Assembly: GCA_021234155.1 (NCBI GenBank)
Contig: JAJEKV010000011.1
Span: 15,105,255 to 15,169,254 of the forward strand
DNA: 64,000 nt
From: Isoetes taiwanensis
Taxonomy: Eukaryota; Streptophyta; Lycopodiopsida; Isoetales; Isoetaceae
Reading direction: 5' to 3'
Under the pieces are notes generated by a model. It was not told where the DNA came from. It worked only from the letters and a program-made list of their open reading frames with translations, and searched no databases. Within the stretch, counting starts at the first letter, position 1; the number at the start of each line of letters is the position of its first letter. The translations under genes and the position numbers were made by a program. Shown one piece after another: positions 1 through 64,000 of the stretch.

Positions 1-52
1 CTTGTTGTTTGGGTCCCATGGCCAATTTGGTCTCTGTGTACGTTAAAAATCA
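1..52 (+). mobile_element. 3' tail of a microsatellite-ending retroelement (cut by window start)
   Basis: This end carries a stretch (TTTGGGTCCCATGGCC near the start, then GTACGTTAAAAATC) that recurs in inverted orientation at about 150-230 and 44490-44560. A weaker version sits at 38580-38605. In each case it runs directly into a short tandem repeat. That pattern fits the 3' end of a non-LTR element whose tail is a microsatellite rather than poly(A). The body lies outside the window, so the family cannot be named. Confidence 0.5.

Positions 53-148
<96 letters not shown>
53..148. repeat. (ATCT)n microsatellite
   Basis: About 24 uninterrupted ATCT units. They sit exactly between two inverted copies of the same retroelement tail, so the tract probably began as the tail of one or both copies. 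Confidence 0.95.
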
Positions 149-149
<1 letters not shown>

Positions 150-330
150 AGTAGAATAGAATAAAATAGATTTTTTAACATCCACAAAGACTAAGAGGCC
201 ATGGGACCCATACAATGGCTTAGTATGACTGTTATTATTAGGATTAAAAAACCCCATCGCGAAAGGTTTCCAAGAGGAAACCTTTGCAGTAATGATGATA
301 CTGAACAAGTAGGAAAAAAATATAAGTAGA
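149..330 (-). mobile_element. Inverted copy of the microsatellite-tailed retroelement end
   Basis: Read on the minus strand, this segment has GGGTCCCATGGCC followed by GTTAAAAAATC and then a degenerate CTATT repeat running into the (ATCT)n tract. A second shared block, AGGATTAAAAAACCCC, at about 240-256 recurs near 44577. The copy is short and has no coding region, so it is a 5'-truncated fragment. Confidence 0.5.
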
Positions 331-838
331 TTATGATGACTACTGAGAAGAAGGAAATACAAACTTATGAACTTGTGTAGACGTTATGCTTATTAACTTC
401 TTTAGTTATATGCATGTGTAGAAAAAACAACATTAATCCACATTTTTCTACTTGTAATTCTGTTACTTTATGCACAATTAGTAATATGACATTTATCTGA
501 CTAGATGTCTCTGACTTGCATAAATATAAACATTCCGTTTTTGCACATGAAGACAATAAAAATATCAACTCCCACCCAGAAAGTAGCCAGAGCCCTCTCG
601 GTGGCCATGGCTTTAATGGAAAAAAAATGAACTAAAAGATCATAGCTCGATTTTGCATTAAAGAGAAGTCGATCCTTTGCAAAGACAAAACTTCGTAATT
701 AATGGAAATACAAAGAAAGGGTATGGTCGAAGAACAAAGATCGGGCATGATAAGGAAGAAAACTTAAATTGCACCCCCTTTTTCTTCAACAACGTGATAA
801 TTTATTGACGCATGTCCGCGATCGAACAACATGTCAAC
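331..838. other. AT-rich non-coding stretch
   Basis: Only short chance reading frames, with no splice-consistent exons, tRNA or repeat recognised. Confidence 0.5.
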
Positions 839-2110
839 TCAATGGTCACAATAAGTGAAAAGCTAATGATATGGAAACCAAGAAAAAAAGCTACATAGCT
901 ATATAGTGTGCTAATTTCGTTTTGGGTTGGGGGAGGGTTTTCTGGCAGTGGTTAGGACTATGATTTGAGTATGGTATTGTATAAGAAATCGTATAATTTG
1001 CCATGTGAGAGGAGCTTGAGTGGTTATTGCTATTTTGGGTTGTGTGGAACTCTCTTTTTGCATGGATCTTTTTGCAAATGCTCAATTGCAGGAAGCCAAA
1101 TTTGGAAGGCACGAGCCACTTCCTGTAATGCCCTGTGGTATGTGTCCAGAGGGCGCCGTCTGCGAGAGGGAGGCAAACGCATTTGAAGCTGAGCTATGGC
1201 GTTGGATGCGGTGCAGCTATGGCAGTCCCTTCCAAAGCTGGGCTATGGCGCTGGAGGCGGCGCTGGAGGCAGTGTCGAAGCTATGGCGGATCTCGGTGGA
1301 GCTGTGGCAGCAAATATAGCAACAAGGAAAGCAGCAACAAAGTTTTTTTCCCTTCTTTCGGCAAAGCACAGAGAACACTTGTTCTTCCTTTCTTTATCTT
1401 CCTTTCTTTACCGTTTCACAGGGGACTCAAAACAGGGGCTTAGCAACAAAGACTGGGTGTCGATAGCAGGGTTCAATTCCCTGCCTTTAATCTTGATCTG
1501 TCTAAGCTTCAAAGCAGGGTTCTATTCCAAACCTCCATTCCTGCACACAAAATAGACGACTCGCAGAAGGAAATAGCCGCTATATCCTATCTCTGGCCTC
1601 TCATCCAAAATCCGACATTTAAGAACAGGTGATTCTACCTCTGATCTTGGTTCAAAAACATGCGATTCTATCTCTGATCAATGGTTCAAGAACAGGTGAA
1701 TCTATCTCTGATCATCGGCGACTGATTAGCAGAACGGCAGCCTGATTTGCTTAAGGGCGATAACGCCGTGGCCCTCGAGGTTACTGGCAAAAAAAATTCT
1801 CACTTGTGTGGTTCAGTGCCTACCAAGGCTTATGTAATTTCTCTCGTTTAATGATATTGTGGGTTTAGACCATTGAGGTCAAGGTGCACCATTGGAAAAG
1901 TTTGTATCGCTTTAGTTGTAAATGATGTGGGCCATTGATCTGGTACAATGCCAGGAATATTCCCCACATCAATGGTTTCCATTAAAAGATGAACCAAACG
2001 CTATAATACTTGGAAAAAACGAAAGTATAGTTATATATTTAAATGGTCACAATAAGTGAAAAGCCCAAGAAAAAAAGCTACATAGCTAATGATATGGAAA
2101 CCAAGAAAAA
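839..2110. repeat. 1.1-kb segment flanked by ~60-bp direct repeats
   Basis: The block AATGGTCACAATAAGTGAAA plus about 40 following bases at 839-900 is repeated at 2041-2110 with an internal rearrangement. The segment between them (about 901-2040) contains short GC-richer frames with repeated GCTATGGC motifs at 1195-1310. None of those frames resembles a known protein. The arrangement could be an insertion with a duplicated flank or a local duplication. Confidence 0.45.
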
Positions 2111-2198
2111 AAAAACATAGTTCAAAAACATTTTGTAACTAACCTGAGAATATTTTCAACCCCTACAGGTTTGCAAAAGCCGGTCTATGTTTAATGTA

Positions 2199-2316
2199 TA
2201 GGGGAATGGAGGTTGGGACTCCATTCCCGATTTTGCAGGTGGGTCCCGCGACCGGCGTTAGCCTAGGGTGGGTCACCTGCAAAACCAGGAATGGAGGACC
2301 AACCTCCATTCCCCTA
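2199..2316. repeat. Near-perfect 118-nt inverted repeat (hairpin)
   Basis: The left arm begins TAGGGGAATGGAGGTT and the right arm ends AACCTCCATTCCCCTA. Pairing continues inward through TTTTGCAGGTGGGTCCC against its near-complement at about 2267-2284, leaving a loop of roughly 20 nt. Stem length is about 46 bp. It could be a small foldback transposon or a young microRNA-like precursor. Confidence 0.7.
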
Positions 2317-2329
2317 CAAAATAGAAATG

Positions 2330-3197
2330 GGGGAGTCGTTTCAAGGGGCAAAAACAGAGTTTTACAAGATCAGCAAGATATTGCAGAGTTTTTGAGAGGA
2401 TTTTCAGCAAGATTTAAGCAAGATTTTGCAGGTGGAGAAGATTTCTAAGCAAGATTTTGGAGATTTTTATAAAAGCAAAGTTTTTTTGCTGAGTCTCTAC
2501 TTCTGGCTTGCTATCTTACATGCCCTGCAGAGTAAACAACAACGGAAACAACAAAAAACACTAAAGTGCAAAGAACTGCGGAGCTTCAGAACTATTGAGC
2601 TTGCATTTGCTTGAAGAACTGATCGCAGAGCTCGAAGGAGAACTGCTCGAAGATCTTGCTTGCAAAGCTCAAAGAAGAACCGGTGCGAAGTTCGCATTTG
2701 CAGAGATCGAAGAACAATCCTGAAGAGATCTTTTAGCAGAGATCGAAATTCGCATTTAGCAGAGAACAACCCTAAAGTTCGCATTTGTAGAGATCTTTTA
2801 GCAGAAATCAAAGAACAACCCTGAAAAAAAAAAATGCGGCAAAGAACCCTAAACTTTAGAACCCTAAGAGGCGCCTCACATGTAAATTTTTAGGTATTCA
2901 CATGTAGTTCATCTGAGACGGCCAGTTTGATGTCTCAGCCGTTCGTCCCCAAACTGCTGGAGCAGTTTACACCTGAGCGTCTCGAACGGCTTGACGTCCG
3001 GCAAAAACTTGCCGGTGACATGAGAGGCGTCCCTAAGCGAAACCATAAAAAATAACCTGCTCAGCCGGTTACGCGGGCCACGTGATTGCACGCCAGCAAA
3101 TTTAGACCGCCCCATTTCTATTTTGTATACTTAGTTGGAGTTGGACTGTATAGTTGGAGTATACGCTGCAGATTTGAATGTTGGAGGGAGCTTGGCT
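2330..3197. other. Degenerate repeats and 5' flank of the next gene
   Basis: From about 2620 to 2830 a loose repeat containing GTTCGCATTTGCAGAGATCGA and GAAGAACAACCCT recurs with many changes. From 2880 to 3197 the DNA is unremarkable and forms the upstream region of the spliced gene that starts at 3198. No TATA box is clear. Confidence 0.4.
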
Positions 3198-4450
3198 ATG
3201 GCGGGCAAACGGAAACGCGGCAGAACTAAAAGTGGCGCAACTCCGACATTCGCACGTAAGATCACCTCACTTGCTCAATTCTTTTCCACAAGACGTAAGT
3301 CAGGATACTTATTTTAACCCGTTGCAACTGTGATGCCTTCTTTTCTCGGATGTCAAACCCTATCCAACTGTCTCTGTTTGAACAAAAACTATGTAACATT
3401 TTCTTTCTTTTAGTCTCAGAAACAGTTTTTAAATTAGTGCAATGTATTCTTGCCAGACCTGATTATCTTATAATTCTCTTTAGGTCCCTCAATAGAAGTT
3501 CCTGGAAACGAGAATTTGGCCACTCCTGAAGCCAGTACATCGAGACAACCACTGAAAAGGATATATGAAAAGGGGATGAGGAGTGATAGCAAGTTCTATG
3601 TTCGGCATAAGGAACATAAAGAACCCAAATCACATTCAAGTTGTGCAAAATCATTTGAACTCTATTTGAAGAGGTGAGTTTGACACAGTATTTTAGCTAC
3701 AAAATGTTCCATGACATGAATCAGCAGCTGTATGGAATTGCTAGGTTTTCCATAAAATTAATACTAGGTTTGCAAGCAGATCTTCTGGTGCAGGCAAGAT
3801 TTTTTGTTTTGATCTTCGCGAGACAACACATGTTTCTAAATTTTTCACTACAGTCTAGTTGTGTTACATAATTTCATCTTAATCCTTTTTGCAATTTTCT
3901 GTCACCATTCTAGGCATGGACCATACGTTTACTTTTACAAATTCTATTTTCTAAGAGACATTCTTTGGATGGCAGTTGGCTAACATTTTTCTCAGTATAT
4001 GCGTCTGGGAACTGTAGTCCTCTCACACTATATTTGAAGCTAGTGGCTTCAAATTTACCACCAAAGTTAAAATGTACAAACTCTCTACAGAGTACATGAG
4101 ATAAAGATGTGGAAAGTTTGTTATAACTGTCATCCTTGTCGTAAATGCATCGATTGAGTTATCTGATACAGTGTATTTAGTTGACATAGCAGGCCAAAGA
4201 GAGATGAGGACGGTCATGTTGAGATTGTGTCAGATTCTGATCCCGAGGTGGTAATTGTTTTGTATGTTCTTCTTTGTGAAAGAGAGCCTATATTCAACTT
4301 GGGCATCATGTATAACATTTGCAGGATACAATGACAAACAACATATCTCCTTTTACCCAAGGCGTGATAGAACAACAGCGTGCTTATTTTGCAGAGGTGG
4401 ATGCGTTTGTGTTAGAGGAAGAGCAAGATACTCAGACATGCGCCCTTTGA
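3198..4450 (+). CDS. Four-exon gene, 156-aa basic/acidic nuclear protein, possibly sororin-like
   Basis: Exons 3198-3294, 3484-3673, 4193-4250 and 4325-4450 join in frame (phases 1, 2, 0). All introns are GT-AG, with strong donors GTAAGT and GTGAGT. The product starts MAGKRKRGRTK, a basic nuclear-localisation-like stretch with an internal STSRQPLKR segment. It ends with a conserved-looking block, QQRAYFAEVDAFVLEEEQ. From memory, that aromatic/acidic C-terminus resembles the C-terminal domain of plant sororin, the protein that protects sister-chromatid cohesin from WAPL. The length is on the short side for that family. The gene model is well supported by splice sites and open phases. The sororin label is an inference from one motif, and other small nuclear proteins remain possible. 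It is the only clearly intact host-like gene in the first 20 kb. Confidence 0.6.
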
Positions 4451-5405
4451 AATTAGTAGATAGTTGTTTTATAGAATCAACAAGCTGTTGATTACCAGAT
4501 ATGATTTCTGTACTCGGGGTGACTTTGATGTGCCAATATAACATACCAAGCTGTACAATATTAGAGAACAATATCAGACTGTTTGTGCCTGGGTGTCAGT
4601 ATAAGTAGCAGGCCATGAAATTCGGGTGTAATCAATCTGGCATGAGGCAGGAGGGATCATGCTGTGACATGCATAATACGTGAAATTTGTGTAGTGCGTC
4701 AATATGTGTCCTATCCAATCTCGAAGATAGATTGTATGCAAGAATCATGGGCCATATTCAATTAACCTGTATGCAAGAATCTTGGGCTTTGCTAATATTG
4801 TCACAGAATGCCAAGTCTCTGCAGCAGACTAGAACACACAAACTAAGTTGTTGCTGCTGCAGCAAGGTCTTTGCATTACTTTCTAAATGTGGAGCTTCGG
4901 TAGCATTTGACATGGAAGCGGGTTAGAAACTAGATTTAAATTTTAAGGAGGCTAGAAACTTTATATTGGATACACAAACCATTAGCTTATCTCCGCGAAT
5001 CATGGCAGAAACTAGATTTAGTTTGAACATGCTAAAAATACTGGTTAGATTACTGACCATAAATTGCCTGGCATCATTTATGACATGCTATGGGTTATCC
5101 TAACATCGACGGTATAGCATGTGTTAGCCCGGCCTTAACGTCCTGGGCCTCGTCATTTAGGCCCAGGATTTAATCTGGACCCTAGATGGTAGGAGTGCTA
5201 TATCCGATGGCAATCCTTGGGACGGATCATTATCATGGTTCGAAAATAGGGGAGTTCCTCCCCTAAAAATCCGCCCACTTGTCTTAAATTCCGATCATCC
5301 AAAAAAATTTTCGGCAATTTTCCAGCACAAAAATAACAAATTTCTGGCATAATACACTAAAAAATGCACTAACATATATTTTTTCCGGTAGCCTCAAAAA
5401 GCCAG
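4451..5405. other. 3' flank and intergenic DNA up to the LINE
   Basis: No credible exon was seen. A small hairpin, ATGCTAT pairing with ATAGCAT, lies at about 5087-5121. The final ten bases, AAAAAGCCAG at 5396-5405, match the sequence at the end of the LINE poly(A). Confidence 0.4.
5132..5163. repeat. Left arm of a distant inverted repeat
   Basis: GCCTTAACGTCC followed by GGGCC and GTCATTTAGGCC. The reverse complement, with a few changes, lies at 12434-12464, and the pair encloses the whole LINE. Confidence 0.5.
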
Positions 5406-6638
5406 ATTGGATCAAGCGCAAGGCTCCGGAGTGTAGGACTGCCCGTGTTCAAGAGGCTCTGAAATTTGTGGAGGATCATCACTCTGTTGACCTGCAGGCA
5501 GCTCTTCCAGAGACTCCATGGATAGATATTGATCATACCAGGCATGTTCAGACCATTGAGAATCTAGTTTCATTTGCGGTATTGGGTTACTTTACGGGTT
5601 ACATATTGGACACGAGGAGGTTTAGCTCTTGGCTTGCCGGACATCTGAGGCAGATTGGTTTGCCCAGGTATCAGTCTCTGAAATTCCTACCAAATAATTT
5701 CTTCATAATCATGTTTGAGGTTGAGTCTTAGATGCGGCAATTGGTTAGTCGGGGGTGGATACTTTGGGTGAATCTTATGTGTTGTATCGATATTATACTC
5801 CGGCAATGTCCACCAGTTCTTTGACAATGATTAAAATCCGTGTTTGGTTCCGGTTCGGGATCTTCCTCCCGATCCGATGGTGCCCGATTTCTTAGTTTCT
5901 ATGGCTAATGGCACGGGTGTATATTTGGCTCATTCTATTGTGCGGTCCCCAAGATCCGTGTTGCTCTACACCTTTTGCGACTGTGCCCCACTTCTCTTCC
6001 AAAGTCGTAGTGGTCCCCGGCATTTTCTCTTCCGATTGAAGCTTTTGAATGGCTCAGAGATCTATTGTGCTACCATCCGACCACTGATGATCCCTCTTGG
6101 TGGGTTCGGGTGCTTATCACGGGGGGCCGGATTCCTCTGTTCCCCAGGCAACAAAGCAGGACTTCGTGGTGCGATGAGTGGAGTTGGACGAGGTGGTGTG
6201 GTTGGGAGAGGTGGTGGTGTGGTTGGGAGAGGTGGTGTGGGACGAGGCCGGGACAGGCTTGTTGCTGGCCGCCCTTTGGATGGCGGGGCTAGGGGATGTG
6301 GTGGCTCAGGGGAGGACTCAGATGATTTGGTTGGGGTTAGGTCTGAGGACAGAGTTGTGGGAGGGGCTGGTGATCCTGTTGGGGATGTCCCGGTAGTGGT
6401 ATATGCTGAGCATGAGGTGGCTGGAGCAGCCCGGTTGGAGGTAGAGACTAGTGTGGCCCATGACTCTATGGAGGTGCCTGGGGGACTTCCAACACGTGTT
6501 GGAAGTGGAATGTCACATAGAGCAGCTATGGGTCACATTGCTGTGGTTAATCCTCTGGCTCTAGATGATGACTCTGTGGAGTGGGTTGATGGCCTGGTGG
6601 GTAGGCATGTGGGGCTGGACACTTCTCCTCCGGGATGA
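5406..6638 (+). pseudogene. LINE ORF1 (DUF4283-like Gag-type protein), frameshifted
   Basis: The frame at 5468-5731 ends with LPNNFFIIMFEVE, which fits the core of the DUF4283 domain found in plant L1 ORF1 proteins. After a break, the frame at 5844-6638 contains RDLPPDPMVPDF, like the V-x-L-P-x-L-P segment that follows in that domain. A glycine/arginine-rich stretch (GRGGVVGRGG) and an acidic tail come next. ORF1 proteins of this class bind the LINE RNA in ribonucleoprotein particles. At least one frameshift and an in-frame stop lie at 5730-5844. The stop codon at 6636-6638 overlaps the ATG of the next frame. Confidence 0.65.
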
Positions 6639-7219
6639 ATAGGTCGATCCTTAGTTGGAATGTGCGGGGGGTGCGGTCCTCTAGTAGTAAGAGGGCCCGT
6701 GTTTCTTTGGCACTTCGGCAGTTGCGTTCTGATATTGTTTGCATTCAGGAGCATAAGTGTCACAGGGGTGATATGTCCAGGCGCATGAATATGGTTGGTA
6801 GGCAGTTTGCCTCTATTGCTTCTTCTTCTGGGCGGACTAGTGGGGGTACTCTTATTGCTTGGAGGATGGATGTGCGTGTCAATGTACTCAGAAAGACATG
6901 GTTTGGTCGGTGGACAATAATTAAGTGGTTGGAGGGAGGGAAAGAGTGGGGGATTGTTAATGTTTATGCCCCTAATCAACCTTCTCAGCGGGGTGCTTTA
7001 TGGGCCATAGTCCGGAATAAGTTGCGAGCCCTTGGTGGATTGCAGGTCGCTTGGTTGCTGTTAGGGGACTTCAATATGGTAGAGCGAGTAGAGGATCGCT
7101 CTGGTTCTGGAACCCAGGTTATGCATGGGTTTGAGAGGGACCAATGGTCTCGTTTGTTGCAGGATTTGGCCTTGGTTGAGGTCCTTGGGGACTTGTCTTT
7201 CACCTATTGTAATAGGTAG
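6635..7219 (+). pseudogene. LINE ORF2 N-terminus: apurinic-like endonuclease domain
   Basis: 195 codons from ATG 6635. Recognisable endonuclease/exonuclease/phosphatase motifs appear in order: ILSWNVRG (Asn near residue 9), IVCIQEHK (metal-binding Glu near residue 39), IVNVYAPNQ (residue ~109) and WLLLGDFNMV (Asp and Asn near residue 145). This domain nicks target DNA to prime reverse transcription. The frame stops at 7217-7219 after SFTYCNR, where an intact LINE would continue through the SDH motif into the RT. The initiating ATG overlaps the ORF1 stop as ATGA, an arrangement that favours reinitiation. The residues look functional, but the frame is broken downstream. Confidence 0.75.
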
Positions 7220-10200
7220 ATTGGTGCGGGCCGGGCGTATGCTAGCCTAGGCATGACCGGTGCTATGCTTCGGTGTGCCCTCTTTGTGCCGGAGTAACAT
7301 TCTGTCTTCCTCCATTTCTGATCATTACCCTCAGGTTTTGTCTAGTCAGGGTGCGGTTGCCTCTCGGCCCTCTAGGACGGTGTTCTGTTTGAACACCCGA
7401 AGCTCGGGCCGATGCAGATTTTCTCGACCCGGTGCGAGGGGTTGTGGCTTGATACCTTTTCATCTCTGAAGGGTATATCTGGTATGGTGACTGCGTTGGC
7501 CAGGGTGAAGCGTTTTGCCAAGGTTTATGGTAGGCAGCGTGTGCAGCAGGAGCGGCAGGAGTTGCATGGTCTCTATCAGGAGTTGGAGAAGATTCGGGCG
7601 CAGCCTTCTATGGCATTAGGGAGAATGCGGTGTTGCAACGTATTGTTGCTCTGGAGCAGGTGAAAGTGCAGGAGGTGCGTGTGAAGGCGGCCCTTACCTG
7701 GTTGAAGGAGGGGGACACAAGTTCGTCGGTGTTCTTCGGCGACTAAGGCGTGCGGCGATATCACGCATCTATGGCGTCTCTTGCTTTACCTGATGGCCGT
7801 ACTTTGGAGGATCCCGCTGATTTGCAGAGGTATGTGCATGCTCATTTCTCAGGGTTTTTCGCACAACACACTCTTCCCTATGAGCAGGAGATGCAGGAAC
7901 TTGTTTTGGGGGATGTTAAGCCATCTATTCTGCCTCACCAGCGTGAGAGCTTGGAGCAGGAGCTCTCCAGAGAGGATTTAGCGGAGGCATGTATGTGCAT
8001 GGCCAAGGATAAATGTCCTGGGCTGGATGGCATCCCTCCGGAGTTCTTTTAGACTTATTGGGAGTGGGCTGGTGAGTCCATTGTACCAGTGTATCTTGAG
8101 TTCTTTGCGCATCTTCTCAAATGGATAGGATTTTGAATACCGCATGCATTTCCTTGATTCCTAAGGTTAAGCGACCTTCTACTATCAATGATTGGAGGCC
8201 TATCTCCTTGTTGTCCTCTGTGTATAAGATTATTGCGAAAGCCCCGGCGGAGAAGTTGAAGCGGTGTTGACTTCTTCCATTAGTAAGGTGCGATGCAGGT
8301 TTGTCCCCGGGAGGAACATTTTGACTAATGTTGCCGCAGACTTATGAGGGCCTTTATTGGGCGGGGAGAGAACAGTCAAGGCATTGCCTATCTTAAGCTT
8401 GACTTTGCCAAAACTTACGATAGTGTCCGGTTGGGAGTTCTTGTCCGCCATGATGTTAGCGTTGGGCTGTGGTCCACGCTTTACGAGAACGATCATGAAG
8501 TCGCATAGGTCAGCCGCGGGCTAAGGTGGTGTGCGGGGTGAACCCTCCCCTTTTCTCCTTAGGCGGGGTGCGTCGGGGGTGCCCTTTGGCACCGTTTTTG
8601 TTCTGATTGTGGCGGAGGCCTTTGTCTCCGATTGTTTTTGGCTGCAATGGAGGAGGGGGTGGTGGATGGGCTTCGGATGCAGGATGGTAGCCAGTAGATT
8701 ATTAACCAGTTTGCCGATGACACTTTCCTCTTCTTGGTGGCAGAAGAGAGGAATTTGCGGAATGTGAAGGGTTTGCTCGATACTTTCTCCTTGGCCTCGG
8801 GCATTCTTCTGAATTGGGGTAAGTGCTCCGCATTATGGGCCCAGCTGACTCCGCCTCCCCCTTGTTTGGCTCTATTCTCTTGGAAGGTGCTTCGAGGTAT
8901 ATGTGTGTACTAAGCTGTTGGGTATTCCCTTTGGAGGGGATGTTTCCATGGGGAGGGTGTGGGATGAGATTTTGCAAGGGTTGCAGAAACATCTCAATTG
9001 GTGGAAGGGGTAGCAAGTTGTCTATGGCAGGTAGGATCACTATTGCCAAGTCAGTACTTTGTAGCACTCATGTGTATACAGCATCTGCGATGTTAGCTCC
9101 TGAGGGTAAGATACAGGCTTTGGATAAGATTGTTCGAAATTTTGTGTGGGGCGGGGATGATGAAGGGCAGGGTATTTTTTAACATGGCGTAGTTTGGCCT
9201 GGCGATATTTTGCACCCTTGCTAAGACTAAACTGGCGCAACCATGAAATTTTTATTTTTCTACATTAACAAATTGGCTACGAGCAAATTTGTATTAGTAA
9301 ATATAGGAACATGCTTTGGTGGTGAAAATACGACGATGGCCACAACCACCTAGGCATCTTCCCCAAATAATACATTCAAATTGCATTGCCTATTTAACAT
9401 CACCCAATTAAGTGTCACCTATTTAACCTATTTAGATCGCATAACCTATTTAATAACACCTAATTAGATTGCATCTAAACTTAGATTGTAGATGGGAATG
9501 GATCTCTATCTCAACCAAATCGTGAACACAAATCCGGAGTGCTCTGCAAATGACAATAAAATATAATATTAAAATTATCATCCCATTCATATTCATAGAA
9601 TATTCATATTCATATTCACATGAATAACGAAACAATTACATATGAGAAGAATAGGAAAAACACAGGCTCCACAGGTAGAATAAACTAAACATGTGTGAAA
9701 GGGTGGTTTTTTGATGCTACCTCGGTCAAATTCAAAAATATAAAAATATATATGAAACTCTAATCCCAGAGGACTAGAAGTGGCGATTCTTAGATGGACA
9801 TGTGGCCAAGATGTAATATGGCCACCCCCTTGCCCATTAAAATTTACCTAAGGTTCTAATTGGCTACCTCGAAAAGTTTTTTTCCACGCACAAAAAATCG
9901 AATTGGCCACACCCTACACCTAGCCGGATTTAGTAAATATCGAATTGGCTACTAAACAAATAAACTTTACAAATTCATGTTTTGAACTGGCCACTACCCT
10001 TCGGTCAGGACATGAACGTATCCTACTCTGGTGTAGCCAACCATTTCTGAAAAAATATGAATGTGTGGCCAACTGGCCCGCCGGGGCCACTAAAAAATAC
10101 CCTGATGAAGGGGCAGTTGTTAAAGTGGCTTGGTGGAAGTGTCTCCGCCCCCGGGAGGATGGGGGCTTGGCCATTCTGGATTTGGCACTGCATAGTAAGG

Positions 10201-11340
10201 TGTTGGTCTCCAAGTTTGTTTGGAGCATTCTGCAGGAAGGAGCATCTACTCCTGGTGCGGCGCTGTTGTTGCAGTCTCTTCGCCATTGTGTGGCGTTTGG
10301 GAAGCCGTTTGTGCATGTGGAGTTGCCTTGGGCACTGTTGTATGGTCTCCGGCCTTTCCCACATGCATCCCCTTTTCTCACGGGGGTGCTGCGGGCTTGG
10401 GATCATGTGCGTGTGCTCTTCCAGCTAGATTATGCCTCAGTTTATCACCACTCTTCTCCTTTCTTGTGGGTTCCTCTACCCCCTTCGCACTTGCCCTTGG
10501 CGCCACCGCATGCATGCTGGGGCCTTGAGCCCGTTGGAGGCGAGCTCTGTGCTCACCTTGGAGGATTGGTATTGGGGTGGTCAGCTAGCCGTGGGGAGTT
10601 CTTCGAGCTCGCTTTACCGCGAGGGGCGTGTGTAGGGCTATCCGGGAGCAAGTGGCGGGGAGTATTCCGCTACATATACCTATAGTCCCTCGGGATGATG
10701 TAGTGGTGCGCTTTTTGGAAGGTTCATCCGGATGTTGTGTCTTCTTGTTTTGTGCGATCTTGTTACCGGGGTCTTTGGCTATTCATGACACACCGCCTTC
10801 GTGCAAGTGGTCTCTGCAGCTTTCCGGGGTTCTCGATGGCGCTCGGTTTGGGCGGGACATGGAGCTCACTTCCCCACCGAAGGTTAGGGTGCTTCTCTGG
10901 CGGTGGTGCAATCACCGTAGACGGGGTGAATGCCCTTGTGAGTCGGGCTTTAGGCGGGTGTGAGCCCTTTACGCCCTTGTTGTGGCCTTCATCGTGAGGC
11001 CCGTGGAGCATTATGCGGTTTTATGCCCTCATTTGCAGTCGCTGCCCGGATTGGGTTAGGGCTGCTTTGGTGAGATTGACTAGCCAACAGTTGTTGCTTC
11101 ATGTGTATCCTGGTGCTTGGCCGCTCTTGCGGCAGCAAGCCTTGCATCTGTGCGTGGCTTGGTTGGTGTGGCTGATTTGGGCGGGCGGCGGTTGTGGATC
11201 TTTCGGGGATTCAAAGCTGCTGCACCTCTCGATTCCTCGACTCGTACAAGCTATTTCAAAGCTTTTACGGTGTTCCCGGATTAGTAGAGCGGAAGTTTGC
11301 CATTTGGCGGGACTTCTTGGGTGTTGTAGATGGTGATGGT
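7220..11340 (+). pseudogene. LINE ORF2 reverse transcriptase and C-terminal region, multiply frameshifted
   Basis: Pieces of an L1 reverse transcriptase follow in different frames. They are CPGLDGIPPEFF (about 8017), a DWRPISLL-type block (about 8188), LKLDFAKTYDSV (about 8395, motif A), CPLAPFLF-like (about 8580, motif B) and ADDTFLF (about 8710, motif C). The thumb region runs to GGDDEG (about 9150). The reading resumes at 10113 with AVVKVAWWKCLRPREDGGLA and continues into a zf-RVT-like connection region (PPKVRVLLW near 10875). Removing the 937-bp hAT insertion and one copy of its 8-bp target duplication restores continuity at 9167/10113. Many stops and indels show the enzyme is dead. Confidence 0.8.
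9168..10104. mobile_element. Non-autonomous hAT-type DNA transposon (937 bp)
   Basis: The termini are CAGGGTATTTTTTA and its exact reverse complement. The element is flanked by an 8-bp duplication, ATGAAGGG (9160-9167 and 10105-10112), inside the LINE ORF2. An 8-bp target duplication with a CAGGG terminus is typical of the hAT superfamily. No transposase frame is present. The motif TTGGC(C/T)AC and its complement recur many times near both ends (for example 9271, 9849, 9904, 9939, 9976), as expected for hAT transposase binding sites. Confidence 0.88.
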
Positions 11341-11515
11341 CGGTTTTATCTGGCCGCCAGAGAGTTGCGATTTTTCTGTGAGTTTGTTGTGGAGTGTCGA
11401 GGTATCGCTGTCTCTTTGGGGCAATTCTCCTTCCTCTTCACTTGCTTTGTAACATTACCATTCTTTTAATATATTGATGACACAGTTCTTCAAAAAAAAA
11501 AAAAAAAAAAGCCAG

Positions 11516-12660
11516 CGGCATTTTTTCTGGCTAGACTCATTGCTATTTTCGAGCCCTAATCATTATCTGCAATAAAATTGTTATGGCCATAACAGCCTGA
11601 CAACAGGTACGTTATAGTCATAACACCCATAATTATTAACACGTGTCGCCATTAATGTCTTCTTTCGTATGCCATTGCCATGGCTTCCAACGCTGCGCCA
11701 TAGTCGGAGCTTCAAGCTCCCATTCTTCAGGTCCTGATGTGGCGATCACGCTATTTTCTCGCAAAACCGAAGGCCCATGGGCTTAGCCCCATTTTCTCTT
11801 TGCTTTTGCATCATTTGGCGTAGAGATTTGCATCATTTGGCGTCATGAGGTTTTTGGTAGTTTCCGGTCGTCTCCTCCAGCTTTTATCTTTACCAGCTTT
11901 TTCCTGTTGTTGCTCGAGTTTTACGGCCGAAATGCTATCAAGCCTTTCCTTCAATAGTGTGTTTTTCTACGATTGGGGGCAAAAAGCTTTTGACCCCAAA
12001 TGTTTGATTAACGGCCCGCCCGGGGATTAGATGTGAGCAACTATTCCGGCACTAAATGTTCGTGAGAAAGCTATCACGAATCACTTCTCGTGTACTCGTG
12101 TACCGGTTGTTTTATTTTCATTTGGATTTGCAGTTTCGATAGCTGGTGCTTTCATTTTGGTTTCCCAACACTTAAAAAACAGTTTACTTTTTATGGCTTG
12201 CAACATCTTTTTAGAAATCACGACTGTTTTTTATCTGGTACTTTGATCACAAAAACTGCTTTCTAGCTTTATCTTTACTGTATATTTTGTATTGTTTGGG
12301 TTAGGAGCTCGATCTTTGCTAGAAAGCAAAGAAACTATAAAGAAACTGTGTTGTTTTCTGTGTTTTCTTGCATTAGAAGTTGAATGATTTTCTAGAATAT
12401 GCACTGCAGAATGATTCTTTTGTTTTTTCTTCTGGCCTAAATGACTCGGCCCGGACGTTAAGGCTGATAACGCCTGTCGCGGAGGTCGCGTTATAACCCG
12501 ATAAAAATAACCGTGGGTTTGTGGCGGGGGAAAGTCCTCACCGCATACTACCGCATCCTCGGACTTTCCTGGCCACATGGCCACTCGGTCATTTTTTCCT
12601 GGGCCATAACGCCTCTGCACAGGACATTATCTAGCCCAACAAGTAGTTATGTTATCGATT
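11516..12660. other. Intergenic DNA with repeated TAACGCC/GGCGTTA-like palindromic words
   Basis: Short words built on GGCCATAAC and GTTATGGCC recur at about 11580-11630 and 12470-12660. A 61-codon frame at 11845-12030 has no recognisable features. Nothing else can be supported. Confidence 0.35.
12434..12464. repeat. Right arm of a distant inverted repeat
   Basis: The reverse complement of this segment matches 5132-5163 in about 27 of 32 positions. The two arms may be the ends of an older DNA element into which the LINE inserted. Confidence 0.5.
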
Positions 12661-12719
12661 ATGTTATGGCTAAATTTAGGGCAATTTGGAAAAATACCTA
12701 TATTTATTTGCAAAATTAT

Positions 12720-13150
12720 AAAAATGCCCTTGTTTTAAAGGTATTCTAGTTCCGATAAAATGACTATGATGATTCAAATAGGAATGTATTCTTCAGATGA
12801 ATTGTTGATGAGGATTCCCATTAAAATTAAAACTATTTGAATAGGAGTACGAAATCTTAAGTTATAGTCATGCCGATCCAAATAGAAATGTATTCTTCAG
12901 GTGAATTGTTGATGAGGATTCCCATTAAAATTAAAACTATTTGAATAGAAGTACGAAATCTTAAGTTATAGTCACGATTTGTTTGTGTTTAAAAAATAGT
13001 ATAACTTGTGACTTCAAACTCTGATTCAGGTGATTTTCGTTTTGCAGGAAGATATTATTTTCATTTACAATTCATCTATTCCTATTTTGGATCATCAGAA
13101 AAAAGTTATGGTCATTTTATCAAAATACCCCTAAAACAAGGGCGTTATAA
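12720..13150. repeat. Foldback element
   Basis: The left arm (about 12720-12790, with ATGCCCTTGTTTT and TAAAATGACTAT) pairs with the right arm (about 13070-13150, with ATGGTCATTTTA and AAAACAAGGGCGT). The arms are about 70 bp with mismatches. The element is AT-rich and non-coding, consistent with a MITE. Precise ends and target duplication were not identified. Confidence 0.6.
12771..12977. repeat. Two tandem copies of a ~104-bp unit
   Basis: Unit 1 (12771-12874) and unit 2 (12875-12977) are almost identical. Both contain GTATTCTTCAG(A/G)TGAATTG and end CTTAAGTTATAGTCA. They lie inside the foldback element. Confidence 0.85.
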
Positions 13151-13292
13151 TAAGTTATAATTAAATTATTTTACAGTTCACATCAATTTTTATATCAAAA
13201 GTTTAACATATGGATTTATAAAAAATACATTCACATATACAAATTGTTAAGTTAGTGGCTAACATAACGAATTTAGTTAGAAACAGGGTCAC

Positions 13293-13847
13293 CATTAGAG
13301 GTAATTTGAAATCTCATTTTGTCCCATTAAGGGATGCTTAAAAAGCCACATCGGCTTTTTAAACTGTCCAATAAGAGAAGAGCTCCAGTGTATTTTATTC
13401 CAGTATTATGTGGCAGCAGTAATTAATGCAGTTCTAACTAACTTTTGCAGTGTTATTTTTCTACTATAACTTTTGATCAAAAACTCCGAATCGAACACTA
13501 TTTGTGGCAATGGATTCGTCTCCTCAAGATCTTTCTAATGACAATCCATTGTTATATCTTTTGGGATGTAAATATATAAGAAAAGAGCAAAAAACCATAT
13601 TTTTTAAGGTTAACACATATGGCTTGTATTGAAATACATCATAACCATATATCACTTGAAAGATCTTTTCATTCTGCATCTAATGCAACAAACGCCGCAG
13701 CATTTTCATGAGTAGATCAAAAGTTATAGGGAAAAAACGACAGCAATGAAGTTGTTAATGCTGCATTAATTGCAGTTTGATGTAGAGTACTCATTCTATT
13801 GGAGGATTCTTGTGGGGACAAAAAGAGATCTCAAATTACCTCTAATG
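13293..13847. mobile_element. 555-bp foldback/MITE with 33-bp terminal inverted repeats
   Basis: The left terminus CATTAGAGGTAATTTGA and the right terminus TCAAATTACCTCTAATG are inverted copies, and pairing extends to about 33 bp with few mismatches. Inner segments at about 13411 and 13750 also pair through TAATTAATGCAG. CAC occurs on both outer sides and could be a 3-bp duplication. No coding capacity. Confidence 0.65.
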
Positions 13848-14747
13848 CACCAATAATTATGTTAGTGGCTAATGTAATAGATTTTGTTAAAATTAGGTTC
13901 ACAAGTAATTGTTATGTTAGTGGATGTGCGAAAAAGATTTTAACTGTTTTTAAGTCCTCCCATGGTGGGGTTAACACTTACACTACAACCCTTAATTTGT
14001 AGCAGGCTTGCGAGTAGATTTACTTCAATATGTATTGAGTTTTGAAAACTAGTATGATACATGAGTCCTTTTTATCATATTCAGAGCTTAATGTCTTCTT
14101 CATGCACTCTTTGGATGAGCTTTAGGCTGCTTAATTAGGTACCTTGCATTTATAGAGAAAATACAGACCAGCATGATCTCTCTATAAAGGTAATTTGCAT
14201 TAGAGAGAATGCATACCAATTTAAAGGACAAGGCAATGAGTTGGAAGTGGCAAACAATCAATTGGAGAGTTGTGTCAAAGTATGCTTCTGCCATTTGAAA
14301 GTTCTTAAAAGTGAGAAGAACATTTATTATCTATGTTATGGATGCATGTTGTTAACAAGGGCAAACTGGAGTTGATTTGGTTTTTCAATGTGTTGGACTA
14401 GGTTGCACGGAAAGGGACCTTACTACTATGCAGGATAGTCATGTACAACACTTTCCACCTTCAACATGTCACATTGAGACAAGTGCAGTAAAGGTACTAC
14501 GGTGTTTGACACCAAAATAAATTATGGAAATACTTACTGGAGGATTTAGGCTAAGCAAAATAAAAGCTCAAGATTTATTTTGAGAAGTTGTTTGACCTTG
14601 CTTATTGGGTAAAGGCTGGCTCTTAGAAGCAAATGTATGTGCATCAGGCTTACATAACCATATCCTATTCTTACGAATGAATGTGAAGGAATTTGCAAAA
14701 AGCTACATTGCAGGAAATCCCAGTAAAAATAGATCTTGGTGAGTTGG
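13848..14747. other. AT-rich non-coding stretch
   Basis: The first 45 bases beginning GTTAGTGGCTAA echo the sequence just left of the foldback element (13253-13290). The rest contains no supported gene or repeat. Confidence 0.4.
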
Positions 14748-14750
14748 AGA

Positions 14751-17700
14751 CACTACAAGAGAATAAGCAATCTAAATCACTAGTTTCATCATTTATTTGC
14801 TTAAAATTGCACTTTCAAATTTTTTAGATTTTGATACAATAAGTGACGGTAGCTGTTGATGAAATTGCGTCATCTATATCGTCACTTGTAGCATCACCAA
14901 TAACAATAGTTATAGTATCACATTTTATAGCATTGTAGTGGCATAATAATATCATTTGTAGCATCGTCTATAGTTGCAGTTATAATACTATGCATTTGTC
15001 CTTGTGGTGCTATAATAGTGTCAACTATAGGATCGCATGTATTGCGATAATTAAATCGTTCATAATGTCAACACGAGCGTCATCCTTTGTATCATTATTT
15101 TTAACATGATTAGCATCAGATATAGCATCATCGTCAATGCCACATATAATATCACGTGGAGGTTATGATTATATCATTATTAACATTAAAAACGCAAATA
15201 TAATATCATGTATTGTTACAAGCTAGATCGTAAGTGCATCAAATATAATTTCACATTTTCCACCACCTATAATACTATTAAAAGGCCAATTTTATTGTAA
15301 ACCATGCAAAATTCCTAGTTCTTATGGTATTCATTTATTTTTGGTAGCCTTTCTAACCAACAATATAAGTGGGGCCTCTCACCGGGCACTATTCAGACTT
15401 TCTTTAGTGGGGATTTGAACCCCCTGCCAGTATCGGCAGTGCCATGAATAATCAAAACTTGCAGATGACAAGAACTACTGCTAAGTTCTCTGGAATCAAA
15501 AGCATATACACGTAAAGCAAGTAAATACGAATTTGAGTCCTTGTATCGCAAATGCAGGGCGACTTAAAGATTTCCAAGGCTGATTTTTTACTCTACAACC
15601 TGTGATACCACAAATCTGCAAAGCCCATCAACAATGCACACCATTTCCAAGCTCAAAAACAGCGATGCAAGATCTTAGATAAGCATATATATTTACACTA
15701 ACATGTTTGACGAACTCAAGATAAGGATATTCAAAAGCTTAAGATCTCCTTTTGCACCAAGCTGAATCAGGCTTTCCTTGTTACAACAAGAGCTTACGAG
15801 CTGCTTTCTATAAGCTCCATTTCTGCATTTTTTCTGTAAATAGCTGTCTAGTATCATGCTGTATATGGCTGCAACAGCTCTCTTAGCTTGTCCGGAATTA
15901 ACAGCGCCCAACAAAGCCTAAGATGTCCACAACACAAGAAGAAAAGCCTAAGTCTTAAGAAATCTAATCCCAAAAATCCTGTAGAAACCTAAGCCGAGAA
16001 CTCTTCAAAAACTAAGCCGTCAGAACGCTTTAAACACTAAGGCCAGCATCGCTCTCCTCTCTGATCCTTGTAAATCTTCCCACAAAGCCCTGCAATCACC
16101 AGTCCGCCATACCAGATTGCTGTGTTACCAGTCTGCCATACCAGACTGCTGAATGTTATATGAAATCCAAAATAAGCAGAAAATCAAAGGCCAGCATCGG
16201 ATATCTGGAGTTAGATATCTATTTACCTCTGCCGAAAAACCTATGTTGCATCGAAAACATCCGTTGCAGTTACATATCCGAAAGGGCAGCATCGGATATG
16301 CGGTAAGATATCTGAAAGGGCGGTTTACCTCTGCCGATTATGTGTGTTGTGCCTCTGCCGATTACCACATTCCGAGACCAGCGCGGCTTACTTTCTCCCG
16401 AAAACCTAACAAATGTTCCCTTAGTCCTTTATTCCTTCGTTCCCCCCTTTTTTTAGATGTTAATGCTAAGCTTATTGTTTCCTCTGCCTTATTGTATTGT
16501 CCATCTTGTTGTGGACTCTGGTATGTTGTTATGTTGTTTAGAAGAATGAAAATGCAATGCTAAGGGGGGTGCAGACTTTGGCGGCTCATTTAATAGCAGA
16601 ATGGTTCGATAGAAGCCCTCCCATCCTCAAATTGCGGCAAATTTTGGCTCAGCGGATGCTTGAGAGTAAGGCTTTCAGATGAACCCAAAACGTCCACGTC
16701 AGTGCCCTGAATTGTCTACTATGAGCCCCCAAAGTGAGCTTATTTTTTACCTGTAATGGTGCAACAAGGTGCCCTAAAACAGTTTGCTAAGGAAACATGG
16801 TCGGAACGGAGCATGCATATATTCAGTGTAAAGGTCTTGTCAACTTTTTTCCCATGACACTTGTCTGTTTGCCTGCTCCATAAAAAGACTTTTAATTAAT
16901 AGAAAAAATAGCAAAAAAAGAGGGAAATTCAAATGAGAAGCGCTTTAAGTGCGCCATCAAGAGGATGAGTCAATAGGGTCACCGTGCCAAAGGTAGGCAC
17001 CCTCCCTTATATTTTTTTTTCTAGGCACATTACTGTCCCATTTTTCTCTAAGTTCCATTTCTTTATTTGTTTACCATTGAAGAAACACCCAACGAGAATG
17101 CTGGAGCACACATGGCACTGGATCAATCAAGCGCCCGTCCTGGCCACCAAAGATGAACTAGGGACCATTTCGACAGTCTTCATGTTGAAGTGATCATATC
17201 ATACAACCAAGCCCATGTTCCGAGAACTGCCTATCTATTGAAGGTAAAATAGTTCGAAGCATGTTATCGAGGGAGAAACTGCAGAGATAAGATCTATCAG
17301 GTTTTATGAGGTTAATTCTATCTTTAGGAAAAAAATGATGGGGTGTTTATTTATCCTAGACAAGTTAAGCAGGTTTTCTTCCATAGAAACCAGAGTGATA
17401 ATAATTGGTGGATCATGGTTCATGCGAATCTAGATTTCGTCGCATCATCGATCCTTCTACTTTCCATGTAGACTTGGCATCTTCTGAGACATTTACTACA
17501 TCTAAAGCTTTGTGATGATGAACTAGAGGATATTGCCCTAATAGAATCTTTTTTTTTTTTTAAGTTCTAATATCATCATTTTGTGTACTTTGTCTATGGG
17601 AGTTTGAAGAAGGCAGTGCGATTACAAATGATATTATAATTGTCATAAGCATTAACACTTGTACAATCATTATCAAAATTACAACAATTATTGATAGTAA

Positions 17701-18108
17701 GAGTGATCTAAGTCGTGATATTATTATCGACACATATAGCGTCATATGCTAGCATTGATATAATATTGTCAATATGTGATACTATAGATGAAGCTATGGG
17801 TGATACTGTAACTGGCATAAGCTATAACACTTATATTGTGATTAACACCATTAGAGTAATAAATGATGGTAAAGTTGATGCAATATGTGATATTATTCAT
17901 GACACTATTAGTAACATATATATTGTCATTAATTAGTACTGATACAATTGTTGACCATATTTATGACGATACTGATGATGCTATAGATGATAGAACCTTG
18001 TCATTGGTAGTGTCACTGTATCTTGAATATCATCATTTATATCACTTGATACCTTTTGAAATTTTAGGTGATTTTAAAGTGATGAAATATGACTATCCTC
18101 TTGTAGTG
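14751..18108. mobile_element. Non-autonomous CACTA (En/Spm-type) transposon, 3358 bp
   Basis: The left end is CACTACAAGAG and the right end is CTCTTGTAGTG, both flanked by the 3-bp duplication AGA (14748-14750 and 18109-18111). The terminal 300-500 bp on each side are packed with variants of TATAGCATCA (left, about 14830-15260) and its complement TGATGCTATA (right, about 17700-17990). Subterminal arrays of this kind bind CACTA transposase. The centre (15300-17500) has no transposase. A 136-codon frame at 16153-16563 and a duplicated CAGTCTGCCATACCAGA segment near 16100-16150 are the only internal structure noticed. Confidence 0.85.
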
Positions 18109-18111
18109 AGA

Positions 18112-19368
18112 ATAATGCATTGGGTGGAATATAATATTCAAGATAGTCCATTAATTTCACCAAATAGGATGGAAACGGAGTAGATTATATCTCAAGGTCA
18201 ATCCACACAATTTTATGGAAAGCTACTTCTCACAGTGGATGCGTGGAATGTGTCTGTTGGGGATGATTGAGAAAGCATATGGCTGATTCAACAAAAGCTA
18301 GTCCATGGGTATCCCAGGATTGTGGAAGCAAAATGGTTCACATATACAGATAAAAATCCCTACTCAGTGAAGAACAATCGGTCCTGTCTATTTTGACAAT
18401 TATAATACCCAATTTTGCCAGGTCCATGTTCAGCTGTCCAGTCTAAGTTTGCATTATGACTTACAAAAACCATGTAAGTCCTCAAGGTAAGGCCATGTCT
18501 CGTACACAACACCCTGCTGTGATGGTAGAAGATGTACTGTTGTGGCCATATTTAGAATGTACTAAAGATATCCATCAGTTAGTTTTTGTCTTCTTCACTC
18601 CGTTGTTTCTGGTTTTGTAATGGTTTTAGCCTAATATAGTAGTTTTTCTCAGTTCTAGTAGAGGATCAAGCACTTAACATGACATGGGGCATTAGACCAG
18701 GCATTGAATACATGCACTTATCACTATCGTAGTGAAAGAATATGAGACAATCGCGATGTCACTTGACAGAATGGAATCGAGAAAAACCCTTGGATCTTCC
18801 CCTAGTTAAGCATGTAATAGTCACCAAGTTGGACTAAGTCAGAAGTGGTAATGTTAATGGACTAACCTTGCTGTTGAGACATAAGGGGCAATGGGAATTG
18901 GCTGAGATGGTTATTTCTCGGTTGGTTATTTCTCAAATTGTTGGCTAAAATATAAAGTTTTGCAACTTCGGCATTTGGCAATTGTCTTTAATTTGTTGTT
19001 TCATTCATATACGGACTTCATACTACGGAGATCAGCCTAAAAAGATTATAAGTGCCTTTGAAATTTTGTAACCTTCGGCAACCCTGGTTTTAGAGATAAA
19101 ACACTATGGCACTTAAAATGTATTATAATGGATAGTTATTTTCATTGGAGGGCTTTAATCATTTTTCTAGAATGTTGTATATCAGTAATCTTCTATTTTT
19201 ATTTGATTGTCTAATTGGTTGTCTACATCTTAAGGTACATTTTGGACACAAGTTAAGACCTAAGAGCGAACATGAGTCCCTTCCACATTAACATTAAAGG
19301 TTTCCTTTAGCTTGTGCGTTGACTTCCAAAGTTTTCAAAGAAAGAAAAGGTGATGTCAAAGGCAGCTC
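18112..19368. other. Non-coding stretch
   Basis: Several short frames lie between stops, with nothing recognisable. Confidence 0.35.
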
Positions 19369-19990
19369 TATTCAATCAAATCTTTCATCACCTACTTTGA
19401 TGATTACAAAAATTGCATTTGCAAATCCATAATTGATAACAAACCACTTATGACTTCACAACTACTCCACAACAATGTCTAGCAAGCAAGGCCTTGTCAA
19501 ACTGCCCTAGTGTGCCTTTGTGCCCCTTAATGGACACACACGTCCAACCTCTTATTCAATCAAATCTTTCATCACCTACATTGAAGATAACAAAAATTGC
19601 ATTTGCAAATCCATAATTTATAACAAACCACTTATGACTCCACAACAACTCCATACAATGTCTAGCCAGCAATGCCTTGTCAAACTCCCCTAGTGTGCCT
19701 TTGTGCGCCTCAGTGGACACACATGTCCAACCTCTTATTCAATCAAATCTTTCATCACCTACTTTGAACGTAACAAAAATTGCATTTGCAAATCCATAAT
19801 TTATAACAAATCACTTTCTAAGCGGGAAATCCTTCTCCATACGAGTTCTCAGACGAGGTGGAACAACATCACTTCAATAGGCGAGAGGTGTATGACTTCA
19901 CAACAACTCCACACAATGTCTAGCAAGCAAGGCCTTGTCAAACTCCCCTAGTGTGCCTTTGTGCCCCTCAATGAACACACATGTCTGACA
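19369..19990. repeat. Three tandem copies of a 183-bp unit, the third carrying a 75-bp insertion
   Basis: Units start at about 19369, 19553 and 19736 with TATTCAATCAAATCTTTCA and end with a GTGTGCCTTTGTG...ACACACATGTC segment. Copies differ by only a few bases. In the third copy, 75 bp (19816-19890, TTCTAAGCGGGAAATCC...) interrupt the unit after AAATCACT. Confidence 0.9.
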
Positions 19991-20400
19991 AGTTGAATGA
20001 CCACGAGACATAATATATCTTATCCTCAACATATTTACGACCAAGAAAATTGTATTCTACCTTGTCTTTCACTATTTGACCCGTCATAGACTTCAAATGG
20101 TTAACTATGCCTACTTCCCTCATCTACCCTTTGCCAGCTACACAATTTATTGTGTTGTGTTTAATTGAATTTCATATCTTCTACAAGGCTTTGCCTCTTT
20201 CTGCTCATCTTTGCTTGTTCCAATGATTGTGATCAACCACCACCTCCTTGATTCTTCTTCTCAACTTCACTTCTTCTTTTCACCATGGATTCCACATTAT
20301 CTATATTAAAAATATCTTCAGCCCTGCCCCAAGCCTGACTTACCGCTAGTTTTTTTCTTTTTAAATTATTAAATTCTAACATAACAGTATCAAATATGTA

Positions 20401-21851
20401 GCAAAATAACAGAGGGTTCCACGGGATTTGATATGGATGTAAAAAGAACAATTCCTGAAATCATAGACTATATATCTCTAAAACAATTGAATAGATTGTT
20501 ATAAAAAAAAACATAGATTCAAGATAAAAAATAATCATATTAGCTCACTGGGTACATTGGTTATTAGAACATTGAGTTATTTTGGTAGAGGTTCGAACCC
20601 CCGTATCTTATATTCTAAAATCTTAGGCAAAGCCATATAGAGGTTCGATATTCCCTCAAAACCTTAGGTGAAATCGTTTTTGATCGATGAATCCGACGAC
20701 TGTGGTAGTCCAGGGTACACCTCGTTCAGAATATGTAGCAAAATAACAGGGGGTTCCAGGGGGATTTGATATGATGTAAAAATAACAATTCCTGAAACCA
20801 TAGACTATATATCCCTAAAATAATTGAATGGATTGTTATAAAAAAAACATAGATTCAAGATAAAAAATAATCACATTAGCTCACTGGTATATTGGTTAAA
20901 GTAGTCTTATTAGAACATTGAGTTATTTTGGTAGAGGTTCAAACTCCCATATCTCATATTCTAAAATCTTGGGCAAAGCCGTATAGAGGTTCGATATTCT
21001 CTCAAAACCTTAGGCGAAATCGTATTTCAGATTTCAAAATGATAGGCGCCTCCAATCATAAATGACTATAAGCGAAACGAGAAGTGTCCAGTGGCCCCAA
21101 CATACGATCTGGGTCGTAGGATCGACGAATTCGACGACTATGGTAGTCCAGGGTGCAACTCGTTTAGAATATCTAGCAAAATAACAGGGGGTTCCAGATG
21201 GATTTGACATGGATGTAAAAATAACAATTCCCGAAACCATAGACTATATATCCCTAAAACAATTGAATAGATTGTTATTAAAAAAAAAATAAATAAAAAA
21301 AATAAATAAATAAACATAGATTCAAGGTAAAAAAATCTGACGACTATGGTAGTCCAGGGTGCAACTCGTTTAGAATATCTAGCAAAATAACAGGGGGTTC
21401 CAGGGGGATTTGATATGGATGTAAAAATAACAATTCCTGAAACCATAGACTATATATCCCTAAAACAATTGAATAGATTGTTATTAAAAAAAAAAAAAAA
21501 AAAAAAAAAAACAAACATAGATTCAAGATAAAAAATATCACATGAGCTCACTGGGTACATTAGTTAAAGTAGTCTTATTAGAACATTGAGCTATTTTGGT
21601 AGAGGTTCGAACCTCCATATCTCATATTCTAAAATCTTAGACAAAGCTATATTCTCTCAAAACCTTAGACGAAATCGTATTTCATATTTCAAAATCATAG
21701 GCGCCTCCAATCATAAATGTAGGCGCCTCCAATCATAAATGACTATAAGCGAAACGAGAGATGTCCAGAGGCCCCAACATACGATCTGGGTCGTAGGATC
21801 GACGAATCCGACGATTGTGGTAGTCCAGGATGCACCTCGTTTAGAATATCT
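20401..21851. repeat. Tandem array of a 340-470-bp unit containing a tRNA-like Pol III promoter
   Basis: Units anchored on GCAAAATAACAG start at about 20401, 20738, 21176 and 21382. Most units contain an A-box-like TAGCTCACTGGGTACATTGG (20541) and, about 50 bp later, a B-box-like GGTTCGAACCC (20590). The spacing is tRNA-like, so the unit looks like a SINE that became tandemly repeated. The third unit has lost this part. Poly(A) and AAAT tracts at 21284-21312 and 21487-21511 lie where two units are damaged. Confidence 0.65.
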
Positions 21852-22330
21852 AGCATAATCGCGGGGGTCTTTTGAATTTTTGTATGCTATGATTTGAAAG
21901 AATCCAACACAAACCCTTGGGGATCGGGCTAGCTATGGTGCCCCGATAATATTGCGCTACCTATGGTGCCTATGTAATACCATTTTAAAGGGAAAAAAAA
22001 TCATTGAAGCAAATCCCTTGTGCCGGGACAAGCTTATCTGAAAAGGAATGCAAGTTTATCCTCCACGATTTAGGGCAGAGTAGAGATATCAAATTTGCAA
22101 AAAGTGAAGAGCCTTGATTTTGCAAGAAGATGAAGCGAGGAAAGAAAAGAAAAAGGGTCGGATATCTTTCCACATAGAGGAGTTTTTCCAATGGATATTG
22201 CAGAAAGGGAGTTTTTCCTTAAAAGTTGTAGGGCCCAGGAATGAAGAGGAAAAAAACGCAGGTCGAATATCTCAGAGCCTTTTTCCAACAGATTTGCAAA
22301 AACTGTGTTTTTCTTAAGAATTGAAGTGAG
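21852..22330. other. Non-coding stretch
   Basis: Contains two similar pieces, CTAGCTATGGTGCC and CTACCTATGGTGCC, near 21931 and 21957. No gene supported. Confidence 0.35.
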
Positions 22331-22689
22331 ACCGGGAGGAAGCAGGAAAAATAGATCGATTGTGTCTGTATAATAGCATTTAGCCCCTTTGCGCTGATGC
22401 ACAAGGAAGTCTTTACCCCTGAGCATGTTATACAAGGCGGACGAGGATAAAGAAGCAATATAACGAAATTAGAGCCCCTTTCGCTTTATCCCCATAGCAA
22501 TCACTCGAACCCCCTTCATCGGACGCACTTCCAGTTTTAGCTCAATTTCTGTATCTAGTTGCATTAGGGCTTCAATCTTAATTATAGTATTTGCAATGTT
22601 ATTCTCGAGCTTGCAAGGTTTTTGTTGGCATCCTCTTGTTTTGGTGACTACAAGAAGTTTTTCAATAACTTGTTGACAATGCAGTGCAA

Positions 22690-22694
<5 letters not shown>
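22331..22694. repeat. Left copy of a 360-bp flank of the Penelope-like unit
   Basis: Nearly identical to 33728-34087 apart from a 4-nt indel at its start. It ends TGCAAAAAGG and runs directly into poly(T). It lies outside the mobile unit but occurs on both sides of it. Confidence 0.9.

Positions 22695-22730
<36 letters not shown>
22695..22730. repeat. Poly(T), 36 nt
   Basis: Matches the position of the poly(T) that forms the tail of the minus-strand LINE fragment at 34088. Here it abuts the 5' end of the Penelope-like unit instead. Confidence 0.9.
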
Positions 22731-22733
<3 letters not shown>

Positions 22734-25700
22734 CTTGACAATTTTGCCTTGTATGTATGGTAGACAATCCATCCAATGGGGCTACATGTTGAATACACGT
22801 ATGATGTGAGATACAGGTTGTTCCTGCTTAAGGACCATGACACCAACATTTGTGGGTATACAATTAATAACTACTCTAGATAAATGGGCTGAGGTGGGCT
22901 TACATTTTAGCACTTGCAAAGTAGCTCCACTGAACCTATACAAAAAACATAGATCTTTAGTTGGAATGTGGTCTATACTAATCTTGAAAAGGGAGATCTT
23001 TATTGTCACTATTGCAATGTTCATAGTTATTACTAAGGCTTGTATATGGTTGATTAAACCATTTAAGTTCATTCATCAGTTGTGGGCTGGATCTTATAAA
23101 CACAAAACCGAGCTATATTCAATTTTTATTCGGACCACTAAGTATACATAAAGTGTATTTGAGAACATTTTTCTTTTAAGAAAAAGATGCTATTCGACTT
23201 AGGGTTTGGGTGGCATACCTAATTTGGGCGACCAGACCTAGTATCGCAGGAATGCATTCACATTTGACGGCTGTACTAAAGATCTACTGGAGCATATAGA
23301 TCTGCAGGAAATCCGGCTTTTCCAGACGACTTTATCTAAGGTTAGCCAAGACCAGACCATTTCTTTGTATTATAAGAAAAATGCAGCAGATGCATCTCAC
23401 GGCAGTTAGTTTAGCGGAATGGCGGTGCCTCTAGTTATTCCCTTTCCAGAAAATATCCTAAGGATGGCTGGGTTGCTTTCCGACTTCGCACACTTCAACC
23501 ATTTAAGGCCCTGCCTTTTTACTTTAGCTGCCATTCAGCAATAAAGATGAAAAACCAAGATTGGGATTCTTTATCCTTTGATTCTTTAGATGAAGAGAGA
23601 CTGAATGAGCAAGCTCTAGAAAGGGAATTCGATTTTTGCTTGAGTAGCTCCTGTTTTACAAATATTCCTGTAAGTTGTGAGGAGCCCAACAGTATGGCGC
23701 CCAAGAGAGGGCAAAAATTTGATCATGGCAGTAACAAGCAATATTATGGTGGGGGCAAATCCACCAAGGCTGGGTTCTACAACAAAAAACTTGCAGAAGC
23801 TTATGTTCCTGAGACACAGGATGAAGAAGATATTGGCTCAGACCAAGAGGAAGTTCAGGTAAAATGTCTTTTATAGATAACAAAAGTTTGACAGGTAGAT
23901 TCCTTAAGGAATCAATCCATGCGGGCTGTTGCTGATCGTTCTTAAAATAGTAGATTCTCTTAAAACACAAATGCTTGGGCAGTGCTGACAGGTTTGATTA
24001 AACAAGTTTATAATTCCGTCCTTTATAATTCAATTGCTTTATCTACTCCTTTACTTTGCTGTTTTTATGTAAGCAGGGACAAAAGGTCACAAAGGGGAAC
24101 AGGCTATAAGCCGAGAATACCCAATGTACCTTTTGGCCCTTGCTCCTTTACCGTCTTAACGCTAATGGGGTATTGTTTGGCTGCAGGTACGGGTATTCTC
24201 TTACCTTTGTGGCTTTTTTGTTTTATCTGCTTTGCATGATGGCTGCTGGGTATTGGAGTTCAAGTACAAGAAGACATGGAAATGGAAAACAACCTATGTT
24301 ACTATGTTTTATGAATGCATAAAGTTAAAGGTCTGTGCTTTACCTGTTTTTTGAAGACTATACAAGGTAACAAGCACTTCAATAGTTCAACATTTTGATT
24401 ATGAAATTCTGTAGCAGAACTGGATATGGCTTTTTGACACGGTCCTTAGAGACCTGTGATCTTAGTTGTGTTCCTGTTATCAAAGGTGATGGCCATTACA
24501 TGGCTCCCACTGTTTTTATCTCTAAAAATACATGGAAACTTATGCTTTTTGCCCTGAAATACCAAGGAATTGAAAGTGTACTTTAAAAATGAAAATTTTA
24601 CAGTTTTATAAAATCTGATTGAGTCTCTGTTTTTTTACACTACATGACAGCTTGGTATTATGTTCTTTTTGAGCTAATACGACGTGTTTAGATAAGTCAC
24701 TTGACTATTGTTTATTTGTTTCAAAGTTACAACCTGGTTTTTTAAGTTCAACCTATTCTATTTCAAATGAATGGTGATGGATAGGGTGTAATCGATTACA
24801 TTCCACTTAAGAACATGAATGATAAAAAGTATTGGAACGGTATACGTGTTCTCAAGTCTCGATCCTTAGGCGTATTGTACTAGGCTTGTCATGTCAAGGC
24901 GAGTCCTAGAATGATAAGACAATTAAGGGATTGACCGAGATTGATGTTAATGCTAGTATGGCTTTTGTCTAGGCTAGTTTTGGCTGGATTTTTTTAGACA
25001 TTTCATTTCATTGGTTATACTAGTGATACATATGTCTTTGGATCAGTCTTCTAATTTGACAGAAAATTAAATAACAGTGGTCTCATTTTCACATACCCAT
25101 GTTGAAACTAATACCATGCATGTTTAGCCATAAGATGTATTGGATCGATAAAACAATTGTGGGATTGACTATAATTGATATCAATGCTAGTTGGACTATT
25201 GTCTTAACTTGCTTTGGCCAGATTTTCTAGATACTTCGTTTCACTTGTTTTACAGGTGTTGTTAGTATCCATGGGTCTAATCTTTAATTTTGTTATGGCT
25301 ACTCTCATTTAATACTAACACCTAGTGTATAAATCCTTCAGAAGAAACGGTTTGCAACATCTTTGAATATAACAAGATAATATTGTCCTACCACTCTGGA
25401 ACAAGGAATTGCTGGAACTTGGTTATGGGGACAGCAGCATCGAATGCCCTAGCTATGCGGTTCAGACCATTATGTGCTGTTTCAAAAATCCTTTGGTACA
25501 TGAGCTGATATTGAAAAAGGAAGCAGGCAGACAGGGGAATGAATATTCACTTGTGTCACATATGGGATTTAGCCAATGGATTTTACAGATCCCAATCATA
25601 AACAAGTTGCAAGATGAAAAACTGGTTGAACATATCAACAGTTTATATCAGTCGCTTCCACAACTGATATATAAGTGGACAGTTGAGGAAGACCTGGCTA

Positions 25701-27124
25701 AGCTACAATTTATTACTGGTCTGTCGGCACTTGAGGAACAGAATAACATCAAACCATCATATCCTACTGAAGATGAGCACATTAAGGCAAATAATCTTGA
25801 AAAGCAAAATATGGCCAATGCTGGAAATGATGACCCATTTGGAGAAGTTCTTTTGAGTGATAAAGACAAGGCTTTGATTCACGGGAGCAGTACAAGTCTA
25901 AACAATGTGTATGGCAAAGACTTAAACTTGACTCTGCAGAACACTCACAGATTTCCCTTAATCAGTGAAAGACTTGTGGAAAATGATGCTTTTTTGTGCA
26001 ACCAGGGAATTTGGAGAACAAAAAACTTCGGAGCCCTTGCTCCTATTAGTACAGATGCGTGGATGATTCTTGGTGATATTAACCCAGGACAACTGCGCGT
26101 TGCAAAAGAGGCCGCTGAAAAAATGGAAAAAATGGTGAAAAAAGAAAGAATAAAGTTAAGAATCGACACACGGTTCTTTGATAAAGAATGCAGCAAAAGT
26201 GAGTTCATGTACATAAGCCAGAAAGGGCACATGGCATATCCAACAGAAACAAGAGATGATTTTTACCTGAAAAGAATCTGGAGGACTTCATGCCCTTATT
26301 TTAAATGCGTGTGTGAGCCCAAAGGAAAAGTTAAAACATGTGATGATAACATGACCTGGCTGGACCATGGTGTTTGGTACCTTTTTAACAACCTTGGTGA
26401 ATTGTACCCTGAAATGTCAGCTGCAGGACAGTTTTTTGCCTTCAGAAATTTCCTGAAAACAACACTTAAGAGGAGTATCATGGCTTACTTCTCGTATCTG
26501 GAGGTCAGGACGGTACTCATTGAAATGACAGCACAGCTTGCCATTGATCCATGGGCTGACTTCAAGATCAACAGACCAAAATGCAAAATGTGTGATATTT
26601 GTGAGAAAACCATCAAAAAGATTCAGTTCCTCAAAGACACTGATGCTTCCGCTAGCACTAGCAGCAAAAAGCTTGTAAGGAGGCCTAGGAAGAGCACTAC
26701 TAGTAGTGTACAAAGCAGCTTTAGCAGATGCCCAAGGATTACTATTGATCCTACAACAGTGACTTCTTTTAGCACGGAAACAGCGGAAGCAGCATCAGTT
26801 GAAAACATAAGCACACCAACTGATCTGGAGCACTCTGTTACAAAGGGAAAACCAGCAGAGGACATGGTGTTGGATAAGAATGGTGTTGCACTCAACTTTA
26901 ACAAATAAGGTACAAGTCATACTTATTTTATGTTTTGTATTACACTTTCATTAATTTACAAGTTGTAGACCAATAGAAAAAATGACTACAAACATGCTTT
27001 ATGCATAAAGTGCCACTCGGCTTAAAAGAATCCTCTACATACCATATCTGGCTGTTATGCCGGTTTAGCTTAGTGTAGGTATTTATGAGTTTGACTATGT
27101 TTGTTAACAGAGATCCATAACTAC
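22731..27124 (+). repeat. First 4.4-kb direct repeat of the Penelope-like unit
   Basis: Begins ATACTTGACAATTTTGCC and ends CATAACTAC just inside the RT exon. It contains the first copy of the three-exon companion gene. Confidence 0.92.
23547..26908 (+). pseudogene. Three-exon companion gene of the Penelope-like unit, copy 1
   Basis: Exon 1 is 23547-23858 (104 codons, acidic then Gly/Lys-rich). Exon 2 is 24187-24330 (48 codons, with CWVLEFKYKKTWKWK). Exon 3 is about 25342-26908 (about 520 codons). All junctions are GT-AG and phase 0. Exon 3 encodes a lysine-rich protein with a Cys cluster, CPYFKCVC and CKMCDICEKT (near 26290 and 26582), that could bind zinc, and ends in a Ser/Thr-rich tail. 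I do not recognise the family. By position it may be the nucleic-acid-binding partner of the RT. The start of exon 3 (25342-25390) is damaged by indels compared with copy 2, so this copy is probably not translatable through. The stop lies just before a good donor (AAG|GTACAAG). Confidence 0.55.
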
Positions 27125-29177
27125 GGACTGCCTTGGTAGACGGCATATTGTTGGTGGAATTAAAAAGAACAAGAAAAAGATTGTGCATTGTACTTTCTTT
27201 TCCAAAATCCTTGACCGGGTTTGTATTCCAAAAATCTTTCACAAGGTTTTCTGTGACAGCCTTGGGGATATTGGGCTGGACATAATGGAGGATACCATGT
27301 TCGGTTGGAAATACACCGAAAATCTTAGAGACATCTGTTATAAACCTTTCATGACCTTTGCTAGTGACAAAGAAGTTGCTTGTCCATGTGCAAACCCTGC
27401 TCTTGTAAAGTTTGTAGACGGCAAGATAGGACATGTTCGGACTACCAGTCTAGATATAATTCATAGCCGGACCCTGAAAAACATGTTCAAAAAGGGATTG
27501 AACCATATCCCAGACAAATGCTTGGATATGAAGCAATGTAAAAGGGAGATTGAAACAATTGTGGATGCTGTTCTTGAACTACAGAAGTTCAAATACCCTC
27601 ATATCACTGATGTAGATAAAGACTCAATCAAACTGGAAGTATGGAAGATAGCTCATGAACAGATTACATGTGCCTTCAAGTATGACAGCACAAGAATGTT
27701 CCCACTCGGCGATCAGCTTGTATCTAATAATCTGGAATGGCTATGTAAGAACCTGTATGTATCCGGGGTGGATAAAGCTACTAATAACCCATCATTCATT
27801 TGCCCTAGACATATCAGGGATCTGGCCCTTAAACGTTTAGGCAGTCAAGACTTTGTGTGCATTAGTACCCCTATAGATGAAATCAAACAGTGGATTAAAA
27901 GTGAAATCCAAAATCTCAACGAAAGTTTAACATTTGAGTCAGACAGGCTACCATATCTTTTGGGCATCTATAAAGCTCACAAGGCTGATTACAGATGGAT
28001 TACAAACGCACATGCCACCATTTATACAGAGATCTCTCAAATCATTACTGCAGGTTTAAACAATATTGTAGAGTTGTGGCCAGAGATAGCCAAGTCCATG
28101 TGTGGTAAAGTTTGTACCCTTCTTCCAGGAAAGGTTAATCCCTGTTGGATGGTAGGGTCAATCTATGATGTGACCCTTAATCTACCCAGCAGTATCAATG
28201 AAGTTTTTGTGGCCGACATTACACGGTGTTACGAGAATATACCACTGCAGGGGAGTTCTGGAATCTGTCATATTATCAAACTAATCATTGAAGCTACTTG
28301 GAAACACATGAAAGGGAAGAACCGTAGAAATGAACTTTGGATTAAAAAATTAAGTGATGGCTCCTTCTTGGCCAAGTGGTTCAAATATACCCCACAAGGG
28401 AAATGCTGGTCATACATGGATTGCAGCATGTTTGTCAAGACCAATGTTTGGTTGCTGTCTAACTGTTACATCTGCATGGGAAGCAAAATCTGGCAGCAAG
28501 TGTGTGGGATACCAATGGGTTTCTCATGTAGCCCTTGTTGGTGCAACTTGTACCTCGCATGGTTTGAAGCTGCTTTCATCAAAAATCTTGGTATACAGGG
28601 TAGATACGGGGATATTAAAAAGTTTCAACATATGTTTAGATATATGGATGATCTCTTGGCAATTAATTGCCCATGCATTAGAGAGTTTTTAGGCTCTGAT
28701 TTACAGTTTAATTCTAAGACCCTGCAGATCTATGATATGGACAAAATTGGCATCAAGGAGGAGACCTTCAGTAAGGTTTGTAAAACCACTGGAAAAGCAT
28801 TGGGATATAAAGCAAATTTCCTAAACATGGTAATTGAGGTCTTCCACAGTGCTAGAGGTGTTTACCAGACTACAAAATATGATAAAAGAGACATTCTACC
28901 GTTCAAAGCAATAAAGTACGTCCATGCTGATTCATGCAGACCATACCATCAAGCTAGAAACGTCATTATATCCCAAATTCTTCCTTACATGTATGTGAAT
29001 TCCAATGCAAAAAATGCTGCTCTAGATATTATCGATTTAATGAGGAACTTCATCAGCAATGGCTTTGATGGTCATGGCATCAAGAAAAGGGTCATTCGAT
29101 ACATTATCAACAATGTATTTCCTGGTCTGAAGTTTGACTCAACGATACTGATACAAGAAATCTCAAACGGAATCTAA
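27111..29177 (+). CDS. Penelope-like reverse transcriptase
   Basis: The frame opens right after a splice acceptor (TTGTTAACAG at 27101-27110) and runs to TAA at 29175-29177. The first ATG is at 27285, so either an upstream exon supplies the start or the ATG at 27285 is used. Numbering from the alternative start GTG at 27183 (664 aa), RT motifs occur in order. IYKAHKADYRWI lies at ~262, VADITRCYENIP (motif A Asp) at ~343, CGIPMGFSCSP (motif B) at ~440 and FRYMDDLLAI (motif C Asp-Asp) at ~484. FLNMVIEV plus YQTTKYDKRDILPF lies at ~548-572, and a helical C-terminus with NGFDGHGIKKR at ~630. The YDKR block and the SQILPY segment fit the Penelope/Naiad-type RT group rather than LINE, LTR or telomerase RTs. 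No GIY-YIG or zinc finger follows. All catalytic residues are intact and there is no frameshift, so this could be active. Confidence 0.8.
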   Translation, partial: RSITTDCLGRRHIVGGIKKNKKKIVHCTFFSKILDRVCIPKIFHKVFCDSLGDIGLDIMEDTMFGWKYTENLRDICYKPFMTFASDKEVACPCANPALVKFVDGKIGHVRTTSLDIIHSRTLKNMFKKGLNHIPDKCLDMKQCKREIETIVDAVLELQKFKYPHITDVDKDSIKLEVWKIAHEQITCAFKYDSTRMFPLGDQLVSNNLEWLCKNLYVSGVDKATNNPSFICPRHIRDLALKRLGSQDFVCISTPIDEIKQWIKSEIQNLNESLTFESDRLPYLLGIYKAHKADYRWITNAHATIYTEISQIITAGLNNIVELWPEIAKSMCGKVCTLLPGKVNPCWMVGSIYDVTLNLPSSINEVFVADITRCYENIPLQGSSGICHIIKLIIEATWKHMKGKNRRNELWIKKLSDGSFLAKWFKYTPQGKCWSYMDCSMFVKTNVWLLSNCYICMGSKIWQQVCGIPMGFSCSPCWCNLYLAWFEAAFIKNLGIQGRYGDIKKFQHMFRYMDDLLAINCPCIREFLGSDLQFNSKTLQIYDMDKIGIKEETFSKVCKTTGKALGYKANFLNMVIEVFHSARGVYQTTKYDKRDILPFKAIKYVHADSCRPYHQARNVIISQILPYMYVNSNAKNAALDIIDLMRNFISNGFDGHGIKKRVIRYIINNVFPGLKFDSTILIQEISNGI

Positions 29178-29330
29178 TCAGGTACTTCTTCCCTTACCTA
29201 TTTTTATGGGCTAGATTTTTAATGGGTAAAGGGCTGGCCTTTGCTGTAAATGCAAGGGTCAGCCCTCCCTTTGTTTACACTGCATAATGTTTGGCCAGTC
29301 CTCTACCTACGGTTGGAGGTAGGATTTTTT
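29178..29330 (+). other. 3' untranslated part with stem-loops, at the tandem junction
   Basis: AGGGCTGGCC (about 29230) can pair with GGGTCAGCCCT (29256-29266), and CTACCT with AGGTAG at about 29304-29322. The segment ends GGATTTTTT, directly followed by the start of the second repeat. It occurs only once, at the internal junction of the two copies. Confidence 0.5.
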
Positions 29331-32300
29331 ATACTTGACAATTTTGCCTTGTATGTATGGTAGACAATCCATCCAATGGGGCTACATGTTGAATACACGT
29401 ATGATGTGAGATACAGGTTGTTCCTGCTTAAGGACCATGACACCAACATTTGTGGGTATACAATTAATAACTACTCTAGATAAATGGGCTGAGGTGGGCT
29501 TACATTTTAGCACTTGCAAAGTAGCTCCACTGAACCTATACAAAAAACATAGATCTTTAGTTGGAATGTGGTCTATACTAATCTTGAAAAGGGAGATCTT
29601 TATTGTCACTATTGCAATGTTCATAGTTATTACTAAGGCTTGTATATGGTTGATTAAACCATTTAAGTTCATTCATCAGTTGTGGGCTGGATCTTATAAA
29701 CACAAAACCGAGCTATATTCAATTTTTATTCGGACCACTAAGTATACATAAAGTGTATTTGAGAACATTTTTCTTTTAAGAAAAAGATGCTATTTCGACT
29801 TAGGGTTTGGCTGGCATACACGAATTTGGGCGACCAGACCTAGTATCGCAGGAATGCATTCACATTTGACGGCTGTACTAAAGATCTACTGGAGCATATA
29901 GATCTGCAGGAAATCCGGCTTTTCCAGACGACTTTATCTAAGGTTAGCCAAGACCAGACCATTTCTTTGTATTATAAGAAAAATGCAGCAGATGCATCTC
30001 ACGGCAGTTAGTTTAGCGGAATGGCGGTGCCTCTAGTTATTCCCTTTCCAGAAAATATCCTAAGGATGGTCGGGTTGCTTTCCGCACTACGCACACTTCA
30101 ACCATTTAAGGCCCCCGCCTTTTTTTACTTTAGCTGCCATTCAGCAATAAAGATGAAAAACCAAGATTGGGATTCTTTATCCTTTGATTCTTCAGATGAA
30201 GAGAGACTGAATGAGCAAGCTCTAGAAAGGGAATTCGATTTTTGCTTGAGTAGCTCCTGTTTTACAAATATTCCTGTAAGTTGTGAGGAGCCCAACAGTA
30301 TGGCGCCCAAGAGAGGGCAAAAATTTGATCATGGCAGTAACAAGCAATATTATGGTGGGGGCAAATCCACCAAGGCTGGGTTCTACAACAAAAAACCTGC
30401 AGAAGCTTATGTTCCTGAGACACAGGATGAAGAAGATATTGGCTCAGACCAAGAGGAAGTTCAGGTAAAATGTCTTTTATAGATAACAAAAGTTTGACAG
30501 GTAGATTCCTTAAGGAATCAATCCATGCGGGCTGTTGCTGATCGTTCTTAAAATAGTAGATTCTCTTAAAACACAAATGCTTGGGCAGGTCTTGACAGTT
30601 TGATTAAACAAGTTTATAATTCCGTCCTTTATAATTCAATTGCTTTATCTACTCCTTTACTTTGCTGTTTTTATGTAAGCAGGGACAAAAGGTCACAAAG
30701 GGGAACAGGCTATAAGCCGAGAATACCCAATGTACCTTTTGGCCCTTGCTCCTTTACCGTCTTAACGCTAATGGGGTATTGTTTGGCTGCAGGTACGGGT
30801 ATTCTCTTACCTTTGTGGCTTTTTTGTTTTATCTGCTTTGCATGATGGCTGCTGGGTATTGGAGTTCAAGTACAAGAAGACATGGAAATGGAAAACAACC
30901 TATGTTACTATGTTTTATGAATGCATAAAGTTAAAGGTCTGTGCTTTACCTGTTTTTTGAAGACTATACAAGGTAACAAGCACTTCAATAGTTCAACATT
31001 TTGATTATGAAATTCTGTAGCAGAACTGGATATGGCTTTTTGACACGGTCCTTAGAGACCTGTTGATCTTAGTTGTGTTCCTGTTATCAAAGGTGATGGC
31101 CATTACATGGCTCCCACTGTTTTTATCTCTAAAAATACATGGAAACTTATGCTTTTTGCCCTGAAATACCAAGGAATTGAAAGTGTACTTTAAAAATGAA
31201 AATTTTACAGTTTTATAAAATCTGATTGAGTCTCTGTTTTTTTACACTACATGACAGCTTGGTATTATGTTCTTTTTGAGCTAATACGACGTGTTTAGAT
31301 AAGTCACTTGACTATTGTTTATTTGTTTCAAAGTTACAACCTGGTTTTTTAAGTTCAACCTATTCTATTTCAAATGAATGGTGATGGATAGGGTGTAATC
31401 GATTACATTCCACTTAAGAACATGAATGATAAAAAGTATTGGAACGGTATACGTGTTCTCAAGTCTCGATCCTTAGGCGTATTGTACTAGGCTTGTCATG
31501 TCAAGGCGAGTCCTAGAATGATAAGACAATTAAGGGATTGACCGAGATTGATGTTAATGCTAGTATGGCTTTTGTCTAGGCTAGTTTTGGCTGGATTTTT
31601 TTAGACATTTCATTTCATTGGTTATACTAGTGATACATATGTCTTTGGATCAGTCTTCTAATTTGACAGAAAATTAAATAACAGTGGTCTCATTTTCACA
31701 TACCCATGTTGAAACTAATACCATGCATGTTTAGCCATAAGATGTATTGGATCGATAAAACAATTGTGGGATTGACTATAATTGATGTCAATGCTAGTTG
31801 GACTATTGTCTTAACTTGCTTTGGCCAGATTTTCTAGATACTTCGTTTCACTTGTTTTACAGGTGTTGTTAGTATCCATGGGTCTAATCTTTAATTTTGT
31901 TATGGCTACTCTCATTTAATACTAACACCTAGTGTATAAATCCTTCAGGAAGAACAGTTGCAACATGCTGAATATAACAGTAATATTGTCCTACCAGTCT
32001 GGAACAAGGAATTGCTGGAACTTGGTTATGGGGACAGCAGCATCGAATGCCCTAGCTATGCGGTTCAGACCATTATGTGCTGTTTCAAAAATCCTTTGGT
32101 ACATGAGCTGATATTGAAAAAGGAAGCAGGCAGACAGGGGAATGAATATTCACTTGTGTCACATATGGGATTTAGCCAATGGATTTTACAGATCCCAATC
32201 ATAAACAAGTTGCAAGATGAAAAACTGGTTGAACATATCAACAGTTTATATCAGTCGCTTCCACAACTGATATATAAGTGGACAGTTGAGGAAGACCTGG

Positions 32301-33729
32301 CTAAGCTACAATTTATTACTGGTCTGTCGGCACTTGAGGAACAGAATAACATCAAACCATCATATCCTACTGAAGATGAGCACATTAAGGCAAATAATCT
32401 TGAAAAGCAAAATATGGCCAATGCTGGAAATGATGACCCATTTGGAGAAGTTCTTTTGAGTGATAAAGACAAGGCTTTGATTCACGGGAGCAGTACAAGT
32501 CTAAACAATGTGTATGGCAAAGACTTAAACTTGACTCTGCAGAACACTCACAGATTTCCCTTAATCAGTGAAAGACTTGTGGAAAATGATGCTTTTTTGT
32601 GCAACCAGGGAATTTGGAGAACAAAAAACTTCGGAGCCCTTGCTCCTATTAGTACAGATGCGTGGATGATTCTTGGTGATATTAACCCAGGACAACCTGC
32701 AAGCGTTAAAAAAGGCCGCTGAAAAAAATGGAAAAATGGTGAAAAAAGAAAGAATAAAGTTAAGAATCGACACACGGTTCTTTGATAAAGAATGCAGCAA
32801 AAGTGAGTTCATGTACATAAGCCAGAAAGGGCACATGGCATATCCAACAGAAACAAGAGATGATTTTTACCTGAAAAGAATCTGGAGGACTTCATGCCCT
32901 TATTTTAAATGCGTGTGTGAGCCCAAAGGAAAAGTTAAAACATGTGATGATAACATGACCTGGCTGGACCATGGTGTTTGGTACCTTTTTAACAACCTTG
33001 GTGAATTGTACCCTGAAATGTCAGCTACAGGACAGTTTTTTGCCTTCAGAAATTTCCTGAAAACAACACTTAAGAGGAGTATCATGGCTTACTTCTCGTA
33101 TCTGGAGGTCAGGACGGTACTCATTGAAATGACAGCACAGCTTGCCATTGATCCATGGGCTGACTTCAAGATCAACAGACCAAAATGCAAAATGTGTGAT
33201 ATTTGTGAGAAAACCATCAAAAAGATTCAGTTCCTCAAAGACACTGATGCTTCCGCTAGCACTAGCAAAAAAAAAGCTTGTAAGGAGGCCTAGGAAGAGC
33301 ACTACTAGTAGTGTACAAAGCAGCTTTAGCAGATGCCCAAGGATTACTATTGATCCTACAACAGTGACTTCTTTTAGCACGGAAACAGCGGAAGCAGCAT
33401 CAGTTGAAAACATAAGCACACCAACTGATCTGGAGCACTCTGTTACAAAGGGAAAACCAGCAGAGGACATGGTGTTGGATAAGAATGGTGTTGCACTCAA
33501 CTTTAACAAATAAGGTACAAGTCATACTTATTTTATGTTTTGTATTACACTTTCATTAATTTACAAGTTGTAGACCAATAGAAAAAATGACTACAAACAT
33601 GCTTTATGCATAAAGTGCCACTCGGCTTAAAAGAATCCTCTACATACCATATCTGGCTGTTATGCCGGTTTAGCTTAGTGTAGGTATTTATGAGTTTGAC
33701 TATGTTTGTTAACAGAGATCCATAACTAC
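29331..33729 (+). repeat. Second 4.4-kb direct repeat of the Penelope-like unit
   Basis: Near-identical to 22731-27124. It stops inside what would be the RT exon, at CATAACTAC, and is followed by the right copy of the flanking 360-bp sequence. Confidence 0.92.
30153..33513 (+). pseudogene. Three-exon companion gene, copy 2
   Basis: Exons are 30153-30464, 30793-30936 and 31949-33513, with the same GT-AG phase-0 joins as copy 1. In this copy exon 3 begins cleanly (acceptor CCTTCAG|GAAGAACAG) and continues into EYNSNIVLPVWNKEL, confirming the exon border. It is broken later by indels at about 32694-32735 and a run of nine A at about 33267, which split the reading into frames 31958-32722, 32673-33293 and 33142-33513. 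Copy 1 is intact at both places, so the undamaged product can be inferred only by comparing copies. Exon 1 has an upstream in-frame extension to 30021 here. Confidence 0.55.
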
Positions 33730-34082
33730 CGGGAGCAGGAAAAATAGATCGATTGTGTCTGTATAATAGCATTTAGCCCCTTTGCGCTGATGCACAAGGA
33801 AGTCTTTACCCCTGAGCATGTTATACAAGGCGGACGAGGATAAAGAAGCAATATAACGAAATTAGAGCCCCTTTCGCTTTATCCCCATAGCAATCACTCG
33901 AACCCCCTTCATCGGACGCACTTCCAGTTTTAGCTCAATTTCTGTATCTAGTTGCATTAGGGCTTCAATCTTAATTATAGTATTTGCAATGTTATTCTCG
34001 AGCTTGCAAGGTTTTTGTTGGCATCCTCTTGTTTTGGTGACTACAAGAAGTTTTTCAATAACTTGTTGACAATGCAGTGCAA

Positions 34083-34087
<5 letters not shown>
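33728..34087. repeat. Right copy of the 360-bp flank
   Basis: Matches 22331-22694. At its right end the sequence TGCAAAAAGG is also the target duplication of the LINE fragment that follows, so this copy is the original genomic context. Confidence 0.9.
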
Positions 34088-34115
<28 letters not shown>

Positions 34116-34702
34116 GAAGGACTTGAGCCTTTATTATTCAGAGAAAGTTAAAAAGTACAATGGGGACTAAAAACTCAGTGGAGAGAATGTCCACCAGAGC
34201 AAATCCATCCAAATCAAATACAACATCTAAACAGTATGAAGAGCAAGCAAAAATCTCATGAGTAAGTGTGAATCTGAAGATAGTGCTCCCAAATATGGCT
34301 CTTTACCTCATTAGCAATTGATAAGCACCTGAATGCTTTGACAATTCATTGTTGTGCATCGAGAAGGACCTGTGCATCTGAACAAACAAGACCTTTGAAT
34401 ATACCAGATGATCCATGCAGAAACCAAATGAAACGCCCTTTTTGCCAAATTTTCTCAACCATTTGGATAGACTGCTAATAACACCTGCTGGCTATTCAAA
34501 TTGCAATGAAAGAGGCCTTGAAGCCAGAACCAAGCATGCCTGACATGTCTACACAGGAAGAAGCAATGCTCAATTGTCTCGTCCCTCTGTGCACATAAGG
34601 GACAAAGTGCAGATACCTCTAGAGGAAATCTGTGCACCAGAATATTAACGCGCAGACAATGATGAATGACTTGCCACCATAAAACAGATACTTTGGGATA
34701 GA
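34088..34702 (-). mobile_element. 5'-truncated LINE fragment with perfect target duplication
   Basis: On the minus strand the fragment ends in a 28-nt poly(A) (T at 34088-34115). It is flanked by TGCAAAAAGG on both sides (34078-34087 and 34703-34712). The frame at 34455-34637 encodes the zinc-binding C-terminus of a plant LINE ORF2 (zf-RVT), with CPLCAQRDETIEHCFFLC. Only about 590 bp of the element was copied. Confidence 0.88.
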
Positions 34703-34712
34703 TGCAAAAAGG

Positions 34713-37391
34713 TTAGTTTGTTTATTTCCAACATCCTTTTAGTGTCTTTGCAGCTTAAGTACCCGTGTAGTTGGGAAGGTATGTAGTGTGAATCTAATCA
34801 TGTGGTCAAGCTTCAATACATAAAACAAGTCTTTTCAGCTCATTTTTTAAGGTAACTTGGGAGGTTTAAGCAGCTTTAAAATTTTACGCATGATAAAGTT
34901 TGCCTGCTGCTGTAGCATCGGTAGTTAAATGGAATGCAAGCTTTCCCACTGGTAATGGTTTAATGCATTCCATAATCATTGTATTATCTGTTGAGGAACC
35001 AATTACTGTCACAGCATTAGGATGTCTCATTTGTTATATTGCCTACATAAATCATGGCATTTAACCATTTTAATGGCAGCATAGCGAAGTCTATTAACAA
35101 TACTACTCGTTTGGGACTTCTTCAAAACATCTCGCTCAGTGGGGATCTAATAGGTATCAATCAACAAAGCTTACTCAATTTAGTGTTACTAACAATAATC
35201 TGTGGTTCCGTGCTAAGCTACTTGAAAAAATTCTTCAGACGTTTGGGACACTATAATTTTAGGTGTGTTTATCTGGCCTACTCTTCTTTACTAGGTCTTC
35301 AAAGGTGGAGCAATGGCTGCTTTGAGGGAAGACATGTATGCCCAGTCCATCCGCCCCTCCTGTATACACTTGGCTGATAGGCTGAAACATGTTGTGGCAT
35401 GATTGTAGCCTTCCAGAGACGCAATCCCATGGAGTCACCCTATGGAACTACTCCAGGTTGCATTTCCCCGGTCCGATGCAGTGTCCCTTCCAAGAGCAAA
35501 ATGGTTTTGTGGGTAGCTAGAGGATCATGGCAACACACGTCCGTATCCAATTTAACCCCTCAAAATCTATAGGTCGAGCTCAACCGTATCTATTGAGCCC
35601 AAGCCGACCTTTCAGGATGACACTTGTAACCTAGGGGGGGTCAGACCCATACTCATCACATAGTTAATGACTGACTATAAGTCTAGCACACTATAGGGGT
35701 CCCAGTAGCCAAGCTCAGCAAGGTCCCACCTCCACATCACCATCATGTTCATTATCTGGTACTCATGTAGCATCTATATAGCCAGATGGGCTCTATGCAC
35801 AGGCCACATTTATTAGGATTTATGAGATTCTAGCTAAAAAAATCTATAATCCTACTAGCTTTTAGGTCTCTACCCTCCCTTATCCCACAAGCACAAAAGT
35901 TGCAGTAAATAATTACCATAAATCAATTTATTTCAATTGAGAGTTAACATAAGATTCTATCATCCACCAATGGGTTAATTCTTAACTAGAAACTCAAACC
36001 ATCTATTCTATTATACTAACCGGTGCCGTGGTTAGGTCCATGGTTCACCATAATATCCTCTGATTGAATAGGCGGTTCCTCCTCTTCTAAATTCCCCCAA
36101 ATAAGCACCATTTCATTAATTTGAGAAATTTATGCTCATTTGAGAATGTTAAGTTAGCAAGCATCACCCATTCTATCTCCACCTTTGATTCAAATGGTAA
36201 TCACATGCTTGACCTTTACCTTTAATTCAAATGATAAAACTTGCCTTGAACGGGATAAGTTAAATGGCAATCATGCACCTTGGGCGGGATAAATTTGAAA
36301 TGTTAATCACATGTTCCTTGAGCTTTAGATAAGATCAGCGGCCAAGTTAGGAGCGATCAGTGGCTAGGGGAGGAGCGGCTCAGCGACCCAAGTAGATCAA
36401 CAGGTTATAAAGGCAGTTCATGTATCACAAGGTTTTCCAGCCAGGATTCATCCTCTGATTCTTAGCAAAGATTCCTACATCGATCCAAACTAATTTGAGA
36501 TATGTTGAATGTTTTTAGGCTGATTAATATGATTCATAATTTTTAGAATGCTTAGTCTTGAAATAATATTTTAGTAGATAAGCAATATCAAATTGTATTC
36601 ACAGCAACATCATAACTGATAAACACGATCATTCTGGATTTATATTCTAGCAAAATACATCGCAGCACATGATTTATGGCCCAACCGGATCCATTGGGTT
36701 ATGTCAAAACACAAGCGCTGTACAAAGCTCTGGCATCTGGCTTACTAGCCTTCTAGGCTAATCTTGCTACTCCAAGTAGCCATAGATCAGAAAGCAATTA
36801 CAAATTTGTGATGTCGCTATCGTAGTGATCTGTGACCCCTTGTCACGTTTTTTGCCATTAATCTCTCGTACAGACGAATTATGGGAAGTGCTACCCCAAT
36901 TCAGAAACTAGACTCCGAGCCGGTTCTAGTGAAGTAAAAGTCGCCTCAATCGGAACTCTGATTGCAGAGATATGTCTAACTGAAGTTTTGCTTCTATTTA
37001 TAGATCTCTCCAGGACTTTAGCCTTTTTTTAGCAGGCACTTGCCTTTTATATTAAAATAGCTCCTAGGCGCCATGTAGCGCAGCTTCTCGCTGGCAACAC
37101 AGTTTCTAGCATAACTTTTGATCCAGGACTCCATTTCAGCTGAGGCTTATTGCATTGGAAAGCTCTTTCCGGGATCTTCTCTATGATGTATGATATGCCC
37201 ATGTTTGATTACGTTTTCTATGCAAAACAGTCCTCTTCGTCCCGGATTTGGTAGGGTTTGCAGTATTGGATATTGCGTTATAGATTTTTTAGATTAAGGC
37301 TTCACAAATTGATTTGGTTTGCTCTAGATTCTGTCCGCTTTGATTTAACTTTTGTACATACCCGCTTTGATTTCATTTAGAGAGCTTCATC
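34713..37391. other. Non-coding stretch
   Basis: No splice-consistent gene found. A 107-codon frame at 35054-35377 has hydrophobic segments but no recognised feature. The section from about 35390 to 37250 could hold LTR-like DNA, but I could not find paired ends or a primer site. Confidence 0.35.
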
Positions 37392-37883
37392 ATGACAGAA
37401 AGGGCCAGTAATAAGGAGAGATTTGGTGTAAGGATGGCCAGGGAAAAGAAAAAGCCTCCTACTCAGGAATCATTGTTCACACAAGAGGTCCCTTGTCCCA
37501 CAAGTGCTCGGTCTAGCATACAGCTCCATGGTCAGGGGCAAGCTAATTCCAGTGTAATAATGGATTTGCCATTTTCTCTTTTTGGTCCCCAGTGGCCTCT
37601 TCATATCGGCACAAGTAGGTTTGCTATATTTACCTTCCAAGATCGGGAGGATCTCCAAAGTGCTCTAGACCTACAAGTTCAGTGTTTGCCGCCTACACTT
37701 CGTGACCAGGTACGACTCATTCATTCCGAGGGAGGAATGACGGCCACATCTATGATCGTGTCTATCGAGAGATGGACACACTTATTACAATTAATACATG
37801 TCTTCGTTCCAGACCCTAAAGCCCAGTATGTGGGCACAAGTGATGCCTCAGTGCAGACACTAGATACAGAATTACAGCCATAG
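37392..37883 (+). CDS. Uncharacterised 163-aa ORF
   Basis: The ATG at 37392 is followed by a basic N-terminus (SNKERFGVRMAREKKKP). A possibly folded region follows at residues ~58-140, containing FGPQWPLHIGTSRFAIFTF and ERWTHLLQLIHVFVPD. The frame ends at TAG 37881-37883. I do not recognise it. It lies 0.65 kb upstream of a microsatellite-type retroelement tail on the same strand (about 38530-38645), so it may be the remnant of that element's first ORF. No zinc knuckle or RT is present. Confidence 0.3.
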   Translation: MTERASNKERFGVRMAREKKKPPTQESLFTQEVPCPTSARSSIQLHGQGQANSSVIMDLPFSLFGPQWPLHIGTSRFAIFTFQDREDLQSALDLQVQCLPPTLRDQVRLIHSEGGMTATSMIVSIERWTHLLQLIHVFVPDPKAQYVGTSDASVQTLDTELQP

Positions 37884-38529
37884 ACGAAACATTGTGTTGA
37901 AGCGGGAGTGCAGACATTGGAAAGAGAACATGTTGAGATGGGAGTACAGAAATCTCCACAATCCCAAGGGGACCAGGAGGCGCAGTATTGAGCTAGCAGC
38001 TAGGAGCAGGCTGCCTCAGTATCTTCTGTTACCAGGAGCTTGAACTTGCATATTATAGGGGTTGCAGAGGCAAAAAATGATGCCCATTCTGACATGGATG
38101 TGGCTTTGCATTTTTTCACTGATGTCGTGCATGTGAAGGTTGGTGGAGTTGTCTCCGCTACTAGGGTGGGAGCGGCAAGACCTGATCATCCTCGCCACCT
38201 TTTGGTTCAGTTTCAAGACACTCTTAGCCGCTTACATGTTCTTCAGCATGGAAACCATCTCAGAGGGATTACTTTCTCAGTACAAGAGGACTTCTCCCTC
38301 TTCAATTGTGTAACCATAAGGAGGAGCTCTGCAAGGTGAGGGCAGCCCGCCTGCAAAAGAAATGGGCAGTGTATAGGGGAGGCGCAGCAATTATTCTAGA
38401 CCAATAGCCTTCCAATCCTTGGATTGGTTATGTCTAGATAATTTTAGAAGTACAAAATTACCACTAGCATTAGCATTATCTTCTTCTTGGTAGTCTTTCA
38501 ATATTTGGTTATTGTGTTTGGTGATGGAG

Positions 38530-38645
38530 CCTAGTCCCTAGGTTTTAGATTGGCTGTTGCCCTTGCATGTGCCGTCCTATGTTCTCGTGGACGTAAAAAT
38601 CCATCTTATCTTATCTTATATTATCTTATCTTATCTTATCTTTAA
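38530..38645 (+). mobile_element. Retroelement 3' end with (ATCTT)n tail
   Basis: CTCGTGGACGTAAAAATCC is followed by an ATCTT repeat (about 38604-38640). The GGACGTAAAAATC block also precedes the (ATCT)n and (CTATT)n tails of the copies at 1-52 and about 44470-44530. The different terminal repeats suggest tail-specific slippage. Confidence 0.45.
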
Positions 38646-39144
38646 CTTATCATGTGGAATATTATCTATGGTCTTCTTCGAACTCGATCCAACTATTAAT
38701 CATCTCAATGATAGTGCCTCGACCCCTTCCATTATATCAATATTATATTATCCTATCCCCTTTCTTTATATACACTTGGGGAAGTATTAGGACTAAAAAA
38801 CACATACTATTTGCCATACTTTTATCATATTTCTATAACTCTTTCGTCGTGGACCACTCCCCCGTGCTTGCTCCATATCAATCCATCTCTTTTCGAGAAA
38901 GATCGTCCGCGATCATCCAAAATACGCTCCATCTTAATCCATTCCTTCTCAAGATGGATCGCCCTGGAAGTTACATAATCCTGCACAATCTAGCAATGGT
39001 TATGGATATCCACGTACTTCCAAAGTACGTTGTATACCTTGTATTTCCAAAGTAGGTTATCATCTTTCGTACCTCCAAAGTATTACTTGATTGTATCGTC
39101 ACCATGATACAATGTATCTTCAAGATATAGATGCAACTTTTGTC
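38646..39144. other. Short non-coding stretch
   Basis: A degenerate repeat of TTTCCAAAGTA(C/G)GTT occurs at about 39010-39090. No gene supported. Confidence 0.4.
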
Positions 39145-39154
39145 AAGGCAATTG

Positions 39155-42100
39155 TTTTTTTTTTTTTTTTTTTTTTTTTTAAGTAAGAGATGGTTTTATC
39201 ATTAATTATAAATCCTCAAGTACATAGCAAAGAGCATGCTTTTTTATATAGAAGCACGCCAAAAGATAGAAATTTATAACCAGTACAGAGCCTCATAGCA
39301 CAGTAGAACTATGACCCCTTGAATTATCAAAAGGACTATAAAGTGTATAGGATAACTAAATATAGAGTCCTGAATGTAAAAAGAGTCTCCCAAAATGTCC
39401 AACTGCTCCAGCAGATCATGAAGTGAATAACCAACTGTTGTCTCTGCTCTTGAATCCTGCCAACAGGTTAATAGTCCAAAGTAGTGAAACTAGATAAAAA
39501 ATTAGACAAGAGCACAAGTATGTTCAGGGAATAGCAAGGAGGATGGAATGTTTAGGAATCAGCAAAGAAAATGGAGTTAAAATAGGCATTGAAGGCATCA
39601 GTAATTCCAAAGGTGTATTGCTCAGCAGGCCAATTGTTGCTGTAGAACAGACGAAATTTATCGTTGTCCTCCAAAAGAATCAGAAAGGATCCTACATATC
39701 AGCAAGGAGTTTATGATTGTAATATATGGTCCTGTATCTTGTTAGCTGCCTCTCAGTGATAATGAGATTATTATTCACCAGAAATATCCACAAACAACTA
39801 CCTCCCTGCAAAAGATAGCAGCCCACAAAACTTCACTGTCTTTCTGATACCTTTTGTGCCTTGCTCTCATTAGAAAGGATTCCATTGAAGTTGCCAAATT
39901 GTTCTGCAGAACCGGATCCTTTGATGACTGACAGAATGGAGAGTGATCATCAAATTTATTTCTTCCAAATCCACGAAGGAATTCAAGATATTCTAGGATC
40001 ATCAGAAAAAAGAATGTTAGAATCTACTACATTCAAATTTGAAACAAATAACTCAAAATGCCCCTTATACTCTCCATAAGCATCCCATTTCCTATCATAG
40101 TTAGTACCATATCTTTTCTTATGAGCAGTAGCAAGAGTTTCAAAGTCAAATTAAAAATGAAGTTTGGTCCAAAAGATAGAAAGCCTCTTATTCCCATACA
40201 ATACACGATTTCTTGATTTCCATATATTCCAAAGAGCAATATAAGCAATAGTATTAACAAATTTATTATCAGATTGGAGAAAGGAAAGAAGATCTTGATT
40301 ATTGGCAATTCCAAATTTGCTAGCAAACCAAGTCCAAAAGCCATTAAGCTTACAAAAGAAGATATGACTCATTCTCTCATCATTGCCACATAACATAGGA
40401 CAATTTGCCATAATATTGGGATTTTTCCTAGATAAGGAATAAAGATTATTTAAACTGCCATTAACATTAAGCCAAATAAAATAAGAGATCTTTGGAGGAC
40501 AGTAGGAGTTCCAAACATTATGAAAAAGGGCCTTCAACTTATCAGAATTAATTGACCATTTTAACAAAGCTTTACTCTCAGCAGCATTAGAAGATAGAGC
40601 ATTGTACACATGCTTGACCTTATACTCCCCTTTACCATTTATAGACCAGTCACCTTTCCCAGGGTTTGGAGATAGATTAGAAAGAAAATTTTTGATATGA
40701 GGAAAAAAAAATTTATCAGAGGAAGTACCCGTAATGATATCTTTCAATCTAGTCCAAGAAATTATCCTGCCTCCTAAGAAAAGATCTCTAATATAAACCA
40801 GACCTGCATCATGCCATTTTTCATAAATCCTCGGGTGCTTAATTGCCAATACTGAAGAATTATGGTCAGCCAAAATAGGATTCCAGAAAATAGATAAATC
40901 ATTGTGAAGCTTATCTCTTGAGATAAAATGAAAGCTAGGAGAAATAGAATCGCAAGCCTTAATTAAATTTATCCATTAAAGGGGAAATATTAGAGGCTAG
41001 CTTCATATGAGTGAATGCAGAGTGAGGGAGCAGATGATGAATAGAAGGATGACCATAAGGATAACTATTGTTGATCCAGAATCTGATAAACTTGGAGGCA
41101 GGAGATTGACTCCCATGAATGGCCTTCCAAACAAACTTGCCTGCTAATGATTGAGCATGAAGGAATAAATTCTTACAGCCAAGGCCACCTAATTTCTTAG
41201 ATTTACAAATGGAGCCCCAATTGACAAGATGACTGCCTTTCCAGATTAAATTCCTAATGATTTTCTCCAATTCCAAATAAATAATTTTGGGAGCAACTAA
41301 AGCAGTGGAGAAATAAGCATGAGAGCTTGCAAGAACAGAATTTGCAATAATAGTTCTACCTGCAAGAGAGAGAGAAGTCCTATAATTATTCAGCTTCTTC
41401 TTTATTCTTGAAAGAATAGGATCCCAAAGACCTTTAATGCTATGATTCAGAGAAAGAGGCATTCCCAGCAATTTAATAGCTTGCTCAGGGGAGAGGATAT
41501 TAATGCCAGCCAGAAGTTGATGAGGAATGTCTCCAATGGTCAAGCTTTTATCAATATTAAATTGGATGCCTGAAGCAGCTAAAAATTGATTTTAGGATTT
41601 TGAGGAAGAAATCAATATTTGCCATGTCTACATCAAGGAAAGAGAAGGTGTCATCAGCATATTGAAGAATAGTAAGGCATTCATCAGATTCAGGAAGTTT
41701 AAACCCCTTAATTTGACCAAGATGCTGGTAATGAATAATGGCTTTAGTAAGCAACTCAGCTGCCACAACAAAAAGATAGGGAGCTAGAGGACAACCCTGT
41801 CTTACACCACAACAGAGAGGTAAGAAGCCGGAAGGAACACCATTAATAAGAACAACAGGATTGGATCTAGAATTAAGGCCAAAGATAAGATTTTTCAGCT
41901 TTAAAGGGAAGCCAAGTTTAGACATAGCAAAATCCAGGAAATCCCATCTAACTGAGTCGAAGGCACGCTTGAAATCCAGCTTGAGAAGAATACAACTTTG
42001 CTTAAAGATCTTATTCCAATGTAACCCTTCCATAGCAACAACATAATTATCAAGGATGTATCTATTTGGCAGAAAGACAGAATAATTTTAACTGATATTC

Positions 42101-42440
42101 TTTTGCAGAAAACCCTTAATCCTGGAGGCAATAATTTAGCACAAAGCTTGTAAGTGGTGTTTGTGGTAGATATAGGTCTCCAATCTTGAAATTTGGTAGG
42201 ATGATCAATTTTAGGAATCAAGGAAATAAAACCACTCGAGATGGAAGGATAGAGATGTTCAGCATTCCAGAAAGCATGCACAAGGGAAGTAAGATCATTT
42301 TGAAGAATATCCCAGAATTTGATATAAAACTCAGCAGGAAGGCCATCAGGGCTAGGAGATTTTCCCTTACTGAACGAGTTTAGAGTACTTAAGATTTCCT
42401 CTTGAGAAGGTAAAGCAATCACAGAGACATCCATACTATT
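39155..42440 (-). mobile_element. 5'-truncated AT-rich L1-type LINE
   Basis: On the minus strand the element runs from about 42440 down to a 26-nt poly(A) at 39155-39180. It lacks ORF1 and the endonuclease. The RT, thumb and zf-RVT regions are preserved in four overlapping frames, and a 3' UTR of nearly 1 kb follows. AAGGCAATT before the tail (about 39145) and AAAGCAATT after the other end (about 42442) may be the target duplication. Its AT-rich coding sequence is very different from the GC-rich LINE at 5.4-11.5 kb, so the two are separate families. Confidence 0.85.
40151..42434 (-). pseudogene. LINE ORF2 reverse transcriptase, frameshifted
   Basis: Minus-strand frames in order: 42434-41901 with SPSPDGLPAEFY and FQDWRPIS; 42033-41557 with LLKLDFKRAFDSVRW (motif A), CCGVRQGCPLAPYLF (motif B) and ILQYADDTF (motif C). 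Then 41543-40959 has LLGMPLSL, SLAGRTIIANSVL and KLGGLGCKNL (thumb). Finally 40873-40151 has PPKISYFIWL and CPMLCGNDERMSHIFFCKL (zf-RVT). At least three frame changes separate these pieces. Catalytic residues remain, so decay is fairly recent, but the endonuclease is missing and the copy cannot move by itself. Confidence 0.85.
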
Positions 42441-42450
42441 GAAAGCAATT

Positions 42451-43700
42451 CTTTATTGTTATTAATCTATCTGTTTAAACTTTGTATTCAAATAGAAGAT
42501 CCAAAACACCATTAACTAATGGGTTTAAGAACTTGAAAAATACCACTACAGCAACCTTTTAAACATCGACCTGTGCTCCTTTGTTCACCAACGGCATAAG
42601 CCGCTTCACATCAAACCTGCAGTTTCACAATGATCGATACTTTAATCTATGCATACAGCTTGATGTTTATTGATCATATCCGGCCTCTTAGGCGGACCGA
42701 CCTCCAATTGCTTTTGTCGCCTAGCCCAAGATTTGAGTTCCTTAGGCCACGATATTGCCTCTAAAAATAGAACCATTGAAAGATAAAATTCAATGGTTCA
42801 ATGTAAACTGAATGTTTAATAATAATAACTGATATCAAATATCCTATGATCATTTCAACACTCCTCCTTCATAAGATATTTCTCTTATCTTTTTGTAACT
42901 CCCAGCCTGTGTCTTAGCAAATTAAAACGTGGTTCTCTCAGAGCCTTTTTTTTTTTTTTTTTTTTTTTTTATAATGTTTATCAACTATCATGGTCTATTC
43001 TTATCTCCTTCCTGAAAGATGGATATGCCACCTATCTCATTTTGATATATGGATTTTCTTATAACGTCGAGTGCCTTGTCACTCAATGTTAAGACTAGAT
43101 AGGCAGAAATATATGGTTGCAACAGATTTGGCTGAAATAGCGGTTAATTAACGGATATCTTCTAAACCTCACTAATGTTGTTGTCTAGATCCAGTCTCTA
43201 TTCTATTCTATTCTTTTGAACCTATCTTTAGCTTTGTACCTTGGGAACCTTTTCATTAGGGTGGATTATTAATCTTACGCCTTAATCCCCTTCTCTTAAT
43301 TAGACTGATGTCTCCAGTTCTCTTATTGGAATTCATGTCTTTATGTCTGAGTTGTATTCTATACCCTAGTTGTATAGAGCTAAAAACCATTGGTAACCTT
43401 AGGAATATCCATGGCCACTAAGCTGATAATCAGACCGTCTAAATTGATAATCAAACTCTTGGGCTCTTACCGTTATTAGTAAAAGCTTAGCTATAACCTT
43501 CTCCTTATGCATAAACCATGAACTTATTAACCCTCTTATGATAAATATGCATTATTCTGCTTAGTAGTGACCACTTGCCAACTATTTCAACATGTAATTT
43601 TTATATTGACGCTTTGCTCCACCATGCTAACAGCCTATAGACATTGGGCGCCTGTATTAATCCATGTTGTGATAACATTGTTGACAACTTTAGGTTTTAG
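42451..43700. other. Non-coding stretch with a poly(T) tract
   Basis: T25 at 42946-42970 may mark the tail of another minus-strand retrocopy. No coding frame or target duplication could be tied to it. Confidence 0.35.
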
Positions 43701-43712
43701 ATTAAACTTATA

Positions 43713-43741
43713 CTAGTTATGCCCGGCGTTGCCGGGCGTAA
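43713..43741 (-). mobile_element. Helitron-like 3' terminus
   Basis: On the minus strand a GC hairpin, GCCCGGCAACGCCGGGC, is followed after a few bases by CTAG and then T. This is the classic Helitron 3' end (hairpin plus CTRR, inserted before T). The element would extend to higher coordinates. No Rep/helicase frame is seen, so it is non-autonomous. Confidence 0.55.
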
Positions 43742-44285
43742 ATACAATTTTATCGTAGAATTATACGAATAAGATGGAGGATTTAGGAATATATGTAGGC
43801 TTGTCAATTATACTTCTTTTAAGTTATTGTCTAAGTTGGATGTTCATTCTATTTGCGTACGTATGTTGTTCTGTGTATATTGTTGTTGTGTTGGATATGT
43901 GGCATATGTACATGGTTGATAGGTGTTTATGTGTGTATTGTTATTGTGTTGGATATGTGGAGAAATTGTTCTTTCCAGCTCTTGAGGTGTGCCAGACATT
44001 TACAACTATTGAAAGGTCTAACAATTGCAACTATTGAAATTCAACTACTCTATTTTATTCACGTCATTTGGATCCATGCAACATAGTTAAAGATCCAATA
44101 GTTTGCTTCATGAGAACTTGTTATAGATTTCAAATGACAATTGTATCTACAACATACTATAAAAGTGCGTCAGACGCGGTGATTTTTTTAACCAAAATGT
44201 TTAAAGCCCCATATTAATATTTTCTAAATATTTGTTACCATTCAATGGTGAAATTCAATGATGAAATAGGAACTACTAAACGTGT

Positions 44286-44302
44286 GCCCGGCGTTGCCGC
44301 GC
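44286..44302 (-). mobile_element. Second Helitron-like hairpin
   Basis: GCGCGGCAACGCCGGGC on the minus strand is the same hairpin with one arm altered. It is followed by ACACGTTTAG, which lacks a clean CTRR. It is probably a decayed second end, or the end of a related copy nested next to the first. Confidence 0.35.
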
Positions 44303-44469
44303 TAATGTCCTGGCATGTTATGTGCAACTTTAAGCAACATCATAGGTTGATACTGGTAAGAATGGGCATTAATTGCTTTTGTGATTAATTTGGCCATTGA
44401 AATTATTTAATGGTAGTATTATCAATTGGCAGTATTATCAATGTATTAACTTTAGCTTTATAGATCTCA

Positions 44470-44650
44470 GGAATAGAATAGAATAGAATAGAGTAGATTT
44501 GATTTTTTATCGTCCATGGAGACCAATTGGCCTATGGGACCCAAACAAAAAGAGAGCAGCAAGCGTATTACTGTCAGGATTAAAAAACCCCTGCCCCGAA
44601 GGGTTTTCGGGGGGAAAACAATATTTAATAAGGAATGTGGGGGACAATTA
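44470..44650 (-). mobile_element. Microsatellite-tailed retroelement end, third full copy
   Basis: On the minus strand it contains GGGTCCCAT, GGCCAATTGGTCTC and GGACGATAAAAAATC, then a CTATT repeat. It matches the tail copies at 1-52 and 149-330 and shares the AGGATTAAAAAACCCC block. Confidence 0.5.
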
Positions 44651-46232
44651 AATTTACCTCTAAAGACAAAAATTTGGAAAGATAGATCCCAAACTTATGC
44701 TCAAAATGTCACCCTTAGAATTAGTTAAGTACGTCAACAAAAAATATTTACAGACATGCAAAAACACAAAATGTGCAGACCTGTATAAGAAAGCATGCAC
44801 CAATCCACACATAAGAACTCCACGTACTTTAGATCTGCAATAGGCATAAAACAAACTGTAAAGATGCAACACGGTTCTGCTCTTGGAGATCACTCTATTT
44901 GAGTATCACACTGTTGGTGTGGTGGTGTGATTCAACACAACGAATTGTAGCCTTTATTATTCCATCATAGCAAAAATATCACAAATATATTCTTGAAACA
45001 ACGGGCAAACCATGTGAAGGGGAGATGCATGTCCTACTGTTGTAGACACCTGTCCAACACTTGTCAATTCTGTTTGGTTTAACTATTCTGAGTTATTTGT
45101 CAAGTCCACGTATCCATTGGAGGCCTTGATTGATTTTTATATGTGGTTTTCGCAATATTTATTGTTACTGCTTCATTAGAGTCATGTATCTTAGTGTCAA
45201 CTATGTATAAGGCTTTGCATAATTTATTGTTGCAATGGTAGGTGGGTTTGCATGTTCAACACTGCATTTCTTTATTTTTTAGTGGTTCAATACCACTTGC
45301 TTTTCGTTATTTTGGAGTGATTGTAGATTCGAAACCAATTCAACCAATTCAAGTTACGGTTAGAGTGGATTTGTAAGTTCACTTTATGCCAAAACAATGG
45401 TGCAAGGGGCAAATCCCTTGTATTCATGCAAATCCATAAACAACAGTATATTAGGTATCCTCCTTCAAAGAGAAAAACCTGCATAATTAATTTTGGGTGT
45501 TTGTAACCTTATATTGTAACAACTTATAACATGATAGTGACACACTTTAAATTACTTATCATTGATTTTTGTAAGGTCTCTAGGTCAGCCTTTGCTCCAA
45601 AGTGAAAGGTCTGCAGAAACAAAGAAATATGCATGTGTCTACTATTGTAATCCAAGTACTTGTTGGACCATGGTGCATTATGGGTGATCCTCCCCTAAGA
45701 TTTGCATTCTGTTCATCGCAACACGGGTTCCTAGCTTCATACAAATGTAGCACTTGGAGAATAAGAGATGACAAATATGTTGGGGCCCTTCACAAATAGA
45801 TGCCTCTTAAATTATAGCTGGAATTGTATTAATATGCATGCACATCTACGACTTGCCCCATTGATAATAATAAGTGGAATCAAGATCCAATGCCACTTTG
45901 AAAATATGCTGCATTTCAGCAACTTAATTATTGTCATGAAAAAAAAAATATACAGCAAGTTTACTACCAGATCCTGCACATAGGGTTCATGCTTGTTTAT
46001 ACACGATATAAGCAACGAAGAAACACTGCCAATATCACAGTTCATGTGGCACCTAAATCAGATAGTCCATGTGGGGAACATGAATGTCACAGTTCAGATG
46101 AAGAAATATTAACATGAATGTCAACAGTTCATGTGGGCAGATGTACATAATCATATTCTCTAATAAATGAAAATGTCATGATTCATGTGGATCTGCTTAA
46201 TTTACCTCAGCTTCTTTAATTCTTTCAGCTTC
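44651..46232. other. Non-coding stretch
   Basis: Short frames on both strands only. Repeats of CATGAATGTCA(A)CAGTTCA occur near 46078-46130. Confidence 0.35.
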
Positions 46233-46368
46233 GTTCACAGTTCCATCCAATTTGTGGAGAGCTACTACGGCTGAGGAAGAAAACAATTATTTGACCATCA
46301 CAGTTCACAGTTCCAACCAATTTGTGGAGAGCTACTACGGCTAAGGAAGAAAACAATTATTTGACCAT
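46233..46368. repeat. Two tandem copies of a 70-bp unit
   Basis: GTTCACAGTTCCA(T/A)CCAATT followed by about 50 further bases is repeated at 46233 and 46303 with only two or three differences. The array is short and young. Confidence 0.9.
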
Positions 46369-46927
46369 AAGTCTGCCATCCCATGCCTGACTTGTCTACA
46401 TATAGAGTATGATGCAGGGTAAAACATGTTGAAAAAAACTTGTTTCTGAAACCGTGAGACATACCTGCTCATGCAAATTCGGAAAAACCAGTTACCAAAG
46501 AAAATGAGGGTAAAGCAACAATGACTATGGAGAACATGGATGTGGGAACTGCCCGGCTTGCAAATATCCTTATAGATCCTAATGAGATCCATGCATATTC
46601 TGTGTGGCATCCGGTATGCCCTGGAAAGCCAAGAATTCCAAATACAGAAAATATTCCTCCATCTGAACTTAGGTCTTACCAAGTTGTTGCTTCTCGGGTT
46701 GTTCAACAGTTCATTGAAATGCCTCAATCTGAACTTAGATCTTTCTAGCAGTGCAGAGAAACATGGAATATCTATTGCTGCAAGCTCCACGAAACATGCA
46801 TGCCCCTTGAAAATATTTCATAGCTGCACGTAAGGATAATGAAGAGATTAGGCAATTTTTTTATGTCCTAAGCAAGTGATTTCAGATATCTCACAACGAA
46901 CTAATTTTAAGCTAAGTTCCAACTTTG

Positions 46928-47606
46928 TTACAGCTGTATCCTGCAAAGAGCAAATCTTAAAAGAATTTAAGAACCATACATCATAAAAATTGGTCACATC
47001 TGACCAACTACCTTTGCCACAACCTTTCATAAAATGAAGTTAACTCGAGTATAATTAGAGAACTTGACTCAAATATAATCAGAGAACTTGACTCACCTAA
47101 CTGTGTCATAGCGCTTGCCTAACAATGCTTCTGCAGCTTGCAACCCATCGATAAACTGTGCAACTATGATGGGCTCATATCCCTCAGGCATAATATATCC
47201 AGCTTCTATGAGTTTGAAGGCAAGAGAAGTCCTGCAACATGTCATTGCAATGCATTCAGGTATGCGATAATGAGGTTTCGAATCTTAAAGACTAACAAAC
47301 GATCCCATGTTGTGGTGCTATGTCATGTAAACGTTTGATATATTAACTATGCTGCCATATCATGTAAATATATCAGGAAATGAAGCATTAACAGTTGGCA
47401 ATTGCCACATCTAAGACTTGCCAGAGAAAACATACGAAATAAAACTCTTAGTCTATGTATTATCATACTATCAATACTGAAGATCTTCAAATGAAAGTAT
47501 ACCTGTGCCTTGTGATTTGATTATCCTGCCTGAATACAACCTGTTGCAACAACCATAAGGATCCAAAATAGGCAGCAACTCTAAATGAAGCTCCAACTTC
47601 TGCCAT
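46928..47606 (-). CDS. Small three-exon gene, 83-aa unknown protein
   Basis: Minus-strand exons 47606-47503, 47231-47097 and 46940-46928 join in phases 2 and 2. The borders are GT-AG, including a strong GTGAGT donor. The product begins MAEVGASFRVAAYFGSLWLL, a possible membrane-inserting helix. It continues through KLIEAGYIMPEGYEPIIVAQ to GKRYDTVRIQL. The reading is compact and protein-like, and the splice sites agree, but I do not recognise the family. An upstream exon with ATG at about 47927 (MDATIGF) and another at about 47790-47745 may belong to the 5' leader. They read into stops before the main ATG, so an upstream ORF is possible. Confidence 0.45.
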
Positions 47607-48279
47607 TTAGAATATCACAGCAGTGAGGATCAAACAGATCCAGGAGCGCGTAGATACCACAAATCTGCCTGCTTAAACAAACAGAAATGTGTCAACACAC
47701 AAAGAATGGTGCAAAATCGGCTAAATACCTAATCGAACCTGCATCTTCTACAGTCAAATTCTTCCACCCACCGGCGCAGTTGTGCACCTATCCAAAAGAA
47801 ATAAGACATATCTCACAGTGGTGGCTTCCATGCCATGTTTGCCGGATGCCGGAATGAGGAACACAGAGGCAAGGATTAGGGATAGAAGCGGGATGAAACT
47901 TACACAAAACCAATCGTGGCATCCATGCCGAAATCCCTAAACCCACTCCTCCAGAGCATACGAAAAGAAAAAAAATTATTTCCCATTTCTGGATGAAGGC
48001 TAAAATTTTCCGGCGAAAAAAAAACCAACAATCTTAGGAAATCACACAAAAAAAAAATTCTAAAAACTTTTTCCTCCACACCGGATAATCCCAAATTAAC
48101 AAAGTAAATCTACAGCATTTTTCCAGCATTTTTTTAAATATCTATGGCATTTTTCCGAGCATTTTTTATTTTTCCTATCAATCGGCCAAATTTCTCATTT
48201 AGGGTTAGGTCATCACATAAGGAAATCCGGTTGTGATAAGTGCAAGCCTCCGTCTTACTCAGATTTTGCTTGCTTGTAG

Positions 48280-48514
48280 CTGTCCAGAAATAATCTTCCC
48301 TGATATACCAGTGATTCTCAATGTGATTCTAACTGTTGGGCGGCTCTCAGTTTATGGCCGTGTTGGAGAAGGTGTTATCAGCACAGAACTAGATTTTCCT
48401 GATAAGCAAGGCACTCTTGAGGAGCCGGTTTCTTTGCCCAATGCATATTCTTTCAAATGGGCGTCATCTGTAGAAGCTCAAATTGACCCAACTGCTGGCA
48501 TTATGACGATCTAG
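48280..48514 (+). CDS. Orphan terminal exon, unknown protein
   Basis: After a good polypyrimidine tract and acceptor (TTGCTTGCTTGTAG), 78 codons stay open to TAG. They include FPDIPVILNVILTVGRLSVYG, GEGVISTELDFPDKQGTLEE and AQIDPTAGIMTI. The alternating hydrophobic pattern suggests beta strands. No upstream exon could be placed, since the adjacent DNA is occupied by the minus-strand gene. It is therefore either the end of a gene with a long intron or a transposed gene fragment. Confidence 0.3.
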
Positions 48515-49347
48515 GTTCTAGTTTTGTTTAGATTTTATTTCTCCCACAATTTCAGGATAATTATCTCTGATGTGATGGATTAATTCGTCTCCCATAGTGT
48601 TTCCTTTCTCTTATGCCTTAGACCTGATCATCTTCCAGAGAATCAGACCTCTTTAATACCAGTACTCTATCTATTCTCTACTTAAATAATATCCCCAGCA
48701 TTTTAGTCATCTTTATAGCATATTCTTAATATGTTCACTGATTTGTATGTGCCATAGAATATTGCTAACTAGTTTGTTAAGATCATAGGTTCTCTAAACT
48801 CTGCTCTGCATCTATTAGAGTGAATTAACAAGCTCTTTTCCTTTACTCAAAATAATAATCATATTCCTTTTTAAACTGTTGTGCTGTGTTCAAAGGCTTG
48901 CCTATATGTTTGTGAATTTAATCTAAGGGACCAAATTCTGTTCCTGTTGTACAGTACTGTGACCTTGTGCTACATTGGATCTTGCCTAATTCTTGCTTCG
49001 GTCTCTCTTTACTCTAAATGATTAATGTTGTAATCAAATTTCTAGATCTCTATGCATTCCATTCATGTATTGCTCCTCTATTGGTATAGCAAGACTCTGC
49101 CATTTGCTTATATTTGGGAGAATGTGACCAGTTATTGAAAATGCATGGATCTGCCCTGCACATGGTTTAGCTTTAACTCCAGCAGAATCTTATAGTTAAA
49201 ATATACATATTACTTATGTGCATGATTCTCTTAAATCATTATGTTTTATAGATGTATGTTCTGCTGGTACCCTAGTGCAGACTCATAAACATAGCTGCGA
49301 ACGCATATGTTGTGTTTTTAGGAATTCAACCACTTTAGTTTGGTACC
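48515..49347. other. Non-coding stretch between the orphan exon and the LTR
   Basis: AT-rich, with no supported feature. Confidence 0.4.
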
Positions 49348-50890
49348 TGTGACATTCCAGCACAGTATACGGTCCCAGGACGTATACTGTATTGCCCCGT
49401 CACGCGTACACGCCACCCCGACCGACGTGTACGCCGACGTGTAGCCAAGTGGGCCATACCCAAGTGTGCAATTAATGTGCACATTTACCAATGTACACAT
49501 TAATGTGGGCACACATTTTCATGTGGGCACATCTTGCCACCTAGCCATTAAAGGCAAGTGGGCCCATTCCCAATTATCCCACATGCCTAAAGGGGATAAT
49601 TGGAAACCCTAGCCAACCCCTTGTCTATTTAAGAAGGGAAACCCTAACTTGCCCATTTTTTCGTTTCTAGGGTTTTAGAGCTCTGTTTTGGCTGCCTCAA
49701 GAGCCAAAACCGCCTCCCAGACTCTGCCTGAGAGAATTGCACCATTAGTTTCCCTTGATTCGAGCGTTTCAGCAGGATGGTCGAACTCAGGTCAGGAGGA
49801 GCCACTCAAGGATCAGGTATTTGGCCAATTAAATAGTCTAAACCCTATTTCAGTCATAGAATCAGTAGGTTTAGCCTATTAAATTGCCCATAGCAGCCTT
49901 CTAGATCTCTAGATACCAGACTCTAACTAAAGAACCTAACTCTATGATATAGATTAGATATAGTTCTTCGGTGATGTATATGGATGATGTATCTCTATGA
50001 GCTCCTTGTATTGGGAAGGGGGGTAGAGACCTAAAGCTTTGTAGTGGATGCTCCTAGACTAGCCTCTCTAGCACACTATAGATTCGACCTGTGCACAAGA
50101 ACCACACCTGGTTGTGGATGAAGGGGCCAGACTGGCTAAGAAGGAGATTCATGTTCTGACTCTTGAACGATCCCTCTGGTGTGTAAGGCCTACCAGGGAT
50201 CATAGTGACTAGGTCTAATGGCTTACCACTGAGTGTGGGTAGGGCATGGACTCGACACCCGTGAAGTGGTGTACACTTTCCAATGGGTTCAGTCGAATAC
50301 AGGCAGTGGCCCTCTAGTCACCTTGAGTCAGCATGCAGATCTCTGGAGGGAGTGATCCCTTCCTGCCCCATCGAAACTGGGAGGATGAGACCCAGGAATA
50401 GCCCCTTTGGCTATGCATCCGGCGGGCTACAGTCAGGTCCCGACACTTTTCAGCCTACTCTGCAAAGTGTGCACAGAAGGGGCGGATGGAGTGGACAACC
50501 CTATGCCATGTTCTTATGCCAGCCAAATCCATTGCCATGAATTCTGTCTGTAATGAACTCTGGGGACCCAAGCCGTCAGTCATCCTTTCGAGTCTGAGCC
50601 TTGGGTAGGACCCCTATGTATGATGCTGATCATTGTTTATGCAGATGTTGATGCACCACCCTTCAAGGTGGATACGTGGTTATGTTTTATACTGACATGT
50701 ATGTTTACGCTTCCGCAGCTAGGTAGGCCCTGAGGGAGACGGGGTAAAATGACCCCTTCACTCTTCCCACTGGAACCCGTCACGGTTGCAGTGTCATGTG
50801 GAGGGCCGTGTATCGGCATGGAGCTGGTATGGGGGATGAACTCCTGTTTGTATACGGTGAGGGCACCGTATGCGAGTAGGGGACGTCACA
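49348..50890 (+). mobile_element. LTR of an LTR retrotransposon (1543 bp, 5' LTR or solo LTR with primer site)
   Basis: The sequence starts TGTGACATTCC and ends GGACGTCACA, so its termini TGTGAC/GTCACA are inverted repeats with the standard TG...CA ends. A TATTTAAG-type promoter lies near 49625. The primer binding site follows two bases after the LTR. No second LTR was found in the window, and no gag-pol follows directly. Confidence 0.8.
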
Positions 50891-50891
50891 G

Positions 50892-50903
50892 TGGTATCAG
50901 AGC
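50892..50903 (+). other. Primer binding site (initiator-Met tRNA)
   Basis: TGGTATCAGAGC is complementary to the 3' end of initiator methionine tRNA, the usual primer of plant copia and many gypsy elements. Confidence 0.88.
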
Positions 50904-51419
50904 AATGTTCTTGGTGACCAAGAGCAAAGCACTGACCATGCTCCCAATAGCACTAACTTGATAGGATCCTTAAACCTCGAGAAATGGGAAAATTTTTTTC
51001 TCATTTTTGTAGTTTATGCTAAGCTAAGTAACAGTTAGAATGAATGAAAAACATAAAAAGACTAAAGGGTGCAAAATCGCTACTGGGTAGCAGAAATCAC
51101 CGTCCGGACGCCGCTTACAAGTGCTTAAAATCGGTGTGTTTTAAACACGACGTGCGTGATTGAAGTATTGACATCTAGGGTGCGCGCCCGTCAAATGACA
51201 GGCTGAGAGAATCATGAACATGTTTGGTGCCGGAAACATGAATGCCTGTGGCCCGCCATATTCCTGGATGGCGGGCTAACCCATCTTGAATTCAAGCAAA
51301 ATGGAGGGACTAATTGTTTCCAAGAATTGCCTGAACCGAAATTCAACAATTTGCCCTCACCAATTTTGCAACACACAGAAATCCGGGATAGATGAAACCC
51401 AATTCCTCTCCCCGTTCAA
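50904..51419. other. Possible leader of the LTR element and unassigned DNA
   Basis: No Gag-like frame follows the primer site. The sequence loses any retrotransposon character by about 51000. Confidence 0.35.
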
Positions 51420-54110
51420 TTTACAGAGCCATTGATGCAGCAAGGAAGAGAGATCAGAGGCAGAGATTGTATGCAAAGAAGGTAGCAATGAAGAAGAATT
51501 CCCCTTCTAAAGATTCGCCTTCAAAGAAGAATAAGAAATTGAGACCGAAAGACCGTTGAGAATAAGAGAAATTTCAGGAGAAATTTATGAAGTATTCAAC
51601 CAAATTAGTACAAATGTTGATGACAATGACAAAGGCCGCATCATTGACAGTCTTCTTTGGAGGGCAAGGGATTTACCAATTTCTTCTATAAAGAAATCTA
51701 AGCAGGTTACTATGGCCGAGCAAAATGGTGAAGAATTTAGAAGGAAACAATGCAAGAACATAAGTTTGAGAGGAATCATGACATGCTTCGTGCAAGGAAG
51801 TCCACCCTGATAATGGCAGCAGCAGGTACAAATGGTGTCAAGCCATTGAATCAAGCAGAAGTGGCCAGATTGCTCAGCATCCCCAGAAAAACAATTTCAA
51901 ATGCTTTTCAAAGAAGGGTGCAAGCTAACAAAGGGGAAGGACCTTGGTCAATGTTCAGGAGGAGGAAGCGGATGGATAGCATGTTAGATCACAATAGAGA
52001 AGTCATTTATCAAGTTCGGGCCGAGAAAATACAAGAGTTTCTCCATACAAGAAAGACGTGAGGAAGTATGTATCGAGAGACGAGGAATAAAGATGGAACA
52101 TCCAATTCACCTTCTTGAAGTCGACCAAGTAAGTATTCATCCTATATTGTAGGGTTCATTATATGTAGCATTTATTTGGCATTCACACGATTTCCCTAGC
52201 TTGCAATTCTACCTCGTGTTTAGAGAGGAGAATCCTCATATCAAAATTGCATTGCGACTTTTGAGAGGTTGAAACCGAGTTTTGTAAGGAGGATGCGTGA
52301 GAGGCATACATGCCGTTGCATTTACCACTTGAAATTTGAATACATCATGCAAGGATTGAAATGGCCTGAGAAAATCGGGTGGAGTTCATGACAATTGCAA
52401 CCGCCATTTGTGAGATTTGTGGCCCGCCCGTAATGTGCAGCCAAGGAGCATACAATCAAGTGTACCAAAGATTTATGGAGACAAGTGGTCTCGCAAAGGT
52501 GATGATGAGGAGTGGTTTGATCATAACCGCTTGATGTTGGCGTGTAAAAAATGTGGGTTGGATAGAATTAGAAAATGTCCACAGGGAAATGGATGGCACG
52601 GGTTCAAGACTAGTTACTTGGAAGACATTTGAAAAGCAACCCGTGGACCAGACGAGAGAAATTGAGGATCCAAGAAAGGCTTTGAGGTACAAACCCGTCT
52701 TGAGATTAGTACGAATGAGAGAAGTCCCAAAGAATTTCAAGAGGAAGTGAAGAAGGTAATATCAGATTTTGTTCTACACAATTACATAGCACATTGGCAG
52801 GCCAATCGGTTTAAAAAGCGGTGTGTGTCATCATTTCGGAAGATACAATTGTATCTCGTTATTGACTTTGCGAAAATTACAAAGATCAAGATCCGAATGA
52901 GCCCCGGTCAATGCAGCCGCATACGCATAAGTTTCTATACTTGTTCACATAACATATAGGCATGACAAAAGTGCTGATATTCCTGTTCCTCGCGCATTTA
53001 AGAAGACCGGCCCAAAGAAGAGAAAAAGAACGTAAGTTGGAGCAGATCGGGAATAGACTCAACAATGGTAGGAAGATCATAAAAGAGACTCACTTTTACA
53101 TTTCGATGATAAAGTGCATGACTCATTATTTGTGGAACACTTTACTACAAAAGCATGTTGCATGGCTTAAGGAACGAGAAATAGAGTATGAGAAGCATTG
53201 GTTTTGGAGTGATGGCTGCTCATCACAATTCAAGTCGAAAACCTTTTTTTTTCTTAGGCGGTACTTCACAATCAATGACAAGGAAATAGTGTGGAACTAC
53301 TTTGCCACTGCTCATGGTAAAGGTGAACATGATGGTGCAGTGTTGTTATCAAAAGGTCGCTAAGTAAGGAACAACTCAAACCCAATGGTGTGCAACCGAG
53401 GCATGCTAAAGATATTGTAAAATTTACGTGTACATATTTCAGCCAGCTATCACCGATGAAACGGATGAGATCAAAAGATAATTTTGGGAAATTGAACCTC
53501 TTTGTTGTGGCAAACATGGAAGAATATGAGATTGAAACACTCAAAGGCACAAAGAAGATTCAATCAGATCGGACACTGCCGGCCAGGACTAGACCAAACA
53601 GGCTTGCTCATAGATGCCCGTCATGTTTCTCGCCGCGTTTACATGGATCATAATTGGGACTCCTGCATCAATACGGGTAGATTTGGAAAGTGGGAGGTAA
53701 CCGACTTAAAACCGAGGAGTTGAGAAGAAAAAGGAGACTCTTGAACAAGCCAATGAATGGATCAGTAATTTGGTAGAGGTAGGTGACAATTTTGCGGTGA
53801 ATCTTTGAGGTAGACAATTCAGAGGGTGTGGACTTCTACATCCTCAAGTGCCTGAGAACCCAAATGCACACTTGAAGATTCATACAAAGATGGATGGGGG
53901 CAAAAATTTGGAGTGCATGAGGTTATCTTAAGTGGATTGTATTATCAATTCTTGGGTAATTTCAAGTATATGTTGCTCACTAAACAACCCGACGCCTCAG
54001 GTACTGCGCCCATGTGGTAAGATATCCTAAAGTTGATATGGAAAAAATAGAAGGCACTGACATGTACAGAATTTCACAGAGAGACCCATGAAAAATTATG
54101 GCCAGTCTCC
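51420..54110 (+). pseudogene. Decayed DDE-like transposase gene
   Basis: Frames on the + strand give, in order, a lysine-rich start (about 51450) and a helix-turn-helix-like block EVARLLSIPRKTISNAFQRR (about 51860). Then come a DFAENY-like segment (about 52862, across a frameshift), FWSDGCSSQFKSKTFFFL (about 53204), WNYFATAHGKGEHDGA (about 53292) and a C-terminal part with EGVDFYILKCL and FKYMLL (53820-53970). The combination of DFAENY, SDGC-x-QFK and FATAHGKG is one I associate with a transposon-derived protein family found in many eukaryotes. The conserved Asp residues suggest an RNase H-like DDE fold. I cannot give the superfamily name. More than five frameshifts or stops show it is dead. 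Confidence 0.45.
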
Positions 54111-54601
54111 CAATAACAATGTAATTGTTTGACACTTAACGAAATTGATGTTATTCTTTTCAAGTGATTTGTTGTTCCAGCACCTAAGCATGTAAGCACA
54201 TATTTTTATATATATTAACAATAGTGAGGATGCACAAGGGTGGTGGCATGGACACGCATACCGAAATGAAGATTGAATTGTTGTTTATAAGAATGTAGAT
54301 TTGTGACATTGGAATAAGGTTCAATTATTTATTTTGGTACCATCACTATCCCAACATTCTTGGCAAAATTATATTGTCAAGGCATTTCCTCGATGTGACA
54401 TGTGTCAATTCGACTGGCCATACGAAATATTTAAGCCTGGTTACGAATTAATTGTTCTGGCGCGTGTGAGGTTTATCGTACACTGACGCGCCTAAGCACA
54501 TGACTTAAGCAGTAGGCGCCCACAAGCTCACGCTCCGCCAATTCCTCCGCCCGCCAATTCCTCTGCACTCCGCACTCCGCACTCCGCATTCCGCATTCGG
54601 C

Positions 54602-55117
54602 ATGAAGCGAGGAAGATCAGAGGAGCCGGAGGTCACCTCGAAGAGGCGCTTACTAAGCGTCGAAGAGGTGTTCCCTCCACTCTTCCCGCCTCTGCCGGAA
54701 GTTCTTGCTGCCTCCCACTCTGCTGCCCACTCTGCTGCCTCCTCTCCTGCCCACTCTACTGCCTCCCAGTTTGAGGAGGAGTCTGATTCCGATTCCTCAT
54801 CTTCTGATTCCTATGAGGAATCAGAAAATGAGGAATCGGAAATGAATTCGCAGGAATATATCACCGCTGTGATGCAGGGATGGATAGGCGAATCAGAAGA
54901 AGAGGACGAGTCCGAGGAAGAAGAGGAAGAGGAAGAGGAAGAGGAAGAGGAAGAGGAAGAGGAAGAGGAAGAGGAAGACGAGGAAGACTTGGAGGAGTTC
55001 AGGGCGGTCCTTAAAGGTACATGCATTTTCATTTGTTTTCTGTTTTCAATTTTTCGTTTGTTTAATCTTCGTTTGTTTAATTTTTCGTTTGTTTCATTTG
55101 TTGCAGATGGAGAATGA
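54602..55117 (+). CDS. Small acidic, serine-rich protein gene with one intron
   Basis: Exon 1 is 54602-55016 and exon 2 is 55107-55117, separated by a T-rich 90-nt GT-AG intron. The spliced product is about 141 aa. It has a basic start (MKRGRSEEPEVTSKRRLL), a Ser/Ala repeat, a DSDSSSSDSYEE segment and an uninterrupted run of about 25 glutamates, then EDLEEFRAVLKDGE. The intron is a multiple of three and has no in-frame stop. Intron retention would therefore insert 30 hydrophobic residues (FICFLFSIF...) and still end at the same stop. Such polyacidic proteins often bind histones or other basic partners, which is only an inference here. Directly upstream are five short ACTCCGC/ATTCCGC repeats (54567-54600). 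Confidence 0.5.
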   Translation: MKRGRSEEPEVTSKRRLLSVEEVFPPLFPPLPEVLAASHSAAHSAASSPAHSTASQFEEESDSDSSSSDSYEESENEESEMNSQEYITAVMQGWIGESEEEDESEEEEEEEEEEEEEEEEEEEEEDEEDLEEFRAVLKGTCIFICFLFSIFRLFNLRLFNFSFVSFVADGE

Positions 55118-55910
55118 AGATGCAAAAGCAGATGAAGATGAAGAAGACAAACCCCCTTTGAAGAAGACACCCCCTTTGAAGAAGACACTGGCCTCAGGGC
55201 CGAAATTTTGTAAAAATTTTGTATATTTCTCTTTTGTGTACACTGGCCTAAGGGCCTTTTTTTTATAAAAAATCTTGTTTACCATCAAACTTTTTTGTAA
55301 CTTTGTTTCTGTCTTTGTTTCATTGAGATCTCTTCTTCTTCATCTATGAAATGTTATTTTTGTCTATCTATCAAATTTATGAAGTTCAATTCTGTCAATG
55401 CGGTCCATTCAGATTCTCGCTTGAATGTAACAAAGTGCTCTAGCTCTTTCATTAGTTTCAAACACTAAGCATTTTAATCGGTTTCGGCCGATTGCCGGTG
55501 AGTAAGCAATTGGAACACCTGAAACACTTATGCAATAAACAGCTACCTTTAAACAGGTTATATGGCTTAACAATAAGCATTTGCACCTTAACCGCATGAC
55601 AGTAAGCACATGATGACATTAAGCAACTACATAAAAGTATCCTCATCATTTGCATGACAATAAGCGTATCGCCATTAAGACTCATACCGGACTAGCACTT
55701 GCGGGCAATTTTTTTTAAAGCACTTGATAAGTTTTAAGCATCCCTTTCGGTCAAGATTGAAGTATATATAAACAATATAACAAAACTTATAGACAAGTCT
55801 GCATTGAACTACATAAACAATATAGCAAAAACATTCTTAAATTAAGATAAAGATGGTACATGAAAAGTGTAGGATTCCTTGGCCTAAATAAATGACAAAC
55901 AAGCCAATAA
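55118..55910. other. Intergenic DNA between convergent genes
   Basis: An imperfect repeat, AAGAAGACACCCCCTTTG, lies at 55142-55185. A loosely repeated ATGACA(G/T)TAAGCA word occurs at about 55570-55680. No gene supported. Confidence 0.4.
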
Positions 55911-56690
55911 TCATGGAGAATGACAAGCGTCATCACCATAAACCTTCTCCAATTCCTCCTTCACAAACCTGCAGAACTGCAACTGTTTTCCAGAAAGTCT
56001 TTCCAAGCATAGCTTCATAATCTTTCTATCTGCCTTAGGCCAAGGCTTGTATCTATGTGTATTCTTCACCAGTAACTTCATTTCTTCCTCAGTCTTGGCC
56101 TGCAGTATTTCTTCTATCTTTGGGGTGAGTACTGGTAGCACTTCATCATGGACATCCATCTTGAATCACGGTACCGCAGAAATTTCCAGGGACTGCTAAG
56201 GTAAGACTTGTATAATGAATCATCAAGAAGCAAAGTCTTACCCGAGAATCTTGGGTATGACTCATATATTTTCCCAAGTGGCTTCATCATGACTGGACAG
56301 CCAGGTTTGTTAGGGTGGTGAAAACTGGTCTGCACACATTTTTCCCCGTCCCCCATACAAATTGAAATCATCCCTCAAATCGGACATAGTACTTGCAAAA
56401 CATCTTCCACATTGGAGAGTTGCATTGATGACCATATACCAACACAACATTCAGAACAAAGTCTTCAAGAAGAACACCGCTACGGTGTCGAATATCACTT
56501 TCTTTACGCTGGTGTGTATGTCATTGTCAATCCTGCTTCCAAGCGTATGTGTTCATTTGCACCAAATGTTTTTACCAACACACCATTTAAATCCAAGACA
56601 ATGAGTTTATCTTTGGCTGGCAAATCAATATTTAGTATGTTGGAACATCCTGAATACCTACACAACAGGAATTACTACATGAATAAATAG
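55911..56690 (-). pseudogene. FCP1/NIF-type (HAD family) phosphatase domain, frameshifted
   Basis: On the minus strand the catalytic block KLIVLDLNGVLVKTFGA (about 56625-56575) matches motif I of plant FCP1-homology phosphatases, with the nucleophile Asp in DLNG. A second block VGIWSS (about 56435) fits motif II. MKPLGKIYESYPRF followed by KTLLLDDSLYKSY (about 56280-56205) fits motif III with its double Asp. Frames change between motif I and II, after motif II, and again at about 56160. The last 82 codons (56159-55911) form a basic, helical tail. Enzymes of this family remove phosphate from Ser/Thr, as in RNA polymerase II CTD phosphatases. As it stands it is broken, unless unseen introns account for the shifts. 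Confidence 0.55.
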
Positions 56691-56898
56691 ATGAAGATGA
56701 AAATGAAAAATGGGTTGAATGTGGAAACCTTTCTGTATCAACAGCAGGATTCTCTGACCTAACAGAATCAACTGGTAATCCTACAGTGAATGCAACAAAA
56801 GAAAATTAATAATATTCAATGTTTTAAGCAACACTAAGTTGTGGCCTTCTTGCCCAACAATGCCCATACCCCCTTTCCAGGGTTAGTAATGGCAGCAA

Positions 56899-57324
56899 TC
56901 ACTTGTTGAAGATCGTGCTCACCAAAACTTGAGGGCCTGATTCTGCATTTTCTTCAGAACACACTTCGATATGTGTGGTGTCATGATTGAGACTGCTTCC
57001 TGCATCTTTTGCATAGCTACTTCTTGTTCTCTTTCTTGTAGCCTGAACAACTTCTTTGCTATCCTCCAGCTTACCCCTCTTTGTTCTTCTCTCCCTTTCC
57101 TTACGCAAATATACACCCAAGTTGCCCTCATCCGATGGAATTACTCCCTCAACTTCCTTGGGTGCTTCATTATTATGTACAATGTACAATCGGTTCATTG
57201 TTTTTTTCCAATCCCAGTCTTTGTGTTTACAACCGGTCTTTGTGTTTACAGCTTCTTCTATAGCTTCTTGGACAGCTTCTTGGACTGGTGGTGGTGGTTC
57301 TGCTGTTGCATTCAAATCAGTCAC
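56899..57324 (-). CDS. Charged 141-aa ORF, part of the minus-strand locus
   Basis: Opens MTDLNATAEPPPPVQEAVQE, then has WDWKKTMNRLY and a long basic segment (LRKERERRTKRGKLED...ATRKRTRSS). It ends with an acidic part. No domain was recognised. It sits between the RING-like ORF and the phosphatase on the same strand, so it may be the central exon of a larger gene. Confidence 0.35.
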   Translation of the reverse strand: MTDLNATAEPPPPVQEAVQEAIEEAVNTKTGCKHKDWDWKKTMNRLYIVHNNEAPKEVEGVIPSDEGNLGVYLRKERERRTKRGKLEDSKEVVQATRKRTRSSYAKDAGSSLNHDTTHIEVCSEENAESGPQVLVSTIFNK

Positions 57325-57449
57325 AATTGATCAGACCTATAGGACTTTGCAGGTGTTGTGCATCTTCAAATGGCACCATTGTCCTTCTTTGAACCCTCAA
57401 CGGTGAGACCTCAATTGCAGGACGGATTAACACATCCTTTTTTGGTGTA

Positions 57450-57866
57450 CTATTTGAAGCAATGGCCAAAACCTAGCTCGTCAAATACACCCTCTGGCAC
57501 ATTTCCAGGGCAACCATGAATACATTGTCCTCCTCTCAACAATGAACAACAAGCTATATGATACTCATGTTGGCAATTCAGTGCTAAACTTAACCTGTAA
57601 GCTTTACTGAATTCCAGACCACATGCCGAACATGTATAAAATGGATCTTCCACTAGCAACTTATCTCGTATAATAGTAGAGATGCTAAATGTTGCAGGAG
57701 TATCCATTTTCAGCTTCCACAAATTGTTTATGTAGAAATGCAGAAGTCTCTGTTCTTCTTCGAGAACTTTTAACTCCTCCTCAAGTTTGAGTTTACGTTT
57801 GACCTGCTCATTAACAGATGTAGGGTTCATTGCTTTTTGTACCTTGTTCCTGTGCCAAGTTTCCAT
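57450..57866 (-). CDS. Coiled-coil plus RING-like zinc-binding ORF (138 aa)
   Basis: Residues ~15-50 form a charged helix (QVKRKLKLEEELKVLEEEQR). Residues ~80-125 contain ordered Cys/His pairs: CSAC, then LNCQHEYHIACC, then CIHGCPG. This is the spacing of a cross-brace or RING-like zinc module. A GFG.CF tail closes the ORF. I associate a similar C-x-H-x-YH-x-x-C module with uncharacterised seed-free-plant proteins that occur in many copies. It could act in ubiquitin transfer or protein binding. It is probably one exon of the locus running from 58690 to 55911. Confidence 0.4.
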   Translation of the reverse strand: METWHRNKVQKAMNPTSVNEQVKRKLKLEEELKVLEEEQRLLHFYINNLWKLKMDTPATFSISTIIRDKLLVEDPFYTCSACGLEFSKAYRLSLALNCQHEYHIACCSLLRGGQCIHGCPGNVPEGVFDELGFGHCFK

Positions 57867-57879
57867 TTGGACATGATCT

Positions 57880-58690
57880 GCTCCAAATCTTTAATTTACG
57901 CCTCCAACTCACATGTTGGATTAAGCTTGAACTCCTCCCCGCTTTTGTAGCCAAATCATTTGTGGCCTTGTCTTAAACTGTTTTCAGCCTCTTCCAACAT
58001 CATTTTCCTGTAATTCGGAGGCCTTCTCATTGCCTTTCAGCTCACTTCCCTCTTTGCTTCCGTGATTCTTTGTGATAAGTAAAACTGATTTTCCGATCTC
58101 CTCTTGCATTCTCTAAGGTTTTATGTTCTCATCACATGCACCGATCTCATTTGATCCAGCTCCCACCTTTGGCTTTGCCTTCATTTCAGTTTTTCCTAAC
58201 ATGTGCTACAACATCGCCTCTGTTTTACTTGTCTATTGTTGTGGTATCTTTGACATTGCACAAAGCAAATGCAGCCCATTTACTTTGTGTTCCTCGGGTG
58301 CAAGTATTGATCTAGTGCAATTTTCAAAACGCATAAAAGCAAGGGCGGTTGCTTTCTTACTTCTTTGTTGTGACAATTCTTGTAGATTTTTCTATTGAGT
58401 GTTTCCAACTTCTCTTGAAGATGCTCCTTTGCACAGTGGCATTTTATCTTTCCCTTGTTCAACTTCTTTGTCCAAACAGAATCCCAATCTCGATCCGTGA
58501 CATTATTTTCCAACCAAGCTTCTTCCTCATGGGGCTTCACCCCCGAATTGCACAGACCTCTGATGCTGTGAAAATCATCCGCGCTCCATGCCTCCATCAT
58601 CAACAGTGAAACACTGATCTGAATTTTCGCGCCCAGGGGAAAAGGAGGGAGAAGGGCGTGACGGGCTTCGACGTCCGCGAGTTTCAGCAC
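57880..58690 (-). pseudogene. N-terminal part of the minus-strand locus
   Basis: The frame 58690-58280 has WSADDFHSIRGLCNSG and RDWDSVWTKKLNKGKIKCHC followed by a charged helix. Further pieces such as QRITEAKREVS and MLEEAENSLRQGHK lie at about 58080-57960 in changing frames. The region reads as broken coiled coil. Family unknown. Its 5' end faces the palindrome pair at 58781-59048. Confidence 0.35.
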
Positions 58691-58780
58691 TTAAAGTGCT
58701 TAAACACTTTGCCAAAAGTTGTACCCCACTAGCGATTTTACACCCTAAAATTGGTGAGCCAACCTTCAAAAAGTAGGGTG

Positions 58781-58847
58781 GTCTCACACGTCGCGCCAGG
58801 ACAGATAATGAGAATCTCATTTTCGGGCTGGGCGCAACGTGTGAGAC
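58781..58847. promoter_or_regulatory. Palindrome 1 (67 nt), divergent promoter region
   Basis: GTCTCACACGTCGCGCC at the left pairs with GGGCGCAACGTGTGAGAC at the right around an ATGAGAATCTCAT core. The arms contain ACGTG/CACGT cores recognised by plant bZIP and bHLH factors. It lies between the divergent starts of the minus-strand locus and the H3-like gene. Confidence 0.6.
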
Positions 58848-58982
58848 ATTCAGCTTGAAAAACACCAAAAAGTCATAAATTACGCAAAAATAACTTGATA
58901 ATTCTAATTTTGAGCTAAGAAATAGTAAAATTGGCATATTATACGCTTAAAAAGTATAAAATTTAATAGCGGGACCCACCAT

Positions 58983-59048
58983 GTCTCACACGTCGCGCCA
59001 GGACAGAAAATGAACTTTTCATTATCTGGCCTGCATAGCGTGTGAGAC
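58983..59048. promoter_or_regulatory. Palindrome 2 (66 nt)
   Basis: Same family as palindrome 1, 202 bp downstream, with a more degraded right arm (GCATAGCGTGTGAGAC). It is 78 bp upstream of the TATA box at 59126. Confidence 0.6.
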
Positions 59049-59125
59049 CATGCTTAAATTTAGGTGTTCTAGATGTTTTAGGTAACCCAAAAAGGTAGTT
59101 TGGAATTTGACCTAAAATCGACCCC

Positions 59126-59133
59126 TATAAATA
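59126..59133 (+). promoter_or_regulatory. TATA box of the H3-like gene
   Basis: CCCCTATAAATAG, a consensus plant TATA box, with a pyrimidine/A-rich start region about 30 bp downstream. Confidence 0.6.
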
Positions 59134-59319
59134 GATCTAGACCCCCATTTCCGCGTCCCTCCTTAGGAAAATCGCTCTCACGCCAAGGCGATCTTTCTCG
59201 CATGTACGGATTGAAGAACCGTTTAACATAAAAACGTCGCATCGCTAGGGAAGCTCCCGGCCGAGGCGACCGTCCCAGCCGCCAAATGACCCCTCGCCTC
59301 TCATTCGAGGATACTCTAA

Positions 59320-60038
59320 GAGCGCCTTTTCCGGCAAGGCGAATCTTCTTCCAGCGAGGAGGCAGGATCGGACCGGAGCGGCCAGACGGAGGTCATAGGC
59401 GAGGAGCGGCCGGACATTATGCAGCAGATTCTTGAAGAGATGGCCGAAGAGGAGAGGAGGAACAGGGAGGAACGGGAGCAGATAGGGCAGCCGACCGTCG
59501 AGGAGCAACTCGAGGCTTGGCCCCGCCTGCAGGAGGAGGAAGAGAGAGAGGAGCAAATGGCACCGAAGCTTAGCCCTGCTGAAGAAGCAGACCTCGCGGC
59601 CTTCATCAGCAAGTATGAAGCCAAGGAGCGCCGCCCGAGAGGAGGACGAAGAGCCGAAGATCGACCTAACCACAAATGCATGGGCGGGCAAGAAGAGAAG
59701 GCCAAAGCCATTAAATGGCAAGAGAAAAGTTGTGAAGGTTGGTAAGCGGCGGCGGGTCCTGGCATCAACGAGCCATCAGCGAAAGCAAACCCCCGCCTTC
59801 TACCGACGACTCGGACGAAGATTACGTCCCCAACACTGGGGAGGCAAGCTCTTCAAAACCCCCGGCCGTGGAGAAGGAAGTACCGAGAGGCAAAGACCGA
59901 AAGGTGAAGAATGGCCGCAAAATAAGCCCCCACCTTTTCCGCGTGGGATAGAGTTAAAGCCCCGCCGACTCCAACGGAGCGTGACGGATAGACCCTGGCC
60001 AAGGTCTATCAAAGAAGATTAAGGAGCACAACGCCTAT
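59320..60038 (+). pseudogene. N-terminal extension of the H3-like protein, frameshifted
   Basis: Three consecutive frames read as one low-complexity protein. The first (about 59323-59640) is very acidic (EEMAEEERRNREEREQ; PKLSPAEEADLAAFISKYEA). The second (about 59640-59750) is basic (AWAGKKRRPKPLNGKRK). The third (about 59770-59925) has STDDSDEDYVPNTGEASSS. The reading then joins the intact H3-like frame at about 59983. No adequate intron explains the shifts. They are therefore real mutations or consensus errors in a protein of about 350 aa. Confidence 0.45.
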
Positions 60039-60476
60039 ATGGCGGCGTGGGAGGCGCATAACGCTTACTACCAGGAGCACAGGGTGAGAACGATTGAAGG
60101 CGGACGCCCAACAAAAAGCCAGACCCTGAAGCCACCGCCACCCAAGCCCAAGCCTCCCAAAGCACCAGGAAAGAAGCGGACCAAGAGCAAGCAGAAGGAG
60201 CAGAGGGCCCTCAAGGAAATCCGGCACTTCCAGCGAAGTTACAGACTCTTGATCCCCCGGGCACCATTTCAACGCTTGGTCCGAGAAGTCATGCAGGAGT
60301 ACAACAGGGACATGCGCGTGACCGATGAAATGCTGCTGTGCTTACAGGAGGCAGCAGAGGCGAAAATAGTGCCGCATTTTGAGGATTCGACGGCCTGCAC
60401 AGTTCACGCGAAGAGGGTCATGCTTATGAGACAGGATATGTTTTTGGCCAGACACATCAAGGGAGAACGCCCTTGA
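60039..60476 (+). CDS. Divergent histone H3-fold protein
   Basis: 145 codons from ATG 60039 to TGA 60474-60476; the frame is open from about 59983. Residues ~55-145 align along the whole H3 core. RALKEIRHFQRSYRLLI matches the alphaN helix and PFQRLVREV alpha1. LQEAAEA and HFEDSTACTVHAKRV match alpha2, and QDMFLARHIKGERP alpha3 with the normal H3 end. The usual H3 tail (ARTKQTARKS) is absent. In its place stands a proline/lysine linker (PPPPKPKPPKAPGKKRTK). LLIPRAPF resembles centromeric H3 (CENH3). However, the loop-1 length is that of canonical H3, without the CENH3 insertion. The fold would pair with H4. It is preceded by a TATA box and two palindromes. It may be a novel H3 variant or a histone-fold protein carried by a mobile element. 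Confidence 0.75.
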   Translation: MAAWEAHNAYYQEHRVRTIEGGRPTKSQTLKPPPPKPKPPKAPGKKRTKSKQKEQRALKEIRHFQRSYRLLIPRAPFQRLVREVMQEYNRDMRVTDEMLLCLQEAAEAKIVPHFEDSTACTVHAKRVMLMRQDMFLARHIKGERP

Positions 60477-60619
60477 ACTTCTTGTAAATAATGAAAATTT
60501 TTGTTAATATAAAGAATTTTGGTGTAAATAATGAGTCCAATCTTGTTTAATTAAGTTAAGATATCGATTTCTGCTTTTATTTTGGTTAAATTGGAGTTTT
60601 TGAGCAAAATTGAGACGAT

Positions 60620-60686
60620 GTCTCACACGTCGCGCCAGGACAGAAAATGAAATTCTCATTTTCGGGCTGGGCGCAATGTGTGAGAC
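60620..60686. promoter_or_regulatory. Palindrome 3 (67 nt)
   Basis: GTCTCACACGTCGCGCC...GGGCGCAATGTGTGAGAC around a GAAATTCTCATTTTC core, nearly the same as palindrome 1. It lies 144 bp after the H3-like stop codon. Confidence 0.6.
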
Positions 60687-60818
60687 CATGCCCAAAAATG
60701 CCCAAAGCAGCTCCAAATCGACCAAATAAGGGGTCAATTCTGCCTAACTCGGCGAGTTTAGTAGAATTACAGCCTTAGATTACCCAGATTGATTAAGTTT
60801 AGCCCATTTAGAACCCAT

Positions 60819-60885
60819 GTCTCACACGTCGCGCCAGGACAGAAAATAAACTTTTCATTATCGGTCTGGGCGCAACGTGTGAGAC
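60819..60885. promoter_or_regulatory. Palindrome 4 (67 nt)
   Basis: Begins 199 bp after the start of palindrome 3, repeating the spacing of the first pair. Its core, ACTTTTCATTATC, matches palindrome 2 rather than palindrome 3. It ends 181 bp upstream of the TATA box at 61066. Confidence 0.6.
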
Positions 60886-61065
60886 CTCGCACCATTTTCT
60901 TCACAAGTTGATCCCCAAGTTGTTGCAATAGGTTCATTAGTCCATCCTAGCATGCTCAAACCTTAGAAGTAGTCTTCAAACTCTCAATTGCACCCTTTAA
61001 TAGATTAGAATCACCCAATCCCAGTAAATTCTAGATCATCCAAAAATTAGGGTTTTCCCCTTTTC

Positions 61066-61073
61066 TATAAATA
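61066..61073 (+). promoter_or_regulatory. TATA box of the gene at 61188
   Basis: TTCTATAAATAGG, the same TATAAATAG core as in the H3-like gene, 115 bp upstream of the ATG. Confidence 0.6.
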
Positions 61074-61187
61074 GGTCCTCCACTTCTCAATTAGCACCTT
61101 ACAAGTTTGCTCTCCACTGCTTAGGCGATCTTCCAGCTCCCTGAGGCGCTTCTGCATCCGTTTGATACTCTCTTCTTCGCTAGATCA

Positions 61188-61805
61188 ATGGCCACTGCGG
61201 ACTTCAGGCGATGGTACAACGCCAGTGCCCATGCGGCCGAGGCGGATGTCAATGACATCTTCCGAGTCTTTGGGAGAGAAATAGATGTGCAAGCCACGCT
61301 GAATGCAACCCCAGCATATAGACAAGTCTTAGCAGAGTTCCAAGCTAGGGTAGGACCCTCCCTTGTCCAGGTTCCCCCTTGCATAGGCTATTTTGTTCCC
61401 CGCCCATCCCTTCAAGCAGCCTTGGGTGATGTCCCCAACATCGTCAAGTACCTAACTAACAAGGCGCAGAGGCTACCAGACTACATGGTCCTGACAGCTA
61501 ACAGGACCAAGTATTTTTCCTACACCGCCGCCTTAGCTATTTTCCTATCCCACCGTGCCGAAAACCCTTTGGGGGCAACCTCTATCCCTCCCATGGAGGT
61601 GGACCCCATAGCAGTCCAAGCCGAAGAGCAGATGCTTTTGCAAGCCGGCAAAGAGCAAGAAGGAAGGGAAGAAGAAGAGGAGCCTGACGACGAAGAGTAC
61701 ACCGAGCTAGACTCGGAAGAGGAACGGCAACAAAGCGAGCAACAGAGCTGGTCAACTTCGAGCAGAGCCGGCAGACCATCAGAGTTGCTCCCCCACTTGG
61801 GCTAG
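61188..61805 (+). CDS. Uncharacterised protein with helical domain and acidic tail (205 codons, then frameshift)
   Basis: Starts MATADFRRWYNASAHAAEAD. The first 135 residues look globular and mostly helical (DIFRVFGREIDVQATLNA, IVKYLTNKAQRLPDYMVL, YTAALAIFLSHRAE). Residues ~160-190 are strongly acidic (GREEEEEPDDEEYTELDSEEE). I do not recognise a family. It shares the promoter arrangement (palindrome pair and TATA) with the H3-like gene and is on the same strand, so co-expression is likely. The frame is lost at about 61750-61805, although protein-like reading continues in other frames. Confidence 0.5.
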   Translation: MATADFRRWYNASAHAAEADVNDIFRVFGREIDVQATLNATPAYRQVLAEFQARVGPSLVQVPPCIGYFVPRPSLQAALGDVPNIVKYLTNKAQRLPDYMVLTANRTKYFSYTAALAIFLSHRAENPLGATSIPPMEVDPIAVQAEEQMLLQAGKEQEGREEEEEPDDEEYTELDSEEERQQSEQQSWSTSSRAGRPSELLPHLG

Positions 61806-62710
61806 GCATCACAAGCCTAGCCCCTATCATCATCGATGGAGAGGAGTATCTACTCCTCAGCGACATCCGAACCTCCCCAATGCGGGGAGAGGGAGCTCCG
61901 ATTGGATGAATCGCTCCACCAATCTGGCGAGACCGACATGGGCGACTTCATCGTCCGAGGAGTCTCAGACTTCCCGCTTCAAGTCAGGGAAGTCGACACC
62001 TACTGGGGCGACTTAGACATCCGTGCATACGTTAAAGATAAGGCAGGTTATGGAGACTGGAGACCTGCCATCGGAAGAAGAGTTCCTCGCCATTCAGGAA
62101 CGGATGGGGATCAGAGGCAAGACCACCAGCATCCTGATGCCGAGTCCCTCGACACCACCTCAAGCAGGAGGAGCAGGAATCGACCTCAGGCGAGTCGACT
62201 CCACAATCGAAGACTACCGGGAGCTCACCGAGATAGAGGTCGACGAATATGCCGGGCGGCATAGAGCAGGAGGCCAAACAAGTGGGGAATCATCCACGAC
62301 GCACAACGACAGGTCGCTGAGGTACTACCTGCCACTGCTGCTAGACGGGAGAATAGCGGTGGTACACCGCAAATTCAGCCCCAGGGGTGAGGAAGGAGTG
62401 TTCATGCTGATCGCACTCCAGGCTTCGGCAGACATGCTCGAATAGCGGCAAATGTCGACTACGCTGTCCTAGTCAAGAGAGCAATGGCACTCGACCTCTT
62501 CGACTTCGCCATACCTCATCGACGTCAGGCGAGATTAGCGGTGGCCGCGGCCCTCACATCCGATCAAGAGAGTGGAAGACTTGGCGAGAGCCTTGCAGAG
62601 GCGGCTCGTCGCCAAGCTGTCTTCGTGAACTTGGGTCATTCCTAAGGGAACGCCCAAGTTAAGAAGTTCCTAGAGGACAACCCATCTTACCGGCGATTTC
62701 AAGATTAGTT
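61806..62710 (+). pseudogene. Frameshifted continuation of the same protein
   Basis: Protein-like pieces continue: LAPIIIDGEEYLLLSDIRTS (about 61815), DMGDFIVRGVSDFPLQVREV (about 61938) and LPSEEEFLAIQERMGIRG (about 62064). Then come RYYLPLLLDGRIAVVHRKFSP (about 62320) and VDYAVLVKRAMALDLFDFAIP (about 62451), ending KKFLEDNPSYRRFQD before TAG at about 62706. At least four indels and one in-frame stop (62643-62645) interrupt it. The undamaged protein would be near 500 aa. No known domain. Confidence 0.4.
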
Positions 62711-62879
62711 AGACTCTTGATCCCGGAGACTTTTTGTACTAAAATATTATATTCCTTTTGCACTTCAAATGTTTTGTTGATGTATTTTGTGTCCCCAACT
62801 ATACCAACAAACATAAATAATGCAAGAGAACAAGATAAAACTAACTATATAGCCATGAACTACTTGTGTATGCAGCTAG

Positions 62880-64000
62880 AGGCCTAGGCTCAGGGGAACG
62901 ACAACGCCGAGACCATATGGAAGAACAGAGTCCGCCCAGGCCACCTCCGGCAAGGAACCTGTTCGAGGAATTTGGACCCATGACCCCAGAAGAGGAAATA
63001 TCACGGATGAGGGCCGGACCTTGAGCGGATAAAGGCTTTGTTAGCCGCATTGCAAGGGGAGCTGGTCGGTGGGCAACGCCGCTCGCCCCTCAAGCATCAG
63101 CTCGGAAGACAGGAAGGGACAAGAAGAGGAGCAAGAGAAGGAGGTCCTCCAGCTCGGAATCCTCCGACTCAAGCTCCGATTCGGACTCCGACTCCGAGAT
63201 AGAGGAAGAACAGGCCCAGGACCGAACAGATGGAAGGCAGAGGAACACGGCAGATGCAAGGCAGAGGGACGCCATAAATGGACGACAAAGGGACACCAGA
63301 GCCTCTGACTACCAGAAGAAAGTAGATTCTCGCGACCGGCAATGTATGGAAGGCCCGAATCGAACAGTTCGGGGAGAACAGTCGATTAGAAGCGGAGGCA
63401 TGGCTGGATCTAAAATGAGTGAGTACGGCAATGCTTATGGTATGAAGGATAAAGACAAAGGCAGAGTGGCAACAGCCAACTTGAAAGGAGCCGCACGAAT
63501 TTGGTGGAAGGGTTATGCAAAGGCACATGGCTTAAGCAGGGATGCTTGTAAGTTCAGAAAGTTTGCTAAAGCCTTCAAGCGTCATTACATTCCCAAGGGA
63601 GCACAAGTCCAGCATGATGCAACAGTTCTACAGGTTGCAACATGGAAACAAATCAGTCCAGAAATATACAGAGGAATTCATGAGGCTAAGACTTTATGTG
63701 CCAAAGTTGGGCGAAAAACATGCAGTAGAGAGCTACATTGAGGGCCTGAATGAGGAGATCCGCAAGCTTGTAAGGGCAATAAATCCTAAGACAATATCAG
63801 AAGCAGAGTCCAAGGCAATAAGCTTGCAAGGAACGGGACCTTAGAATAGCGGGCAGAGGCAGCAGCATTACCAGGATAAAGGCAAGGCAACAGGGAGTTA
63901 TAACCCTAGGGCAGCAAGTCCGGGTCCAGCTAGAGCCCCATATGGTGGCAACCAGGGGAAACAGCGCCTTCAAGGACAAGCAGGAGGGGTCAAACTACTC
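62880..64000 (+). pseudogene. Ty3/gypsy Gag, frameshifted and cut by the window end
   Basis: An N-terminal part with PPRPPPARNLFEEFGP and an arginine/serine-aspartate tract (63115-63210, SSSESSDSSSDSDSDSE) precedes the capsid region. YGMKDKDKGRVATANLKGAA and RIWWKGYAKAHGL (about 63440-63540), then NKSVQKYTEEFMRLRLYVP (about 63647-63703) and YIEGLNEEIRKLVRAI, fit the Retrotrans_gag domain of gypsy elements. The frame changes at about 63600 and near 63840. A Gln/Gly-rich stretch leads toward where a zinc knuckle and protease would be expected, beyond the window. Confidence 0.7.

Follow-up and report, generated by a model that had tools for sequence, protein, structure and literature searches.

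A histone H3 gene carried by a Ty3/Gypsy chromovirus lineage in the genome of Isoetes taiwanensis

The open reading frame at positions 60039-60476 (plus strand) of a 64,000-nucleotide stretch of Isoetes taiwanensis contig JAJEKV010000011.1 (hereafter the window) belongs to an LTR retrotransposon, in which it forms the 3' end of a now decayed gene; it is not a host H3 variant. With high confidence we identify the surrounding sequence as a decayed copy of a Ty3/Gypsy chromovirus, belonging to a lineage that bears two additional genes between the 5' LTR and gag: a histone H3 gene of its own and, after it, gene B. The evidence consists of the anatomy of the element, the gene order in four families (alpha, the window type, and beta, gamma and delta), and selection on the H3 core and on the alpha tail.

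The H3 open reading frame

The frame encodes 145 residues, the C-terminal part of which is a histone H3 core ending in GERP. It matches the Pfam Histone profile with E=3.8e-26, and residues 15-144 match the best H3 chain in the PDB with E=6.3e-27. An earlier note, made from the sequence letters only, had recognized this core, and the motifs that it named (PFQRLVRE, LQEAAEA, FED and HAKRV) are all present. It was also right that loop 1 has the canonical H3 length and that LLIPRAPF resembles plant CENH3, as judged against CENH3 sequences entered by hand. The acidic and basic coding sequence it saw upstream of 60039 is likewise there, as open pieces in several other frames. Since these upstream frames are broken, the ATG at 60039 is internal. 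Alignment to a second copy, C1079 (L034:198-683 corresponds to window 58749-59229), puts the start of the H3-fusion gene near 59228, and in L033, L034 and L040 the ORF runs from MARTKQ over roughly 410-420 codons. The window therefore holds a decayed 5' part, tail plus linker, at 59228..60038 (plus strand, delimited by the C1079 alignment), with broken frames and an unrecognizable tail, and a still-open 3' part at 60039..60476 (plus strand) with the end of the linker, the H3 core and the stop after GERP.

Anatomy of the window copy

The copy is an old, decayed Ty3/Gypsy chromovirus member, with its parts in the same order as in C1079 but split by nested insertions. Its 5' LTR lies at 49348..49950 (plus strand, both ends approximate) and matches the C1079 3' LTR in two pieces, with 90% and 79% identity. 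The first part of the leader between LTR and H3 gene follows at 49951..51065 (plus strand; 73-78% identity to the C1079 leader). At this point a foreign 7.7-kb element, which is no part of the retrotransposon, is nested in the leader (51066..58748): the C1079 leader continues uninterrupted across the point, and the insert carries terminal inverted repeats (TIRs) of 22 bp (51066-51087 and 58725-58746, 91% alike). The earlier note had spoken of transposase remnants next to the ORF. The sequence upstream of the H3 gene lies in this separate nested TIR element, which has several ORFs on both strands; the one ORF scanned for a transposase (52953-53360) gave no Pfam match.

Downstream of the H3 gene are gene B at 61188..62700 (plus strand, frames broken, 3' end approximate; 92% identity to C1079 gene B in two pieces) and gag at 62848..64000 (plus strand, frames broken, located by sequence matches; Retrotrans_gag E=0.0012), where the element runs past the window end. 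The retrotransposon adjacency reported earlier is thus real, except that the ORF lies not merely beside the element but inside it, between 5' LTR and gag. Beyond the window the same copy continues with reverse transcriptase (L044:2-1465), RNase H (L044:7444-7998, 1.3e-30), integrase (L088:59-1516) and a chromodomain that resumes at L088:4613-4822 (Chromo 1.9e-10). We read the gaps between reverse transcriptase and RNase H and between integrase and chromodomain as two further insertions. The sequence read stops short of the 3' LTR, so that this copy is represented by its 5' LTR only.

Two palindromes precede the H3 gene (58781..58847 and 58983..59049; DNA hairpin z -7.4 and -7.2) and two precede gene B (60620..60686 and 60819..60885; z -7.7 and -7.5), so that each gene is preceded by a pair spaced at about 200 bp. 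A TATA-like CTATAAATAG, picked out by eye, also stands before each gene (59125..59134 and 61065..61074, plus strand). When the upstream regions of the two genes are aligned, the palindromes are the best-aligned parts. We rejected the idea that they are the LTRs of some small element enclosing the H3 ORF, because only the palindromes align well and the layout recurs in other alpha loci. In the aligned and generally conserved spacer between H3 gene and gene B of 30 alpha loci the palindromes show no extra conservation against their surroundings, and a scan of six stretches from beta, gamma and delta found none of them. A 17-bp palindrome arm is matched exactly in three IMG/VR viral contigs (L001-L003). 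A search of viral contigs for relatives of P0001 yielded 74 pattern stretches, none of which was confirmed.

The window holds other repeats as well. Head-to-tail copies at 22901-27124 and 29501-33729 are 98.9% identical over 4.2 kb; this repeat may reach further left, and it contains a weak reverse transcriptase match below the curated cut-off (RVT_1 8.3e-5 at 27108-29174). LINE-like remnants are seen at 6605-7216 (endonuclease/exonuclease domain, 9.6e-14) and, on the minus strand, at 40154-42452 (RVT_1 9.9e-17, zf-RVT 2.7e-10).

The C1079 copy and the class of the element

The C1079 copy (L043, L034 and L042) has a direct repeat at either end (84% between the two over 684 columns). Its parts come in the order LTR, leader, H3-fusion ORF, gene B, gag, protease-reverse transcriptase, integrase, chromodomain and LTR. 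Pfam matches are gag 1.6e-17, RVT_1 2.4e-38, H2C2 1.2e-20, rve 2.8e-9 and Chromo 1.8e-10. The domain scan found no RNase H in this copy, which is therefore not intact; the domain is supplied by the window copy. Taken together, the two copies display what defines a Ty3/Gypsy chromovirus: an LTR pair around the coding region (in C1079), gag followed by protease, reverse transcriptase, RNase H (from the window copy) and integrase, and a chromodomain at the integrase C-terminus in both. The carrier is thus an LTR retrotransposon and not a hAT DNA transposon with TIRs, the vehicle of H3 in fungi.

Group I chromodomains, the type that reads methylated H3K9, are described in PMC3350952 by three cage aromatics, Y24, W45 and Y48. 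Inspected by eye, alpha and delta keep the W only, and the other two cage positions are non-aromatic. Judged by sequence, the element chromodomain is of the group II pattern given in that paper, so reading of methylated H3K9 should not be assumed.

Copy number, gene B and four families

We searched the Isoetes taiwanensis genome (1,658,258,908 bases in 1110 contigs) with P0001, which returned 10,623 loose first-look candidates. Scoring was confined to the best 150, each of which proved significant at 83-100% identity; many of them lie within open frames of 400-491 codons. The Pfam Histone profile returned 8705 loose first-look candidates, of which the best 150 were scored and all were significant. 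Fifteen of these 150 span profile positions 2-122 at the top score and look like canonical host H3; the eight that were fetched (L004-L011) are canonical host H3 genes. No host CENH3 was identified among the best 150 of 6955 candidates, and introns may conceal it.

The H3 gene and gene B travel together. Among the best 30 of the 150 scored P0001 places, the window copy included, gene B lies downstream in 30/30 alpha loci and palindrome arms are present in 30/30. When loci are picked by gene B instead (best 20 of 150 scored, from 7711 candidates), an H3 core is found upstream in 19/20; eight of the 20 overlap the first set, and 11 of the 12 new loci have the core. A lineage-specific host H3 variant, as the earlier note had suggested, is consequently rejected: the copies read adjoin gene B and gag, gene B follows in every H3-picked alpha locus, and the C1079 copy sits between LTRs. 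Its other suggestion, a chromatin protein captured by a mobile element, was right but too modest, the gene being a conserved one of a chromovirus lineage.

A further 20 loci picked by Pfam score (L045-L064) all carry near-canonical H3 cores; their N-termini and cores sort them into 13 beta, 3 gamma and 4 delta loci. In one copy of each, the 8 kb downstream contain gene B and then gag on the same strand (3/3), and in the delta copy integrase as well. Gene B of alpha and of the other three families is homologous (hhalign 97%, E 1e-10; L065:105-1600, L066:166-1515 and L067:123-1634) and measures about 506 codons in L079. It had no Pfam match in the window, C1079 or beta, gamma and delta scans. 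It stands directly after the H3 gene in all four families and may work in connection with the H3 protein. Integrase fragments of alpha and delta are 82% identical over 128 residues. This likeness, together with the homology of gene B, points to a probable single entry of the H3/gene B module into the lineage, which the H3 tree cannot confirm. The ORFs of beta, gamma and delta have other sequences than ARTKQTARK at the N-terminus. These N-terminal domains align with one another, and in the three scanned (L052, L056 and L059) Pfam matched nothing beyond the histone part.

Selection on the H3 core

For the core analysis 57 sequences were parsed (8 host, 29 alpha, 13 beta, 3 gamma and 4 delta; L028 remained unparsed). 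From alpha-N to the end, the core counts 91 residues without indels in all 57, although the parser, which misses frame-broken copies, permitted other lengths. Core pN/pS is 0.078 in alpha, 0.064 in beta, 0.027 in gamma and 0.010 in delta, with 0.021 for host H3. Copies of one family differ widely at synonymous sites (median pS 0.36-0.55), and between host and element such differences are saturated (median pS 0.91-0.93). The core loci are top scorers, those of alpha by similarity to P0001, which biases these ratios low, and for that reason the test was repeated on copies picked by gene B. The 20 gene-B-picked loci were reduced to 10 new copies (eight overlaps, one without a core and one with a core under 60 residues removed), and these gave a core pN/pS of 0.16 (bootstrap 0.03-0.33), one decayed copy included.

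Elsewhere in alpha, the YVIDP stretch preceding the core is constrained too (pN/pS 0.097, 28/30 copies). Looser regions are the acidic linker (0.356, 19/30), gene B (0.336, 24/30) and the first 42 residues taken as a whole (0.366, 15/30 copies).

Selection on the alpha tail

The longer alpha ORFs open with MARTKQTARKPRR or a close variant, which is the exact H3 sequence A1-K9, ARTKQTARK. A long linker separates this tail from the core, so the two are not directly joined as in H3, and a recognizable tail is missing in half of the 30 alpha loci. In a first test, the 15/30 loci picked by the tail itself (12 of them exact) gave ratios of 0.079 at codons 2-10 and of 0.557 and 0.537 in the two ten-codon blocks that follow; selection by the tail makes this result partly circular. 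In the retest, copies were therefore chosen by residues 20-59, which finds 18/30 loci. All 18, frame-broken copies included, yield 0.63 for codons 2-10 against 0.99 for codons 11-19. Leaving out the five whose match stops before the tail side in frame, 13 in-frame copies remain, 11 with an exact tail. Here codons 2-10 have a pS of 0.499 and a pN of 0.030, a ratio of 0.061 (bootstrap 0-0.135), whereas codons 11-19 reach 0.634 (bootstrap 0.40-0.98); the two do not overlap in 1000 resamples.

The earlier statement that the H3 tail is absent is thus true of the broken window copy only, because the in-frame relatives start with MARTKQTARK and the tail codons are under constraint. Much the same applies to the pseudogene that the earlier note had allowed for, in the form of scattered decayed copies. 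The window copy is decayed, and a simple host-H3 pseudogene describes it alone; for the family we reject it on the pN/pS of core and tail, purifying selection acting on the core, and on the open frames of 400-491 codons in which many of the scored matches are found.

Residues and origin of the element H3

C110, H113, R116, D123 and L126, which we take to form the H3-H3' interface, are invariant in 57/57 parsed cores. Among the presumed DNA contacts, which include R63, K79 and K122, nearly all are kept in beta, gamma and delta; alpha shows changes of, among others, R63 to P, K79 to N (or T) and K122 to Q or S. Representatives of alpha are 54-57% identical to host H3 over the core, those of beta 84-86%, and those of gamma and delta 88%. 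Structure predictions had low confidence both for P0001 alone (pLDDT 52) and for a beta ORF with 15 rows (pLDDT 53, confident only at about residues 150-220). The PDB fold search gave no usable match (best E 0.35).

The alpha core is 48-52% identical to plant CENH3, and it shares EIRHFQ, LLIP, R-x-T-x-E-x-L and LMR-x-D with Arabidopsis CENH3; all H3 and CENH3 reference sequences, for comparisons and trees alike, were entered by hand. Of the two marks of a CENH3, a longer loop 1 and a divergent tail, neither is seen: the loop has H3 length in all parsed cores and the alpha tail is H3-like. Trees with H3 and CENH3, which the earlier note had proposed, were built with 22 and with 16 element cores out of the 49 parsed. 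The larger places beta, gamma and delta together beside canonical H3 (support 86/84); alpha groups with plant CENH3 at weak support (40/0 in the larger tree and 71/88 in the smaller). A single clade of all element H3s has a p-AU of 0.049 when four CENH3 rows are included, 0.116 when two are, and 0.339 when CENH3 is left out.

Possible roles of the element H3

LTR retrotransposons are silenced largely via marks on the H3 tail. We propose that the element would express its H3-fusion protein, that this protein would pair with host H4 and enter nucleosomes, and that it would there alter the chromatin on the element's own copies or at integration sites, with the effect of resisting silencing or steering integration. 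The product is probably an element-encoded nucleosomal H3. The whole chain, from expression through H4 pairing and nucleosome entry to chromatin altered against silencing or for integration, is a serious possibility that we would place somewhat short of even. Host proteins that bind H3 tails would modify or read the tail that alpha retains; beta, gamma and delta would use a different N-terminal domain in its stead. Put more broadly, and still more tentatively, the retrotransposon lineage may make part of its own chromatin: an H3 variant in nucleosomes on copies or targets, with a tail or N-terminal domain recruiting anti-silencing or integration-guiding factors.

The constrained tail of alpha could also be taken to point to a non-nucleosomal decoy, which would weaken silencing by titrating the host's H3 methyltransferases, readers or chaperones with its H3-like tails or H4-binding surface. 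Residues A1-K9 are constrained like the core there, and the core itself has diverged to 54-57% of host H3. However, beta, gamma and delta lack this tail at the N-terminus yet have a near-canonical core, which fits nucleosome use better, and a decoy seems to us unlikely. The motifs that alpha has in common with Arabidopsis CENH3 and its grouping with plant CENH3 at 40/0 and 71/88 would suit a CENH3 mimic, derived from or converging on centromeric H3 and placing the element or its protein at centromeres. This we judge improbable: loop 1 has H3 length, the protein ends in GERP, the core is closer to host H3 (54-57% identical) than to plant CENH3 (48-52%), the trees support the grouping weakly, the best 150 of 6955 candidates yielded no identifiable host CENH3, and the beta-gamma-delta group stands beside canonical H3 (86/84).

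A role in the virion is harder still to credit. A basic histone fold binds DNA, and the H3 gene is located just upstream of gag, and the fold might compact the element's cDNA inside virus-like particles or within the pre-integration complex; a conserved H3 tail would not be expected for simple packing. Least credible is passenger capture, in which H3 is multiplied as dead cargo like the fungal hAT cases and its conservation reflects recent amplification. Transposon-captured H3 as mostly dead cargo is documented in PMC6710886, and many copies here are broken, the window's among them. Nonetheless, a median pS of 0.36-0.55 within families comes with very low pN, four diverged families hold the gene at the same place, and the tail codons are conserved while neighbouring codons drift. 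We disfavour this explanation, and an H3 used in nucleosomes is the reading that we carry forward.

Comparison with known systems and significance

In LTRs, gag, protease, reverse transcriptase, RNase H, integrase and a C-terminal group II chromodomain, the element resembles the plant Ty3/Gypsy chromoviruses of PMC3350952 and PMC2864245; it differs in having two more genes between LTR and gag (the H3 fusion and gene B), which are unreported in the available parts of these papers. The H3 captured by hAT elements in Dothideomycete fungi is likewise multiplied to high copy by a mobile element. According to PMC6710886, the extra copies were killed by RIP in six Mycosphaerellaceae genomes, and 23/26 appear functional in Pyrenophora. 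Compared with that DNA transposon, the Isoetes carrier is an LTR retrotransposon, its H3 is fused to new N-terminal sequence, and purifying selection is long-term and spans four families. Another LTR lineage that gained and kept a host-like gene is that of orchid Gypsy elements, in which the added ORF encodes a different protein, an m6A RNA demethylase (PMC9289625). The same paper reports a screen of LTR retrotransposons in 121 angiosperm genomes with 15 extra domains, nine of which are named in its section 12 with no histone among these nine; non-seed plants lie outside that screen. With the canonical H3 of its host (L004-L011) the element H3 shares the 91-residue core without indels and, in alpha, also the tail A1-K9, whereas it differs in a long insertion or new N-terminal domain and in a diverged core.

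Among the openly licensed papers that our searches listed we found no report of a retrotransposon-encoded histone H3 or of a selected fused H3, an absence that is not proof. The word 'histone' is absent from the main text of the I. taiwanensis genome paper (PMC8566536).

For work on this genome, histone and CENH3 counts in Isoetes taiwanensis can be swamped by element copies. More generally, a high-copy retrotransposon lineage carries an H3 of which, in alpha, nine tail residues are strongly selected while the adjoining codons drift. This makes it directly testable whether a mobile element manipulates the chromatin it depends on by supplying a histone.
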